The position numbers and the translations under genes were made by a program. The notes beneath the pieces were generated by a model. It worked only from the letters and a program-made list of their open reading frames with translations. It was not told the DNA's origin and did not search any database. From Parietichytrium sp. I65-24A (taxonomy: Eukaryota > Sar > Bigyra > Thraustochytrida > Thraustochytriidae), in contig BLSF01000006.1 in the NCBI GenBank assembly GCA_012862575.1, positions 434,001 through 498,000 on the forward strand: a stretch of 64,000 nucleotides of DNA, read 5' to 3'. The stretch's first letter is position 1. Every line of letters starts with the position of its first letter. This document shows positions 1-64,000 of the stretch, one piece after another.

Positions 1-1614
1 GCAGACACAGTCACGGTCGTCACAGAGTTGACATGGCCTTGCTTTGGAAGCGCTCTCACTTGCTTGTAGAGACTTTCCTTCTCGACATGCGCGATCGTGC
101 CACTCATCTCGTTGGCCTTGGGCTCCGCGCACTTCGCGTCACGTTGCTGCTTTTCTCGTTTGCTCTCGGTTTTCGGCTCCGCAGGCGACTCGGCTTTCGG
201 ATCGTTTAGAGCGGCTCGAGGGTTGTGCTCTTTGGCTCTTCTTCGGATCGACCCGGAGGGTTTTGCAGCGCTTGACATTTGGCGTTCCGAAACTGAACAG
301 ACACACGGACGGGCACTAAGTTTTTACAGTCAGTCTTCAGTTTCTGCCCAGACGCCTTTTCGTCCACAGCAAACAGCAAACACCAACCCAATCACCCTAC
401 TTGATCGTGACATTTGGCTCGCACCAAGCCCTGTGGCCTAGAGCCCTGTGGCCAGGAAGAGACCTGGCAGACCTGGCAGAGAGAGGGAAAGAAAGATATG
501 GGAGGGCAATTACGAGATGTATCAACACACATCTTCATCTTTGTGCACAAGATTCTGAGAACTTATAGCTCGTACTACAGTGCGGCCGGCTGTCTCTGTT
601 CTCGTCCTCCTTCTTCAATCTTTCGCCTCTCTTCTCTTGCCCAGGAAACCCATCAATTTCTCCGTCTGATCCTCATAATCTCATCTCCGCGAACTGGACA
701 TTTCTTCTAATGTTTGAAGAAAAAGACACACACACCCTCTGTTACTAAGCGATAGCAAACTGCTAAGGTTTACCGCGATGTGTGCAACGCGGCGAACGAG
801 ATCAAAAAAAAAAAAAGTCAGATTCCTTTGACTTCTGCGTCCATGAAACCGTGACCTTGGTAGACTGGAATATGTGTACACGTACAACACGCACACGTTC
901 AGTATAGCACTGCGAGTGTACATGTGCACAAGAACCTGTCAGCTGTCGGCATCGTCTGTGGACATGCATTAATATCGACTTGAACACGCAGTCTAGGTTT
1001 CTCAGTCGACAGACAGCTGAATTCTGACGTGATATTTGATACACATTGCAATTGAGTAAAGCGTGTTTGCTTTCGCGAAAGCGCGACCATTGACTGCTAT
1101 GGAGTGCTCGGGGTGCAAACGCATCCACAGCATCGACGCAGCTTTCAGGTATCATGTTCACTTTCGGTTCACTTTCCACCTCGCTCAACTTGTGTGTGCA
1201 GTAAGACTCCATAAGCTGACCACATTGGCCCAGTTAGCACTTGGCTATCTCGACGCCTAATTCTCTCGTCTCATTACGAGACTTACAAATGATGACATCA
1301 GGAGATGACGTAAGCCAGAAGGCCCCCGAAATTCTACCCTTCTAAATTTTACCTTATCACCGTTTGCACGGATAGAATCGGCTCGACTCTACCGACTCTA
1401 TTAAATATCATAGAAATACTAGCAGACACCCCCAGAAAGTCTGCGAGGAAAGGACACGGCGACCTACGACTCTCTACCACTTCCCCTAATCCTCCGTCTA
1501 ATGGGAGCGCGTGCCCGTAAGTCCCTTTAGCTGGTGATACGTACGTCCACAGTCGGCGTACGCGCATAGCATAGGTGTACGCGGAGAGTACGGTATCGAT
1601 CGTTAGTAGGCGCT
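1..1614. other. intergenic, no gene seen
   Basis: Open frames here are short, overlap in several frames and look random, so none is called. Visible features are an A13 run at 804-816 and a bZIP/CRE-like TGACGTAA at 1306-1313, about 300 bp before the next start codon. The region probably includes the promoter and leader of the KH-Smr gene. Confidence 0.6.
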
Positions 1615-2628
1615 ATGGGTCCGCAAGCCGCGAGAGTGGTGGTCAAAGTGCCGAAATCTTTGCAAGGCAAAGTGATCGGAAAAGGTTTCGCCACGTTGCG
1701 CGATATAGAGAGCGACTACCCAGGCGTGAAGGTAAGTGTCCCCGCTCGCGCGGACCCTTCAGAAGATGTGGTAATTGAAGGACCGTCAGACGCCGTGGAA
1801 CATGCGAAAGCGAGGATCTTGGACATTTGTGAGATGGGTCCGGACCCATCTGGTGGCGCCAGGGATCAGGCGCGTAAGCTGTATGATGAGGCAGATGCGT
1901 TGTTTGCAAAGTCGAAGGCGGCCACGGATAGAGAGGAGAAGCAGAGGTTGAAGGACGAGGCCTATGCGAAGAGGGGTGAAGCTGAAAAGGCTCAGGCTCT
2001 GGCCGCACAGCGGGTGTTTGAAACGAAGAATGCGGGGTATGGCGATGATCAGATGGATTTGCACGGGCTATTCGTCGCTGAAGCCGTGGAGCGCGTGCGA
2101 GAGCGGTTAGCCGCGGTTGATAGCGATTTGCGATCCGGAGCGCTTCCGTCCCTCACCATCATCACAGGTGCCGGTCATCATTCTGAGAATAATCGCGCCA
2201 AAATTAAGCCCGAGGTGAGCCGGCTGTTGAACGAAGGTGGCTACCCATTCGAGGAGGATCCGACCGGAGGAATGTACATTGTGAGCTTTCAGAATGGAGC
2301 CCCAGCAAGCACGCCAGCAAAGTCAGAGCCCGCGGCTGCCGCCGAAACGCCTGCAGCAGCGATTCCATCTGTTCCTGCAACTCCTGCGGCGCCTATTCCT
2401 ACTGCAATCCCAGCAAACACGACAACCCAAACACAGACAGAGGGCTCGAGCAGTACGAACCCCTTGATTTCTATTGGGCTTGCTCTTTGCTCTTGTGTAA
2501 TTCTGTTTTGTAGCAGTGATGACTCTAGGAAATCAAAAAGCTCTGGCGGTGCCGAAGGACATCATGACTCGTCTGCTCAAGATGCGCCAGCTGCTCAACA
2601 AGAGATGAGTCGCGTTGCCCAAGTTTAA
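1615..2628 (+). CDS. KH-DUF1771-Smr domain protein with C-terminal hydrophobic segment
   Basis: 337 residues from an ATG. Residues about 7-73 look like a KH RNA-binding fold with GKGF (22-25) in the GxxG loop. Residues about 82-140 are a charged helical region matching DUF1771, which normally precedes an Smr domain. Residues about 146-215 are the Smr domain with DLHG (148-151) and GAGHHS (175-180). Smr domains are known as nucleic-acid nicking or RNA-cleaving modules, and DUF1771-Smr is a common eukaryotic pair. An Ala/Pro/Thr-rich linker (about 230-280) leads to a hydrophobic stretch at about 283-300 that could be a tail anchor, followed by a polar tail. A role in RNA surveillance or decay, possibly at a membrane, is inference. 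The KH addition and the hydrophobic segment are the unusual parts. Confidence 0.85.
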   Translation: MGPQAARVVVKVPKSLQGKVIGKGFATLRDIESDYPGVKVSVPARADPSEDVVIEGPSDAVEHAKARILDICEMGPDPSGGARDQARKLYDEADALFAKSKAATDREEKQRLKDEAYAKRGEAEKAQALAAQRVFETKNAGYGDDQMDLHGLFVAEAVERVRERLAAVDSDLRSGALPSLTIITGAGHHSENNRAKIKPEVSRLLNEGGYPFEEDPTGGMYIVSFQNGAPASTPAKSEPAAAAETPAAAIPSVPATPAAPIPTAIPANTTTQTQTEGSSSTNPLISIGLALCSCVILFCSSDDSRKSKSSGGAEGHHDSSAQDAPAAQQEMSRVAQV

Positions 2629-3049
2629 AAACTATCTGATCCAATCAAAGTAAAATGTTACGTGTGACAATCGTTGTAGAGGGGAATAAGAGAATCAGTC
2701 TAAAGAATACAGTCAAGTTGCAATAATGTTGTTGTCACTTGTTCCTCAGACTTGCTCAGAACATTGATTTGATAGATAGAAAGAGCCAAGTAGCCACATC
2801 TTCTCAGTTTCCAAAGACAGAGTTGCTTTTCACAATACTGTTATTCATCAACTTTTTGGAGTCGAAAGTGCTTTCGAACTTGAAGGAGTGTTTCAGCTTT
2901 CAGGTAGCAACGTGTTTTGACAGCAGGCGTCCGAGCTCTGTAGCTTGTCACTTCTCTTGTATTTCAGGGTGTTGGAACCGATTGCATGTTATGAATCTCA
3001 GCAAACGTTTGGAAGAACAAATAAAATATTTACACGCTGTCCTATGAAT
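2629..3049. other. convergent intergenic region
   Basis: This lies between two converging genes. An AATAAA at about 3019-3024 could serve the upstream plus-strand gene as a polyadenylation signal. No other feature was recognised. Confidence 0.4.
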
Positions 3050-3553
3050 CTACTTGTCTTTTGTCCGCAGACGAAGGATTCCGCCGTGAAACGATGCATC
3101 ATTCCACTTGTGAATGTCGTCACCACGTTTCTTCTCTTTGCTACGAGTGCTCTTCCTCTTCTTCGTTTGTTTTCCTGTGACTAGCTCGGAAGCCGACTCT
3201 TCCGCCTTCCTCTTCGCATCCCTTTTCGCATGAGTCTTCTTCATGTTGTAGTAGATCCTCTGCGGGATCTTTGGCGGGTCTGGCCGTCTGATGCCTAGCT
3301 TGGCAAGCCGCTCAATCTCGTATGCTTTCCTTTCGCGCTTGCCCAAATTACTCGCCCCAACCTCCATCACCTCTTCCCATAACTCATCGACAGTTTTCGG
3401 CAAGTCCTCTTGCGCAAACTTCTTCATCGCGGACGACCCACTTGAGCTCTCACTACTTCTCACATGGCCAGAACTTCTTCCATGCCGTGGCCTGTCGCTT
3501 TCGTCACTAAACTCCACCACCTTCACCGCGCCACGCACTCGCGGCTTGCTCAT
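3050..3553 (-). CDS. Faf1/C1orf131-like ribosome assembly protein (DUF4602-like)
   Basis: The open frame begins at a GTG; the first ATG is at 3553, giving 167 residues starting MSKPRVRG. The protein is small, basic and probably mostly disordered. It has a central conserved-looking helix (GKRERKAYEIERLAKLG) and Lys-rich nuclear/nucleolar targeting stretches, and it ends in a short block with GGILRLRTKD. That architecture and ending resemble yeast Faf1 and human C1orf131, small-subunit processome factors for 18S rRNA maturation. The match is by eye and the family is short and low in complexity, so the assignment is tentative. The gene converges on the KH-Smr gene. Confidence 0.55.
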   Translation of the reverse strand: MSKPRVRGAVKVVEFSDESDRPRHGRSSGHVRSSESSSGSSAMKKFAQEDLPKTVDELWEEVMEVGASNLGKRERKAYEIERLAKLGIRRPDPPKIPQRIYYNMKKTHAKRDAKRKAEESASELVTGKQTKKRKSTRSKEKKRGDDIHKWNDASFHGGILRLRTKDK

Positions 3554-4341
3554 ATCGCCAGCCACCTACCAAAACTTCCAAACTTCTCTTTCCAAGCAGA
3601 CTCTCACGCTCACTCACACAACCACTGTCGCTGAACCGTACGCGCACTGTGCACACTCGTTCAAGGTACCGTACCGCGTACTCCTTTACTGTACTCGTGC
3701 TCACTGTGGACGACGATAAGAAGTCATAACAGAAGTTTGTCGCAACCAGTCAACATCACTCCTAATGTGAGGGGTAATCAACCATTCATTACTAGACACA
3801 AGACGATAAACACAATAGGATGAGTTTTTTATCGTGCCTAAGTCTATACTGACTTAGGGATTACATTGTGCAGCGTATTAAGATCTTGAAGAGTCGCAAT
3901 TTGCGACTCGCAATTATTGCTTGGAGAGGTCTCCTGAGTAGCGGGAACGGTAATAAGAAACGTGACATACTCTGCGATGCGCAAGAAGGTCTGAAATCGC
4001 CGAGAGCGTCCTCCTTGACGGAGAGGTTAGGTTACTGAATACGGAAAAAACTACGGAAATTGCAAATAATTCACAAGTTCACAAGTTCACGAGTCGCTGT
4101 TCACAGAGCGCCACAACCCGAAGAGAGAGCAAGTAACTTACTGACAGTGAGCACACGTACGTACAACTTGCGACGATTGAGAGATATTGAGTACAACTTG
4201 CGACGATTGAGAGGTATTGAGAGCTCCGAACGAACTCAGTTTGCTGACTCGTGGGTCAGAGTTCCGGGGTGAGCGGGCTTGAGAAGGCTTTCGGGAGAGA
4301 GGAGTGGCCAAGCAAGCACTCTAAAAAGCTAAAAAGCAGGG
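3554..4341. other. divergent promoter region
   Basis: This lies between a minus-strand gene and a plus-strand gene. It holds a perfect 9-bp inverted repeat with a 1-nt centre at 3891-3909 (arms GAGTCGCAA/TTGCGACTC) and a 30-bp tandem duplication at 4161-4220. No coding region is supported. Confidence 0.5.
4161..4220. repeat. 30-bp tandem duplication
   Basis: Two copies of a 30-nt unit beginning GTACAACTTGCGACG (4161-4190 and 4191-4220) differ at one base. The repeat lies about 120 bp before the start codon of the membrane protein at 4342. It could be a duplicated promoter element or a recent replication slip. Confidence 0.9.
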
Positions 4342-4896
4342 ATGGTGCGCCTGAGGGGCTCTGTGCTGGTGGCAAAGAGGGACGCGCAAACTTCCAGTGC
4401 TCGAGCTCGCACTCTTTCGAAGGCCAAGCCGGATAGCAGAGGCCCTCGCCTCGTGCTTTTAGCGTATGGAGGAATAAGTCTTGCGATGCACTGCAAGTTG
4501 AGATACTTGGACGGGTTTGAAGACCTTGTACGGCCGTGGAGCGGCATCGCGCTGTGGATAGCCTATGTGTCGCTCGCAGCTTTGCCAGCCAGCATGCGCA
4601 AGGAGTTCAGTTTTGGCATGGTGATTGCGGCAGCTGTGGTTGGCGTGGCAGGAGTGGCCTTGCCGATTCGGAAAGCGGCTTATAAGGAATCAGATGCGGA
4701 GGTGGCCAAGTGGATGGCGGCGTGGCATGCTATGGGAGCTATCGCGACCCTCGGAGTGAGCGTGCTGGAAGCGCTGAAAGAGCGGCGCAGGGCCCGCGCT
4801 CTCCTCGACTTTCGACGACGCAGAATGGCTTCTGGCGGACCGCTGCCCTCTGCGGCATCAGCGCAGACGGCGGCAAAGATTCGCAAAGCAGATTGA
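4342..4896 (+). CDS. small polytopic membrane protein, unknown family
   Basis: 184 residues from an ATG. The N-terminal 30 residues are basic and rich in Ser/Arg, compatible with an organelle targeting peptide. Four hydrophobic stretches follow at about 35-52, 68-85, 91-110 and 125-145, and the tail is again basic (ERRRARALLDFRRRRM). I recognise no family motif. Length, basic ends and helix spacing suggest an integral protein of an organelle or ER membrane, but this is inference. The gene converges on the Tyr/His-rich gene about 600 bp away. Confidence 0.6.
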   Translation: MVRLRGSVLVAKRDAQTSSARARTLSKAKPDSRGPRLVLLAYGGISLAMHCKLRYLDGFEDLVRPWSGIALWIAYVSLAALPASMRKEFSFGMVIAAAVVGVAGVALPIRKAAYKESDAEVAKWMAAWHAMGAIATLGVSVLEALKERRRARALLDFRRRRMASGGPLPSAASAQTAAKIRKAD

Positions 4897-5506
4897 GCAA
4901 AGATCGAGGTATCTCGGCGGTACGGCGGGCGCATTACAAGGACGATGTATATTTTAAAACTATCTTGTCAAGGCTCTAAAGTGTGACATGAAGGACGCAC
5001 AACGATGTAATGAGTGATAGCGGAAGCATCTTTCCCTGCAAGGTTGGGTGGGAGCAAGAATGTTCTTGTTCACAGTCAATAAAAAAAAGAAAGATATAAA
5101 TTAGTGTTCATCAACAGGTCAAAGTCTGTTTCTGTACTATGTACTATACACAAAAGCCAAGCCTACAGGGAAGTTGGGCGTCGTTCTTCACAACGCAGCA
5201 CACTTTCCCTTTGCATGCTTTTCTCAGGAACCGTTGCCATGCTTCATCGCCTGCTCGATAGTCCCAAAGCAGGCAGCGAGCGTGGCAAGACGGTTGATTT
5301 TCTAGCCCTACAAGTCGCATTTTGACGAATAAAATCTCTGAGTCCTGTGCAGCAAGAACAGTTTGCACAGGGAGCCATAATGATCACAACACATCCCACA
5401 ACACGTCGCAAGTTAACGAATAGTAACACATAAACTCTCGACGGTGCTTTGTTCTCTTTTTCACACACACAGAGGCGAAGATGCAACCCAGTCAATACAC
5501 GCCGAT
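4897..5506. other. convergent intergenic region
   Basis: An AATAAA within an A-rich stretch at about 5079 is a plausible polyadenylation signal for the upstream plus-strand gene. I see nothing else that can be supported. Confidence 0.4.
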
Positions 5507-6529
5507 TTAAAACTCCTTGGCCTCAGAATACAAGGTGAAGGAGCTGTACGGCGCAGCAGATGGCTGCATGCTTGGCTCAGACTTGCAGCTAACGAGCCCC
5601 GAAGTTGGAGTGGAAGGCTCAGATGTTCGGCGGAACTTTGGAGCAATTACGCTGTTCTTGCGCGCAGAGAGGTTGAAAGCAGATGCAGACCTTTGGCGCA
5701 TCTGAAGCATGCTGCGCTTCTGGATCATTCTCCTGATCTGTTTGAGACGCTGATCCACCTTGCAGCGTGGGCAAACTGTTCCTTTTCTGTGCTTGTGCTT
5801 TGCAACAGCGGTCTGCTTCTCGACGTCCCTCTCCTCCTGGTGGAGCTCAGAGTCGTTAAGCTTGGTGATGCTCTCGGGGATGGATGTCATCCTCAGCCGC
5901 AGGAGCGTTCCGGCTGATGAGTGCTTGGAAAGCAGACTTGAGCGGCGCGACGATGGGGATACTTTGGTGAGCTTGTCGCTGGTCTTGGGTCCCGCGCTGG
6001 CCAATGGGCTAGACACTGGGAGAGGGCCGTCGAGTGGGCTGAGATCCGTGTCAAGCTTCACGCCCTTTGATGCAGAGCCTTCTTGACCTTCTTCAAGAGA
6101 TGGAATTACAGACTGCTCATGCTCTGGGTGGGTGTACAAACCTGACGAGTAGCTGGATTCCGGGGAGGAGGACATGCGATAGTCATCCATCGAATATGAG
6201 CGACCGTAGTATGAGTGTGCTCCGTATGGGTACTCCTGGTGGCACGGCGTCTCGCCGTGCATCTGCTCGTGACCGTACATGCTGTACGAGTGTCCGTGTC
6301 CGTAAAAGCTGTCGTGGTGGCTCACGTCCATGTGCTGATGTGTGTGGCTGTCGTAGTGGTGGCTGTCGTATCCGGAATAGTATGAAGACGATGCTTCCGA
6401 ATAAAGATCAGTTTCCGGGCTAAACTCGTGGACATCTTCGTAGTACCCATGCTCTGTGTATTCCTGCTCGTTCGCGGCGTAGCTCGAGAAGTCGCGAGCG
6501 ATGAAGCTGAGATCCTCTGTTTCCATCAT
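5507..6529 (-). CDS. Tyr/His-rich low-complexity protein with CxxC-basic segment
   Basis: The open frame begins at TTG. The first ATG is at 6529, giving 340 residues starting MMETEDLSF. Residues about 24-130 are extremely rich in Tyr, His and Ser (many HH, YY, SYY and YGHGH runs) and must be disordered. Residues about 140-240 are Ser/Pro-rich. A compact block at about 245-285 contains KHRKGTVCPRC followed by the basic helix KVDQRLKQIRRMIQKR, which could be a small metal-binding or nucleic-acid-binding element. The tail has Ser-rich possible phosphorylation sites. No family is recognised. Tyr/His-rich segments often mediate condensation or metal binding, so a nuclear or RNA-granule role is possible but unproven. 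Confidence 0.7.
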   Translation of the reverse strand: MMETEDLSFIARDFSSYAANEQEYTEHGYYEDVHEFSPETDLYSEASSSYYSGYDSHHYDSHTHQHMDVSHHDSFYGHGHSYSMYGHEQMHGETPCHQEYPYGAHSYYGRSYSMDDYRMSSSPESSYSSGLYTHPEHEQSVIPSLEEGQEGSASKGVKLDTDLSPLDGPLPVSSPLASAGPKTSDKLTKVSPSSRRSSLLSKHSSAGTLLRLRMTSIPESITKLNDSELHQEERDVEKQTAVAKHKHRKGTVCPRCKVDQRLKQIRRMIQKRSMLQMRQRSASAFNLSARKNSVIAPKFRRTSEPSTPTSGLVSCKSEPSMQPSAAPYSSFTLYSEAKEF

Positions 6530-6967
6530 GGTTTCCAATTCGTCTATACGTCTCCGAGAAAGTGTTCTTCACGTCAGGGTTCACGGTTCACGGTTCACTG
6601 TTGACTGTTCGCGGTATGCAATTCCGAGTTTGCAATTTTCGGGTTTCTGGTCGCCTGATGTTTTGTGTTTGCTGAGCAAGCTCTTTCAGGCAAGGCAGTT
6701 GATTCGGAATTGCCAGTGACTATTGACTTTTGAGTTTTGCTTTCTTTCGGGTCTGCCTCTTCTGCGCAGAGCACTGGTACTAAAGCAGATGGAACTCAAA
6801 TCCTTGTGATCGATCTACACTCTCAGTTGACAGTCTCGAGGCCCGACCTACTGTGAGTGCTGACTGCCCAACTGAGATCGATTTGTCTTTTGCTCTGGCA
6901 ACAACTACACTTCCACACTTGTCACTTGTGAGGGCGACTGCTAGAGTGCCAAAGGCGTGAGGAGAAG

Positions 6968-7130
6968 AAAGAGAGAGAGAGAGAGACAGAGACAGAGGCA
7001 GAGACAGAGAGGGAGAAGGAGAGTGTGTATACGCTGTGAGAGACAAGAGGTGTGAGAGAGCGGATTGCCAGCACAAAAGTAGTAGGCAGTGTGGAGAGAG
7101 AGAGAGAGAGAGAGCTCGCGCGAGAGAGAG
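6968..7130. repeat. GA-rich microsatellite pair
   Basis: Two GA-rich tracts, about 6968-7024 and 7098-7130, flank a less biased spacer. The complementary strand is a long pyrimidine run. Such tracts lie upstream of the Tyr/His-rich gene and may be promoter GA boxes or simple replication-slippage products. Confidence 0.7.
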
Positions 7131-10100
7131 AACCAAAGGGAGAGTACTGAGTACCGAGTACGCTGATTTGCCTGTTCCTACGACTATGCCACGCGTGTGG
7201 TGTGTCGTGCGTAGTGTGTAGTGAGTGTGTAGTGACCAAGTCGCTGGTACCAACTGCATACTTTCAGTAATCAGAGTGTGACTTTCCGACGATTCTGGCA
7301 AGCCAAGTTTCGAAGCCCGAACAAACCACTCTGTAACCTGTGATCTGTGATCCACTGGCAAGTGCCAAAGCTAGCGCAGCACTATATTTAGCTGGCTTCA
7401 GGCTTGAGCATTCTGCAAATTCTGCAAACAAAAGGCGCTCCAGCCAGGGACGAGAGTGAAGGCAGGAAAAACAGAGGAAAACAAAGGAAAGGGAGGAAAC
7501 ATGCTCGGGATGGATGTGTGATGTGAGACGAGTTTAGATTTCCACTAAGTCTTACTTGCGGTGGTCCTGAGCACTCACAAGCGAATGTGCTTCATCGTAC
7601 CATGGTACGAGTTCTCAGTACTCACCGTCAGTGCGCTGTACTTTCTTCTCAACGCTGGCGTTGCGAACAAGAGCTTTCTCAGCACAATAGCTGTGAAGGA
7701 AAGAAGGAGGAAGGAACGAGGGAAGAAAGAAAGAAACAAAGAAACAAAGAATGCGAGAGAAGGAGAAGGAAGAAAAGAAGGGAAGAAACACGCTTTGACA
7801 GAAACGAGAGGAGCACAGGAAGGAATAAAATGGCATTTTGCGGTGGCTCCCACTGCCGTTGTCTGTCTGTCTGCTGAGACTTTTGATAATCACATTCTCC
7901 GCAACGAGCAGATCTTCCGCACTTGTGCCGCGTTTGCCATCGTAGGCAGGCCACTCGTGCTTGACTTGCCAGCAGAGCAGGAGAAGAAAAGTGTCAATCG
8001 CACATCAGGAGACCCAGGAATGCTCTACTTACCGCCAAGTCTGGACCGCCGGCGCGCCAAGCATGAGAACTTGGAGCCTTGCACAAAGCAATGGTGCATT
8101 TAGAAATTGGGCTGCCTGAGGCGAGGGACAGACGGACACTGGCCATGGTTTCTGTGGCTTTCTTCGAATTGTTTAATTCTCAGAGGCTTTCGGTTGGTTT
8201 ATCGTAAACATCGGAAGCGAAATCGACAGTCCAAGTTGACTTAAAAGCGCGCATGTACACAGCTCAAGCCAGCCAGCCAGCCAGCGGATGCCTGCCATGG
8301 GAAGATAACTCACCGAGAGTTCAAAGCCTTTAGTTCGGTGCAAACGAAGCAAACCTTTTCAATTCACTGCTATCCAAATCCAGCCTATCCTTGTTTGCAC
8401 GACAGGCAGGGCAGTGAAGCATGTAACAGATAGCCCAAATCCAGAGCGTAGAAACAACACGTGCTGTTGCGACCTGCCGCTCTTCTTAGTCAACTCTCAC
8501 TTTCCTTCCTTCCTTTCACCTAAGTTATTCGCAATCACCAAGTTGTGTTGTTTTGACCTGGTACACCCACATCGGTAGACTCTTATGTGCAGGTGTAAAT
8601 AACTATTACGAGAATAGTAGAATTTAGAAAGTATTTACTCTTGTTTTATTAGTCAGAGCTCGGAATAATAAGAGTCAAGGTTTTCGATGGTGATGTTAGG
8701 ACGATCAGCGGTAATTTTGGAGGGAGTTGCAACCAAAAACTGACTGTCTGAGAGGAGTGAGTGTGCGATCGCTTTGGTTGACAGTGAGTTTAGGTTGTAG
8801 TGTCGCTTCTTTATGCGTCGTCTATACACCGACGTTGATTCCAATCTCCGCGTTGAATCTGGAGAGTTTGATGGTGTGATTCTTGGCGCTCTGAGTCCGT
8901 CATGGCCATGGCTCTTGCTCTGCAGGGCTAAAAAGAGAAATAACAGTGCACTTTTTGACCGAGGAGTTCTGAGGTTACGTTTCGAATCACGGCTCAAGAA
9001 CACAAGCTCACGATCGCTCACAATAGCCCGCGAATCAATTTTCGCTAGTTTCCAACTAGGAGCAAGTATCTGGTGGGGATGGTATGTGTGTGCCAGCCAG
9101 AAAGCTAGGGAGGGACGCATCGAGAGTGAGAATAATGACACTTACGACACATTGCTTGGTCTTGCTTTCACCTCGCCGCTCTTCCTACTCCTCTCAGTCT
9201 TCCCACTCCTCTCAGTCATCCCACTCCTCATCTCAGTCTTCTCGCTCCTCTAACTCCTCTCATTCTCGATGCAGCGCTTTGCAATAACTAAGATGCAAAC
9301 TTGTGATGCAGAAACCCGGAGCTGTACTCAGTGCTCAGTACTTCGCCATGCACCACAAGGCACTGCGCAAATCAGAGCCTAGAAAAAGAAAAGACAGGAA
9401 AGAACGGAAAGAAGTAAGCGGAGGCAGAGATGCAACTTATCTTCAAAAGAACAATTCAAAAACAAGCTTTGAGCCACGAAAGACACTTGCGGTGACTGGA
9501 ACCTTGGTGGCGCTCCGTATGGAGGCTTGTTTGCCTTCGCAGCGCTACTCGAGATACACATTGTTCACTCCGGTGGGCGAGCACTAGGCGAGACGGCTAG
9601 CCGCGGGTGGGAGTCTTTGACTAAAGCCCCGGCGTGATATGGACCGCTGGCACGTGCTGCCTCGATAGTGCAAGCAATGCAACGATTGCAACGCGGCGTT
9701 TCTCACGGGAGAGCGTGATTCAGTCGTCTCTCTGAGTAGAGATGAGAGATGAGGGATAGGCGATGGCTTGAGGCATGGTTGCCAGTAGGGACTTGCATAG
9801 CTTTCCGAGCCGAGAAAACGTTGTAATGGTGTGGTGGAATTCGTACCAGTACTTTCTTGCGACTCTGTACTAGCACTGCAGCCCATGCAAAAGCACACTG
9901 CAGCGCAGAGGCAGCATTTGAGCCCGGTCATACAGTGTGATTGATGCGCTTTTTTGACGAAAGGAATAACATGATTTGGACTGCATGCGCAATTGCAACG
10001 ACAAATGTAAAGCGTAAATTGGGCTGATTGATTGTGCAACCACGCATCTCGAGAGTCAGTGAGACACAACAAGCCAAAAGCTACTCTGTGTGGCTGGGCA

Positions 10101-11063
10101 AAAAGAGATCGAATCGATCGATGCTCAAGGTTTCTGACAACGCTGCACTAATACATCATGGAACCTCGATGACGCTGAGACTTGTCTACTGTAATTAAAA
10201 AATACAGAATTGAGGCGAAAGCAAAAGAAAAGTCGAAAGCTACAAATTTCATGATTAGCTTACGTCCATGGCGTCCACGTCGATGTACGCGCAATATGCT
10301 CTTCAAGGGCCGGCCAGCGACTCTCGCGTGTGGCAAGTGGACCGCTCTTTATCGCGCCGAGCGAGCTAGATTGGCAACTCGGAAATGTGAATCAATCACA
10401 CTGCCCTGCTCCGCCTCGTTTCCAACTGCTGCGCGATGCGAGTACTGTGTACCGATCGTGAGTACTAGTACCGACTGCGAGTACATCGCCTCCTCATAAA
10501 TTCACTCGGCCATTTTTCAGAATTCAGAACAGTTTTCATCATTGAAATGAAAAATGAAAAGCCTATTCACAACCTCGAGGCCGTGTAGACAGCGTGTAGA
10601 CCGTGGTAAGGTTAGTCGCTCCACCTCGTGCAATCTCGCGAAAGTGTAGTCCATAGGTAGTTTTGAGTACGTAAAGTCACGGCTACCGAGTTGGTTGTTT
10701 TTCGTGCATTCATTGACACTTTCGTCCTTCTGGAGGGCCTCTCGCTGAAGTGCTCTTGACTGAGCCGTACCTCCGCTGGGCTCTCAGCCAGTGCAGGCCC
10801 GACGAAGATGAGTTGGTTGCTGAAAAACCTCATCAGAGTAACCAGAGTCTGCAAGTTACTTGTGAGCACATCAAAGTAACTGCTCGTACTGGCCCAGATC
10901 TATCTAACGCATCAGCGACAATCCCTGGCGAGCCTTATGCCTCGTGTCGAACGTGCCGAGATAGATTTCGTGTTGCAGCGACTTGAGCGTTACCGCGCCG
11001 CTAGCAGTCTGCGCTGCCTTCAGCCAACGCCACGTGCCGGTGCACACCAGCCGGTGCCTTTAC

Positions 11064-11139
11064 CATTTGTCATTGTCATTTGTCATTTGCCATTTGCCAT
11101 TTGCCATTTGCCATTTGCCATTTGCCATTTGCCATTTGT
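11064..11139. repeat. CATTTGC heptamer tandem array
   Basis: About eleven head-to-tail copies of CATTTGC or CATTTGT are present. The seven central copies (11084-11132) are identical, and one early copy has lost a base. Period 7 is not a multiple of three and no gene covers it, so it is a noncoding minisatellite. Confidence 0.95.
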
Positions 11140-12010
11140 CAGTAGGCCGGCCTATTGAGCTGCCAGCAGTCAGTAGTCGGCGCGTCAATTCAACACTGCG
11201 AGTACTGCTAAGCTGTTGAGCGAGCACATTGAAGGCTTGGTGCGGCAGTTCCCACTGCCACAGAGTTGCGGTTAAAGTTGAAGTCACAGAATACAGTGTA
11301 CTTCTTACTTTCAGTCAGCACTCGGTAGTTGGGACTCACTAGCTTCTCCAACTCTGCAGAATTCAGAACTTAGAAATCTCAGCGAGCGAGCGAGGACAAG
11401 AGTGAGGACAAGAGTTACTCACACTCCTTTTGGTGGTGGTGTCGGGAGATAATTCCTGGCTTCGCCACTCCTTTTGCGGCAGCCGCAGCGCAGCAGAAAT
11501 GGCTTACAAGTGTAACGTCTCCGCTGCTTCAGCCTGGCAGGCATGTCAGGCGTGACAAAGAGGCAAAGAGGAGAGGGGTGGAAACCTTGAATTCTTAAAT
11601 TTCATAAGCCAGGAAAGAAAGGAAGGAAAGAAAGAGTGGGATCCAATTGTTGCGGTGTGATGACGATGTCGGCGCTCGTGTATCTGCTCTTTCTCGATTC
11701 TCGAACCATTTAGTGATATGGCTTCAACGCCGACTAAAACGCCAATGCCAACGTCAACGTCGAATTTCAATTAAAATTTGGCTGCCATCATTAAAAAAAA
11801 GATGGAAGGAAAAATATACACTCAGCAACAGAGCGTACGGTATCCCTCGAGTATCCTTTCTAATTAGAATGCTTTAAAAATGGAAGAAAGAAAATTCAAA
11901 TTTTTTACCAGCGAGAGTATTGGCCCGCTAGCTAGTAAGAGGAATCCCTGCAAGAATTCCCCTTCCTCCTTCCGCCTATTACTTCTCTTATACCTGTTTT
12001 ATAGCAATCG

Positions 12011-12095
12011 CTTCGGAAGATTTTCGATCTTTCCTTCTCCTCTTCCGAAGAAAGCGAGAAAGAAAGTGAAAATGTTCGCATTTTCACTTTCTTTC
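12011..12095. other. two adjacent perfect hairpins
   Basis: The first hairpin has 10-bp perfect arms (12011-12020 CTTCGGAAGA and 12041-12050) around a 20-nt loop. The second has 17-bp perfect arms (12058-12074 and 12079-12095) closed by a TTCG tetraloop. Both are short inverted repeats without terminal target-site duplications that I can see. They could be part of a structured RNA, a foldback element or a transcription terminator. The strand is not determinable. Confidence 0.7.
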
Positions 12096-13580
12096 CTCCT
12101 TTCTTTCTCCCATGCGAGTACGGTATGACCTAGTAGTCTCCCCTACACTCAGTGCAGGTACCTAGTACTCATTAAAGCGAACAGTAGGCGAAGTCAGCCT
12201 CGAAAGAGTCAGAACGTAAAACCAAACAATTCTGAAAAATAATTTTGAGAAAAAAAATACTGCTAATTAAAAAACAAACTCATCAAAACATTGTCGATTG
12301 AAAGCTATGCGAATCCTCACGCGACGCACAGCTTTCTTTCACCAATGTGCAGACTTGACTCGCTGGGACACAAAAAACAGAAAACAAACAACAAACAAAC
12401 AAACAGAGCCATCCACCCACAAACAGACAAACAAATAGACAGCCGCAATTCGCGTTGATTCCGGGTCGAGGTTATTGCTCCGCAGTCTCCGCAGCCGTAG
12501 ATCATCGTAGATCCCACGAGTAAGCTCCCCTGCCGCTCGTGCGACCAACCAGACGAGAGCACATGAGCAGGCGTTAGCGAAAGCCCGTGAGACCCCGCGC
12601 CTAGCCCGCGCCTTGGCCGCCTCGCTAGGACCTTCTCAACCATGGGAAAAAGAACTGCTTGGCCAGAATTGCCAAAAGTGGGCTTGTGCCACTTTTTCGT
12701 CGCATTTTCACCTTGCATTCCTCCTCAAGTTGTCAGCACTCGTCAATCCGGAAAATGAAGGTACGAAAAGGTCTGGTAAGCTTGCTCGTTTGCTTTTTCT
12801 TTTGTGCGAGCCGCACAGGACCCGGGGTGAGGCTTGTGACCATCGGAGGTACGCCGCCCGTAGCTGGAGCTAGCGGAGTAGTCGATATTTAAGCCAGTGA
12901 GTAGGAGTGAGGTGTGTGCTTGCTATGGCGGAATGGAGATGACCCAGGCATCATGGGAAAAGTCGGGACTTTCTGTATTTGACTAATTAATTGGATTGAT
13001 GCGATTGATTTGATTGATCAGTCTCAAAAACAACTGTTTCTGGAAATTCTTCTTCTTCTTGGCTATAAAAAATATTGGATCAGCATTCGCAGTTGGAGAT
13101 TGATCGCAAGTCTTGAAAGTAGTCCTGGCCGGCCGGAAAGGAGGAAAGAAGGGAAGAGAGAAAGAGAAAAGAGAACTGGGTGCACCCTTTCATGTGATCC
13201 TTGGAATGGTCTTTGTTTGCAGAATTCAGAACAGACGAAAGTGCTGTAACAATTGAAAACAAAAAGCACAATATTAAAAAACGAAAAAAAGTTGGGCATT
13301 CACAGTCAATGCCGAAAAGTTACGTTTTTCCGAAGTTTCAACGGAAAGAATAGTTTTCTCCTCACATTCAACTTTTTTTCACAATGCAATTTCGGCTCCA
13401 ATACGCCATGGGCTCCCTCTCTCTCCTGCCTTTCCTTGAGCACCATCACGTGAGCTGCCTTTTTGTGCCTTCTGATCAACTTTTCGGACGAGCGGTAAAG
13501 CGAACGTTTTCACTGTTCTCTCACGAAAGTGCTTTGGTGGATCTCGGCTTCAGAAATCATGTTGTGTGTACTGAGGAGTA

Positions 13581-14666
13581 TTACTCCTCCTGCCAATCGC
13601 ACGGCTCTGCCCTGCCTTCCGAATCCATCTTCGTAAACGTCTGATCGTCATCCTCCAAAAGCTGCTTTGCCAAGAACGCAATAACGCCGTTTTGAAGCAG
13701 TGCACCGAGACTGTGAAACCTAGTTTCACAAGAATCCACGGAGAGCGATCCCGACTCGACCACCTAGCAATGCAAGTTGTATGTGACTGAGCGAAGCGGG
13801 CTCTACGAGTTCCTCACACGGTTTGCCGTGAGAAAGTCAACTCCTGGCATGATTTATTGGAATAGTTGGCTCGATTGCCGCACCTCCTGGTATGCCCGCT
13901 TGAATGCGTGAATGTACTTGTCTGCAGACGGGCCAGAAAAAAACCTTCAAATGCCCTCCAGAGAATGTGAATCAGACGCAGATTCTCTCGCGTCCCGCCA
14001 CTGTCGTGTCGATGAAGGCACAGTGAGCGGTTTATGACGGTCCAGTAAATCCATCCATACCTTCGAATCAAGTCAACGCCCCGCTTAGGCGCATAAACTT
14101 GGACCCGTTTTTCCAACAATCCACAGGCACGTGCTGTGAGAAGAAAACTTGAAGTTCCACCTTGAGCCACGCCACGTGACAAAGCCTCAGACAGGACTTT
14201 GTGCTTCCTTTGGGAGATCCGGATACCAGGTCAAAGGAAAGATTTCGAAAAAGTCATGCATCGTTCGCACGAATAGACAGACCGATAGTGGGATGTTTGG
14301 GGCCAACTGATTCCTCACACCAACACACTTCCCAAGGTCGCCACTGCTGGCAAGTGTGTGTCCAATCGACTCGCAAGCCAAGGCATGAGATGAAGCACCG
14401 TGTTTTGTGAAGTCTGCTCGTGCCGCGCAGAGTGGAAGAGTCTTGGTCGTCGCGAAATAGCTTTCCGATGGCAGCTTGTACCTTCTCAAAGACACAAAGT
14501 AAGCGAACAGTGCGGCTGAAGTTTGAATGTCCGCCGTTTCACAATTAAGCTTGCGCTTAAAGATTTTCGAGGGTCTGACACATACCGACCGCCCCCTTCC
14601 CTTGCCCATATCGGAATATGGGTCAGAACGATGGAACCCAAACAAGATTGCCGGGAATTGTGTCAT
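13581..14666 (-). pseudogene. possible decayed or misread coding region, unidentified
   Basis: Three minus-strand open stretches follow one another: an ATG-started frame at 14666-14187, a second frame overlapping its end and running to 13814, and a third at 13763-13581. The residue composition (for example KQLLEDDDQTFTKMDSEG and RRYGWIYWTVINRS) looks more protein-like than most of this gene-poor region. No family is recognised, and no short intron with GT-AG ends joins them convincingly. It may be a decayed host gene, a gene with unrecognised introns, or chance. Confidence 0.2.
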
Positions 14667-14775
14667 GTAGAGGCTGAAAATCTCTCGTGCGAAGAATTAG
14701 AAAGGTCTGAGAGTCCGAGGAATATCACTCTGGTGAGACAGGCGCTTTTTCAATAAGACTTGGCCATGTTCGAGG

Positions 14776-17004
14776 TTACGGATTCTCTGCGATGATGCTT
14801 TTGGCCCTCAGAATAGTGAGTTTATCCTGTCTCTCGCACGCGCGAGAATATTTAACATCCAAGAGCTCCGACCAATTAGCCATGTTCATCCCAATGTTGA
14901 GCTGCATGATATTCTGAATGATCCCATCCCACTCCTGCTCGGCATCACTATCCGCCCAGGAACCACTTGAATCAAGCCTTTTACAATCTTCCAGAGACTC
15001 GCGCGTCTTCACTAGTTCCTCCACGAAATAGTCTGTTACACGTAAGAGGCAGTGTCTATTAAACCAATTGTGATTGACTGACAATGTGTCCTCCAAATTG
15101 ATGACGAGATGATACCACCCGCTGGGAACAAAGATTGCTTCGCCTGCGCGCTGCACCACAATCTTGGGAAGTTTTACTTGTCCAACAGACGGAAATGTGG
15201 CTGCCGTTCTGGTCAAAGCTCTACGCAAAATATCCTGGAGCTCAGAGCTATTTTCCATGTCCGTCAAAGAAGCGTTCGGTTTGCTCATGTCTGCAGAATC
15301 GTACCATTTCAAGGCGTCCTCCAAGAACCCATCAAGAAAAGGCACCCCGTTCAAAAACGCCCCATCATCAGCAGCAAACAAAAGCCACAGTTTCACACCG
15401 ACAATATTTGCACTCCAGCTGTAGGAGCGAAATACGTCGTGGTGAAGTCCTGTCTTTGTGCCCTTCGGGCCGCAATAAACAAACCTATAATCGCTTTGCT
15501 TTGAATCTTTTGCCGGTGTCTTGTTCAAATAGTACCAATTTAACCAGTCATCCATAAACGGCAAAGGCGTCTCGTACAGTTTGCCGCCTGCATCATGCAT
15601 AGCGTGCCAGTCTTTCAGGTATCCCGCTGTCTTGGTTCCGTGCGATTTCCAGCATTGCACAAATTCAGCCAGAGGAACCTGCACGCAGTCCATGGTCTCC
15701 GAGAGGCCAGCGCCTTTTCCAGGCCCAAGATTATCTCTCCACCTCGCAAGGCAGGTCTCGCAACGACTTGCAACTACGGGGACGACGCAAGAGCCAAATT
15801 CAGCAGAGAGCTGGTCAAGATTGATAGAATTCTCAGGTTGCGACACCCACTTCTCCTTGCAAGGCGATAGGTTCACTCCACGCAACAAACATGGGGTGTT
15901 CCTCTGCATGTTGAGATTAAACTCTGCAATGCTCTCTGCATCGATTCGTGCAACACGAGATTCGTTGCTGTGAAGGCACGCATAAAAGAGCTTGATCGAT
16001 CTCCGGTTCACATCTTTGTTGATCATCGTGGACAAGTTCTTGTAGTAAAAGAGCTCGTTCTTATCTCCTTCCTCCGTCTCCACTAGCTCCGAGCTCATAT
16101 CCACAATACGAATGCCGCTGCGCCGCAACTCAGATACAAAGAGATCGAATGTCTTGACATTTCGCTTCGTAGAAACAAAGAGCGCAAAGCTGTCCGGTGG
16201 CCCTTTCTGCAGAACATGCTTGACCACACCAAGCAGTGGTCTGATCAGTTCCGGCGCGTACACACAGTCAGCAATCAGAAGTGTGTCAAATACATCGAGG
16301 GTTTCCAGGTCGCTTCTCTCCATCCAGTCCAGCCTCCTCACGTCCACAAGTCCGTGCCCATCTCCCAAACTATTCTCCGCGTTGGTCTTCACGTCGCTAC
16401 CCAAATTGATCTCCACGTTGTGCGAGAGGTTTTCCAGCACCTCTTCGTCAAAGTCCGTCATCGTCAGACGCCCGAGCCGCGCCATTTTACGCAGGACGAG
16501 CCCCGTGAGCCCAATGCCAGCGCCAAGCTCGAGCACGTTCCTGCCTTCGAACACCCCAGGGTTCGCCACCGCATAGTCCGCCAGCACCATCCCGGCCTCC
16601 CACGGCAGTAATCCCACCTTCCTCAGCGGCCCGTGATCCACGCGCACGGAGCAGATCTCTTGGCCATTCGCAAACCCAATTCGCATATACGAGAACTCAC
16701 CACGGGCCCTGGTCTCCGAGCCGGAATCCTGCGCAGAGCTCAGCGCCGCCGCGTACACAGAGTCATCGACTTCTTCGCCTGCGTCTTCCAGCGCGCGGGC
16801 CAGCGCTTTTCCCACCCTGCTCCGCAAGCCCGCCGCGCATGCGCGGTCTTCCGGAAACATCTCACGCCATAGCTCTGCCTGCGACGCGCTGTCCTTGCTT
16901 GCAAGAGACAGCGCCGCCAGCGCCGCCGACACCACGTGAGACGACGAAGCCTGCTGCCGCGCGAGCCACACTGCGCGGCGCCATGCCGCGTCCTTGTCCG
17001 CCAT
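14776..17004 (-). CDS. fused EEF2KMT/FAM86-like methyltransferase and JMJD4-like JmjC hydroxylase
   Basis: The frame opens at GTG; the first ATG (17004) gives 742 residues starting MADKDAAWRR. The N-terminal 340 residues are a family-16 class I methyltransferase with a helical leader like FAM86. Motif I is VLELGAGIGLTG (about 157-168), followed by TDFDEEVLENLSHNV and RRLDW, as in EEF2KMT, which methylates a lysine of elongation factor 2. Residues about 350-660 match JMJD4, the iron/2-oxoglutarate enzyme that hydroxylates a lysine of release factor eRF1. The signature DYRFVYCGPKGTKTGLHHDV precedes FRSYSWSAN, with ligands H521, D523 and H632 (GWYH). Both active sites appear intact. The two parts are separate proteins in animals and plants as far as I know. 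Fusion suggests coordinated modification of translation factors, which is inference. Confidence 0.9.
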   Translation of the reverse strand: MADKDAAWRRAVWLARQQASSSHVVSAALAALSLASKDSASQAELWREMFPEDRACAAGLRSRVGKALARALEDAGEEVDDSVYAAALSSAQDSGSETRARGEFSYMRIGFANGQEICSVRVDHGPLRKVGLLPWEAGMVLADYAVANPGVFEGRNVLELGAGIGLTGLVLRKMARLGRLTMTDFDEEVLENLSHNVEINLGSDVKTNAENSLGDGHGLVDVRRLDWMERSDLETLDVFDTLLIADCVYAPELIRPLLGVVKHVLQKGPPDSFALFVSTKRNVKTFDLFVSELRRSGIRIVDMSSELVETEEGDKNELFYYKNLSTMINKDVNRRSIKLFYACLHSNESRVARIDAESIAEFNLNMQRNTPCLLRGVNLSPCKEKWVSQPENSINLDQLSAEFGSCVVPVVASRCETCLARWRDNLGPGKGAGLSETMDCVQVPLAEFVQCWKSHGTKTAGYLKDWHAMHDAGGKLYETPLPFMDDWLNWYYLNKTPAKDSKQSDYRFVYCGPKGTKTGLHHDVFRSYSWSANIVGVKLWLLFAADDGAFLNGVPFLDGFLEDALKWYDSADMSKPNASLTDMENSSELQDILRRALTRTAATFPSVGQVKLPKIVVQRAGEAIFVPSGWYHLVINLEDTLSVNHNWFNRHCLLRVTDYFVEELVKTRESLEDCKRLDSSGSWADSDAEQEWDGIIQNIMQLNIGMNMANWSELLDVKYSRACERQDKLTILRAKSIIAENP

Positions 17005-18492
17005 CGCGACTCTCCACTGGAACCCAAGCGCCAAGGAGGCCCCGGCCGCCACGTGCCGCTGTCAGCGCGTGGAGGGGCACCGACTGACGGGACAGTAGAC
17101 GAAGCGGTCTACCACGAACGAAGCGCAAGCAGAGCGCCGGCGGCCAGTCGTCCACCTCCCTCCTTGTCTCTGTGCAGCTGGCTGGCTGGTTGGCTGGCTG
17201 GCTGGCTGACTGGCTGACTGGCTTCGCTGACTCTACTGTCCTTGCTGTCTTGGCTGTCTGTCTTGGCTGTCTTGGCTGTCTTGGCGTTCGTTCATTCATT
17301 CATTCGTTCATTCATTCTATTTCGCTCAATCGTTCATTCTTCCTATTCGTTCGACCAACCAACCATCCAATCAACCAACTTGAACGGCCAACCGCCAACG
17401 CCTCCGCGTATCCAATGCAAGTTGCCACGTTGCGGCTGCGCTGCTGGGCCACCATCATCATGCTGACAAGGGTTATTGCAATAGCCCTGCACGACAACAT
17501 TCGGCGTCTGCATCGATTGTCATGCTCAAAACTTGCCATTTCATTTGCTGGCGCTCACCGCGCCACTACTCAGACTGGGTACGTTCGATTGAAAGTTGGC
17601 TAGTTCAATGTGGACAACATGGACAACGTGGATGCGAAGCTAGCTTACCGGGCAGCAGTGGCAGCAGTGGCAAAAGTGGCAAGAGGAAGTTTCCACTTTC
17701 GCACTTTCAGTTTACACTGTCTGACCTGGGACCAAGTGCAAGAGTGGCAAGAGTGGCAAGAGGCTGTCAGAGGTGTGCGTCTCGAACGCCTTGCCTTGCC
17801 TCGCCTTGCGCTTGCCATGCGTTTCCAAAGCCAGCGCCGCAAGCAGCTCAGGATTCTTTCTCCCAAGATCGCGATCCATCACGATTTCGCGCCGCTCGAA
17901 GCACCAACTTCAAAACAGAAATCCCAATAAAAGCAATGAAATCATTGAAAACATTTGTTGCTCATGAAACACTGCAAGCTCTCGTTGACATTCTATTTTC
18001 CATTGATTTTCAAAGTTGGCCGCAACAACAGCAACAACAACAACAACACTGGCAAACTGACATGAACTGACATACAATTTCACTTCGCACAAACTCGCCG
18101 CACCATTTCTCGCCTACGCGCTGCCATACACTCGTCCTAGCCCTCTCCGCCACATCGCCAACTCGCGACTCTGTCACTTTCGCACACCTCGCCCTGGCGA
18201 GGCTGATTATCGTCACGTGCACCCGCGTGTGACGGTAAATCTGGACGTCAATTACGTCACGAAGACGCCATCATGACGCGAGTGCACACCGTGCGAACAG
18301 AGCGGCTTCGCAGAGCGCCGCACGGGGGTGAACGGAGGGAAGATCTCGCGAACTTTGTCGCGAGGGAAGGTTGCAGGGCGAGTCATGATGACCTGGATAT
18401 TGATTTTCACAGATTTTCACAGTGAAGATAATAGATGGTCGCGGGAAGGAAGGAGAGCTGGAAAAGTGCGCAAGAGAGGGCGATAAGCGACA
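17005..18492. other. divergent promoter region with simple repeats
   Basis: This lies between the methyltransferase-JMJD4 gene (minus) and the anchored methyltransferase (plus). It contains a GGCT-type tetramer repeat (about 17179-17222), ATTC/GTTC-rich repeats (about 17288-17350) and a CAA repeat (about 18025-18050). A bZIP/G-box cluster lies near the plus-strand start. Small frames here follow the repeats and are not called. Confidence 0.5.
18214..18259. promoter_or_regulatory. G-box and CRE-like cluster
   Basis: The palindrome CACGTG (18214-18219) and TTACGTCA (18252-18259, the reverse of TGACGTAA) lie within 50 bp, with ACGTCA just before the latter. They are 230-280 bp upstream of the plus-strand methyltransferase start. 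These are classic binding cores for bHLH/bZIP factors. Actual use is inference. Confidence 0.4.
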
Positions 18493-19227
18493 ATGTCGTT
18501 GCTTTTGTGGGTCGGGGCGGCGCTTGTCGTTCTGGTGGTCCTGATGAGGGTGTTTGCGAGCCAGATATACGATGTTCTTATCTGCAACATGACGAAGAAG
18601 TGGTACGCCGCCGTCCTGGAGAGGTTGGACAAAAATGCTCGCGTGCTGGATATTGGCATCGGAACTGCTGAAGCGCTGATGCGCAACAAGGAAACGGTGG
18701 CGGCGAAGGATATTCAGGTTGTGGGGGTCGACTATGACGCAACGTATGTGGCCACGGCAAAGAGCAAAGCTGCGGCTGCAAATATGCAGGATAAAATATC
18801 CGTGCACTGCAAGTCCATCTTCGACAAGGACCTCGGGACCACTATTCGCAAGGACGGCGAGGACCTGTTCGACGCGGTTTATTTTAGTGGGTCGTGGACG
18901 CTCATGCCGAATCCGGTTCAGGCTCTGAGAATCTCGGCTTCATTTGTCAAGGATGACGGGTTCATCTACATCACTCAGACCTTTCAGAGAGAGGCCCCGC
19001 CACTCATGGCGACCATCAAGCCACTTCTCAAATACATCACAACCGTCGATTTTGGGAACTTGCACTTCGAAACCAACTTGGATGACTACATCGCCGAAGC
19101 TGAGCGTCCTGCGGATGGCATCAAGTTGAAGCTCATTGAAAATGGGCTCGTACCTGGCTCGATCGACAATCGTTTCCAGAGCGCCCGCCTCGTGGTTTTC
19201 CAAAAGTGCAAGACTACGAGCTCTTGA
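18493..19227 (+). CDS. membrane-anchored class I SAM-dependent methyltransferase
   Basis: 244 residues from an ATG. A single N-terminal hydrophobic helix (about 2-20) forms a signal anchor. A Rossmann methyltransferase domain follows with motif I VLDIGIGTAEAL (about 51-62), the acidic end of strand 2 at GVDYDATYV (about 78-86), and DAVYFSGSWTLM as the motif IV region. The C-terminal part continues the fold without a recognised substrate domain. It resembles small ubiquinone/sterol-type methyltransferases in general shape, but I cannot name the substrate. The anchor places it at the ER or an organelle membrane and suggests a lipid or membrane-bound substrate. It converges on the kinase gene 264 bp downstream. 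Confidence 0.8.
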   Translation: MSLLLWVGAALVVLVVLMRVFASQIYDVLICNMTKKWYAAVLERLDKNARVLDIGIGTAEALMRNKETVAAKDIQVVGVDYDATYVATAKSKAAAANMQDKISVHCKSIFDKDLGTTIRKDGEDLFDAVYFSGSWTLMPNPVQALRISASFVKDDGFIYITQTFQREAPPLMATIKPLLKYITTVDFGNLHFETNLDDYIAEAERPADGIKLKLIENGLVPGSIDNRFQSARLVVFQKCKTTSS

Positions 19228-19490
19228 TCATATTAATCTTTCTTGCTCTGAATTTTTGTCTGTAATGCGTACACCCAGTTTCACTTTACTTTCTATTTTG
19301 AGGTGTTCCATTCACACTGAATTTTGTTTTCTCTTGTGAGAGAGCGCTCTCGAGACCGAAGAGTATTGCAGCTACTTTTCCTTATCTTTCTTTTTTTTAA
19401 AGGTTATGCTTTACATGTGGAAAGAAACTCTTCGAAATATTTTTTCCATTAATTAATCGTGCATTTTGTGTACAGATTGAAAGGAGAAGG

Positions 19491-21482
19491 TCACTCCAGA
19501 GCAAAGTATGGGTGCTCTAGTGCCTGCTCAGCGTTAACCCGCTGCCACGGGGAATAAGTTAAAAGTTGGAGAACCAAGTCGAGCTCGTTGTCTCCCAATG
19601 TGCGCATCTCATCTTGGTTTCGATAAGTACCTGGCGGACTTCCGTAAAAGTAGAAACCTCGGCCATAAGGGTCCTTTTTTGCTATGGTTTGATTGAACCT
19701 AGTTTTGTTTTGCCCCATAGGTGATATACCAAAGTTCTCCAGGGCAAGCAAATGATAGCGTAGCTCTCGGACCGCTTGCTCCGCGTTGTCGTCCGCGAAG
19801 AGATACTTGGTCCGATCTATCTCAAGATCGACTTTAGCTCGCGAGCGAGAGTCCACCTGAAAAACAGCACAAGAACCTAGCAAAAGTTCAAGCGCGATCA
19901 CTCCCACAGACCAAATGTCGTAGGCATAAAATGGCAAGTCCACGTCAATACGACCAAGGGACGACAAGTCGTTGCCCAAATACGGAAACTTCATGGAAGA
20001 GACGCCCCCGAGAAAAGCCTCTGGCGGACGATATGCAACTGTCTCGTCCTCCCCAACAGGCCCACGAAGCCCGTACAGCCAAGAGTTGAGCATCCCGTCT
20101 TTCATGTCCACCGCGGAACCAAAATCTGCGATTTTTAGCAAAAAGTCGGACCCACGCCGCCTCTTCTTCTTCCGACTCTGTCGCCATCCCTGGTGATCTC
20201 GAAACTGCTCCAATTCCTCGTCTTCGGGCGCCTCCTGGATAAGGAGATTCTTTGGCTTGAGGTCGCGGTGAGCGACGTTGGCGCCATGAACAACCACCAG
20301 GCCTTCCAAGAGCTGCCGCAGAATTTCTCGTCGCACAAGAGCTCCATCAATGTCCCTGCGCATGCGCTGCCACAATGGTGACGGCTCCACGAGGACGGTG
20401 TCATGCATCTGGACCTTGGCGTATAGTAGAGAATCCAGAGATTTCCCTTCGTGGTGAAACACGAGCCACATATCTGTGGCCTCCCTGCCGTCCTCGAGGG
20501 TCGCTGTCTCATTGAAGGCCTCCACAAATCTTGCCACCTCTGGATGTCCGCGCAGCCTGTCTCCAAAGACCGCCTCTCGCATTCCCGATAGCAGATATTC
20601 GGGTCCTCGCTCCGCGAATACTCGCTTTAAAACATAGATATCCCTGGGTTTCCGCTCGGACTCGTCAATTTCATCATCATCTTCTTCATCGTGGTCAACC
20701 TCCTCCTCCTCCTCCTCCTCCCCGCTCGATTCCAGGAATTCATCGTCAAGAAGATCCATCTCATCAACATCGAAATCAACATCAACATCGTGCGCCTCCT
20801 CATCCTGCCTCTTTTCAAAGTCGCCAGCGTCCTTTTCGATCCTGACCGCCTCCCAAACCTCCCCCTGTCCGCCCACATCAAACTTCTTCTCCAGGTAGTA
20901 CTTGTCGAATCCGGCATGCTCCCGTTCATCCGCAAACCCCGAACTCGCGCTCCCCTGGTGAGCGCATTTGCTCCACGCACTCTCAAATTCGTGCGCGCGC
21001 ACCTCCGCCAGCGCCAGCTCCTCTTCCATCCGCTGCCGCACCAGCATCAGCTGTCCCGCGGCCGCACTTTCCTCCAATTTCCCTGCGAGTCTTCCCGCGA
21101 CTTGCTCCTCCGGCTGCTCTTGCGGAGACTGCTGCTGCTGCTGCTGCTGCTGCTGCCACGGCCGGTCCATTCCGATCCTTCTAACGAGCGCGTAGTCGTG
21201 CGTACCCCCTCGCACCGTCACCGGGGACACTCGCTGCGACGCGCCGTCCGCGTCGGAGACCATGGCGAGCGCCAATGTCATCGGGCCAGCGAACCGGGCC
21301 ACGCGCGCCGGTTCTCCGCCCGGGAACCCATGGCTGGGAGAACCCAACGAGCCTGCGGGGTCCGTCGCGGAGAGGACCGTGCGCGCTAGGTGTGGGCGGA
21401 CGAGGAGGAGGAGCAGGAGGAGGAAGAGTAAGGGGCAGACGCAGTGGCAATGGCGATGGCGATGGCCTGTGGCAAGGCGCAT
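19491..21482 (-). CDS. protein kinase with N-terminal signal/anchor and acidic N-lobe insertion
   Basis: 663 residues from an ATG. Residues 16-28 are almost pure Leu after a His/Cys/Arg-rich start, so it looks like a signal peptide or signal anchor. A polyGln run lies at about 110-118 (CAG/CTG codons), then a helical region. The kinase domain starts near 196 with glycine loop FDVGGQGEVWEAV (201-213). An insertion of about 65 residues dominated by Asp/Glu follows, then VLK with K286. HRDLKPKN (405-412), DFG (453-455) and RPPE (485-488) are present, so catalysis should be intact. A second insert with KKKRRR lies between HRD and DFG. The kinase subfamily is not recognised. If the leader works, the enzyme would act in the secretory pathway, at a membrane or in the plastid. 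Confidence 0.85.
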   Translation of the reverse strand: MRLATGHRHRHCHCVCPLLFLLLLLLLVRPHLARTVLSATDPAGSLGSPSHGFPGGEPARVARFAGPMTLALAMVSDADGASQRVSPVTVRGGTHDYALVRRIGMDRPWQQQQQQQQQSPQEQPEEQVAGRLAGKLEESAAAGQLMLVRQRMEEELALAEVRAHEFESAWSKCAHQGSASSGFADEREHAGFDKYYLEKKFDVGGQGEVWEAVRIEKDAGDFEKRQDEEAHDVDVDFDVDEMDLLDDEFLESSGEEEEEEEVDHDEEDDDEIDESERKPRDIYVLKRVFAERGPEYLLSGMREAVFGDRLRGHPEVARFVEAFNETATLEDGREATDMWLVFHHEGKSLDSLLYAKVQMHDTVLVEPSPLWQRMRRDIDGALVRREILRQLLEGLVVVHGANVAHRDLKPKNLLIQEAPEDEELEQFRDHQGWRQSRKKKRRRGSDFLLKIADFGSAVDMKDGMLNSWLYGLRGPVGEDETVAYRPPEAFLGGVSSMKFPYLGNDLSSLGRIDVDLPFYAYDIWSVGVIALELLLGSCAVFQVDSRSRAKVDLEIDRTKYLFADDNAEQAVRELRYHLLALENFGISPMGQNKTRFNQTIAKKDPYGRGFYFYGSPPGTYRNQDEMRTLGDNELDLVLQLLTYSPWQRVNAEQALEHPYFALE
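21130..21153. repeat. CTG/CAG trinucleotide run
   Basis: About eight TGC/CTG units encode the polyGln tract of the kinase on the minus strand. The run is pure and therefore likely to vary in length between strains. Confidence 0.85.
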
Positions 21483-22755
21483 GGCGGCCGGGGAACGTTC
21501 CGTTTGTTGCGCTGCGGGGTGCGCGCGATATGTAGGGACATGCGCGCACGGTGCCTGGTCGTCGGTGGGTGGAATTCGGACCTGTGGGGCCCCACTTGCG
21601 GGAGGAGAAACCGGATAGAATCCAGATACTGAATTATCTAACTTTGTTTGCGCTTTGCAAAGATTCTCTCTCGGTCTTGTACAGTAATTACCGGTACCGA
21701 TTTTACTGACACTGACTGCTTTTCAATCCTGTAGTAGTTGAACCGAGAGACATCACCGGAACTATCGCGTACGTGTGCGTACGTGCGCGTACGTCGCGGC
21801 TTTCGATGGCTGTTCGGGGAATGTGCCCAGTACTGCCCCATACTAGAATACCAGAATGGGCTGTGTTGCGTGCGAGTTGTGAATGACAGTGAGTGAGGTC
21901 GACCGAAGAATGCTGCTTTGGCTGTGTTCTACATTCTAAATTCTAATTTCTAGAGTTGCAGAGGAGGACCGGTGGATTCGAAAGTCTGTTCGTAAATCGC
22001 TTGATTGTTTAAGTGAATGCGGTGGCAGCTGTTCGTTTCATCCGTAGCTCAAATCCGTGGCGTGCGCTTGCACGGTGTCAAGGAATTCGAGAGCGTGAGC
22101 ACGAAACTCCAAGTCTGGCGAGACGAAAGTACACCACGGCACGAAAGCTCTCGCGCTGGCCATGAAGCACTACACTACTGCCACCTTGCGCATTGGTTCT
22201 CCGTCGCCTTCCTGCACTTCACTCTACAGGCGCGTTGAGACAGCCAAATCTCTCAATCTTGATTCACTCGTCAAAACAGAAATAATCAGTCAAAACTTCT
22301 CTCTTCGAAAAAGTCATTCATTCCAACAACATTGTTGTTCTTTGTTTCACAACAACAACACAACGTAGCGTTCTCTTCTAGCGTACTATCTAACAAATCT
22401 CCTACTTCAATTGGTCGAAAATGGAGACAAGCGCGTGGTCCTCTAACAGCGTGACGCCGTGTTCCCCTCGATAAACATCTCTTTGTTTATTACACGACTC
22501 TTCCTCTGGTGGTCTAGGTGATGATGGATGGGAGGGAGATAGACGAACAGAGAGATACAGAGACGAGGTCAGGCTGCAGGCTGCAGGCTGACTGTTGAGT
22601 ACGCCGGGCGCTCCGGTTCCTAGGTCCAGTTCCCGGTTCTCGTTCACGCGCAGCCCGGTTCTCCAGGAGCGGTGCAGCGGCAAAGCGTACGCTTGGATAG
22701 GCGGAACAAGGGAGTAGTTCCGAAGGCCTCTGTTCGTGCGACTTGAGGTGGCTCC
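21483..22755. other. divergent promoter region
   Basis: This lies between the kinase (minus) and 5-formyl-THF cyclo-ligase (plus). It contains TACCGGTAC-type palindromes near 21688 and alternating CGTACGT-rich sequence at about 21769-21795. No gene is seen. Confidence 0.45.
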
Positions 22756-23631
22756 ATGGCAGAGCAGCAAGCGGAAGACGCGGAAAGTGAGTTGAAGAGC
22801 ACCATGTCACTTAAAAAGGAGCTTCGGAAGGCCGTGTCGCGCGTGCTCGGAGCCATGCGGGACGAGGAGATCTTGGCTCAGTCGACAAAGGTGAGGATTG
22901 GCTCGTGCCTTGTTGTTTTGCCGTGCTGCTTTGCCAACGCCGAGCCCGCCTGAATTCTGTGATTCTGATCGTTGTTTTGTACTTCCGCGCGTTGTTTGAT
23001 TTTGATGTATCAAAGATTGCAGAGCGCCTTCGTGCGCTTGAGCAGGTGAAAGCAAGCAAGAATGTCAGCGTGTAAGTTACAACAGCCCCAGTGAAACCTC
23101 TTCGAATGCCCCCGCTCACTCGAAAGTCTTCGCCTTCTCAACAGGTACCTTTCGATGCAAAAGGAGGTTCAGACCATGGACATCTTGAAGAACTTGTTTG
23201 CAGACCAAAAAGCAGTGTTCATTCCTAAGATTGTGGGCAAAAATTCTGAGGACATGCGCATGCCGCAACTGAATGGCCTCGAGGAACTCGATGTGATGGA
23301 GAGGAATCGATGGGCCATCCCAGAGTTCACCCTGGCTCAGCTTGAATCTCGCAACGATGGTTTGCAGACAGACAGTGCGATGGTGGACCTCATTCTTGCC
23401 CCTGGAGTGGCCTTCAGTCCTCGAGGGGAGAGGCTCGGCCATGGCAAAGGCTATTACGACGCGTTTCTCAACAAGCTTCAGGAGAAGCGAAAGGAGCAAA
23501 GTCTCCCGCGAGCACTAGTCATCGGCCTTGCCTTTGACGAGCAAATCCAGGAGCAGGTTCCCATGAGCGAGCACGACGTACTCCTTGATATGATCATCAC
23601 TCCTACGCGATTATTTAAAAAAACTCAGTGA
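22756..23631 (+). CDS. MTHFS: 5-formyltetrahydrofolate cyclo-ligase, three exons
   Basis: Exons are 22756-22890, 23016-23071 and 23145-23631, giving 225 residues. The splices are AAG/GTGAGG...AAAG/ATT and CGT/GTAAGT...ACAG/GTAC, which join STK to IAERLRAL and NVSV to YLSM in frame. The enzyme converts 5-formyl-THF plus ATP to 5,10-methenyl-THF. Family signatures include the basic N-terminus LKKELRKAVSRVL, VYLSMQKEVQT, the FIPKIVG segment, and the C-terminal LILAPGVAFSPRGERLGHGKG region followed by YYD and the LLDMIITPTRLF end. Length is close to normal (about 200), so it is probably cytosolic. It is the only gene in the window whose coding region is clearly split. Confidence 0.95.
22891..23015 (+). 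other. intron 1 of cyclo-ligase gene
   Basis: 125 nt, GTGAGG...AAAG, phase 0. It is supported by continuity of the conserved protein across the junction. Confidence 0.85.
23072..23144 (+). other. intron 2 of cyclo-ligase gene
   Basis: 73 nt, GTAAGT...CAACAG, phase 2. Joining the flanks gives SVYLSM, typical of the family. Confidence 0.9.
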
Positions 23632-23641
23632 GCTTAGAATA

Positions 23642-24700
23642 TCAAGGATCCGCAAACTTGCACATCACGACACAATCGCCGCGAAGTATGATCTGGCCAA
23701 GCCTTCGCTTGCAGGTCGCAAGATAGCGCATGGTTTTAAATCCGACGTCGACGGGCTTCTCCCACACAGACTTGCGCGTCTCCGTGTTGAAGTAAAATTG
23801 TCTCCCAGGGTACTTTGCGCTTTCTTTCCGAATCCATGTAGCTTGGATGATGTTTTCGTTTAACGAAACGGCTTGGGCAGGTCTCCGTGCCGCCACAAGC
23901 TCCGCGTCCGTAGCAATGCCGAGTTTTTTCAGAAGAGCAGGTTCACGGCCGGCGAATGAGATGAGCATTTCCGCTGCCCGCTCTTCGGCTGCAGGAGACC
24001 TGTTGCCGACGTTAAGATGATCCGCTACCCGTCTTCGCAGCCCATACTTTATGTGCAGAAACTTCCAAAGTTCCTCCTCTCTACCAATATATTTCTGCGC
24101 TGCTTGATCGGCTGTCTCTGCCTTTTCAGGATTGTACACCGCGAAGAAGTCCCTCAACTTTTGCGGAGTAGTATACTTGCGACCGTCAGAGGAAACGTAC
24201 GCGTACTCGTACCTGGTTGCTGTCTCCTCAACGTCGTACATGAGTAAATTCATGTGTCTATCAAAGCATCGCACAAACCCGACGCACTGCCCTCGCACTC
24301 CATCGATCCTGCGAACCGTGACAACCGCACGACATTTCTCTTGCACCATTCGCTTCAGCATCAGCATTGGGCCTTCTTGCACGGCCTCCACCATTTCATC
24401 CAAGGGATTCTCCCATCGCACCTTTTCTTTCTTCTTCGGCAAACGCTTGGTGCCTTCTTGAGCCCCCCGCGAGCTCGTCAGCGCCTCTGCATCGACGCTG
24501 TCTTGATGATACGATGGAAGCAGCACTCGCGCCGCGTTCAGGTTCTCCAAGGGATGAACTTTTAAAGGCAGCTCCACCGAGTCGCTTTGCAACGCCAACT
24601 CGGCTTCAAACTCCTCCGAGCGAACGTCCAACCTATTGTCCCCAGCTGAGCGCTTTGTTTCGAGCTCTCCTTTTGTCCCATCTGTTTCCTCTTTGTCCAT
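23642..24700 (-). CDS. Lsm11-like split Sm protein with WW domain in the insert
   Basis: 352 residues from the ATG at 24700. The frame extends to an earlier ATG at 24844, but that extension looks noncoding. Residues about 110-160 form an Sm1-like block (MLKRMVQEKCRAVVTVRRID, then GVRGQCVGFVRCFDRHMNLL). The last 20 residues, RRLGQIILRGDCVVMCKFAD, are an Sm2 motif. About 170 residues separate them, as in Lsm11, the U7 snRNP protein of histone pre-mRNA processing, which also has a split Sm fold and a basic N-terminal extension. In the insert, residues about 287-316 form a WW domain (ATWIRKES...FYFNTETRKSVWEKP). WW domains bind Pro-rich partners. The stop lies about 10 bp from that of the cyclo-ligase gene, so the 3-prime ends overlap. 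Confidence 0.75.
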   Translation of the reverse strand: MDKEETDGTKGELETKRSAGDNRLDVRSEEFEAELALQSDSVELPLKVHPLENLNAARVLLPSYHQDSVDAEALTSSRGAQEGTKRLPKKKEKVRWENPLDEMVEAVQEGPMLMLKRMVQEKCRAVVTVRRIDGVRGQCVGFVRCFDRHMNLLMYDVEETATRYEYAYVSSDGRKYTTPQKLRDFFAVYNPEKAETADQAAQKYIGREEELWKFLHIKYGLRRRVADHLNVGNRSPAAEERAAEMLISFAGREPALLKKLGIATDAELVAARRPAQAVSLNENIIQATWIRKESAKYPGRQFYFNTETRKSVWEKPVDVGFKTMRYLATCKRRLGQIILRGDCVVMCKFADP

Positions 24701-25428
24701 GCTGCCTTCACCGCATCCTCTCCTCGCCACTGTGCCCGCCCAAAAAAAAAAAGACCGAAATTCGAAAGAAACCACTTCCTCTGCACTCTCTCTCCACATA
24801 TCTCCACATACAACTTCTTGTCGCTTGTCGTGTTTATTGTACATATACCATACTATTATACCAGGTACTATGTTTGTTGTTTGTTAGCGTGTGCGAGGGG
24901 CAACGAACAAACGATCATCTCTTTGTTCTCTCCAACCTCACTGTCCACAACTGTACACAAGAGCCTACCGGTACTGGTATACAGGCTACAGGCATACATA
25001 GGCCCTTGAGAAGGCTTCTTCGTTCGTCTCTGTGGAGGCGGGGACTCTCACCAAGGACTAATGGTAGCTTATGCGGAGCGGAACGCAGCTGCGGAACGCG
25101 GGCTACAGTTAGAAAAAAGGAAATGAAATGAAACCAAGAAGACAAGAGTAAAGAGTAGTAAAGAGCCCAAACAAAGAACAGTGCAAACATGACATGACTC
25201 ATGCATGACTCAAATCAAACATGTGCAAACTGTGAAACTAGAAAAGTTTGCAGCAACACAGCAACACAACAACACAGCAACACAACAACACAGCACAACA
25301 CAACAGAGAGCAGCACTGATCTTGCCAGCCATTTCGCGGTTTTCGAAACGGGGGGTTGTCCTGGGCAACCGGTGGGCGACCGGGAGAGAAGGTGGCTTGG
25401 GAGAAAAGAAAAAAAAGTTCTCGCAGGG
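24701..25428. other. divergent promoter/leader region with CAACA repeat
   Basis: This lies between the Lsm11-like (minus) and CEP95-like (plus) genes. It carries a TACCGGTACTGGTATAC palindrome-like stretch at about 24966-24982 and a CAACA-type repeat at about 25252-25312 that probably lies in the leader of the plus-strand gene. Confidence 0.5.
25252..25312. repeat. (CAACA)n-type repeat
   Basis: Imperfect tandem copies of CAACA/CAGCAACA run for about 60 bp. They sit upstream of the chosen start of the CEP95-like gene. An unstructured CAA-rich leader is known to favour translation, but that use here is inference. Confidence 0.8.
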
Positions 25429-27177
25429 ATGGAGACCAGAGGCGGAAGCAGGTCGCCTTCAAAGTCGCGAAGAGGCGGAAGCGGAACTCGCTTGGCGAAG
25501 CGAAGGGGCGAAGATGATGACGTGGTTTTGAGCAAAGGGGAACGCGAGTTTCACGAAAGCATCGTGCAAAGGACGAACGACTTGTTCGTCAAGTTGAACA
25601 TCACGACGCGGCCGATTCAGGCGTTTGAGGAGCTGCAAAAGTCGGCGTCGTCCATGTTTGTGGCAATTTTTGAGACGCTCTTCAATGTGAGGTTGAAGAA
25701 CGTGATTCGAAAGCCACGAGTTGTGACGGACTACATCACAAACGCGCAACTTGTTATGACGGCTCTTCAAGAGGCACTTCCGATAGACCTTTCGTTTCTC
25801 AGCGGGGAGGCAATTTACCGCGGGGACCCAATTCAAATTCACCACATGCTGAGTATTTTTGAGAGTCTTTGGACGCAACTGTTCCAGTCGGCTGTGGCAA
25901 GCGAAGCTGGATCCGAGCCAGAGTTTCAAGAACTAGCTTCTGCCGAAGCGCATGGGTCTCCTTTTGCCTCTCCATCCAAAGCTCCGGCTCGGGCACCAAC
26001 GCCAGCGCCTGGCTTGGTACAGAAAGAAGACATTGAAAATGCACCTCTCGACCGAAAGGACCTGGACGATTCGCCTGAGAAAACAATGCCCAGAGCGACT
26101 CGAGAACTGTTTGTCAACAGGGAACGAATCACGGGTTCGATAAAGCCCCGTTCAAACAAGCCTTTGGCGCATGGAAGGCGGACTCGGGCCGGGAAACCTG
26201 GTGCGGATAGTGACAACAAGAAGAGGAGACCGCGGCCACCGCCTCACCTGCAAGACACGACCGCTCTAAGAGAGAGAATTCAGCAGAGAAAGGCCAGAGA
26301 AAGCGGGCTTCCAATGTCTCATGGCGCGGCAACTCTCCAAAAGGGAGCCGATCTTGCAACCAAAGCCGCTACCGATCTTGAGTCTTTCAATGCTGTCAAG
26401 CAGGACATGGACTTTCAGAGCCTGCGAGTTCTTGCGCAGCAATACCCATCTATCTACCGCACTGTGTGGCGTCAAGCTGCAAAGTCTGCCCAATCGTCAA
26501 AGTCGCCGAACCCGAGTCGCCATCCGCAAATATCTAATCCTCTCGCGGCCCGTATGGAAAAAGACTTGGATCGATACAAGAAGGCGTACGGAATGTTAGT
26601 TAAAGGAATGGAAGCTGACATGAGGAGGGGAGCGCACACGTTGAAACGGGAGGCAGAACTTCGCAGTCGATCTGCTTCCCAGAATCAAAGAATAGAGGCA
26701 ATTCGGACCGATAGGCTTCACGAAAGGCTGTCGCAGACCGAGAAAGGCAGACAAATGAAGCGAAACACAAAGGAGCAAGTGTTGGTCAAGCACCTTTTCC
26801 AAGGCGCACTCAAACTTGAGCACGAATATGTCTTGGCTCGAAAACGCTACGACTTGGAGGAGAGGCAGAAGACGGAAGAGGAGCAGATTAACAAATACGA
26901 GTCCTTGAAGAGGTACTACCTTGACCGCGAAATGCTCCTTCAAGAAAAGATGGAAGAGGAGAAACGCGAGAATGAAATCTCAAAGAATGCTCGCAAGGTT
27001 GCGCTCAAACAACTTGAGAAGGAGCTCCGCAGTGATTACTGCTCCAAGCTGGAGCAAATGGCGAATGTCTGGGAGCAACGAGAAATGCAAGCGGAGCTCA
27101 TAACAAAGGAAAAGTTGACCACAACTTTTGAAGAGCTGAATGATCGCATGGCTAAAAGCGTGTTGTCCATGAGATGA
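25429..27177 (+). CDS. CEP95-like protein: CH-like domain plus coiled coil
   Basis: 582 residues starting METRGGSRSPSK. An in-frame ATG at 25201 would add 76 residues encoded by the CAACA repeat and is less likely. Residues about 40-150 resemble the calponin-homology-like (DUF5745) domain of CEP95: NDLFVKLNITTRPIQAFEEL, SMFVAIFETLF, then LSGEAIYRGDPIQIHHML and FESLW. A disordered Pro/Lys-rich middle (about 160-330) follows. From about 375 to the end there is long charged coiled coil (EEEQINKYESLKRYYLDREM; MEEEKRENEISKNARKVALK). CEP95 is a centrosomal/basal body protein in animals. A spindle-pole or microtubule role here is inference. Confidence 0.7.
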   Translation: METRGGSRSPSKSRRGGSGTRLAKRRGEDDDVVLSKGEREFHESIVQRTNDLFVKLNITTRPIQAFEELQKSASSMFVAIFETLFNVRLKNVIRKPRVVTDYITNAQLVMTALQEALPIDLSFLSGEAIYRGDPIQIHHMLSIFESLWTQLFQSAVASEAGSEPEFQELASAEAHGSPFASPSKAPARAPTPAPGLVQKEDIENAPLDRKDLDDSPEKTMPRATRELFVNRERITGSIKPRSNKPLAHGRRTRAGKPGADSDNKKRRPRPPPHLQDTTALRERIQQRKARESGLPMSHGAATLQKGADLATKAATDLESFNAVKQDMDFQSLRVLAQQYPSIYRTVWRQAAKSAQSSKSPNPSRHPQISNPLAARMEKDLDRYKKAYGMLVKGMEADMRRGAHTLKREAELRSRSASQNQRIEAIRTDRLHERLSQTEKGRQMKRNTKEQVLVKHLFQGALKLEHEYVLARKRYDLEERQKTEEEQINKYESLKRYYLDREMLLQEKMEEEKRENEISKNARKVALKQLEKELRSDYCSKLEQMANVWEQREMQAELITKEKLTTTFEELNDRMAKSVLSMR

Positions 27178-27485
27178 GACTATTTGTCATTCCAACATGG
27201 AGAAGGGACAAGCCCAGAGAACCACTACTTTCGCGTCAGCCCGCGAATAGCAGTTGAAATACACAAATTGCCAGTGCGCAGCCACAACGAATCTCGTTTT
27301 GTGCACTAGGTGGGCACCTCCAGGGTAAAAATACACATCATATATACACATACACTTGCAAGAACGACCATTAGCTTGCTGAACCTGAGACCAATCCTTC
27401 TTCCAGAATTCAGAATTCAGATTTTTGTTGTATCACTATTACCAATTAATCTCATTTTACTGTCAAATCGAGGGGTTTAGATGGT
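27178..27485. other. convergent intergenic region
   Basis: 308 bp between two stop codons. It contains CAGAATTCAGAATTCAG near 27414-27430, related to repeats in the gene-poor region. Terminators and polyadenylation signals are not distinguishable. Confidence 0.4.
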
Positions 27486-30400
27486 TTAGACATCAAATAT
27501 TCGCAGATCCGGACTGGAAGCAAGCGATGTAACACGTCTTGGCGCTGGCGGAATGACTAACTGTGCCAGAGGAGCGCTGGCCGAAGAGGAGGTGCCGGTA
27601 CCTAAGGTTTCATTACTTTCGGCGAGAACAGAGCCCGAGCTATCTATCATTGGAATACTCGGCAGAGATGATGACTTGGAAGCCTCGATGCTTGGCAGAA
27701 GAGTAGCGACTGTTTTGCGCTTTTGCAAGAGCCTCTCGATGGAGTGTTCGCGGGAGAACTCCTCCATTTTCTTAATATTCAGCATACTACCCATACTTGG
27801 GAAAGAGGAAAGTAGCGACTGAGCCTTGTGGGCGTCCACAGTCTCTCCCAGTGTGTGAGTAGAGAAACCACGGCGAAGTAAAGGGATTCCCGAGCCGTGG
27901 CCATCAAATGATTCGCCCAACCATGTCCGTGGGCTGTCAGGGGACGAAGGGGCTGTCATGTACGACTCCGTGCTTGTCGAAATTGGGCGAGGATGGCCGT
28001 AGCTTGGAATCGCGGAAGATGTTCGCCGGGCTACTTGAGAGGAGTAGCGATTGTCAAAGGATTCATCATCGTCGATATCCGTTTCGTCAGAAAGGGATTC
28101 CTCATCTTCTTCAATATCTCCATGTGACCTCTGCTCATCGTCTTCGTGAACCTTCTCCTGGATTTCAAGCGAACTCTTCAATTTTGACGACCCTAAAGCT
28201 CCCGAGTACGACCGTTGTCTGCACCGGTCCGAACTGGATGTTGATTGCTTGCTACTGTTGCTTTCGGAGTATCGCAGTGGTCTGTGGGCGATGTACGAGT
28301 CGTCAATATTGTCAACCGAGGATGACCCATGCCTCTTGAAAAGGTTACGCCTGGAGGGCTGGCTGTATCGCAAATAAGGTCCCGCCATTGCTATAGCATC
28401 TGCCTCGACTTTGGATGTCTCCTGTTCGACAGCAATTTGCAAAAGGCGGAATAAGGCCTGCTTCATCGAGCATCTCCGCTTTGGATCGTACTGACAGCAA
28501 TCTCGTGCCAACTTGATGATTGCTGGTGGTGTGTGGCTTTCCACGTCTTTGACGAAGTCCAAAGGGCTCAAGTTACCGTCGACAACACTCAACAAGTTGA
28601 AGTGAGACCTTCCCGCAACGTCGGTGTATGGGTCACGGTGGGTCATGACCTCGCACAAAATTACCCCGAAGGACCAGACGTCGCACTGACCGTTGTAGTG
28701 CCCTTCGCTGCTAATTATCTCTGGAGCAATCCAGAGTGGAGAGCCCACTCGGGAGAGTGGCCTCCTTCGCAGCTGGGTCTGACCGCCTTTGCCTGCACCG
28801 TGACCGCCTGAGTTCTTTCGACCATTCTTGCTTGCCTCAGTTTCGTCTTGCTGATCTTCCATATTCATGACCCGAGCTGTACCTAAGTCAGCAACTTTGA
28901 CGGCTTGTGTGCTGTCAACCATCAGATTACTCGACTTGAGATCCCGATGGAGGATATTTTGGGAGTGAAGATATGATACTCCAGCTGCGACGTTGCAGCA
29001 CATGCGTGTTTTTGTGTGGTTCCAAACGCATTCGTTAGGGTGAGAGAAGTCGCACAGCCCTTGGATCATGCTGTTTCTCTGAATGTTGCGATCATTATCT
29101 TTGAAGAAGTCTTCCAGGTCCTTGGCGTTTGTTTTGCACGATGCTTGCTTCCCGCTGCTCTCGTATAACTGCCGGCTGGCACTTCTTCTGTTCCGCGCTC
29201 CGGGACTGGAGTCGTCCAACAAGTCTTTTAAGGAGCCCAGCGCCATGTACTCAAACACAACGCACACGAATGGGTCGTAAACCAGGCCAATTAGACGCAG
29301 AACATTTGGATGACGGCATTTGGACATGACAAGTGTCTCTTGAAGCAAAGACAAGACCACCTTGCGAGTGACTTTGTGCTTTGGAATACGTTTAATGGCG
29401 ACAATGGAATTGTATGGAACCGTGGAGAACTCGCGCCGATGGAGTGTATGTCGAGGCGTTCCCAGAGGAAGCGCCGAATCCGAGAACTTTTGCGAAAAGT
29501 TGACAGGCGAAGCAAGAGGAGATGGGGTTGGGGGAAATCCAGCGCCATACGGACTTGCCCCACCGTATTGCCACCCACCGCCCGACTGAGGCTGCGAAGT
29601 TGACTTGAAGGAAAAATTTGAGAAAGCTTGGAAATTGGACCGCGTGGTGTCATACATCGCCAAATGGTCGCGGCTGCAACGCACTCGGCCGCGATACACC
29701 TCTCCGCAGCTTCCTTCACCTATCCTGCGATCTACAGCTAATGCATCGAAGGGCATGACCCAGGACTCGAGCTCTAACTGCGCTCCCGGATAGATTCTGT
29801 CCAGGTCCGACTTTGCTCGCTCAATTTCTAGTTTGAGCTCGTTCGTGTTGGCTTCGTCTTCTGCAAAACCGAGTTCTTCTCTGACCATGCGGAGTTCCGA
29901 TTGGAGCTGGTCGGATTGTAGAATGGTTCTTTGCATCCGCAGAAACACAATGCGGTCGTTGCGCTCGTACGCATATGCGCCGTAGAGCATGATGGTCAAG
30001 ATGACAATGAGGTACAAGGTGTCAAGGAGAAGGGAGTCCAAAATCACGCTTCCAAGCCCGGAATTCGGGAAGGCGATGAGAGTCAATACCCTGAGAGCGA
30101 CGTGAGTTGCCAGCGCAAGGACATACATGAGAGCAATGTACGTGAAGCCAATCCTGAAACCGAAAGGGAGAACCGCGAAAAGTAAGGACATGCCATAAGC
30201 CACACGCGTCGTATCTTCCGCGTGAAATGTGATCGCATCTCCGTTGGGGTCGCAGTTCCCAGTTCTGCGTTGGTATATCACGCAACTGCTTAATGTGTCG
30301 CTCAGCACAACGTATGCAAAGGCACTTGCTCCGATCGCAGTGGTGGTGTATTGATAGTAGTGGATCAAAAGTTGGGAGTAGTATCTGTTTCTAAACAGAA

Positions 30401-30818
30401 ACAAACCCAATTGGAAGCATAAAATCGAGCAAAGAATGATGTACAGCGCGGTATCCTTTGCGCCCCGCTTGAACACTAAGGTGATGCAATCGACAAGAAA
30501 GCACACCAAAAGTAGAGCAGATACCCAGCGCAGAAGGGGAGCGTTCTCGCGTAGCCTCATGCGCCTGTACTTCTTCTCTAGCTTGTGCGACCCAATAAAT
30601 ACATTCGTAAGCCGGTGAATCTTGGCATTGTCTACCTCCTGTAAGAGCTTGTAGTTGCGGTCCGTCTCATCAGTGTCGGAAAGGTACTCGTCAAACTCTA
30701 TATCGGTTCGGATCGGCGGAGGGGTCATTCTCCCGCCTTTCTCCAGGTCCTCCTCGTCCTTGATGATCACAGTGTCATCGCGTTTTTTCCGGCGAAATAG
30801 TCTGGAAAACACTGACAT
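27486..30818 (-). CDS. polytopic TKL (Raf-like) protein kinase
   Basis: 1110 residues from an ATG. A basic cytosolic N-terminus (1-95) leads to about six hydrophobic helices (about 97-116, 123-142, 158-178, 207-220, 223-247, 260-282). A short coiled coil (about 290-335) comes before the kinase domain. Kinase motifs are IGEGSCGEVYRG (366-377), VAIK with K476 after an insert of about 90 residues, HRDLKSSN (624-631), DLG in place of DFG (644-646), and GSPLWIAPE (692-700). The K/D/D catalytic set is present, and DLG is tolerated in some kinases. The tail of about 300 residues is Ser-rich and acidic. A six-helix membrane sensor joined by a coiled coil to a Raf-like kinase suggests direct signalling from a membrane. 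The ligand is unknown. Confidence 0.9.
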   Translation of the reverse strand: MSVFSRLFRRKKRDDTVIIKDEEDLEKGGRMTPPPIRTDIEFDEYLSDTDETDRNYKLLQEVDNAKIHRLTNVFIGSHKLEKKYRRMRLRENAPLLRWVSALLLVCFLVDCITLVFKRGAKDTALYIILCSILCFQLGLFLFRNRYYSQLLIHYYQYTTTAIGASAFAYVVLSDTLSSCVIYQRRTGNCDPNGDAITFHAEDTTRVAYGMSLLFAVLPFGFRIGFTYIALMYVLALATHVALRVLTLIAFPNSGLGSVILDSLLLDTLYLIVILTIMLYGAYAYERNDRIVFLRMQRTILQSDQLQSELRMVREELGFAEDEANTNELKLEIERAKSDLDRIYPGAQLELESWVMPFDALAVDRRIGEGSCGEVYRGRVRCSRDHLAMYDTTRSNFQAFSNFSFKSTSQPQSGGGWQYGGASPYGAGFPPTPSPLASPVNFSQKFSDSALPLGTPRHTLHRREFSTVPYNSIVAIKRIPKHKVTRKVVLSLLQETLVMSKCRHPNVLRLIGLVYDPFVCVVFEYMALGSLKDLLDDSSPGARNRRSASRQLYESSGKQASCKTNAKDLEDFFKDNDRNIQRNSMIQGLCDFSHPNECVWNHTKTRMCCNVAAGVSYLHSQNILHRDLKSSNLMVDSTQAVKVADLGTARVMNMEDQQDETEASKNGRKNSGGHGAGKGGQTQLRRRPLSRVGSPLWIAPEIISSEGHYNGQCDVWSFGVILCEVMTHRDPYTDVAGRSHFNLLSVVDGNLSPLDFVKDVESHTPPAIIKLARDCCQYDPKRRCSMKQALFRLLQIAVEQETSKVEADAIAMAGPYLRYSQPSRRNLFKRHGSSSVDNIDDSYIAHRPLRYSESNSSKQSTSSSDRCRQRSYSGALGSSKLKSSLEIQEKVHEDDEQRSHGDIEEDEESLSDETDIDDDESFDNRYSSQVARRTSSAIPSYGHPRPISTSTESYMTAPSSPDSPRTWLGESFDGHGSGIPLLRRGFSTHTLGETVDAHKAQSLLSSFPSMGSMLNIKKMEEFSREHSIERLLQKRKTVATLLPSIEASKSSSLPSIPMIDSSGSVLAESNETLGTGTSSSASAPLAQLVIPPAPRRVTSLASSPDLRIFDV

Positions 30819-33525
30819 TTTGCAGCAGCGGCCTTAGGCCAGCTTGGTGACTTCCTCTCTCGCTCTCGTTCTCGCTGTCGCTTGCCTCTCGCTCGCTCTT
30901 CTCCTCCGCCTCTCGTGCGCCACGCAAGCTCTTCCTCGCGAGAAGATCCCCAAAATCAGTTTGCCCTGTTTCCCAGCCAGCGACCATTCAAAGCAGCGTT
31001 CGTATGTACAATCAATCCCCTGAGTTGCCGCAAGACACTTTGCCGTGGCAACCGATTGAGTTGAAATAAAAATATTACACGCAATCGAAAAGCGGCACTC
31101 CGCCCCGCTTTCTCCTTCGCTCACGCTGCGGTAGTTGGTGAAGCAAGTCTCGCGCACCGAGAGGTCCAAGGGGTCGCACAGCGCGAGATGGAGGACGTCA
31201 GCGAACACAGACACATACACAACACGGAGACGACCTGCCAGGTGCCCTGGCTACTGGCTGCCGGAACACTGATGCGACGTAGTGCACGAATGTATCAGGA
31301 AGCACCGGACTAGGCCTTTCGCTGCGAGGAAAGAAAAAAAGAAGGAAAGAAAGAAAGAAGGCGTACTTCTTCAAGTCACTCAACCACTTGCTGCCTTCCC
31401 TACCTAGCTTCAAGCCCTTCGGTGGATCAACAAACTCCTGCTACCCCTGCTCCCAGAGCCCACCTTCCGCCCATTAACGCTCTCGAGTTGCCAGTGAGTC
31501 AGTGGCTGAGTGAGTGAGTGAGTGCCTTATTCCTTCCAGCCAAATGCCGCAAACGACCTGTGCTGTGCTTGCTAGCTCGCACCTCCTTGGTACCCTGCAC
31601 ACCGCTAAATCCCGTTAGCCACCTCGCTAGCCTCGCACCACTCGGAGTCCATCACCTCTCTCTCCCACTCTGTGTGATGATGTGTGATGGACTGGCAGTT
31701 GATTAAAGAGAGGTAGAGAGGGAGGGGGGAGGGAGAGAAAAAAAAGAAAGAAAGGAAGGGAGAGCTGTGTTTGTTTGTTTGTTTGTTTGGTTGCACATCT
31801 ACCCAACTACGTCCTTGTGAGGGCATCACGAAACAATCCGTCCATCCCTCTCCCCCTCCCTATACTCGAGTACCAAGTGCATCGCTCTTTTTAGTTTTAC
31901 CTTTCCTTTTTTTTTTTGCATCTCTCTCCTGCATGCACTACGCCTCCCCACGCCGCGCCAGTAATGCTTCCCGCGAACAGAGAACGTTCTCTGTGAGGAG
32001 TTGCACGATAACACCATCGAAGTGGCTCGTTGTGAGGGCCGCAGCGCTCGAACGGATATTTTGAGGTGTACATGTGGACGGCAAGGTTGGAGGGGTTGGA
32101 GTGGGATAATTTGGGATGGCTTGCGAGTGCTAGTGAGGACTACGAGCCGTGTAACAGTATTCTCGTAAGTGATATATTCCGATGGGCGGTACTCTCTAGA
32201 CTATTTACTAGATAGTAGCTATCGTGAGTACTGGTAGGCGCAAAGATGACGATGGAGCAATCCATATGTCCATGGCTTACATGCGTTTCATCCCAAATCA
32301 ACCCCACCTTTCGTCGGGTTGCGCTTGGCATCACGGACCTGGAAGACTATAACCTCGGTTGCTTTTAATATCCCTAAAAACGTTCAGAAGGGATTTGTAA
32401 ATTAATAGAGTCATGGAATAAATTCGATTTTGGTTTTTGGTTCTGGGTGAAACTATTGCTATGCATTGGGAGCACATGGCGTTCACCGTGTTTTGGTGGA
32501 AGGAGAAATTGCGCCGCGTTCCATCCTGCGGAATGTGGAAAGCCATTGTAGAATGTAATTTGTAAGATGCACAATTTAGGTCATGAGATTCGTAAGGAGG
32601 AGTAGCCCAGTCTTCTCTCGGACGCCAACACCGGGTGTGAAGGGCACAGTGGTTGTGTGTTCATTGCCGATCCGCTCCAAATGTGGCTGCGAACGCCTGA
32701 GGACTCGAGTCTTCTGAAACCCGAAACTCTGAATGATCGAACGGGTCGACCCTTTGCCACCTTTGCCACCTTGGCCACCTTGGGCGGGCAAGTGGGGCAG
32801 GGCGGGCAAGTGGGGCAGGGCGGGCAACGAGAGGGCCTATTTTAAGACCCATCGATCTGGTCTTATGCATTCGACTGGAACGACTCACAGTCAATTAGTC
32901 TTTTGATTGACGAGAGCGGCGATTGACTTCCCGGTCACTCCGTGACCTCTCTGAACCCCTGAAACGCTACGGCACAAGCGCGCGTGGAGCCCCGACGGAA
33001 CCGCGAGTGCCGCGGGACGCAAAATTTGTACTGCCGCCTTCACATGCACAAAGAAAGGTCCATCTATTTAGCTAGCTTTGCGTGCAACCTTTAGAATCCT
33101 CACAGTGATTTCGGAACTCTTAATGCTGAGCGTTTCACCACTCGATTTCACTGTCAATGCACGCCCCGCTCGTTCACAGTACTCACGTCACTGTCAGTAG
33201 TGCACCTCCATCTTCTCGTGCTCCTCGTGACCGCCAGTTTTGCACATCATGTGGGAATCGATGTGGATTGACCAACCCTACGACTCCAATGTGCGTGTAG
33301 CTACTCCCAGCGTTTACAATAGCCAGTCAAATAGTTAAAGAAGTAGAGAGTGTAAGAGTTGTCCCATGAGAAAAGTTGCCGTTGAAACCTACCGCGGCTG
33401 GGTCATCATGCTCGTGAGCCCATGTACTGGTGCACACTTGACATCAAAAGCGAAGAAGATACTCTTTTTAAATTTTCAAAAAGATTGCAAGAAAAACTTG
33501 ACTTGCCTGTAAAAAAACTCTGTTT
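30819..33525. other. 2.7-kb intergenic region
   Basis: No gene is supported. The first part is a pyrimidine-rich leader/promoter of the Raf-like kinase. A TTTG run lies near 31770, a TACTCGAGTA palindrome at about 31863, and an 18-bp G-rich minisatellite at 32782-32827. Small frames follow these repeats. Confidence 0.5.
32782..32827. repeat. 18-bp G-rich minisatellite
   Basis: Two and a half copies of GGGCGGGCAAGTGGGGCA. At least eight runs of three or more G within 46 nt give strong G-quadruplex potential on the plus strand. A related 9-bp CCTTTGCCA/CCTTGGCCA array precedes it at about 32751-32781. Confidence 0.9.
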
Positions 33526-36500
33526 TCAAAACTCCAAGGAGGAGTTGACGCCAACGCTAGACGGCCGATCTAAATAGGAGCGCCTTCGAACAAGGAGTGA
33601 GGGCGAAGATGCAGCGGAAGTCAAGGGCCGGGTTTCGAACAGACGTTCTTTGAGCACGGCGTCTAAAGCTGCGATCCATAAATCATAATCCTGCAAGCGT
33701 TTTGCCCGCAGCCGAAGGGTTGTTCTAAGCTTTGGGCACGACAGCTCAAAGGTGAGCTTTTCTTTGCCGCTGTATACGGTGCAATGCTCATCGAAATTGA
33801 TGACGCCGCGGCAATCCAGGTCGCCTTTCTTCTTGAACCACTTGAGAGAGGAGTGCCGGAGCACACACCATCTTTCTTTCCAAGACATGCCTGACATAAA
33901 AGACTTTTTCAAAAGATATCCTTCAAAGAGAACACGCTCAGAATGACGATACTCAAAAACGCCCAAAGGAAGCTTCAGCAGATCCTCCACAAGAAAGCTT
34001 CTCTCCAGGGCTGCGACCCAGTCGTGACTTGAAGGCGAGTCTTCTGACTCCACCAGAGTGAATTGCCAACTAGATCGTGGTTTGCTCTTCAGATCATCAG
34101 GGACAGAGTGTATCACAAACTCAGAGTCTGACTTGGCTACAGCGTGGGTAACTGTCGGTTCCCACGATATGTCACCTTTGAACTCGCCTTCATTATTCAC
34201 GTAAAACAAACGCGGGAAAGGGCCCGTCGTGTACAACAAAGCGCGCACTTTTCTGCTCTTCAGAAGACTGACTTTGCGCCGATGCCGTGGGCGACCAGGA
34301 GGAGGGGAAGACACAAAGCTTTCCACACTCGAGGTAAAACTGAACTCCTCGCCAAATGCGGACATCGGCGACTGTGGAGAGTCTGGCTTGGAGGACTCTC
34401 GGGTTAGTGGCAAGGACAGCAGGTCGACCGTCTCCACGACCAGCGAGCAAATGACAATGGCCTCGTTTGGCCTCAAGTGGGCTTTCCATGGCCTCCTTCG
34501 GCGTAATAGGTTCGCAACTTTTTGGTACGTCATGAGAGCGCGACAAAATGCTTGAATTATAGTCGCAGCCCGATCTTTCAGCGCAGCTGTTGTGTCTCCA
34601 AGGGGTACAAGGTGTCCTGTGCGCATCTCACTTGAATCTGAGTGGGTGCGGCGTTCAAAACTTGTGTCGCTCGGCTGCCGCGCGTCCTCGCGGTGAATTA
34701 TGGATGAGTGCTCAGGTTCCCAGCAAGGAGCTCCCCTCCCCAGAGATGTTATCATTGACGTAGGGTCACGTACCCCATTGCTCTCGTCCTCACCAGGAAG
34801 GTGGCTCAAATTAGTGGATAGGAGATTAGCCTTACGCTTGTGGATGCGCTTGTAAAATAGCGCGATCGTCGAAGCAGCATGTTCTCTCCGTCTCAGTTCC
34901 CTTCGAAGATTGTTTTCGGCAACGATTGTTTTGATAGAATTGCGAATGGACTCTCGTTTGTTCACCTTGATGTGATGGCCGTCGTATTGACGGGTTTCAA
35001 TATCGCTTGACTCTTCGCCCGTCCCTGGACCTTGAGCAAGTTCTGTAGAATGGTTTTCTGGATCAGCCTGCACTGCAACAATCTGTGACAGCGAGAAATG
35101 ATCCGTAGGTATCGTGATCTCTAGTCTGTTATGGTGATTGGGAGCAAATGCATCACCGTTCTCTGGTCCGAACGTAGGGGGCGGCGGATCAGTTGGTGGC
35201 GGTGGTGAGGATGGTGGGGAAATGAAGCGGAACGACCCCAACGACTCAGAGGGACCTCTCAACTCGGGCTCCGAGTACGTCGAAGTGCTTGACGCTGTTG
35301 ACACCGTCCTCCATTGCCTACCAACGCCAAAAGTTGCTTTGATTCTATCCAACACGAACAAAAACTCGTCCGTTCCAAAGACATGTGTGGACTTTACAGA
35401 ATACTCATCACTGGGCCCGATTAAAGCGATGAGCACTTCACGAACCTGGTCTGCGTTTACAATCTCCAGCTGATTTCGAAAGATGCAACGGTACGATTCC
35501 ACAAAAACTGACAATGGTACGCGAATGGGAAAATAAAGGCGTGAGCGGCGCTCCGCAACCGCGTAGAGCCCGGGAATCACAAGACTCCTATGTATCCAGG
35601 AACCTGGTCCGGTCTCCAGACCCTGACGGACACCTGAGAGAGGAATGCAATACACATGGTACGCATCGAGGAAAAAAGAAGGTGAGCTTAGCAAGGCGTT
35701 GATGTTTTCCTTCTGGGTAGCCAACTCTGTTCGCCTATCTTTGCACATCTGGAATACAAGCCGGCTCAGGCCGGGAACAGTCCCTTGCGAGAGCGCATTG
35801 ACAATCTCGGTAGGAACCCGTGTCGCCAGGCGCTCCTTACTTTCGTCCACTTCGTAGTGAATTAGCCCAAAAGAGTGCTGAACGGTTTGCGAGACAAGTG
35901 ACGGGGCCGCTATTGCATTTCCCAGTTGATCTTTCCAAAAGCTGGAGCTCAGTGGTAGGGTGTGAACGCCTCCTGGTTGCCTTCTCCTGTGCTGCAAGGA
36001 TTCTTCCACTGCTGCGAGAGAATTTTTTCCGGCCTCTGTCAGCGCCTCCCATATCAAGTGTCTCCAGAGCGTGTCTGCTGTTTGAACATTTTGACCTACA
36101 GTACCCCAATCGGGGTCAGCAAGCTCAAGGACTTGTATGGTCACTCCGCTCTCACTGCCGTCTCCGGCAGCACCCGCGATGCGTGGAGACCCGCTTGACT
36201 CCACCCAATCAACTATAGTGTTATTGATGCACTCTTCTAAAACATTCAAAAAGCTCAAATAAAGTTCACGGACGAGGCCGCGAATAGCCGCGGCGGGATC
36301 CCTGCACGTTTGGAGAAAACTTCGGATGACCTCGAGCACTTTATCTCCCCACCCGAAGAGAAGTGCGCAGGACAGGAGTCTTCTTTCGCTCTCCGAGGTG
36401 AGCTTGTATGCACCGTCTAATTTCAAAAAGGCCAAGTGGCCAAGGTCGAGTACACCGCGCAAAAACCGTAGTGCCGATTTAGGGTCGACGCCAACCGCAG

Positions 36501-37212
36501 CTAGGCACTTTTGGGTCCTCGCGAAAGACTCCTCGTTTTTTTCTTCAAAAATGTTATAAGACTGGTCCAGATGCTCGTACGCAGGGATTCTAGCGATGCC
36601 CACGAGCTGGTAGAAGACGTTCAGGCTCCATATCTTGCTGCAGTCAAGAAAGGTGACCTTGCACTTGGCCATCTGGCAGTCAAACTCATCAAACCTGAAC
36701 GCAAACTCCTTGCAGTACGTGCCTTCCGAGGCCGGGTCCCAGTGCCCCGCAAACGTGGCGAGCAAGATGTCCCCAATCTTGAGCAGTTTCCTCAGCTTCT
36801 TCAATCGCTCTGCGCTTCGCTCCTTCACCTTTCCTAGCGCGAGTCCGAACAGCTGGTCTACCACCACCTCGCACGCCGCTCGCCGGCTCCTCTGATTCCC
36901 GCCCCGCACTACCATCTCTTTCGTCCCCACGCTCCTCAGCGCGCCCCTGCACCACCGCAGAGTACCATCATTTCCATCCTTCGCGTCCTTCGCGTCTTTG
37001 TCCCTTTGACCCTTGCTTCCTTTGCTTCCTTTGCTCCCTTTGCTATCTTTGCTCTCCGTGCGGCGCGACCGTCTCGCGCAGTAGTCCTCGAACGGGTTCA
37101 CCCACAGTTCGCCGCCGTCGCCCCACACCACGCGCCCCGAGGACCCCCCGCAGCTGGCCACCACGCGCGACAGTCGCAGCCCGCTCAGTGAGCGCACGTC
37201 CTCGGCGCGCAT
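33526..37212 (-). CDS. highly divergent myosin-like protein with PH domain, probably not an ATPase
   Basis: The frame opens at GTG; the first ATG (37212) gives 1228 residues. The order of segments follows a myosin head. GGELWVNPFEDY (about 34-45) stands for VAVNPYK. FYQLVG (about 200) follows, then FLRGVLDLGHLAFL (about 250-263) for the ILHLGN region, FGLIHYEV for HFAGxVxY, and a converter-like AERRSRLYFPIRVPLSVFVESYRCIF (in two parts, about 553-578). However, the P-loop GESGAGKT is replaced by RGGNQRSRRAA (about 103-113), switch I has no NxNSSRFGK, and switch II DIxGFE reads ELADPDW. ATP hydrolysis is therefore unlikely. IQ-like helices (AASTIALFYKRI; AATIIQAFCRALM) precede a C-terminal PH domain (about 1100-1195, EGYLLKKSFMSGMSWKERWC). 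It may act as a static membrane adaptor. Confidence 0.75.
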   Translation of the reverse strand: MRAEDVRSLSGLRLSRVVASCGGSSGRVVWGDGGELWVNPFEDYCARRSRRTESKDSKGSKGSKGSKGQRDKDAKDAKDGNDGTLRWCRGALRSVGTKEMVVRGGNQRSRRAACEVVVDQLFGLALGKVKERSAERLKKLRKLLKIGDILLATFAGHWDPASEGTYCKEFAFRFDEFDCQMAKCKVTFLDCSKIWSLNVFYQLVGIARIPAYEHLDQSYNIFEEKNEESFARTQKCLAAVGVDPKSALRFLRGVLDLGHLAFLKLDGAYKLTSESERRLLSCALLFGWGDKVLEVIRSFLQTCRDPAAAIRGLVRELYLSFLNVLEECINNTIVDWVESSGSPRIAGAAGDGSESGVTIQVLELADPDWGTVGQNVQTADTLWRHLIWEALTEAGKNSLAAVEESLQHRRRQPGGVHTLPLSSSFWKDQLGNAIAAPSLVSQTVQHSFGLIHYEVDESKERLATRVPTEIVNALSQGTVPGLSRLVFQMCKDRRTELATQKENINALLSSPSFFLDAYHVYCIPLSGVRQGLETGPGSWIHRSLVIPGLYAVAERRSRLYFPIRVPLSVFVESYRCIFRNQLEIVNADQVREVLIALIGPSDEYSVKSTHVFGTDEFLFVLDRIKATFGVGRQWRTVSTASSTSTYSEPELRGPSESLGSFRFISPPSSPPPPTDPPPPTFGPENGDAFAPNHHNRLEITIPTDHFSLSQIVAVQADPENHSTELAQGPGTGEESSDIETRQYDGHHIKVNKRESIRNSIKTIVAENNLRRELRRREHAASTIALFYKRIHKRKANLLSTNLSHLPGEDESNGVRDPTSMITSLGRGAPCWEPEHSSIIHREDARQPSDTSFERRTHSDSSEMRTGHLVPLGDTTAALKDRAATIIQAFCRALMTYQKVANLLRRRRPWKAHLRPNEAIVICSLVVETVDLLSLPLTRESSKPDSPQSPMSAFGEEFSFTSSVESFVSSPPPGRPRHRRKVSLLKSRKVRALLYTTGPFPRLFYVNNEGEFKGDISWEPTVTHAVAKSDSEFVIHSVPDDLKSKPRSSWQFTLVESEDSPSSHDWVAALERSFLVEDLLKLPLGVFEYRHSERVLFEGYLLKKSFMSGMSWKERWCVLRHSSLKWFKKKGDLDCRGVINFDEHCTVYSGKEKLTFELSCPKLRTTLRLRAKRLQDYDLWIAALDAVLKERLFETRPLTSAASSPSLLVRRRSYLDRPSSVGVNSSLEF

Positions 37213-37972
37213 ACCCCGCAACTCCGCTTTCTTCTTTTCCTCTTTTCTTCTTTTCTTCTTTTCTTCTTCCACCCTCTCCACTCTTGTTTTTCTTGCTTCC
37301 CCTTTTCAAAGCCTGTCCTAACGGCGGCTACGAGGACCGCATAAGCCTACTTGCGGGGACCCACGTTGCGGACGCGCACGAGCTTGTCTGACTGTGGGGC
37401 TAACGCATCGCAGTAGAAGAGGATACGGAGCACACGTGCGTTCACGACCTCTTCCTCACAAGCTCCACGCAAAGGTTGCAAACTCTCGCCGTATGTGCCA
37501 TACCGCCAGCTTAGTGAATAAAATAGGAGTCTGTCCATTTACCCGAATGCTAACCGTAAAGTCTAGCTGCCCGCTGAGGGGAAAGGGCGACTACGGGGAA
37601 ATGGTAGGGCCGTCCATAGCGTCCGCACGATTGCACATGAGTTCTGTACTAGATGTACTCGAGTACATTCCTTTCTTCTTTCTTCTTTCGTCTTTCGTCT
37701 TTCTTCTTTCTGCTTGCTAAGCTTACTACTGTGTGACTGCGTACGACTTCTATTACGCGACAGAGTGCTCCTGACCTCGGCCGAGGACGAGTAGCGGCAA
37801 CTCATAGCGAAGGGTTCGGGTATTGACATACTGACATACTGACATACTGAGTTTAGTGACAATTTTGGTTTGGTCGGACAGAGTTTTGGAAGCTGCGAAC
37901 GATAGGTTTGGGGGCGAAAGACGCCGCGAGGACAGGAAGAGGGATTTGTGGGGGCGGACGCGTGCTGGAAGA
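37213..37972. other. divergent promoter region with 16-bp palindrome
   Basis: This lies between the myosin-like (minus) and thioesterase (plus) genes. It holds a perfect palindrome ATGTACTCGAGTACAT at 37653-37668, a TTCTTTCTTTCGTC-type pyrimidine tract (about 37672-37712), and three tandem copies of GACATACT (about 37825-37850) ahead of the thioesterase. Confidence 0.6.
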
Positions 37973-38428
37973 ATGGCAGCAGTTCCTGAGGGCTTTTCGG
38001 TGTGGGAGCAGCGGTGGTCGGACCGATATGTGTCGGATCCATATGAAGACAACGCTGGGCCGTTCTTCGAGTGCCGAAAATCCCGGCGCGCTGGTATTGT
38101 GTTGGAGCGCCGCCATTGCAACGCGTTTGGCTCTGCGCACGGTGGACTGTTGGCAACATTGGCAGATTATTCGCTCTTCCTCACCGCGAACGAGGAACTT
38201 GAAGACTGGGGAGGTGTCACAGTGAATCTCAACCTGAACTACATCTCTGGAGCCCAAAAGGGCGAGTGGCTTGAGGCCACAGGCACGGTTTCCAAAGCCA
38301 CAGCTTCACTGGTCTTCGTCCAAGGCGAGCTTTTCACGAGCAATGGATTAGTTGCAACGTACTCTGGAGTCATCCGCAAGATGCGCAAGAAGAAGAATGA
38401 GATGAAGCCACAAACGAGTAAACTGTAA
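37973..38428 (+). CDS. hot-dog fold thioesterase (PaaI/ACOT13 type)
   Basis: The frame opens at a GTG further upstream. The ATG at 37973, in good context, gives 151 residues starting MAAVPEGFSVWEQRW. The signature is CNAFGSAHGGLLATLADYSLF (residues about 49-69), the N...G..HGG..A.L.D motif of the PaaI/acyl-CoA thioesterase 13 group. It is followed by strands VTVNLNLNYISGAQKGEWLEA, and typical ending strands through FTSNGLVATYSGVIRKM. Such enzymes hydrolyse acyl-CoA or aromatic thioesters, often in mitochondria. The tail is short and Lys-rich. I see no clear targeting peptide. Substrate is not predictable from the motif. Confidence 0.88.
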   Translation: MAAVPEGFSVWEQRWSDRYVSDPYEDNAGPFFECRKSRRAGIVLERRHCNAFGSAHGGLLATLADYSLFLTANEELEDWGGVTVNLNLNYISGAQKGEWLEATGTVSKATASLVFVQGELFTSNGLVATYSGVIRKMRKKKNEMKPQTSKL

Positions 38429-38710
38429 TCGTAAATTCTTTTGTCCTTAGATTCATTCGCTTTCTATCAAAAGCACGAGCCTTGCGCATTTCGCAACGTA
38501 TACAACGAGCAAAATCGATTCATTTAGCGAAACGCAAAATTTGTGCGAGGAGCCTGCTAAAAGTTGCTCGAGCGAACGCTTCAACTAATCGCACCCTTCA
38601 AGGCCGCTCAAACGTTGCGTATGTTTATGAGGTGCAACGTGCAATCGTCTGATAATACACCCACTAGCGCTCGAGACTGGACACAAAGTCTCAGAGTTAG
38701 GACACGTGAC

Positions 38711-40642
38711 TTATGCGCCATTGGTGCCCTTCTTTTCTAACAACATTTGCCTTAAGTACTTGAAGCGAGCAACGCAGTCCTTCTTTGTCTTGCCTGGCAC
38801 GGCCTTCGCGATTGCCTTCCAGCGCTCGTTCTTCTCCATAGAAGCGGGAAACTCTTTCAAAGCCTTCTCCAAGGCATCTTGCTGCTCGGCGCTCCACTCA
38901 CCATCCGAGGGCTGCTCAGAGGTGGACGCGGATTCTGATGCACTCTTTGCTGCAAATGCGTCTTTGTTAAGGCGTTTCTGATGTTGCTCAAAAGCGGCTT
39001 GAGAAGAGCCCAGCTGTTTTCGAATCTCCGCGCTTGCGGTCACCGCTTTAGACTTTGTAATGCACTCTTCCTGTGTACGCTGTGTTGGAATGTTTGGAAG
39101 AGTGTTCACAAAGTTGGCGATCATGAGCCAGCGGTTGCGGGCGCCAGGAGGAAACTTTTTCACGGCCTTTGCCAGGAAGGAGATCTCGTCAGCGGTCCAC
39201 TCTCTCTGGTTCTCCACCTTTTGACGTTCACGGGCAGCCTGCTCCTCCTGCAACCGCTGCTGTCGTTCTTCCTCCTTTTTAGCTGCCTCCTCTTCCCTCG
39301 CACGCAGCTCCTTCTCTGAAAGTGCAAACAATTGCTGCAGACCGTGGTTGGCAGTATCCTTGTCGCGAGGTTGGAAGTCGGAATCGTCGTCGGGATTGGT
39401 TCCGAACGCTTGTACGTATGGTCGAATATCATCGGCGTCTGAAATTCTGTCGGACAAAATAATAATACAATCAGTGACACGGTCCTTATCCTCTGCCGAG
39501 TCTCCAAGCAATACCACTGCGGCCTCCGCGCACTTTTTCAGGAACCTCAGCTGACGCTTAAACTCCTTCTTCTTGGCCTGTCTCTCCTTCCGCACGCGGT
39601 CCTCCTCTTCACGTTTCACGCGCTCCTCCTCTTCAATTCGTTTTCTCTCTGCCTCCTCCGCCTCTCGTTTGGCACGCTCTTCAGCTTCCTGTTTTGCTAC
39701 ACGTTCTTGATGCGCTTTCTCCTTCGCCAGTCGCTCCTCTTCTTTGGCGCGGGCGAGGCGCGGGTCGAGATCTAGGGCACGGTTGACCAACAGCATCACT
39801 CTCTCGTACTCCTTCTTCTTGCGTTTGGCACGCTGTAATTCGTTTTGACGGGTCATCCATCGCTTCTCCATACGAGATTGAGCGCTTTCCACGTCTCCAT
39901 CCTTGAATTCATCGAATTTACTAAAATCCCTCCAAGATTCGAAGGAGGTCCAGAAGCGATAGAATTTCCGCACCTTTTCGATAGACGTTGCCTCGTCTCC
40001 GAGGCCTGGCACGGGCTTTTTGACACTGAAGCGAGCATTTCTCTCAAAGGCGGCCCCAAATTCCTCGTAAAAGTCCTGCTCGTCGATAGCGGATCCTTCC
40101 GGAATGGAGTCGTCGAACGCGAACTGCGAGTCGTAGCCGCGCCGTTTCGTGGTATCGCTCAGGATGTTGTATGCACGTTGCACCTTGAGAAACATAGGCT
40201 CCTCCTTGCCTTCCAGCTGCTGTTTTTCCGCCTTCTCCCTTTCCTCGAAATTCAGTTTATCAGGGTGGTGAACGAGAACAGACTTTTGATAAGCCTTCTT
40301 GATTTGAGCCGGGGACGCAGAGAACCCGATGTGCCCAATCCCCAAAATCTCATACAGATTTTCATCAGTCTCTTCTACATGACTCGCCTCAGCACGTTTT
40401 CTCTCCTCCCATGCCGCTCTCATCTTGGCGTCTTCCGCGACTTCGTCGTCTCCGTTGTCCGCTGCATCCTCTTCCTCTTCCTCGCCAAGCCCCATTCGCC
40501 TGAGGCAATAGTCATGAAACGCCTTACCAGCATTCTCCACCGGCCTCGTCGAGAACGTGCTCACACAGCTCGCCACCTGCCAATCAGCCTCGCTGAAGCC
40601 TTGCGGCGGTGGCAGCAGAAGAAGCATCTCGGCGGCTCCCAT
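38711..40642 (-). CDS. DNAJC2: zuotin/DNAJC2 (MPP11) ribosome-associated J-protein
   Basis: The frame opens at TTG; the first ATG (40642) gives 643 residues. A J-domain lies at about 94-172 with HPD at 126-128 and an insert between helices II and III (NFEEREKAEKQQLEGKEEP), as in zuotin. The zuotin homology region follows (FYEEFGAAFERNARFSVKKP; VRKFYRFWTSFESWRDFS). A long charged helical middle is rich in EERxxR repeats. Two SANT/Myb-like domains close the protein (about 476-530 starting EWTADEISFLAKAV; about 578-630 starting EWSAEQQDALEKAL), as in animal and plant DNAJC2 rather than yeast zuotin. It works with Hsp70 partners at the ribosome exit tunnel and in animals also on chromatin. Confidence 0.95.
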   Translation of the reverse strand: MGAAEMLLLLPPPQGFSEADWQVASCVSTFSTRPVENAGKAFHDYCLRRMGLGEEEEEDAADNGDDEVAEDAKMRAAWEERKRAEASHVEETDENLYEILGIGHIGFSASPAQIKKAYQKSVLVHHPDKLNFEEREKAEKQQLEGKEEPMFLKVQRAYNILSDTTKRRGYDSQFAFDDSIPEGSAIDEQDFYEEFGAAFERNARFSVKKPVPGLGDEATSIEKVRKFYRFWTSFESWRDFSKFDEFKDGDVESAQSRMEKRWMTRQNELQRAKRKKKEYERVMLLVNRALDLDPRLARAKEEERLAKEKAHQERVAKQEAEERAKREAEEAERKRIEEEERVKREEEDRVRKERQAKKKEFKRQLRFLKKCAEAAVVLLGDSAEDKDRVTDCIIILSDRISDADDIRPYVQAFGTNPDDDSDFQPRDKDTANHGLQQLFALSEKELRAREEEAAKKEEERQQRLQEEQAARERQKVENQREWTADEISFLAKAVKKFPPGARNRWLMIANFVNTLPNIPTQRTQEECITKSKAVTASAEIRKQLGSSQAAFEQHQKRLNKDAFAAKSASESASTSEQPSDGEWSAEQQDALEKALKEFPASMEKNERWKAIAKAVPGKTKKDCVARFKYLRQMLLEKKGTNGA

Positions 40643-41748
40643 CTCTCTCTCTCTCTCTCCTTCCTTACTTCCTTCTTTCTCTTTCGCGCTCAAGCCGTCT
40701 ATTGCTCTCAGCTTCCCAGACGAGTCGAGCGAGATGGCTGTCTCTTATCCGCCGCTTTCCGGAGACCGTCCTGCGTATGTATTCACCACGCGAGTATGCT
40801 CACACAGGTCGAGGATGGTCGAGGTCAAGTTTCTTCTCGTTTGAACGAGCCGCCGACCCAGCTTCCAGCCATTCTCCAGACCTTGCGGGTGCTTCTTTTC
40901 TGCTCTCTTTGTTCCCTACTGCTGGCTCTGCTTGACTGCTTGTCTCTGCTCTGCCTATCTATCTCTGCCAACGAGACTATGACAGCACTGATGGCACTGA
41001 TGGCACTTCTATTACTTCTTCTATTGTAAGCTTCAAGTCGGCTCCTGTTGGCACTTCGAAAGTCCTTTACTGTTTAATTAAAAAAGTTTTGGTTTGCCAG
41101 ATTGAATGACGAATCATTTTTGAAAACTTCAACTCGTTCTTGTGCACAAAACCTACGAAAGAAATTCTTGAGGCAAAGTTTCGCAGGCTGCACTAAGATT
41201 TTGGTTTTATGCTTTGTGCATCGCGATACCAGTGTGTGTACGTACAAAGTACACTCACCTGCGTGTAATAATACTTACAGTCGCACACAACGCGAAGTGA
41301 AACTGCAAAAACCAGCTCCGAGACTTGTGTACTAGTACTCAGACAACGCTGAAGATAAAACCGGGACGTAGGTACCGTACTGTCACTTCAAGTTCTTTAT
41401 GCGCACTGGGTGAGTCCTCGGTGATCCCACGCGTTTTGTGTGTGCACGCATCTTACTAGCACGCAACGCCCCCTGCTTCACGAGAAGACCGCCAGTACGT
41501 AAGCAGCCAACAAGTGGTGGATCTGGTGAGTTGGGCGGCTCGACTCCGTGCTGACCGTGTCGGAAGGTCAACTCGGGGCTGGTCTTCAAGGGTTTCTACT
41601 TCCAATCGAGCGACTGTGGCTCAACGGGGCTCCGGAGCGGCTCACCTAGGTAGAGCACAATTCCGAGTTCGGTGCAGCTCAGCCACACAGTGCATAGGCC
41701 AAAAGGGAGGGCGGTCAAAATCAGTTTTGCTTGAAAGCGGGAGTAAAG
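40643..41748. other. divergent promoter region
   Basis: This lies between zuotin (minus) and the C2 protein (plus). A pyrimidine-rich zuotin leader (CTCTCT repeat at 40642-40660) is visible, with an ATGGCACTG repeat near 40990-41008. No gene is seen. Confidence 0.45.
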
Positions 41749-43104
41749 ATGGACAAAATCGTTTCGGATGTAGCCGAAGAGCTGAGGCCGTGCAGCAGCA
41801 CTGTCTCTGAAGCCGTGATTCCAAAAACTGGGTTCCAGAGGGCGAGCACTTCAACCCCGCAGCTAAGGAGGGCCGTGTCGAGCCAGGGGAGGGACATTCT
41901 TTTCCAAGCAATGTCTCTTGGCCAAGGCCTCGTCTCCAAGCCGGGAGAGTCTTTTGTGTTGTGCGTGCACGTGAAAAAGGCAACCAATCTCAGCTCCGCT
42001 GACTTGTTCTCGAAAAACGATCCATACGTAATCATCACACACGGCGAAAATCGCTCTATCTCGCCCATGTACGACAACGCCGGGGAGAACTGCACCTTCA
42101 ACTGGACGGTGATGTTTCCTTTCAATGTGATAAATCCAGAACCCTTGATAGTGACGGTGATGGATTTTGACACCTACCGGAAAGACGATCTAATTGGACA
42201 GGTCATTATCGACCCGTACTACTTCGCTCGCGCCACTGCAATTAACTCATTAGACGATGCCTTTCAGATTTCTCGCAAGTCACGCCTCACACACCGCGGG
42301 AAAACGACCGGCTTTGTCTATCTGAAAGCATGGGTTGATTATTTTCGTGTTCCTGAGAAGCTAGTCAACCAATTGCGCACAAGTGTTCAGCCAATACTAC
42401 CGTTTCCGGTCCCGCACCTGCGCATTGTAACGAATTGGAACACACGGGGCGGGATTATAAAGTTTGCTCTTGACGGCGGGCATTTCAACTCCTTCAAGAC
42501 GTGGCAAATAAACTTGTGGGCAGTACATGCCGTCTTTAATCGGCTACAGTCTTGGAATAAGGACTATGACGCAGCGCAGGCGATATTTGGTTCGGGAATG
42601 AAGAGCAAACTGGTGCGAGGTCTCATCCACGCGCAATACAAAATTCTATACTCGATTGATCAGTCTCGTGGAACCTATCGAACTGGACATGTATGCGGCA
42701 TGAAAGAATTCTTCGAATATTTGAACTGGGGCAGGAATGAAGAAGGCGAGGTGGTACGATATACGTACGCCATTCGCAAGGATAACTTTCTGCATTTTTC
42801 AAAGACAAGTATCCAGTTCGGCCAAGACCTGCTCTCCAAGCATGCTCTGCATGCCAACGCATCTCCGGAGGTCTATTACGCAGGCGAGTTCTTTATCGAC
42901 ACCAAATCAGAGAGGTTTGCGGAGACACAGACTCCGGCGCTGATCATTGACAACAACAGCGGCACTTATGCTCCTTCCAAGAGTAGCCTCCTCAAGTTGC
43001 AAACCCTCATGGAGCTCAACTTCGGCTTTGAGTATCCTGTTTACGCCCTCGACCGCGAAGATCCGCGCCTTAAATTGTACTTTGACCAGAACAACATTCT
43101 CTGA
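41749..43104 (+). CDS. C2-domain protein with uncharacterised C-terminal domain
   Basis: The frame opens at TTG; the ATG at 41749 gives 451 residues starting MDKIVSDVAEEL. Residues about 66-165 are a C2 domain (FVLCVHVKKATNLSSADLFS, then KNDPYVIITHG; LIVTVMDFDTYRKDDLIGQV) with Asp residues in both Ca-binding loops, so Ca-dependent membrane binding is plausible. The rest (about 200-451) is a globular region I do not recognise as a named family. It has striking conserved-looking blocks: GHVCGMKEFFEYL, YYAGEFFIDT, then LIIDNNSGTYAPSKSSLLKL and LNFGFEYPVYALDREDPRLK. The DNNSGTY-type block looks like a catalytic or binding loop. No signal peptide is seen, so it is probably cytosolic and membrane-recruited. 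Confidence 0.8.
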   Translation: MDKIVSDVAEELRPCSSTVSEAVIPKTGFQRASTSTPQLRRAVSSQGRDILFQAMSLGQGLVSKPGESFVLCVHVKKATNLSSADLFSKNDPYVIITHGENRSISPMYDNAGENCTFNWTVMFPFNVINPEPLIVTVMDFDTYRKDDLIGQVIIDPYYFARATAINSLDDAFQISRKSRLTHRGKTTGFVYLKAWVDYFRVPEKLVNQLRTSVQPILPFPVPHLRIVTNWNTRGGIIKFALDGGHFNSFKTWQINLWAVHAVFNRLQSWNKDYDAAQAIFGSGMKSKLVRGLIHAQYKILYSIDQSRGTYRTGHVCGMKEFFEYLNWGRNEEGEVVRYTYAIRKDNFLHFSKTSIQFGQDLLSKHALHANASPEVYYAGEFFIDTKSERFAETQTPALIIDNNSGTYAPSKSSLLKLQTLMELNFGFEYPVYALDREDPRLKLYFDQNNIL

Positions 43105-44023
43105 CCTGCCAGTGCTCGAAAATCGGCGAGAGAGCAGTGTTCGCCTCCAGAACACGAAATGCGGCAGGCGCTCTTGCTAAGTACTTGCGTAAAACTTCAA
43201 CGCTCAAGAATTCACGAAGACATTGGACATGATTTGTAATTGACGAATACCCTCTCCACAACCTTCAATCTTTTCACTCTGAATGTGTCTCAAAAGATCG
43301 CCCCATCATGATCTCCACGCAGAGAAAAGGTAATTCCTAATCTGAAATATCTGAAATATAATCTGAAAGTGCGATCTACTCTTCCATTCTTTAATTTTTT
43401 TTTTCAAGACAAGCCAAGACAAGAAAGGAACAAGTCATTGAGATTTGCGCACCTCCACTGCCACACGAGAAAAATCTCCGCTGAGAATCTCCGCCGGAAC
43501 TGAAGCAACATAGCATTCACTTATTTGTATCCTTACCACCTGTTCTTTTTACCTTCGGCTTTGCCTGTTTACCAAAGACTAACACTGTGACAGAATAAAA
43601 CGGGAAGAAAGTTCACGAAGCCTCGAGAAAGTTTCGAAAACAACAATTTACCAAAATCCCGAAAGACTCTGTAAACTAGCTAGTAGAAATCGAACTTTTA
43701 CTTTTGAAGCTGGTTTGTCGCGGCGAATGTGTTGACGGTAAATCTTCCGCAGCTCAAGTTGCAGACTCTGAGATTTGATTCATCGTAGTAACAGTACCGA
43801 TTACCGGCACTCTAAATACTAGTAGCTCACAAGGTAAAGCAGCTACAGCGCTCAGCTACTGATAGTAGTCTAGTGCAACAGCGGGTTGGATTTTGGATTT
43901 GGAAGAGATGCCTCCAAACCCCAAACGCATCAGAGACTGCTCCGAGATCCAAGTCAACTGTTGAGCAACGGTGTCGGCGACTGACTCGGAACCTTAAAGT
44001 AGAAAGCAACGTAAGAGTCGAGA
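43105..44023. other. tandem intergenic region
   Basis: This lies downstream of the C2 gene and upstream of the disulfide reductase gene on the same strand. A T-rich tract lies near 43391-43405, and ACCGATTACCGGCAC is at about 43796-43810. No coding region is seen. Confidence 0.45.
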
Positions 44024-45694
44024 ATGACCAAGGTGGTCATCATCGGAGGTGTCGCCGCTGGCGCATCTTGCGCAGCGCGTGCCAGAAGGCTCAGCGAGGA
44101 TGCTGAAATTTTTCTCATCGAGAAGGGGGAATACGTCTCTTTTGCAAATTGTGGGCTGCCGTACTTTGTTGGGGATGTGATCAAGGAGGAGTCCAAACTG
44201 CTTGTTGCGAAACCAGCTTTGTTCCGGGAAAGATTTGGCATAAACGTGTACGTTCAGACTGAGGCAATCGGCATCGACTCCGACAAAAAGGTGGTTCAAC
44301 TTCGAAATACAGTCACTGGGGAAGAGTTTGAGCAAGCCTACGACGCCTTGGTTCTCGCCACCGGGTCGACTCCCATTAGACCGCCGCTTCCTGGAATCGA
44401 CTTGCCAAACATCTTTTCTGTCCATGACATCCCTGATGCACGACACATCAAGGAATATATCGCCAAACACTCTGCTAAAAGTGCGATCGTTGTCGGAGGC
44501 GGGTTCGTCGGCTTGGAAATGGTGGAAAACCTTGTGCATCAAGGGTGCCAAGTCGACCTTGTGGAAGCGATGCCACAGGTAATGGGGCCGCTCGATGGGG
44601 AAATGGCCAAATTTGTTGCGGACGTCTTGCAGTCGAAAGGCGTGAGGCTTCACTTGGAGGATGCCGTTGCAACCTTCGAACCCGAAGGCACCAAAGTCAA
44701 GGTCACTACCAAGGCCGGGAAGGTCATTATGACTGATTTGGTGGTCCTCGGTATCGGTGTCCGCCCAGCCCTTGGGCTTGCAAAATCTGCTGGCCTGAAA
44801 ATTGGCGAACGCGGTGGCATTGTTGTAGACGACCACATGAGGACAAGCGTTGAAGGAATTTATGCTGCAGGAGATTCAGTCGAATCCAAGGACGTTGTTA
44901 CCGGACAGCACTACATTTTGGCCCTTGCTGGGCCAGCCAACAGGCAGGGCCGAATTGTGGCGGACAACATATTCGGGGTTGAGCCGAGCGTGTTTCGCGG
45001 CGTCCAGGGAACATGGGTATGCGGCCTGTTCGGGGCAACAATTGCCATGACGGGGGCTTCCGAAAAAAGTCTTCGCCGAGCAAATCAGGAGTATGAATAT
45101 ATCTATGTGCACCCATCGAATCATGCCGGCTACTATCCTGGAGCAGAGCAACTTCACATCAAGCTCATTTTTCACCCCAAAACCGGGGCTGTACTTGGCG
45201 CACAAGCTGTTGGCAAAGGTGACGGGATTGAAAAGAGAATTGATGTAATCAGTATGGCAATCCAAGGTAAAATGACTTGCTTTGACCTGGAGGAAGCTGA
45301 GCTATGCTACTCGCCACAATTTGGTAGTGCCAAGGACCCGGTTAACTTTGCCGGCATGACTGCTTCCAATGTGGTTCGCGGGCTTCACAAAGTCTCGCAC
45401 TGGCCCGAGGCCCTTGCAGCAGCAGAGCGCGGTGAGGTGGTACTCTTGGATGTCCGTTCTGAGGAGGAGTTTCAAAGTGGTCATGCACAAAACGCAAAAA
45501 ATATATCTGTTAATGACCTCAGAGCAAGACTCAACGAGATTCCCAAGGACAAGCCTGTGTATGTCTACTGCTTGGTTGGCATTCGAGGATACATTGCGGA
45601 GCGGATTTTAGAGCAGCATGGCTTCGAGGGAGTGAAAAATATTACTGGAGGGTGGCTTAGCCATCCCCCGAAGATGGCACTTGAAATGGATTAG
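44024..45694 (+). CDS. CoA-disulfide reductase/NADH oxidase-like flavoenzyme fused to rhodanese domain
   Basis: 556 residues from an ATG. The N-terminal two thirds is a pyridine-nucleotide disulfide oxidoreductase. It has FAD motif VVIIGGVAAGASCAARARRL (4-23), single redox cysteine C43 in YVSFANCGLPYFVG, ATGS at about 112, NAD motif AIVVGGGFVGLEM (about 153-165), and FAD-binding IYAAGDSVES (about 282). The single active-site Cys is typical of CoA-disulfide reductase and NADH oxidase/peroxidase. Residues about 455-550 are a rhodanese domain with catalytic Cys near 515 in YCLVGIRGY. This exact fusion (CoADR-RHD) is well known in bacteria, where it handles CoA persulfide or polysulfide. No targeting peptide or intron is seen. 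Origin by transfer from bacteria is likely but needs a tree. Confidence 0.93.
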   Translation: MTKVVIIGGVAAGASCAARARRLSEDAEIFLIEKGEYVSFANCGLPYFVGDVIKEESKLLVAKPALFRERFGINVYVQTEAIGIDSDKKVVQLRNTVTGEEFEQAYDALVLATGSTPIRPPLPGIDLPNIFSVHDIPDARHIKEYIAKHSAKSAIVVGGGFVGLEMVENLVHQGCQVDLVEAMPQVMGPLDGEMAKFVADVLQSKGVRLHLEDAVATFEPEGTKVKVTTKAGKVIMTDLVVLGIGVRPALGLAKSAGLKIGERGGIVVDDHMRTSVEGIYAAGDSVESKDVVTGQHYILALAGPANRQGRIVADNIFGVEPSVFRGVQGTWVCGLFGATIAMTGASEKSLRRANQEYEYIYVHPSNHAGYYPGAEQLHIKLIFHPKTGAVLGAQAVGKGDGIEKRIDVISMAIQGKMTCFDLEEAELCYSPQFGSAKDPVNFAGMTASNVVRGLHKVSHWPEALAAAERGEVVLLDVRSEEEFQSGHAQNAKNISVNDLRARLNEIPKDKPVYVYCLVGIRGYIAERILEQHGFEGVKNITGGWLSHPPKMALEMD

Positions 45695-45960
45695 TGAAAG
45701 GCAATATGGCACCGTGTCGATCCTGTGGTATTGTGCTTCCGGAGATTTAACTACCGGTACTCGGCCTCATCGAGAAAAGTAATAGAACCAAAAAAGGTAA
45801 ATTTCTCCGTCTGCTTTGGACTTTACACTCACTCTTGGGGTGTTGCTTAACTGTAAATCAATTATCGTAAATGTTCAATTGAAAGAAACACCGAATACTA
45901 CTGAAAAGTTATTGTTCAAAAACTGATTCCGAATGCTGAGGATCACGCTGAGACCTTTGA

Positions 45961-48888
45961 TCAGTTCCACGCCAAGTGCTGTTCATCGGTCTGCCCACTC
46001 ATTTCAGCCGACTCATCTGACGTAATCCAAGTCGATTCTCCAGTCAGTGGATCGTAGGTGTAATAGCATCCCGTCTCTGGATCGTAGTGAGTTTCGACGC
46101 CGCTTTCCACTGCATTCTCTAAATTCGAAGACGCGGCCTGGCTCCAGGCTTGGGAAGTGGCCCAATAGGAAGACTCGTCTGTGGGCTCGTCGTTGTAGCT
46201 CAGAGAGCCATAGTCCCCGGTGCTGGATTCTACACCACCAGAAACTTCGTCAACAGAATAGGACAACGATGCGTTCAGCTCTTGCACTTCAAGCCGAGCT
46301 GCTTTCTGCTGCTTTTGAAACGCAATTCTAAATTGCCGAAGCATTTCCCATGACTCGATCTCAGCATCATAAATTTGAAACCGGCCCTCCATCTCTTTGA
46401 CTTTAATCCATTCGTGGTCCTCACCACCCTCCTCGGTGTATTCGATCCTGTGCTTTTGCTTTTTTTTGTTAAATCTGGCAACAACTCCTAGCCGCCAATG
46501 TCCATTAACTGCATCATGCACGCGCACGTAGCGGGACAGCAGAGCCGACTCAAATGAGTCATTTCCGTACGGCTCATACGTCCTTTCGTTTCGGCTTGGG
46601 GAGAAATAGAATGGGCGCTGATGGACTGGGTCCCAGTGCTCTTGCCAGTCATCGGACTCGTCCTCTTCAATGTACCCTCCTAGAGCCCGAATGTCGTCAT
46701 CCTCCGATGCCGAATCGCGGCCCAACCCCATCTCGCGGAGAGTGATTTTTTTGGCCACTTTACTAGCAGCCTGATCATGCAACTCAGTCGCACGCTTTTT
46801 GATGAGCTCTTTCGCTCGCTGAAGCTTAATAACTTGCCACCTTGGAACATTGTGTCCTCTAAAAACGCTCTGTATTAAAGTCGCCTTGGCGATCTCATTT
46901 CTCCGTTTCTCGACTTGCATACGATAGTACAGTCTGCCGAGTTGTCCCCTTCGTACCTTTTGCAGCATCATCGCAGCTTTCCGCTGCTGCCTTCGCTCCT
47001 CCTCTCTCTCCTCGACCAGTTTCTGGAAGAGTTCCCTGCCTATCTTTCCTCGAAAAAGTCTTTGCAGATGCGTTGCAGCACGAATCTGTCTCGCATATCG
47101 GATGTTAAAGGCAATTTGCTTGCGATCGCGCTCCAAATAGGCGAGCTTTCGGCGAACAATGCATTGAATTGATCGAGCCGAAAAAAAAAGGTCCTTTGAT
47201 CGATGAAGCAATTCCTCCCTCCTGGCGGCATGAAGAGATTGCGATATGGTACGCCTTACTATGGATTGAACTCGTACGACCACAGCTGCCTTGACTTCTA
47301 TGAGTCTAAGCTCCTTGACCATCTCCAAAGCATCGGCGACTTGTCTGTTGCTCTTACGTTCCATTTTCCCTCTAAACATGGCCTGTATCTTGACCGCGTA
47401 TTGAGCAAGACTGGCCCTCAGCTTGGCTTTAGCCCGTTGCATCAAACAAATCAGTCGGGACAGCCTACCCCTCCACCACCTCTGCAGAGTGGTTGCCGAC
47501 TCGGACCTATGCCTGAAGAGCAGCCTGGACACGAAGAGTTTCCTGGCGCCCAACTTTCTAAACCAGCACTGAATAGCCTGAGCTGCCTGTTCTTCTAATA
47601 TCCTCTGCTTCTCGCGTCTCAAGTACAGGCGGGTTCCATGCCCGCGAATAGCTGCCGTTATCACCCTGGAGGCATGTTCCATATTTACATTTGCCTGCGC
47701 TTCCAACTTGAGCACGTTTACTTGCTCTTTAGGTTTGAATCCAGTGTAGCTCTTGGCAAGCTCCACGAATTCAAGAGCGCGCAGCATTTCACTCAAGCCG
47801 CGCTCGCTAATTAATTCGCAGCCATTGACGTTGAGTACCTGGATGGCCTTGTTGTGGTTGACAATAAAAAAGATCCCCAATTCCGATACTTGAATGCATC
47901 CAGACAGATTAAGAGCCTGCAATTTGGAGCACTTGCCCAGTTGCTCCAGCCCCCGATCGGTAATTTTGGCGCATTTGGAGACATTGAGAGAGCGCAAGGT
48001 CTCCGAGCAAGCCCCCCCAATGCCCGTCAGACTCTCATCGGTCAGGAGCGCGCACCCCGCCAGATTTAGAACCTGCAAACGAGATCCATGTTTAACCAGC
48101 CCGTCAACCCCTCGATCGCTAATTTGCGAGCAGCCCAGTAGATTTAGGAATCTGAGACTGCGACAGCCCCTCCCGAGAGCCACGAGGCCGCTGTCCCTAA
48201 TCTTTTTGCAGTCTTCTAAGCCAAGGAATCTTAGCTTCACACAGGACATGGAAGAGCCATTGACTCCCCCGAGCCAGCGTAAGCCGTCCTCAGACACCTT
48301 GACGCACGATGACACATCCAGCGTTTTGAGCGTGAGACTTGCCGACTCAGCCACCGCCCTCAGGCAGCTGTTTGTCAGCAACTCACACCGCCTCAGGCGG
48401 AGAACCTCGATGCTGTACAGTCTTGCCACCAGCATGCCCATCATCTCATCGGTTACCGGGCTTCCGGAGAGGTCCAGCTCCACCAGTCTCTCCCCGAACC
48501 CTAGCGTCAGACTCCTCAGCCCCGCCTCGGAAACCTTGTACCATTTCCGCAGAGCCAGTATCCTGGCATGTGTCAGCAGCTCGCCGAGCTCGTACAAAAC
48601 CGCCTCGGAAAAAACCTCTCCGCTCAAGTCCACACTTGTCGAATTTCGCCCAAATTGCCGCGCCAGCTGTCTCGCTTCGAAGCTGCCCGCCTGATTGCCG
48701 CCTGCCTCATCTTCAAGTGGCACTTGCGCTTGGTCCGCGGCCCCCGGCCAGATATTTTGCTGGCACATGTGCCTTCGCAGAGATGCATCGCGCTCTTGAT
48801 GCCGCTCATCTCCGGAGCGCGAGCGGCGCTTGGCTCTTCGCTGCCGCCGCGCGTTGGGCGAATGCCGCTGCGGGAGTGGGGGAGGCAT
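45961..48888 (-). CDS. LRR-IQ-WW scaffold protein
   Basis: The frame opens at GTG; the first ATG (48888) gives 975 residues. After a basic, Arg-rich leader, residues about 85-390 are about eleven cysteine-containing leucine-rich repeats of the F-box/AMN1 type (LRFLNLLGCSQISDRGV; LQVLNLAGCALLTDESL). No F-box is seen before them. Residues about 400-700 hold about nine IQ-like calmodulin-binding helices (AAQAIQCWFRKLGARK; AATHLQRLFRGKIGREL). Two WW domains (about 745-778 and 928-958) flank a Tudor-like segment (about 784-835, VRVHDAVNGHWRLGVVARF). It looks like a calmodulin- and Pro-motif-binding scaffold, perhaps cytoskeletal. Function is inference. Confidence 0.88.
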   Translation of the reverse strand: MPPPLPQRHSPNARRQRRAKRRSRSGDERHQERDASLRRHMCQQNIWPGAADQAQVPLEDEAGGNQAGSFEARQLARQFGRNSTSVDLSGEVFSEAVLYELGELLTHARILALRKWYKVSEAGLRSLTLGFGERLVELDLSGSPVTDEMMGMLVARLYSIEVLRLRRCELLTNSCLRAVAESASLTLKTLDVSSCVKVSEDGLRWLGGVNGSSMSCVKLRFLGLEDCKKIRDSGLVALGRGCRSLRFLNLLGCSQISDRGVDGLVKHGSRLQVLNLAGCALLTDESLTGIGGACSETLRSLNVSKCAKITDRGLEQLGKCSKLQALNLSGCIQVSELGIFFIVNHNKAIQVLNVNGCELISERGLSEMLRALEFVELAKSYTGFKPKEQVNVLKLEAQANVNMEHASRVITAAIRGHGTRLYLRREKQRILEEQAAQAIQCWFRKLGARKLFVSRLLFRHRSESATTLQRWWRGRLSRLICLMQRAKAKLRASLAQYAVKIQAMFRGKMERKSNRQVADALEMVKELRLIEVKAAVVVRVQSIVRRTISQSLHAARREELLHRSKDLFFSARSIQCIVRRKLAYLERDRKQIAFNIRYARQIRAATHLQRLFRGKIGRELFQKLVEEREEERRQQRKAAMMLQKVRRGQLGRLYYRMQVEKRRNEIAKATLIQSVFRGHNVPRWQVIKLQRAKELIKKRATELHDQAASKVAKKITLREMGLGRDSASEDDDIRALGGYIEEDESDDWQEHWDPVHQRPFYFSPSRNERTYEPYGNDSFESALLSRYVRVHDAVNGHWRLGVVARFNKKKQKHRIEYTEEGGEDHEWIKVKEMEGRFQIYDAEIESWEMLRQFRIAFQKQQKAARLEVQELNASLSYSVDEVSGGVESSTGDYGSLSYNDEPTDESSYWATSQAWSQAASSNLENAVESGVETHYDPETGCYYTYDPLTGESTWITSDESAEMSGQTDEQHLAWN

Positions 48889-49502
48889 GCGCGCAGACGA
48901 GGCATGCGCTCTTTGATCGCTCAAGAAAGTTGAGCTCAGGGCCAAAGTTGAGAGTGAGGTTGAGGTCGAGTTGTGGTGCGTGGCTGCGATAGACTGTGAT
49001 GCACTGGTCCTTGCTTTTCCGTGTTTTGTTCTGTTCACTCACTCTCTTGCCACTGGGCGACTCACTCTGCAGAGTCTCACCTTGCACCGCGGCCTATCAC
49101 ACTTTGATGAGTTGCCTTGACTCCTCGGCCGACTCTTCAATTTCTCTTGCGAGGACCATTTCACCTTTCACCTTTCTCCCTAGTTGCTACTCACTGTTAA
49201 TAGGCCGGAATCGAAGGAGACCACCAGTGTGCTAGCTAGTGGCGACAAATGATTAGTACTCAGTAGCAAATAAGCAATACTGACCTGTAGCCACGCGAAG
49301 GGAATCAGGCGATTTAACGTTTCGTTTATAAGCGTGAATAGAACAGTCGCAACGGACACGTTTAGAGAATGGTCTGAACGAGTTTGTAGTTTGTGGATCT
49401 ATGGAAGCGCAAGTTTGGCCAAAGTTTGGGTTCGCGGAAGAGGAAGTGTGATGAAAACGAAAAACAAGATCGAACGATATGGAAGATCATGTTACGGTGG
49501 TT
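48889..49502. other. tandem intergenic region
   Basis: 614 bp upstream of the LRR-IQ-WW gene and downstream of the flavohemoglobin stop. It is pyrimidine/purine mixed, with a poor repeat CACCTTTCACCTTTC near 49163. No gene is supported. Confidence 0.4.
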
Positions 49503-50792
49503 TTATGACTGGGTCTCAGACTTTAAGGTATTGACTGCACTTGCGCCGTTCCCTGCCGCGGAGGTGGACACTTTTTCAGGACTCTCTGTTTCTGGGTTCG
49601 CTGGCAAAGGGTTCACATGCGTGTCTGCCGTTTCGGCCTCAGAGGATGTCTTCACCGTACCAGTTCCGAATACTTCGGCACGAATTTGCGACTCCGGGAC
49701 CTCGTGACTCGATATAGCTTTGGTTATCTCGGCAAGGAAACCTGTGGGCCCGCACACAAAGTATGTACAGTCTTTGCCACATTTCGTGACAAGCTCTTCG
49801 GCGATTGCGTTGAGGTCTGGTCGGCCTGACTCGGCAGTGTAAATGGTTTTGACATCTTGAATTCCAGCAGCTGCGAATTCTCCGCTCTTCCCATCTCTTG
49901 ACGCTGTCTTGTCAACATGCAAAACGGTGGCAACCTTTTCGGCTCCAAAGTGTCTGCAGAAGGCTAGCATTGGCGTGATGCCGATTCCGGCGGATATTAA
50001 AGCCACCTTTGCGTCGCTCTCTTCGGGAACATAGACACCATTAGGGGCCCCAAGAAGGACTTTGTCACCGACGCTCAACTTGTCATGCATGTAGTTGCTC
50101 ATGATCCCGTCTTTAACACGACGGGTGCAAATTTTGAATGTTTCGGAGCCAGGGGGGCTCGTGATGGTGTAATGCCTTGGCGCCTCCTGCAGGCCTTCGC
50201 ACCGCACCGTGACATACTGGCCAGCAGAAAACTCAAATCCGTCTACGTATCCATCGGCCGCCTTGAACTCGAACTCGACAGTGTCCTCAGCGAGGGGAGA
50301 TTTCGCCGCCAGAAGAAACTCACGTTCATACCGCCACCCTCCTTTACGAGCTTCGTTCTTCTTGTATAAATCTTCCTCCGCATTTGTGCAGATCTCTGCA
50401 AGCGCCAATACGGAGTTCGACCAAGCCGTTGCGATTTCTGGGGTCACAGCTGCGCCAAGAACTTTTCCGATGGCAATCATTAAATTCCGGTGAACAATTG
50501 CATAATGCTCGGGTTTCACGCTCAAAGCGCAGTGCCGGTGGGCCATTTTCGCAACAAGTGGCCCCAATTTATCAAGCTCTTCAATATGCACGGCATATGC
50601 AACAACTGCGTCTGCAAGAGCTCGAGGCTGTTTGCCATGTTTCTGGTGGGATTTGTTGAAGAAAGCAAGGACCTCGGGGTTGTTTTCGAACAAGGTTTTG
50701 TAGAAAGTCGTCGTGATCTCCAGCGCATGCTCCGCAACCACCGGGGCGGTGGCTTTGATCACCGCGATCGTTTCGGGGGTCAGCAATGACAT
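49503..50792 (-). CDS. hmp: flavohemoglobin (nitric oxide dioxygenase)
   Basis: 429 residues from the ATG at 50792. The frame runs further upstream, but MSLLTPETIAVIKATAPVVA is the normal family start. The globin domain (about 1-140) has the B10 Tyr in FYKTLF and the F-helix block AHRHCALSVKPEHYAIV with the proximal His. The FAD domain has RHYTITSPP. The NAD domain has SAGIGITPMLAFCRHF and TYFVCGPTGFL. It converts NO plus O2 and NADPH/NADH to nitrate. The core ends near residue 380 (AEVFGTG) and is followed by about 48 Ser/Thr/Glu-rich residues not found in bacterial Hmp. Flavohemoglobins occur patchily in eukaryotes (fungi, some protists), often through transfer from bacteria. Confidence 0.97.
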   Translation of the reverse strand: MSLLTPETIAVIKATAPVVAEHALEITTTFYKTLFENNPEVLAFFNKSHQKHGKQPRALADAVVAYAVHIEELDKLGPLVAKMAHRHCALSVKPEHYAIVHRNLMIAIGKVLGAAVTPEIATAWSNSVLALAEICTNAEEDLYKKNEARKGGWRYEREFLLAAKSPLAEDTVEFEFKAADGYVDGFEFSAGQYVTVRCEGLQEAPRHYTITSPPGSETFKICTRRVKDGIMSNYMHDKLSVGDKVLLGAPNGVYVPEESDAKVALISAGIGITPMLAFCRHFGAEKVATVLHVDKTASRDGKSGEFAAAGIQDVKTIYTAESGRPDLNAIAEELVTKCGKDCTYFVCGPTGFLAEITKAISSHEVPESQIRAEVFGTGTVKTSSEAETADTHVNPLPANPETESPEKVSTSAAGNGASAVNTLKSETQS

Positions 50793-52638
50793 CTTGCTCA
50801 AACCAGGTGCTCCACAACTCTGATTCCAGTTTAGGGTCTGCAGTGAGGGGTCAGTTGTATTGAAGAGCTCACATGGTGTAGTGTCTTGCTTTCTATGTGG
50901 GGGGGGGTTGAGCATTTCCAAGCACACAAGAAGAGCACCACAGGACCCTCAGATTCCTCAAACATCCTCAAAGCCTCTCACAGAGTATACATTTTCTCTG
51001 TAAACTTCATTTGGACACCTGGGCATCACCCCCTCACTCACTTTTCCAAAAACCAATCAATCAACAAACAATGGCAAGGTTTCCCACTGCTTACTAGTAG
51101 AATGACTCCAGCTGCGGAGAGTGAGATGAACCGTTGTCATCACTCTGGAGAGTCAGCTTAGGGCAGGGAAGCGTTGCACGACTGTGGTGGATGCCTGCTG
51201 TAGCTTTCGGCTGCCTTTGACGTCCAATGCTTCCTGACAAAAATGCATCCAATCCGTTCTGATCTATTTGCTGATTGCAAGTTGCTTTACCGGTCACGGT
51301 GGGCATTCCGAGTCGCTAAGACTCTGACTCGTACTTCATTAGTACCGGGATCTACCGGTAACTTCTTCACTTTTTGAAACTTGATCACGAAGTAAGCTTA
51401 TCACGAACTACACCTCACGTACGCAGTGTAAACTGGATCCGCCGCCAGTATGGCCAGGGGTTGCAGGTGCTCACTGTCGCTTGCCTCCACTGGAATACTG
51501 AAACTACGACGTCGATCCACGAACACTCGATTGACATTCACCCAATTCACCCCCCAGATGCACCCCATTCCATCACCCCTATACACTACTATAATTACTA
51601 TTATATTAATTATTCCTTATACAAGAAACTAAAGACAGAATTTGCGGAACGCAATTCTGACAAAATGTTGATCTGATTAATTGAACTAATTGGACATAAT
51701 TGGACACTATTTCATTATTATCTGGACATAGTTCGACATAGCTGGTCCGGTACTCAGTACTGACAATGTGGCTACGGCAGTGCCACTGCCAAGGCCCTCC
51801 CGTAGTGTGACCCATCGGGCTTATGCATATTTTACAATATTGTAGGTGGGGCTTACGTTCACAATAGGTGTGGCTGTTGAGTAGTATTTGGCTATCTCTT
51901 CTGATCGAGTAAAGACTCTGCTACTAGCCAAAGGAGACTGCTAGGTAAATGCAGAACAGAAAGATTTTTTCCCTCAGCGAACAACATGAAGCTCTTGACT
52001 TTTCATCCCACGCTACTCTAGTGTTTATTATCGACTTCTACAAGTGCTTAGTTCAGAGTCCCTGGGGGAAAAAATCCTGACCATTGCCAAAGCACACCCA
52101 AAAACGGGTCCCCTATTGACTCCTATTGCGCTCGTAGTTCCGTGCAAGCAGAGAAAAAAATTTGAATTATTGGCCGAGGTCGCGAAGTGCGCTGGGAAAG
52201 CTGCGAAAAACAGAAATAGTGGCTGGAGCACATAGATTGGAGGGGGAGAGTGGAGAGGGAGGGGGGACAAGTCAGAGGGAGACTGCCTGCCGAGTTTGCC
52301 GAGTTTGCCGAGTTGCCACCTTGAGAGAGAGAGAGATAGAGAGAGGGAAGAGAAGAAAGAAAAGAAGAACGGTGAGAGGGCTAGGCTTGGAACGCAAGGA
52401 GCGAACGACGAGGGGACAGCGGAGACAGCGGAGACAGCGGAAACAGCAGAGCGGACAGTGCTCCCACGCTTCCACTCGTTCACTCACTTGTTTGCGTAGC
52501 CACGGAGTACCTTGCTGCGGGCGAACGGGCCGAAGAGAGAGAGAGAAGAGAGAGAGAGACGGAAGTGGGGAAAGCAAGGTGAGGCGCCTGGAAAGAGGCG
52601 CAGGGGCCATTGATTGAGTTTCGGCGAGCGTAGAAACG
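50793..52638. other. 1.8-kb divergent promoter region
   Basis: This lies between flavohemoglobin (minus) and MYB-CXC (plus). It holds a G10 run at about 50898-50907, ACCGGTA palindromes near 51355, a CCGGTACTCAGTACTGAC stretch near 51748, GA microsatellites (about 52324-52345 and 52536-52560) and a GGAGACAGC repeat (about 52420-52450). Frames over these repeats are not called. Confidence 0.5.
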
Positions 52639-55600
52639 ATGACGAAAGATAGGGACGCTGCGCTGGAAGAGCGTGCCGGGAAAGACGCCGACGAAACCAG
52701 CTCGAACTTGCAACTGGATGTGACCATGGTAGACGGCGATGCGGAAATGGTGTCTCTTCCGTCGCCGTTGAGTGGCATGAATCTTCCCCCGCTCACTCCG
52801 ATGTCTGTGTCTTCGAAACGGGGCGGTGCCACGCAATCGCCGATCGCGTCCGCAACAAAGAAACCACTTTTCGAAACACCTGGTCCTGTCACCCGCAGCC
52901 GGGCATCAAGTCCGGCAGCTGCTGCGCCAAGCCCTGTCGCACTAAGTGCGTTGAGGGTGTCTGCGAGGAAAAGAACTCCTGTCCGACACTTTGACGACGA
53001 GGACAAAGAAAACAATGGAGTGGCCCCTTCAAAAGCGCGGCAACCATTCGCACAAGAAGGGGGTTCAGACGACGAGAAAGGCGGCGACAATGACAAAAAC
53101 CCTGCAGATTCCGAATTTGACGACGACGAAGAATACGACGAGAGCAACCCAAAAGCGACGCCAAAGGCCGGCCATGGATCCTCTTCTTCACGGCGAAAAA
53201 AAGACCAATCGGCAAGCACATCATCGGGTCCGAGAGCAACCAGTAAGAGTACGGAGCGAAAAAGCGGAAGTGACACCAAGTACCGTGGGGCCTGGGAGAA
53301 AGAAGAAGATGATAGGCTCATTGCAATTGTTCGCAAACGCGGGGCGTGCGGATGGACGGCCATCGCCCAAGAGCTCAATTCCGGGCGAAACGGAAGGCAG
53401 TGCCGTGAAAGATGGTCGAACCAGATCAACCCTGACTTGATCAGAAGCAACTGGACCGAGGAAGAGGATGCCCTCATCCTCAAACTACACTCCGAGGTTG
53501 GCAACAAGTGGGCGACCATTGCCAAACATCTCCCGGGCCGTACCGACAACATGGTCAAAAACAGATACAACGGGTCGCTCTTCCCCCGTCAATCGCGCGA
53601 GAAGCGAAGTGGAGCAAGCACGGAGAACGGAAAGAAGAAGCGCAAATCGTCCATCTCATCACGCAAAATCAAGTTTGGTGAAGACTCCATGGACGAGGAG
53701 TGCCTCCTAAATACCTCCGTATCCAGCACTGCAATGGTGGCCGGTACAACCTGCAAAACGTCTTCGTCCAACAAAAAGGCACGATGCAGCTTGGAGCCAC
53801 AAGAAGAGATGCTTTCACCTGCAATGAGGCTGGACGGGTTTGACATTGACACGCCGCGTCAAGGAACCCGAAGCAAGGCCAAGGCAAAGCGGAATACTCT
53901 GGCGGGAAACAATGACACTCCAATCAAACTGTTCAAATTGAGCCCTTTCTCGACGACGTCGCCAATTTTCTCCCTCGGCGAGTGCCTCTTGGAAACCCCT
54001 CGTTTTGGCGGCAGTGGACCGAAGAAAACCTTGTTCGACTTGTCTCCGGCAACAAACTCGGCACCTCCCTCCAAGAAAAAGCTTCAGATCCACATCGCCA
54101 CCGGAAATGACGCGGACGCGCTCTTGAGATCGGATCTTGCTTCTTCCTCAAGCCAGCTTGGCGAGCCACCATCTCCGTTTTTTCCGCTCAAGTTTTCACC
54201 GGCTCATTTGGGGGATGTGCTCCTGGAGACCCCCAAAATGCTGCGGGACTGGGATCTATTCGCCACATCCACGGAGAAGAAACGCAAGCCGAGCCCGCTA
54301 CCAGCATTGAATGAAGACGATGATGGGCACAGGCTTTCCAAGAAACGATTAAGTACTCGACGTGACAGTGATGACATGGAGAGCCTTTTAGGCGACGATG
54401 TTGCTCTGGTTGCCGAGAGTTTGAAGACCCCGACCGCCAAAGATCGGATGGCGAAGGGAGTGGTCACCCCAGGAGACAGTGGAGCGTTTAGAGTCGAGCC
54501 GTTGCGCGCGGGTGAAGGCGAGGTCGTTGAGACATCGTTTGGCTCACCCGTCCTAGACGATGGTAAATCCCTTTTCTCACCACAAACCGAGCAGCTTGTC
54601 CGACATTACCACGAAATTTTGAGTAGTAGCCAGAAACCTGGGCCATCACCCGGCAAGCTTGCTCATCAGAGCGGTGACATGCACCTGGCCTCCAATCAGG
54701 CTCTGCAAGCCCTTGTTGAGAACTCGCCGGCAAACAAAGGTGACTCGCGACGCAAACCGCTACTACAAGTCGACACTGTAAATACTCCGCTCCCGAAGGG
54801 CAAGCTGCGACTTGAAGAAGACCTCGACCAAGCATCGTCGATGCTCCTGCAGAGCATCATGACCCCAAAGTCTGGTGCTGTGTCGCCGGCCAGCAAAGAA
54901 GGCAGAGGGGCAGGGGACGACGGATTTCGAGAATGTTCCTCAAAGCAGACTTCGGGGGAGAAAGCCGGGGAGGCTTCCAAAAACTCTGACCAGGAGGGTA
55001 TAGACCTCTCCCGACATGCCCCGAAAAACTACTTTTCCAAACTGGACACTCTTGTCCCAAGACTCGTTGCGTCCGCTCGAAAGCCGTCGTCGAGCGCTCT
55101 GCAAACTCCACGCAGTGCTCTGTCAGCGCATGAGCTGTCAAGATCGAGGGACGCAGCCGACACACCTTTGACTTGCTCGTCTCGAGGGAGTCGCATTCTT
55201 GGAAGCGCCAGATCAGGTCGCGGGAGGGCCGCCATCGCTCCTGGCATGAGGGCTAGTGATGAAAAATGGGGTGTGTCTGATATCCCCTGTAAATGTAAAA
55301 AGACTCGGTGTTTGAAGCTGTACTGCACATGCTTCTCGTCTCAAAACTTTTGCGGCCCAACTTGCCAGTGCCTTGAGTGCAGCAATTTGGAGGGAAATGA
55401 GCGCTGGAAGCAAGTCGCCTCTTCTATGCCTTCCAAAAACTCGCCAGGCAACAGAAAGGATGCGCCAATGTGCAAGTGCAAGAATTCCATGTGCCTGAAA
55501 AAATATTGTGACTGCTTTCGATCGGGCATCAGGTGTGGCCCGAGCTGTGTGTGCATCGATTGTCACAATACTGATGAGCACATGGAGAAGCTTGCCTCGA

Positions 55601-55707
55601 AATCAATTTTTATCGGAAGCGCGTCCAGGGGAAGGCACTTGATTCCGACCGCAAGTAGGAAGACTTTGGCGCAAGACACGCCTCAAACTACTCAAGCGAG
55701 CGACTAG
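52639..55707 (+). CDS. MYB (R2R3-type) and CXC/tesmin domain fusion, DREAM-like regulator
   Basis: 1022 residues from an ATG. After an acidic disordered leader, two MYB repeats lie at about 215-316 (GAWEKEEDDRLIAIVRKRG, then RNGRQCRERWSNQI; NWTEEEDALILKLHSEVGNK, then WATIAKHLPGRTDNMVKNRY), closest to the R2R3 of MYB3R/c-MYB. A disordered middle of about 560 residues holds many Ser-Pro/Thr-Pro sites and two related blocks, SLGECLLETPR and LGDVLLETPK. Near the end are two CXC motifs (about 884-923, CKCKKTRCLKLYCTCF; about 946-985, CKCKNSMCLKKYCDCF) with the linker typical of LIN54/TSO1/tesmin. MYB and LIN54 are separate subunits of animal MMB/DREAM and the plant MYB3R complex. One chain carrying both should bind paired MYB and CHR-type sites in cell-cycle promoters. 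Confidence 0.95.
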   Translation: MTKDRDAALEERAGKDADETSSNLQLDVTMVDGDAEMVSLPSPLSGMNLPPLTPMSVSSKRGGATQSPIASATKKPLFETPGPVTRSRASSPAAAAPSPVALSALRVSARKRTPVRHFDDEDKENNGVAPSKARQPFAQEGGSDDEKGGDNDKNPADSEFDDDEEYDESNPKATPKAGHGSSSSRRKKDQSASTSSGPRATSKSTERKSGSDTKYRGAWEKEEDDRLIAIVRKRGACGWTAIAQELNSGRNGRQCRERWSNQINPDLIRSNWTEEEDALILKLHSEVGNKWATIAKHLPGRTDNMVKNRYNGSLFPRQSREKRSGASTENGKKKRKSSISSRKIKFGEDSMDEECLLNTSVSSTAMVAGTTCKTSSSNKKARCSLEPQEEMLSPAMRLDGFDIDTPRQGTRSKAKAKRNTLAGNNDTPIKLFKLSPFSTTSPIFSLGECLLETPRFGGSGPKKTLFDLSPATNSAPPSKKKLQIHIATGNDADALLRSDLASSSSQLGEPPSPFFPLKFSPAHLGDVLLETPKMLRDWDLFATSTEKKRKPSPLPALNEDDDGHRLSKKRLSTRRDSDDMESLLGDDVALVAESLKTPTAKDRMAKGVVTPGDSGAFRVEPLRAGEGEVVETSFGSPVLDDGKSLFSPQTEQLVRHYHEILSSSQKPGPSPGKLAHQSGDMHLASNQALQALVENSPANKGDSRRKPLLQVDTVNTPLPKGKLRLEEDLDQASSMLLQSIMTPKSGAVSPASKEGRGAGDDGFRECSSKQTSGEKAGEASKNSDQEGIDLSRHAPKNYFSKLDTLVPRLVASARKPSSSALQTPRSALSAHELSRSRDAADTPLTCSSRGSRILGSARSGRGRAAIAPGMRASDEKWGVSDIPCKCKKTRCLKLYCTCFSSQNFCGPTCQCLECSNLEGNERWKQVASSMPSKNSPGNRKDAPMCKCKNSMCLKKYCDCFRSGIRCGPSCVCIDCHNTDEHMEKLASKSIFIGSASRGRHLIPTASRKTLAQDTPQTTQASD

Positions 55708-56082
55708 ATGCTAGATGATAGGACTTGAGAACGCCCCTGCCTTGCAAACACGAAGCCACCGTGAAAAAACCTTCATATGATAATGACAATTCGATTTTAT
55801 AGATATTTTTTTCAGTGAACACTTTCAAGTCACAGAGCTCGCGTCTACGAGAGCTCGATGATTCGATTTATTATGTCATGTGCATGGGAACGTGCTAAAC
55901 AGCAATTAAAGCCGACTCAGACAGTAAGCCTGGCGGTGCTCGCACAGGCCTTCCGGATCTTGCTGGATCTCGGACTCCTCTTGCTCCTGTAATACGACTA
56001 ACTGTAAATAAGCAGCGCCTGGAGGTTGAGAGGGCAAAAGCCACGGCCATGGCCATTAGAGTGCATGATATTGCGCTTTCGC
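55708..56082. other. convergent intergenic region
   Basis: 375 bp between the MYB-CXC stop and the stop of the next minus-strand gene. It is AT-rich near 55780-55830 with a T-run that may include 3-prime processing signals. Nothing else was recognised. Confidence 0.4.
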
Positions 56083-56796
56083 TCACCAAGCTTGCAGAGG
56101 AGCTACTTCTTTGATGTTCAAGAGAATGACGTTTTTCCCTAAGTCTCGCGATACTTTCCCATAACAATAGGCCTTCGCGGCGCCAGTTTCAACCGTGAGA
56201 CCCTTCGTGAGAACCAACTCCCTGAGAGCATCGTAGGCGGGGGTGGATCTGTGAATGTAGGTCGTTTGCGAGCGCTTCTCGTTATACATGAGCATCGGGT
56301 GCAAAGCAGTTGGGTCATCTGCTACCTGGACTTTGTACAGGGCGCAGTCGTGAGCGAGCTTCTCTTTCGCGGGCGGGGTGACTTTCAAGCTCCATCCGTG
56401 ATGCAAGGTCGCCTGAAACGGCTTTTGGCCGGAAAGGTCTGCAGGAACGTTGAGATGTACGGGCGCCCAGTCGGAGTCCTCTTCTGTCTTCGGAACTTCA
56501 GGAGCCTTGTACGGCTTGCTCGAGTCTCCGACTGTGAAAAACTTTTGCACGCCAGCGCGCTTATTGTCTTCTTCAAGCTGCGTAGAAGTTAGCCCGTGTT
56601 TCTTCATCAGGCGCCCCACCCTCGCTTCCGTCACCGAGGTGTATTTTCCCCCGAGAGCTTGAATCTCCTTGTGGATCCTCTTCAGCCCAAACTCCGGGTG
56701 TGCAAATTTGATGCCCTTGATAAGCACCAGAACCTCCTCGAAGTCCACCTCCGGGGCGTTCTGGGCAGTTTCGTTCTTTGCACTCTCCTCGGACAT
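56083..56796 (-). CDS. conserved-looking protein of unknown function, helical N-terminal domain
   Basis: 237 residues from an ATG. Residues about 17-72 (FEEVLVLIKGIKFAHPEFGL, then KRIHKEIQALG; TEARVGRLMKKHGL) look like a helix-turn-helix unit of the type that counts through a small basic domain in many protist proteins. The rest (about 105-237) looks like a compact beta-rich domain (WSLKVTPPAKEKLAHDCALY; TTYIHRSTPAYDALRELV) ending in NVILLNIKEVAPLQAW. I do not recognise a family. No signal peptide or membrane helix is seen. It is transcribed away from eS19, with about 1 kb between them. A DNA- or RNA-binding function is only a guess. Confidence 0.7.
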   Translation of the reverse strand: MSEESAKNETAQNAPEVDFEEVLVLIKGIKFAHPEFGLKRIHKEIQALGGKYTSVTEARVGRLMKKHGLTSTQLEEDNKRAGVQKFFTVGDSSKPYKAPEVPKTEEDSDWAPVHLNVPADLSGQKPFQATLHHGWSLKVTPPAKEKLAHDCALYKVQVADDPTALHPMLMYNEKRSQTTYIHRSTPAYDALRELVLTKGLTVETGAAKAYCYGKVSRDLGKNVILLNIKEVAPLQAW

Positions 56797-57077
56797 CTTT
56801 ACTGCTGCTCCTGTGTCTGTGTCTGCGTCTGCGTCTGCGCTTTCCCGCAGTCTCCCTACAGTTTAGTTGTGCGCCAGAGCGTAAGAGGATGTGATAGGTA
56901 GATGTGGAACGTGTCAGACGAGTCAGTGCCACTTGCAGGCGATTCGCAAAACAGAGCCCTTGACATTCACGGCATTTCAAGGTTGGGTCAAGATTCCGGA
57001 CCATTGTCCCAGCGCGGATCGAGAGTCCTCTTGTCCGAACTTACAAGTTTCTGGGAGGCGTGGCGTGCTCACAGTTT

Positions 57078-57107
57078 TAACCTAACCCAAAGTTGAAACC
57101 CTAACCC
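57078..57107. promoter_or_regulatory. telo-box-like element upstream of eS19
   Basis: AAACCCTAACCC at 57096-57107 and TAACCTAACCC at 57078-57088 lie about 480 bp before the eS19 leader donor site. AAACCCTAA (telo box) is known in promoters of ribosomal protein genes in plants. The sequence is clear; its function here is inference. It could also be a chance telomere-like insertion. Confidence 0.4.
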
Positions 57108-57579
57108 GCTCGAGTAGGGCTAGGTCAAAAAGCACAGTTCCTTTGCTCGCGAACAACGAGTTCGTCCGATGCCTACCCACCTTACATCAACCGGGTAGCA
57201 AGGACGTGTGGCTTCTGCACCATACGAAAGCAGGTCGTAGGAAGGGCCTACTGCTTCAACTGTAGAGGCGCACTGAGCGGTGGCTGCCCATTCATTGGCC
57301 ATTGGCATCAGGAGTCCTAACCAGCTGCGTAGCATATCGATACGACTAGGCCATTGGCCTGCGGCGCACTAGCGTGGAGGTGGTAGGGCGTAGCGCGACT
57401 AGAGGGCTGGGTGGCACTGTGAATAGCTTCCTAGCGGAGATCAGAGTATTCGCTGGCGGATCGAGTGGGCGCTCGAGGGCTTTGGAGTCTTTAAAGGCGA
57501 AGAGTTGGCGGCTGGGAGAGGCTTCTTTCTACCTCGGAGAGATTGGCAGAGCGAGACGTGACAAGCAAGCACGCGAAGG

Positions 57580-57854
57580 GTAAGTCCGCGCGGGGCGTGG
57601 GAGGTTTGGAGAGACTGGCCTGACTCATCGCGGCCCGCTCGAGGAGGCCGGCGACGGCAGCCGAGGCGCGCGGTGTGTCGGGAAAGCAAGGGCATGCATG
57701 ACAAGTCCATTGTCGGGATGAGGGCTAGGAGGTTTCGCCGCGTTTGGTGTTCGAGCGGGTGGACTCGCGTTTGGGGTTGGTGGTGTTGATTGTGACAGTG
57801 TGACAGAGAACAGGCGCTGACGTGTAGATTGTAATATTTGCTTGTGTGATTTAG
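57580..57854 (+). other. probable 5-prime leader intron of eS19
   Basis: GTAAGT at 57580 is a consensus donor. TGTGATTTAG at 57845-57854 is a plausible acceptor ending three bases before the start codon. The sequence between contains several upstream ATGs that splicing would remove. Leader introns in ribosomal protein genes are common in intron-poor genomes. No transcript evidence is available. Confidence 0.5.
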
Positions 57855-57857
57855 AAA

Positions 57858-58391
57858 ATGGCGACCGGAACCACTGTCAAGGATGTGAACGCCCAGGCGT
57901 TTATTGAGAAGTATGCTCAGCACCTCAAGCGCCAGGGTAAAATGGAGATTCCAAAGTGGGTAGATATTGTCAAGACCGGAACTTACAAGGAGCTTGCACC
58001 ATACAGCCCAGACTGGTACTACGTTCGTGCTGCTTCTGTTGCTCGCAAGATCTACTTGCGCCCACATGCTGGTGTTGGTGGCCTTACTAAATGGTACGGA
58101 GGCCGCGCACGCCGTGGTGCCAAGACTGAGCACTTCCACAAGGCTAGCTCTGGTTTGATCCGCCACATCCTTAAGCAGCTCGAGCTCATCAAGGTCGTTG
58201 AGATCCAGGGCAAGGGACGTGTCATCACCCGTATCGGACAACAGGATTTGGACCGCATTGCTGGACAGCTCAAGGAGGAGGAGAAGGACCTGGCAGAAGC
58301 TGAGGACGCAGAGGATGATGAGGATGACGAGGATGATGACGACGAGGAGGAGGAGGACGAGTCCTCTGAAGAAGACAGCGACGATGAATAA
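57858..58391 (+). CDS. RPS19: 40S ribosomal protein eS19 with acidic tail
   Basis: 177 residues from an ATG (AAAATGG context). The core (1-140) is typical eS19: VKDVNAQAFIEKYAQHLKR, EIPKWVDIVKTG, then PDWYYVRAASVARKIYLRP and GVGGLTKWYGGRARRG, HFHKASSGLIRHILKQLE. It helps mature and shape the small-subunit head. Normal length is about 140-150. Here about 38 residues follow that are almost all Asp/Glu (from EEEKDLAEAEDAEDDEDD to the end), which is unusual for eS19. Codon use is strongly biased and the gene is probably highly expressed. A telo box and leader intron lie upstream. Confidence 0.97.
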   Translation: MATGTTVKDVNAQAFIEKYAQHLKRQGKMEIPKWVDIVKTGTYKELAPYSPDWYYVRAASVARKIYLRPHAGVGGLTKWYGGRARRGAKTEHFHKASSGLIRHILKQLELIKVVEIQGKGRVITRIGQQDLDRIAGQLKEEEKDLAEAEDAEDDEDDEDDDDEEEEDESSEEDSDDE

Positions 58392-59468
58392 ACTAAACTA
58401 TTTCATCCTGTTCACTGTTTAGAACCTTTTCTTTTTTTTTTCCCAATTGCTGACCAGTTGTTAACTGCGTTTGAGGCTCGCCTCATTGTTGCATGAGAGA
58501 ATCAATATCTTGGAAATTCTTGTTAAACCTTAAAGAGCTATCCTTTCCAGAGAACTAGTTCAGTAGGGCTTCAGTCTCTGGCGAAAATGTTTGAGATGTA
58601 GCTCACTGTCACATTTATTTCGATTGGCGCAAAACTGATCCATTTTCCCCTCAAAGCGCTGGAGCACTTTCAAATCAATAACCCGTTCTACGAGCATCGA
58701 TCCCTTCCAGCAGCAACAGGGCTGGAAGTAAGTGAAACTGGCGGACCTTCTGAGGAACTCCGCAAGAAGCAATTCAATTGAACACGGTCTTGGTTGGTCT
58801 CCAATAAAATCGGCTTCGCCTCAAGCATCTCTGCATTGCTTTCGCGCCAATGGTCGGCAAACCAGGAAAACAAAATCTTTTGTGGCGTTGCTGGAATCAT
58901 CCTTATTTGAGCACTCTGTACTTGAATATGTCGATTGACAACACCTGGCTAGCCTAGATCGTATCGTCCACTCCGCTACACATAAGAAAGAAGCAAGAGC
59001 CAGACTCCTCCCCTTTCTACTAGCTAGTCATTAAGAACAGGACCAAATTCTAGTCCTGGGAAACGTACGCACACCCTGATCTAAGAGTGAGTTTTAAAGT
59101 AGCTTTAGAGCAAGCTAGACTCACCTATTCTGTGCTTACCGTACTGTACCCTCCTGACTGCAAGTCCTGAGTCGCAGGTGTCCTCGCTCACCGTGCGCAC
59201 GAGGAGAGAGCGGAGGAGAATCGAGGAACCTTGTACTTGTAACCAGGACGGTGAGCGGTGAACGGTGAACGGTGAACGGTAAGCAGTTTGTCGTGGCCTG
59301 ACGACGTACCGAGTGCGCTAGTGCCAAATACGTTTTTGTCATTCCGACACTTCCCGTGCGCGTACCTTCCACGTGAAGCCTGCGAGGACGGAGCAGGGAG
59401 AGCGGCGGGCTGCATGCTGGCGGCGGGCAGGTCCGCGCGACCGATAGAGTAAGAACAGGCGAGGGAAG
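58392..59468. other. intergenic region between eS19 and the UBL gene
   Basis: A T-run at 58431-58441 may belong to the eS19 3-prime region. A GAACGGT/GTGAACG tandem repeat lies at about 59249-59282 ahead of the next gene. No coding region is supported. Confidence 0.45.
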
Positions 59469-60191
59469 ATGGTTCAGACGGAGAGCTCGGCAGAAGTCCC
59501 CGCTCAGTCGGAGCTTCACGTGACGGTCAAAACGTTGGAGAGAACGCTTCATGTAAAAACTGAGATCGGCAAAACTGTAAAGGCCTTCAAAGAGCAGCTG
59601 CTCGCTGGAGAGCTGAGGCAAGCAGCGGCAGGGAAGAAGACGCGGCTGATTTTTCTCGGCAAGCTGCTGATGGACAAGGACGTTCTTTCAAACGTTGTTT
59701 CGCAAAACGGCGTTATTCATTGCTTTTTTTCGGACATCACCACAAACTTAGCAAATGAGAACGCAGCGGATGGAGTCACCGTGCCCGTTGATCCAGACTT
59801 GGTTGAAAGTGAGGACCGCCGCCTCGTAGAAGCTCTGCAAATGGAACTTGCCTCGCAACGACTGAGAAGACGAAGGAGACGGGCAAATTCTGAAAGTCAG
59901 ACCACAGATCAAGGGGACACGGGGTTGAGTTTCTTTGTCGCGTTCGCGATTGGGTTCATGTTTGGTATCATATCATTGCTCTTGTTTCAGCGCCTCACGC
60001 GGCGCCAGATGCTGGGGTTATTGCTGGGAGTTTCGCTAAATATTGCGATGACCAATTTCAGTACACCGGGACCTACGTTACTTGCCTCCGACCGCGCGGA
60101 GAGCCAGCAGTCTTTGGAGATGGAACAGTTAGATAGATTTGGGAACGTAATTAATGCCGGGCAAAATCTTCGCGGATGGAAGAGAATTTAA
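59469..60191 (+). CDS. ubiquitin-like membrane protein (Dsc3/DUF2407-like)
   Basis: 240 residues from an ATG. Residues about 15-90 form a ubiquitin-like fold (ELHVTVKTLERTLHVKTEIG; KKTRLIFLGKLLMDKDVLSN). A polar linker with an Arg-rich stretch (about 121-128) comes before two hydrophobic helices at about 153-174 and 179-197 (FFVAFAIGFMFGIISLLLFQ; MLGLLLGVSLNIAM). UBL followed by a C-terminal helix pair matches Dsc3 of the fungal Golgi Dsc ubiquitin-ligase complex and, more loosely, animal TMUB proteins linked to ER quality control. A membrane ubiquitin-ligase adaptor role is the best guess. It converges on the sulfotransferase gene 256 bp away. Confidence 0.75.
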   Translation: MVQTESSAEVPAQSELHVTVKTLERTLHVKTEIGKTVKAFKEQLLAGELRQAAAGKKTRLIFLGKLLMDKDVLSNVVSQNGVIHCFFSDITTNLANENAADGVTVPVDPDLVESEDRRLVEALQMELASQRLRRRRRRANSESQTTDQGDTGLSFFVAFAIGFMFGIISLLLFQRLTRRQMLGLLLGVSLNIAMTNFSTPGPTLLASDRAESQQSLEMEQLDRFGNVINAGQNLRGWKRI

Positions 60192-60446
60192 ATATGCACC
60201 TTTGCTCCTGGATGACGCTAGCATACTGTTCATATACAAGCCGTACTCTCCGTACGCAACGTCGTCGACATTGTGGATCTATTGTAGTTTAGAACGGCCA
60301 TGGAAAATAATACGTACTTATTCAAATTTCGAGGCTTTGAGGTTGCGAAGACGGAAGGTGAGAAATCTTCAAACAAAGTTATGATGATATTGGTGTAGAT
60401 TACAATTTCTCGAGACGAGGAGCATCGCCTAAACACAAGGGTAGAG

Positions 60447-62870
60447 CTACGATGAGTCCCCCCATTCAGAAACGTCGACGCCATAGAGTTGCTGCAGTGC
60501 AACGTTAAAGGGGGCAAAGAACTCCCGCAACTGCTGGACTGTGCTCTCAGACAGTTGCTCAGAATTTTCGTCGGTGGTAGGTGCTGATTTGGCCTTCTTC
60601 TCAGCCCCAATTCCAGGAGCCGAGTTATATCGAACAGATACAATCTCTTCGATGTCCATCTCCGCAGGATCCAACCCGATGAAAGACACTGTTTGCTTCA
60701 ACGTCGTTCCTGGGTGGCGGAAGAAATCCTCACTTTTTACCAGTAGCAAATTTTCCGACGCGTAGAGTGAGCGCCATCTGGCAACGTGAAAGACATACAT
60801 ACTTGACCAGACAGAGTTCTGATAGTCGTAGAGGAAGAAACATGGAAGATCGTTCACCAGATCTTGCACACTTCTTATCCCATACTTGAGCTTGGAGAGT
60901 TTTTCTCGGACGAGTTTTAGATCCTCAAGTACGCTTTCCTCCATTGTCTTCCGATGCCCCATTGTCCCGAGTCGCTGCCTCATCTTGTACTGCGAAACAA
61001 TTCTTTCGACCGGGTCACGGAGCAAGTATATTAGTCTCAAGTCTCCCCCACAAGCATCCGACACTTGCTTTGGAGCGTGGCAATACGGCCCATTGACCAC
61101 AGAACTCTCTCCTGTTAATAAGTAGCCGCTCCGCACTTGCTTGGAAAGAGCATCAGCATCTTCGCCAGGGTGTGTCTTCAACAGCTCAACCATCATGGCA
61201 GCATCATACGCCTCTCTAATTTCGTCCGCACTTTTCGAATTTGTGGGATCAAGCTTGTGAAGGACCAGAAGCTCGCCAGACTGCGCATCAGAGTCAAGCT
61301 TGACTCCAAGAAACTTTGGGTGTTGGCTTACGTACTCAAACAGCGAGGTGGTCCCGCCCTTCCGCGCCCCAAGGATCAGCACCGAAGCGAGACACCTACT
61401 CGCTGGCAGGAAACTGCGAGGCTGGACCGTTTTCACGCTCTGAGAAATGGTGGCTGAATGGCCTTCGACACTCGGGAGTCTTCCGCCATGAAGCACATCC
61501 GAGCGAGTGCATCCAGACTTGAAGGTGCACAAGAGGTTGCTTTTCATCTCTCCTTCCGAGCGAAAATGCTTGGTATTTTCATTCTGGTCGTAAGACCAGT
61601 AGGGTGTGTCGGCAGACTTGTCCCAACAGATTTTGTCTTCGTCGCAAACGAATTCGTGCTTGAAGTAGTACGGATCATCTGTATGGGCCTCCATCGCAGC
61701 GATTCTCGAGTTGAAAAGCGCCGTTGCATATTCGTAGAGCTCCAAATCCAAGGCGTTGTGTTCCTTCAAAACCATCTTTGCGTGTGCGCTCAAATGCTTC
61801 TCATAGGTATTGTCATTGAATGTGGGGGTGTAATGCGTAAAATTTGTTCCAAAGGTGAAACTGAGCAAGCGCATGCTCTCGCCCCACCTCTCCATGAGTG
61901 CAAACCATGACATACTCTCTAATCTTCTCTTCGCAAGCTCAAGCTGGGCACGGGAGCCATCACGCTGTTCCGGCGCTAGGTATTTTACGTGGAGATTGAA
62001 AGCAGCTGAGCAAGCTGCCCGTTCTCGAGGAGAGAGTGCAGCCCAATCTTCGATGGACGCACCAGGTCTTTTAACGATTACCGCGGCTTTCGAGCCAGGT
62101 CTGCAGAAGAAATGAGATCCTCCGAATGCCCCCTTTCCTCCGACAAAGCCGGTCTTGGGCATTCGGATTCCGGCATTCTCCCTCCCCACATTGGTGTAAA
62201 ATGCAGAAAGCATGCGGCCAACTGGTTCTCGGAGGGAAAAGATCCAACGCTGACAGGTAGATGCCGAAGTTGCCAAACACTCTGCGCCTACAGACTCTTT
62301 GCCGCTGTAACAACCCATTGAGGTCGCAATTTGCGCAAAGGTTTTATGGTGATCCACAAGCTTGAAGTTATGTGAGGTGGATCTTGGCTTTCTGGAGATA
62401 AATCGATGTCGAAGCTCCGAGCTGGCCGCCGCAGCAGATTCAAATGTCGCCTCAAAAGATCGCCCTCCGGCCTTGTTCACATGTGGGAACATGAGCACAA
62501 TCTCGCTTTCCAGCGGGCATCTGGACTCAGTCAACGCTTTATACTCAGATTCGAAGCCATTTCCCTTCAACATCGACGTGCCAACATTCGGACTGGAAGT
62601 CTCTGGATCCTCGGCACTTACCACAGCAACCGGGCCATCTATCGAGGTGAGGGAACCATATGCACCCAGGTCACCCGTGCTTCTTGAAAGCCCGACACTT
62701 GGTGCCGACAACCGCAGCCAAAGCCCTGCTATGAACATAAAGCACCCAAACGACAAGAGCCATTTTCTGTGGCGCGACCGACGAGGCGAACCAACGTGGC
62801 CCCGCTCGAGAGTACTCCCCAAAACTCCCTGCCCGGGCAGCACGAGACTGCCTGGAGCGCGGTGCTTCAT
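60447..62870 (-). CDS. type II membrane protein with two sulfotransferase domains
   Basis: 807 residues from an ATG. A short basic N-terminus and one helix (about 37-53) make a Golgi-type signal anchor. The first sulfotransferase-like domain has 5-prime-PAPS loop PHVNKAGGRSFE (129-140) and 3-prime motif WIFSLREPVGRMLSAFY (209-225), as in sulfotransferase family 2. The second has ILGARKGGTTSLFEY (499-513) and LIYLLRDPVERIVSQYK (613-629), as in the heparan-sulfate/NDST-like family 1. Cys-rich segments between them suggest disulfides in the lumen. Each domain keeps both PAPS-binding motifs. It probably transfers sulfate to polysaccharides; abundant sulfated cell-surface polysaccharides are typical of red algae. 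Substrates are unknown. Confidence 0.85.
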   Translation of the reverse strand: MKHRAPGSLVLPGQGVLGSTLERGHVGSPRRSRHRKWLLSFGCFMFIAGLWLRLSAPSVGLSRSTGDLGAYGSLTSIDGPVAVVSAEDPETSSPNVGTSMLKGNGFESEYKALTESRCPLESEIVLMFPHVNKAGGRSFEATFESAAAASSELRHRFISRKPRSTSHNFKLVDHHKTFAQIATSMGCYSGKESVGAECLATSASTCQRWIFSLREPVGRMLSAFYTNVGRENAGIRMPKTGFVGGKGAFGGSHFFCRPGSKAAVIVKRPGASIEDWAALSPRERAACSAAFNLHVKYLAPEQRDGSRAQLELAKRRLESMSWFALMERWGESMRLLSFTFGTNFTHYTPTFNDNTYEKHLSAHAKMVLKEHNALDLELYEYATALFNSRIAAMEAHTDDPYYFKHEFVCDEDKICWDKSADTPYWSYDQNENTKHFRSEGEMKSNLLCTFKSGCTRSDVLHGGRLPSVEGHSATISQSVKTVQPRSFLPASRCLASVLILGARKGGTTSLFEYVSQHPKFLGVKLDSDAQSGELLVLHKLDPTNSKSADEIREAYDAAMMVELLKTHPGEDADALSKQVRSGYLLTGESSVVNGPYCHAPKQVSDACGGDLRLIYLLRDPVERIVSQYKMRQRLGTMGHRKTMEESVLEDLKLVREKLSKLKYGIRSVQDLVNDLPCFFLYDYQNSVWSSMYVFHVARWRSLYASENLLLVKSEDFFRHPGTTLKQTVSFIGLDPAEMDIEEIVSVRYNSAPGIGAEKKAKSAPTTDENSEQLSESTVQQLREFFAPFNVALQQLYGVDVSEWGDSS

Positions 62871-63785
62871 ATAAGTCCACCTGCAAAACTTTCACTCTCT
62901 GCCCTGTTGCAGGAAAATCGATGCCGGACCCAAGCCACGACCCCGCGATCCACGTTGACAGACTTCAGAGACCAAGAACGTTGAGTCCAGAGCTCAGGCC
63001 GGCGACTAGACGATTGCCCTCAGCGCAGCGACCCACTCATCACCTGCGCAGTCGGCGAGCTGTTCTCGCTGTTCAACGTGCGGCACGGAAAAGTTCACTC
63101 ACGGTCAGTATCCAATTTCCAATTGTCTTGGACGATTGCACCGACCGCCTTGGAATGCCTTGGAATGCCTTGGACATCCTTGGACCACTTGGCCCTCTTT
63201 GCCCTTTCCTTCTTCCTGCTATTCCAGCTTCTAAGAGCGAGAACGGCGTACTCCTATTACTGCCTATGACTACCGGGTACTAGTACTGACGGTGAGTCAC
63301 TATGTTGTGAGTGTACACTCGAGTATCAGTATCGAATCCAAATAATAGGAACTCCAGCTCTAGCCTCTAGTAGACTCTCTAATATAGTAGAGCCTATTGA
63401 GTGAACTACTGTAGTAAGGAAGCTAGAGTTCTCCACGGCTGTTCGCGAGTGTTCGGGGTACGCGCGAGTTAAACGCGACGCGGCGTCAGTCATTGCTTGG
63501 AGCGAAAACATTAATGGAAGCAGCGCAGTGGGAAACCAGTACGGATTGGCTATCGAATACGGTAGTGAAACCCAAACCTGTCGAGCGTAGATGTGTGATG
63601 CTGGGAATGTGAGCGTGTTCTACTCAAGTCTCTGCGCACAGCGTAGTGAGAAGTGAGAAGTGAGAAGTGAAGAGTGAGAACGAGTGACGAAGCGCGAGGA
63701 GGAAGCAAGGGCAAGAAGTGGTCAAGCGCAGGGACAGCGGGACGAAGGGGTCAAGCAGCGAGAGTCATTGTCTGCGCGGGTCACG
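62871..63785. other. divergent promoter region
   Basis: This lies between the sulfotransferase (minus) and bL33m (plus). It holds a TTGGAATGCC repeat (about 63150-63185), GTACTAGTAC at 63277-63286, ACTCGAGT at about 63317 and AGTGAGAAG repeats (about 63647-63680). No gene is supported. Confidence 0.45.
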
Positions 63786-63974
63786 ATGGCCAAGGGCAAG
63801 AGCAAGGCGATTGTAATAAAGATGCTCAGCACTGCTGGCACTGGATTCTTCTACACCACGGCGAAGAATCCCACCAACACCCCGGCAAAGCTAGTGCTGA
63901 AAAAATACGACCCTATCGTTCGGCGGCACGTCTTATTTTCGGAGACCAAGATGCCAAGCGGTAAGAAGCGTTAA
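63786..63974 (+). CDS. mitochondrial ribosomal protein bL33m
   Basis: 62 residues from the ATG at 63786. Upstream codons in frame belong to the leader. The sequence is a complete bacterial-type L33: [20 protein letters not shown], then [20 protein letters not shown], then [15 protein letters not shown]. It lacks the CxxC zinc pairs found in some bL33. Short length and an alphaproteobacterial-like sequence indicate the mitochondrial form, and the basic N-terminus may be its own import signal. In red algae the plastid bL33 is normally encoded in the plastid. Confidence 0.92.
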
Positions 63975-64000
63975 AGGACTGAGGCGTTGCACAATGGTAG

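Follow-up and report, generated by a model that had tools for sequence, protein, structure and literature searches.

A PH-tailed candidate pseudomyosin with a predicted myosin fold and replaced ATP-site motifs

Introduction

Can a myosin head that has lost its ATPase motifs persist as part of a membrane adaptor? This question is raised by a long open reading frame in the window (the whole stretch of 64,000 nucleotides analysed here), which a first-pass annotation made from the sequence alone read as a pseudo-motor carrying IQ-like helices and a C-terminal PH domain. That annotation proposed HMM-HMM comparison as a check and named two outcomes that would count against it, namely a predicted structure unlike myosin motors or homologues with an intact P-loop elsewhere in the same protein. 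We followed up these claims and consider the encoded protein, P0001, to be a pseudomyosin with a probability of roughly 0.78, i.e., a PH-tailed myosin that by computation has kept its fold and lost three nucleotide motifs, and that may act as a membrane scaffold.

Results

An uninterrupted reading frame

The location originally given for the frame was exact.

33526 to 37212, minus strand: whole P0001 gene, one open frame of 1228 amino acids with its ATG at 37212

From this ATG to the stop at 33526 (minus strand) the frame comprised 1228 codons with no internal stops, and it stayed open upstream as far as a GTG at 37281. Residues of P0001 are numbered from that GTG (residue 1), with the Met of ATG 37212 as residue 24. 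If the locus were a decaying pseudogene, a copy of a PH-tailed myosin drifting without function, stops would be expected; as indirect evidence of constraint, neutral drift simulated to 80% identity gave at least 7 in each of 30 runs vs none in the 1228 codons of P0001, and both PH domains of the protein scored above Pfam cut-offs. Decay would fit the extremely long branch of P0001 in the head tree, the failure of Pfam to recognise the head, the absence of some head segments and a codon bias that was only moderate, one reverse frame scoring almost as much (0.112) as the head in frame (0.142); the linker had a negative codon-bias score. Taken together, we consider a pseudogene very unlikely.

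A divergent head with a predicted myosin-type fold

35302 to 37212, minus strand: pseudo-motor head, residues 24–660 (hhalign; AF2/Foldseek; control model fails)

Residues 24–660 were compared by hhalign with a profile of 28 myosin heads from the same genome, from which P0001 was excluded. The match (probability 88, E 3.1e-6, score 56.4, 435 columns) spanned residues 189–648 and bore out the earlier claim that myosin-head segments occur in order. None of 60 shuffles scored above 32.5, and none of 28 other ORFs from the window and loci scored above 32.7. By hmmsearch, P0001 reached 12.0 bits, and the highest score among 500 shuffles was 2.1. Pfam Myosin_head gave no row for P0001 even at E ≤ 10, the family cut-off thus not being reached, and a phmmer match of residues 581–615 to myosin XV was weak (E 1.4).

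The AlphaFold2 (AF2) model of the head had a pLDDT of 68.5 and a pTM of 0.69, and all 50 of the 50 Foldseek matches listed were titled myosin or actomyosin (best E 1.5e-17), so that structure prediction yielded a myosin-type motor; TM-scores by query length of 0.52–0.57 and an rmsd of 8 to 13.5 Å indicate agreement at fold level only. One control was folded, A4, an unrelated protein picked as the best of 18 other ORFs in conserved columns (39/145). Given the same 28 myosin rows, it reached a pLDDT of 42.3 and a pTM of 0.25, with a best Foldseek match of E 1.1 and TM 0.07. Because the top rows for A4 were also myosin pieces (18 of 27 rows, insignificant at E 1.1 and up), the alignment rows must leak some myosin signal. 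On the MAFFT alignment, P0001 kept 42 of 145 conserved columns, compared to 32–41 for 12 shuffles and 25–39 for 18 other ORFs. Since this count fails to separate P0001 from either set, residue identity alone proves nothing here and conserved-column counting was dropped as evidence of homology; an in-place permutation (42 vs a maximum of 19 in 2000) was over-optimistic, as no re-alignment was done.

The head could instead be a helical scaffold of other origin, joined to the PH-PH tail and resembling myosin by chance, which would account for the missing Pfam match, the uninformative MAFFT count and the myosin signal leaked into the control model. The profile score lying far over all shuffles and other ORFs, the positive AF2/Foldseek result with its failing control, and the kinship of the P0001 tail to those of myosins in this genome (see below) make this highly improbable. 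As modelled, the P0001 head is a very divergent myosin-type motor fold, for which hhalign and AF2/Foldseek found the ordered segments of the myosin superfamily from transducer to converter.

Replacement of the ATP-site motifs

37081 to 37104, minus strand: WVNPFEDY, weakly resembling the N-terminal VNPF/VNPY block (MAFFT only)
36880 to 36918, minus strand: P-loop position, where EMVVRG then GNQRSRR replaces GESGAGKT (aligned position)
36703 to 36771, minus strand: switch I position, where FAGHWDPASEGTYCKEF replaces FGNAKTxRNxNSSRFGK (aligned position)
36103 to 36144, minus strand: switch II position, where VTIQVLELADPDWG replaces IIGVLDIFGFE (hhalign, alignment)
35854 to 35877, minus strand: HSFGLIHY, counterpart of the HYAGxVxY segment (hhalign and MAFFT)
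35632 to 35661, minus strand: YHVYCIPLSG, counterpart of HFIRCIKPN (hhalign and MAFFT)
35362 to 35532, minus strand: converter region, FPIRVPLSVF ... VKSTHVFGTDEF (hhalign; weak phmmer match to myosin XV)

The reported replacement of all three ATPase motifs was borne out at the aligned positions, where only 4 of 27 conserved ATP-site columns were kept. At the P-loop, GGNQRSRR aligned to GESGAGKT (1/8 columns kept), and the AF2 model retained a strand-loop-helix at this position; the Walker A pattern G....GK[ST] was absent from the entire P0001 protein, leaving no intact P-loop elsewhere in it. Neither of the two outcomes named against the first-pass reading occurred. Switch I had changed from AKTIRNNNSSRFGK to AGHWDPASEGTYCK (2/11 columns kept; consensus NxNSSRFG), and the LDIFGFE stretch of switch II to LELADPDWG (1/8 columns kept; consensus DxxGFE). 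Of the N-terminal VAVNPY-like block claimed earlier, a VNPF at residues 60–67 could be recovered; it is only suggestive, because it lies outside the hhalign match and the model has a pLDDT <50 there.

Two segments filled in most active heads were missing from P0001, one a 21-column stretch of the relay-loop/following helix, the other the 7-column LLDEE segment. Both absences depend on the MAFFT alignment, the quality of which is made doubtful by the conserved-column count. The motor probably also lacks much of the relay-loop/lower-50K segment, judging by the alignment. Losses were not significantly concentrated in the ATP site (Fisher test, p 0.10), and at the level of aligned residues the head is eroded everywhere, throughout the ATP site and beyond. 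From established myosin biochemistry, such a head would be expected neither to hydrolyse ATP nor to step.

A tail shared with PH-tailed myosins

34519 to 34572, minus strand: IQ-like helix RAATIIQAFCRALMTYQK (Pfam IQ 14.0 bits; aligned with the IQ of paralogues)
33976 to 34500, minus strand: first PH domain region, PDK1-like (Pfam PH_3; profile match to PDK1)
33655 to 33930, minus strand: second, canonical PH domain (Pfam PH 45.6 bits, E 1.1e-11)

The tail of P0001 fits an IQ - PDK1-like PH - PH layout, with both PH_3 (27.5 bits, cut-off 25) and PH above their cut-offs and IQ below its own (14.0 bits, cut-off 20.3). The C-terminal PH domain seen in the first pass was therefore clear, and the PDK1-like PH_3 before it had been overlooked; of the plural IQ-like helices, just one sub-threshold motif was supported. 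A profile of five PDK1-like PH regions matched the PH domain of PDK1 (1w1d, E 1.1e-4).

The PH-tailed myosin family of this genome includes L029, L031, L033 and L042. A profile of these four tails found P0001 with an hmmsearch E of 1.7e-22, part of which reflects general PH likeness because the PH proteins L006 (E 6.5e-17) and L004 (3.5e-6) matched too. By blastp the P0001 tail matched L029 (5e-15) and L033 (6e-11), and when the genome was searched with the L029 tail the best non-self match was P0001 (E 7.7e-12); the IQ part gave a second, distinct match. On these comparisons, the P0001 tail is homologous to the tails of PH-tailed myosins in the same genome.

Relatives with intact and eroded motors

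Paralogues with an intact P-loop were present in the genome, and L029, L031 and L033 are PH-tailed myosins with intact-type motors. The best match of P0001 among myosins was L029 (C3:39901-43413), which has the same order of head, IQ, PDK1-like PH and PH. GESGAGKT, NDNSSRFG and DIFGFE were all present in L029, whereas P0001 had none of them; L029 also has a charged stretch before the IQ, in which P0001 differs, and its first PH domain alone reached 18.6 bits for PH_3, below the cut-off that P0001 exceeded. In the head tree, L029, L031 and L033 formed a clade (95/97) with L042 outside, and P0001, with a branch of about 10, was not placeable. Viral and prokaryote scans found no relatives of P0001 in IMG/VR or GTDB contigs.

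Three further eroded myosins were observed in the genome, L040, L041 and L042, the last being PH-tailed and partly eroded. Concentration of losses in the ATP site gave Fisher p values of 0.03 for L040, 0.009 for L041 and 0.52 for L042. The L040/L041 pair had a pS of 0.765, at which synonymous sites are saturated, and a pN of 0.379.

The host genome

The first-pass annotation had also suggested a relic in a red alga with few myosins. Counted from Pfam matches, the 42.5-Mb genome holds 49 Pfam-detectable myosin genes; it also gave 18 matches to the dynein heavy-chain domain and none to Chloroa_b-bind (chlorophyll a/b-binding), and the idea of a relic of a myosin-poor red alga is rejected. These myosin, dynein and Chloroa_b-bind results point most probably to a protist that bears flagella and is apparently non-photosynthetic, with the P0001 gene as one divergent member of a big myosin family. 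The abundance of myosins, the dyneins and the long open frames would tentatively suggest a labyrinthulomycete or another stramenopile, although FabA had no match in the genome, which counts against a thraustochytrid with the bacterial-type PUFA synthase.

Discussion

P0001 combines a predicted myosin fold, an apparent loss of all nucleotide motifs and an open frame, and so belongs to a known but rarely described kind, the pseudomyosins (MyHd, class-18), here eroded throughout the ATP site. Trypanosoma cruzi MyHd was described as a 'pseudomyosin', a predicted myosin head without the conserved P-loop of which a tagged copy was localised (PMC7300353); going by that description, it resembles P0001 in its head and is a kinetoplastid protein found at the cytopharynx. 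The class-18 myosins Myo18A and Myo18B are described as heads in which the P-loop and both switches have changed and ATPase activity is negligible, and are taken to act as structural proteins (PMC11112018). Their changes, as described, are point deviations that leave the motifs recognisable, whereas in P0001 all three are replaced and a PH-PH tail follows. Heterokont class XXX/XXXI myosins, from stramenopiles, carry PH domains in the tail (PMC3942036), and the description drawn on here mentions neither motif loss nor a PDK1-like PH + PH tail. In kinesin-14, Cik1/Vik1 have a motor homology domain without a nucleotide site (PMC4338441); with a kinesin fold and heterodimerisation with Kar3, they are an analogy only.

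The pseudo-motor membrane adaptor proposed in the first pass is plausible for a myosin head without ATPase motifs joined to an IQ-like element and PH domains, and the most likely role for P0001 would be that of a phosphoinositide-bound scaffold. The PDK1-like PH and second PH domains may hold the protein on phosphoinositide membranes, the former motor may offer a docking surface or act as a folded scaffold, and the single IQ could carry a calmodulin-like light chain. Candidate clients would be actin or a partner associated with it, or else an active myosin related to P0001.

Two sub-cases of the pseudomyosin reading specify these clients. As a rigor-type actin tether, the dead head would bind F-actin regardless of nucleotide and the PH tail would be the membrane link. 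Class-18 myosins are reported to bind F-actin with negligible ATPase (PMC11112018) and Cik1/Vik1 to retain microtubule binding without a nucleotide site (PMC4338441); however, because the relay-loop/following helix (21 columns) and LLDEE segments are missing in the MAFFT alignment, the actin face of P0001 is probably damaged, and we hold this sub-case to be rather unlikely. As a Vik1-like partner, P0001 would pair with an active PH-tailed myosin, for instance L029, in a heteromer whose non-catalytic half is the dead head. This has the kinesin precedent (PMC4338441), and L029 and P0001 are each other's best match (among myosins for P0001, among tails for L029), but dimerisation or interaction is purely hypothetical, making this sub-case distinctly unlikely. 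A broader proposal, also quite unlikely, is that myosin heads have turned non-motor more than once (P0001; L040/L041; L042) and that P0001, bound to lipid and free of nucleotide, serves L029 as a partner or scaffold, an actomyosin counterpart of Cik1/Vik1.

For the pseudomyosin scaffold as a whole, two consequences are of importance. Heads like that of P0001 can escape the standard Pfam myosin profile, and Pfam-based myosin counts are therefore lower bounds. Furthermore, one genome holds intact-type (L029, L031, L033), partly eroded (L042) and fully eroded (P0001) PH-tailed myosins, and such a series would open the steps from motor to scaffold to direct test.

P0001 gene and neighbouring features

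P0001, the pseudo-head protein under study (head at aa 24–660), is encoded at exactly the coordinates given by the first-pass annotation, and three further proteins encoded in the window are listed with it:

33526–37212, minus strand: P0001 gene, 1228 codons uninterrupted from ATG
14776–17052, minus strand: lysine-methyltransferase-like domain fused to a JmjC/cupin_8 domain
45961–49038, minus strand: leucine-rich repeats, IQ motif and WW domain in one protein
49503–50927, minus strand: flavohaemoglobin-like protein (globin with FAD- and NAD-binding reductase domains)

The P0001 frame is open further upstream to a GTG at 37281, from which residues are numbered, and this places the Met at aa 24. 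The head showed a codon bias of 0.142 bits per codon; both of the remaining forward frames scored below zero, and the linker scored -0.037. This is moderate evidence only for coding, since one reverse frame of the head scored 0.112 and the eight domain-bearing neighbours (0.11 to 0.39) were all in the training set.

Homology of the head to myosin motors

Pfam gave no Myosin_head match in P0001, even at E ≤ 10, and phmmer against PDB sequences recovered PH domains and, weakly, myosin-XV (E 1.4 to 1.6, aa 581–616). HHalign of the head against a profile of 28 myosin heads with intact-type P-loops from the same genome, P0001 left out, gave a match of 435 columns at aa 189–648 (E 3.1e-6, probability 88) with a score of 56.4, well over 60 shuffles (≤32.5) and 28 other ORFs from the window and the loci (≤32.7). 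By hmmsearch the head scored 12.0 bits, the best of 500 shuffles reaching 2.1. Segments within the HHalign match are collinear: it opens at the strand that follows switch I, takes in the counterparts of HIFYQL, LAGILHLGN, HYAGxVxY and IRCIKPN, and extends into the converter. The segment order previously proposed for the whole head holds over this part, and the N-terminal part precedes the match. Conserved-residue counts on a MAFFT alignment hardly distinguished P0001 (42 of 145) from 12 shuffles (32–41) or 18 other ORFs (25–39).

The AlphaFold2 input for P0001 included 28 myosin rows from the same genome, of which 25 have intact motifs and three (L040, L041 and L042) are eroded myosins, and the head was modelled with a mean pLDDT of 68.5 and a pTM of 0.69. 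All 50 Foldseek matches listed, of 378 at E ≤ 10, were titled myosin or actomyosin (best E 1.5e-17; TM-score by query length 0.52–0.57 among those listed). Because myosin rows in the alignment could force the fold, one unrelated window protein was folded with the same 28 rows, and it gave no comparable result (pLDDT 42.3, pTM 0.25, best Foldseek E 1.1, TM 0.07). Myosin pieces topped its insignificant list (18 of 27 rows, about 73–143 columns), indicating that the rows leak some myosin signal; despite this leakage, the gap between the predicted models is wide, as judged against a single control. Overall, the case for homology of the head, as the first-pass annotation had described it, draws on the profile score, the predicted fold and the tail, and not on residue identity.

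Replacement of the ATP-site motifs

At the aligned positions of P0001, the P-loop GESGAGKT is replaced by GGNQRSRR, switch I AKTIRNNNSSRFGK by AGHWDPASEGTYCK, and the LDIFGFE stretch of switch II by LELADPDWG, in agreement with the motif loss noted at first pass; the HHalign match begins only at or after the P-loop and switch I positions. A whole-protein scan found no Walker A pattern, arguing against an intact P-loop elsewhere in P0001. The strand-loop-helix at the P-loop position was retained in the AlphaFold2 model. Conserved columns were kept at 4 of 27 ATP-site and 38 of 118 other positions, a difference that was not significant (p 0.10). The aligned P0001 also lacked segments filled in most active heads, such as 21 columns in the relay loop and its following helix, and the LLDEE segment; missing columns at both alignment ends reflect where the sequence was cut. 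From established myosin biochemistry, we infer that this head would be unable to hydrolyse ATP.

A tail shared with PH-tailed myosins

Pfam detected a PH domain in P0001 (E 1.1e-11), as had been annotated, and the IQ motif, also annotated, was only sub-threshold. A profile of the tails of four PH-tailed myosins of the same genome (L029, L031, L033 and L042) matched aa 903–1216 (hmmsearch E 1.7e-22), and blastp of the P0001 tail gave L029 (5e-15, 24% identity), L033 (6e-11), L031 (7.5e-6) and L042 (0.15). The profile also matched two other PH proteins, L006 (E 6.5e-17) and L004 (3.5e-6), and so part of the P0001 score reflects general PH likeness. When the L029 tail was searched against the whole genome, the best non-self match was P0001 (E 7.7e-12), covering both PH regions, with an additional separate match across the IQ part; most other matches covered the last PH only. 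On sequence evidence, aa 903–1216 are homologous to these myosin tails. The first PH region alone exceeded the Pfam PH_3 cut-off of 25 bits in P0001 (27.5 bits) and in L031, and fell below it in L029, L033 and L042; a profile of the five first-PH regions, searched against the PDB, matched the PH domain of PDK1 (E 1.1e-4). Head, IQ and PH results together give a predicted architecture of pseudo-head, linker, IQ-like helix, PDK1-like PH and PH.

Myosin complement of the genome

The 42.5-Mb genome contained 66 Myosin_head matches, counted as 49 genes, a lower bound for a Pfam-based count and near the highest number, 53 in Emiliania huxleyi, in the accessible text of a 2014 survey (PMC3942036). 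There were 18 dynein heavy-chain domain matches and no match to the chlorophyll a/b-binding family; together with the myosin count, these do not fit the myosin-poor red alga assumed at first pass. Open frames in this genome are very long, with 17 of the 18 dynein matches inside frames of >4100 aa. Of the 49 myosin genes, 32 were examined: 29 (listed in 30 rows, because L016 and L032 are the same gene) had an intact-type P-loop and NxNSSRFG, and L040, L041 and L042 were eroded to differing degrees. Individual loci of note were as follows:

L040, contig C59:188500–193500, ORF 878–4423, minus strand: degenerate P-loop, altered switches
L041, contig C147:21000–26000, ORF 603–3620, plus strand: degenerate P-loop, altered switches
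L042, contig C75:69000–75500, ORF 270–6500, open at stretch end, plus strand: myosin of at least 2077 aa
L031, contig C1:172500–181500, ORF 154–6003, plus strand: PH-tailed myosin
L034, contig C12:434500–440000: myosin head across two frames, in-frame TAA in the first match

L040 and L041 (46–48% identical) share a degenerate P-loop (GAESSGKR and GCEGSGKR) and alterations at the switch I and switch II positions, and by these motifs are a second putative pseudomyosin pair; pN of 0.379 relative to a saturated pS of 0.765 suggests protein-level constraint. L042 has an intact-type P-loop (GVSGSGKS), but both of its switches are altered (GDSTCFSK at switch I, VEAKGFGFP at switch II); it also carries a PH-type tail and two SAM stretches. 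L031 has DIFGLE in place of DIFGFE at switch II and a long extension beyond the tail. The frame split of L034 may be an intron, an assembly error or a broken gene.

Constraint and probable role of P0001

Simulated neutral drift of the P0001 gene to 80% identity introduced at least 7 stops in 30 of 30 runs (mean 12.9). P0001 has none, despite divergence far beyond 80% identity (24% for the L029 tail), and thus constraint has probably acted on the protein through most of this divergence.

A literature search of titles, abstracts and text passages, with subscription papers mostly outside its reach, found no description of a pseudomyosin with a PDK1-like PH plus PH tail. As far as the accessible texts go, precedents include T. 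cruzi MyHd, termed a pseudomyosin and, like P0001, reportedly lacking the P-loop (PMC7300353), class-18 myosins (PMC11112018) and Cik1/Vik1 (PMC4338441). A Vik1-like partnership of P0001 with L029 is possible, as is a role as an actin tether. P0001 is most likely a pseudomyosin belonging to a PH-tailed myosin family, in which, by the most likely mechanism, the two PH domains would recruit the protein to the membrane and the former motor would serve as a folded docking surface.
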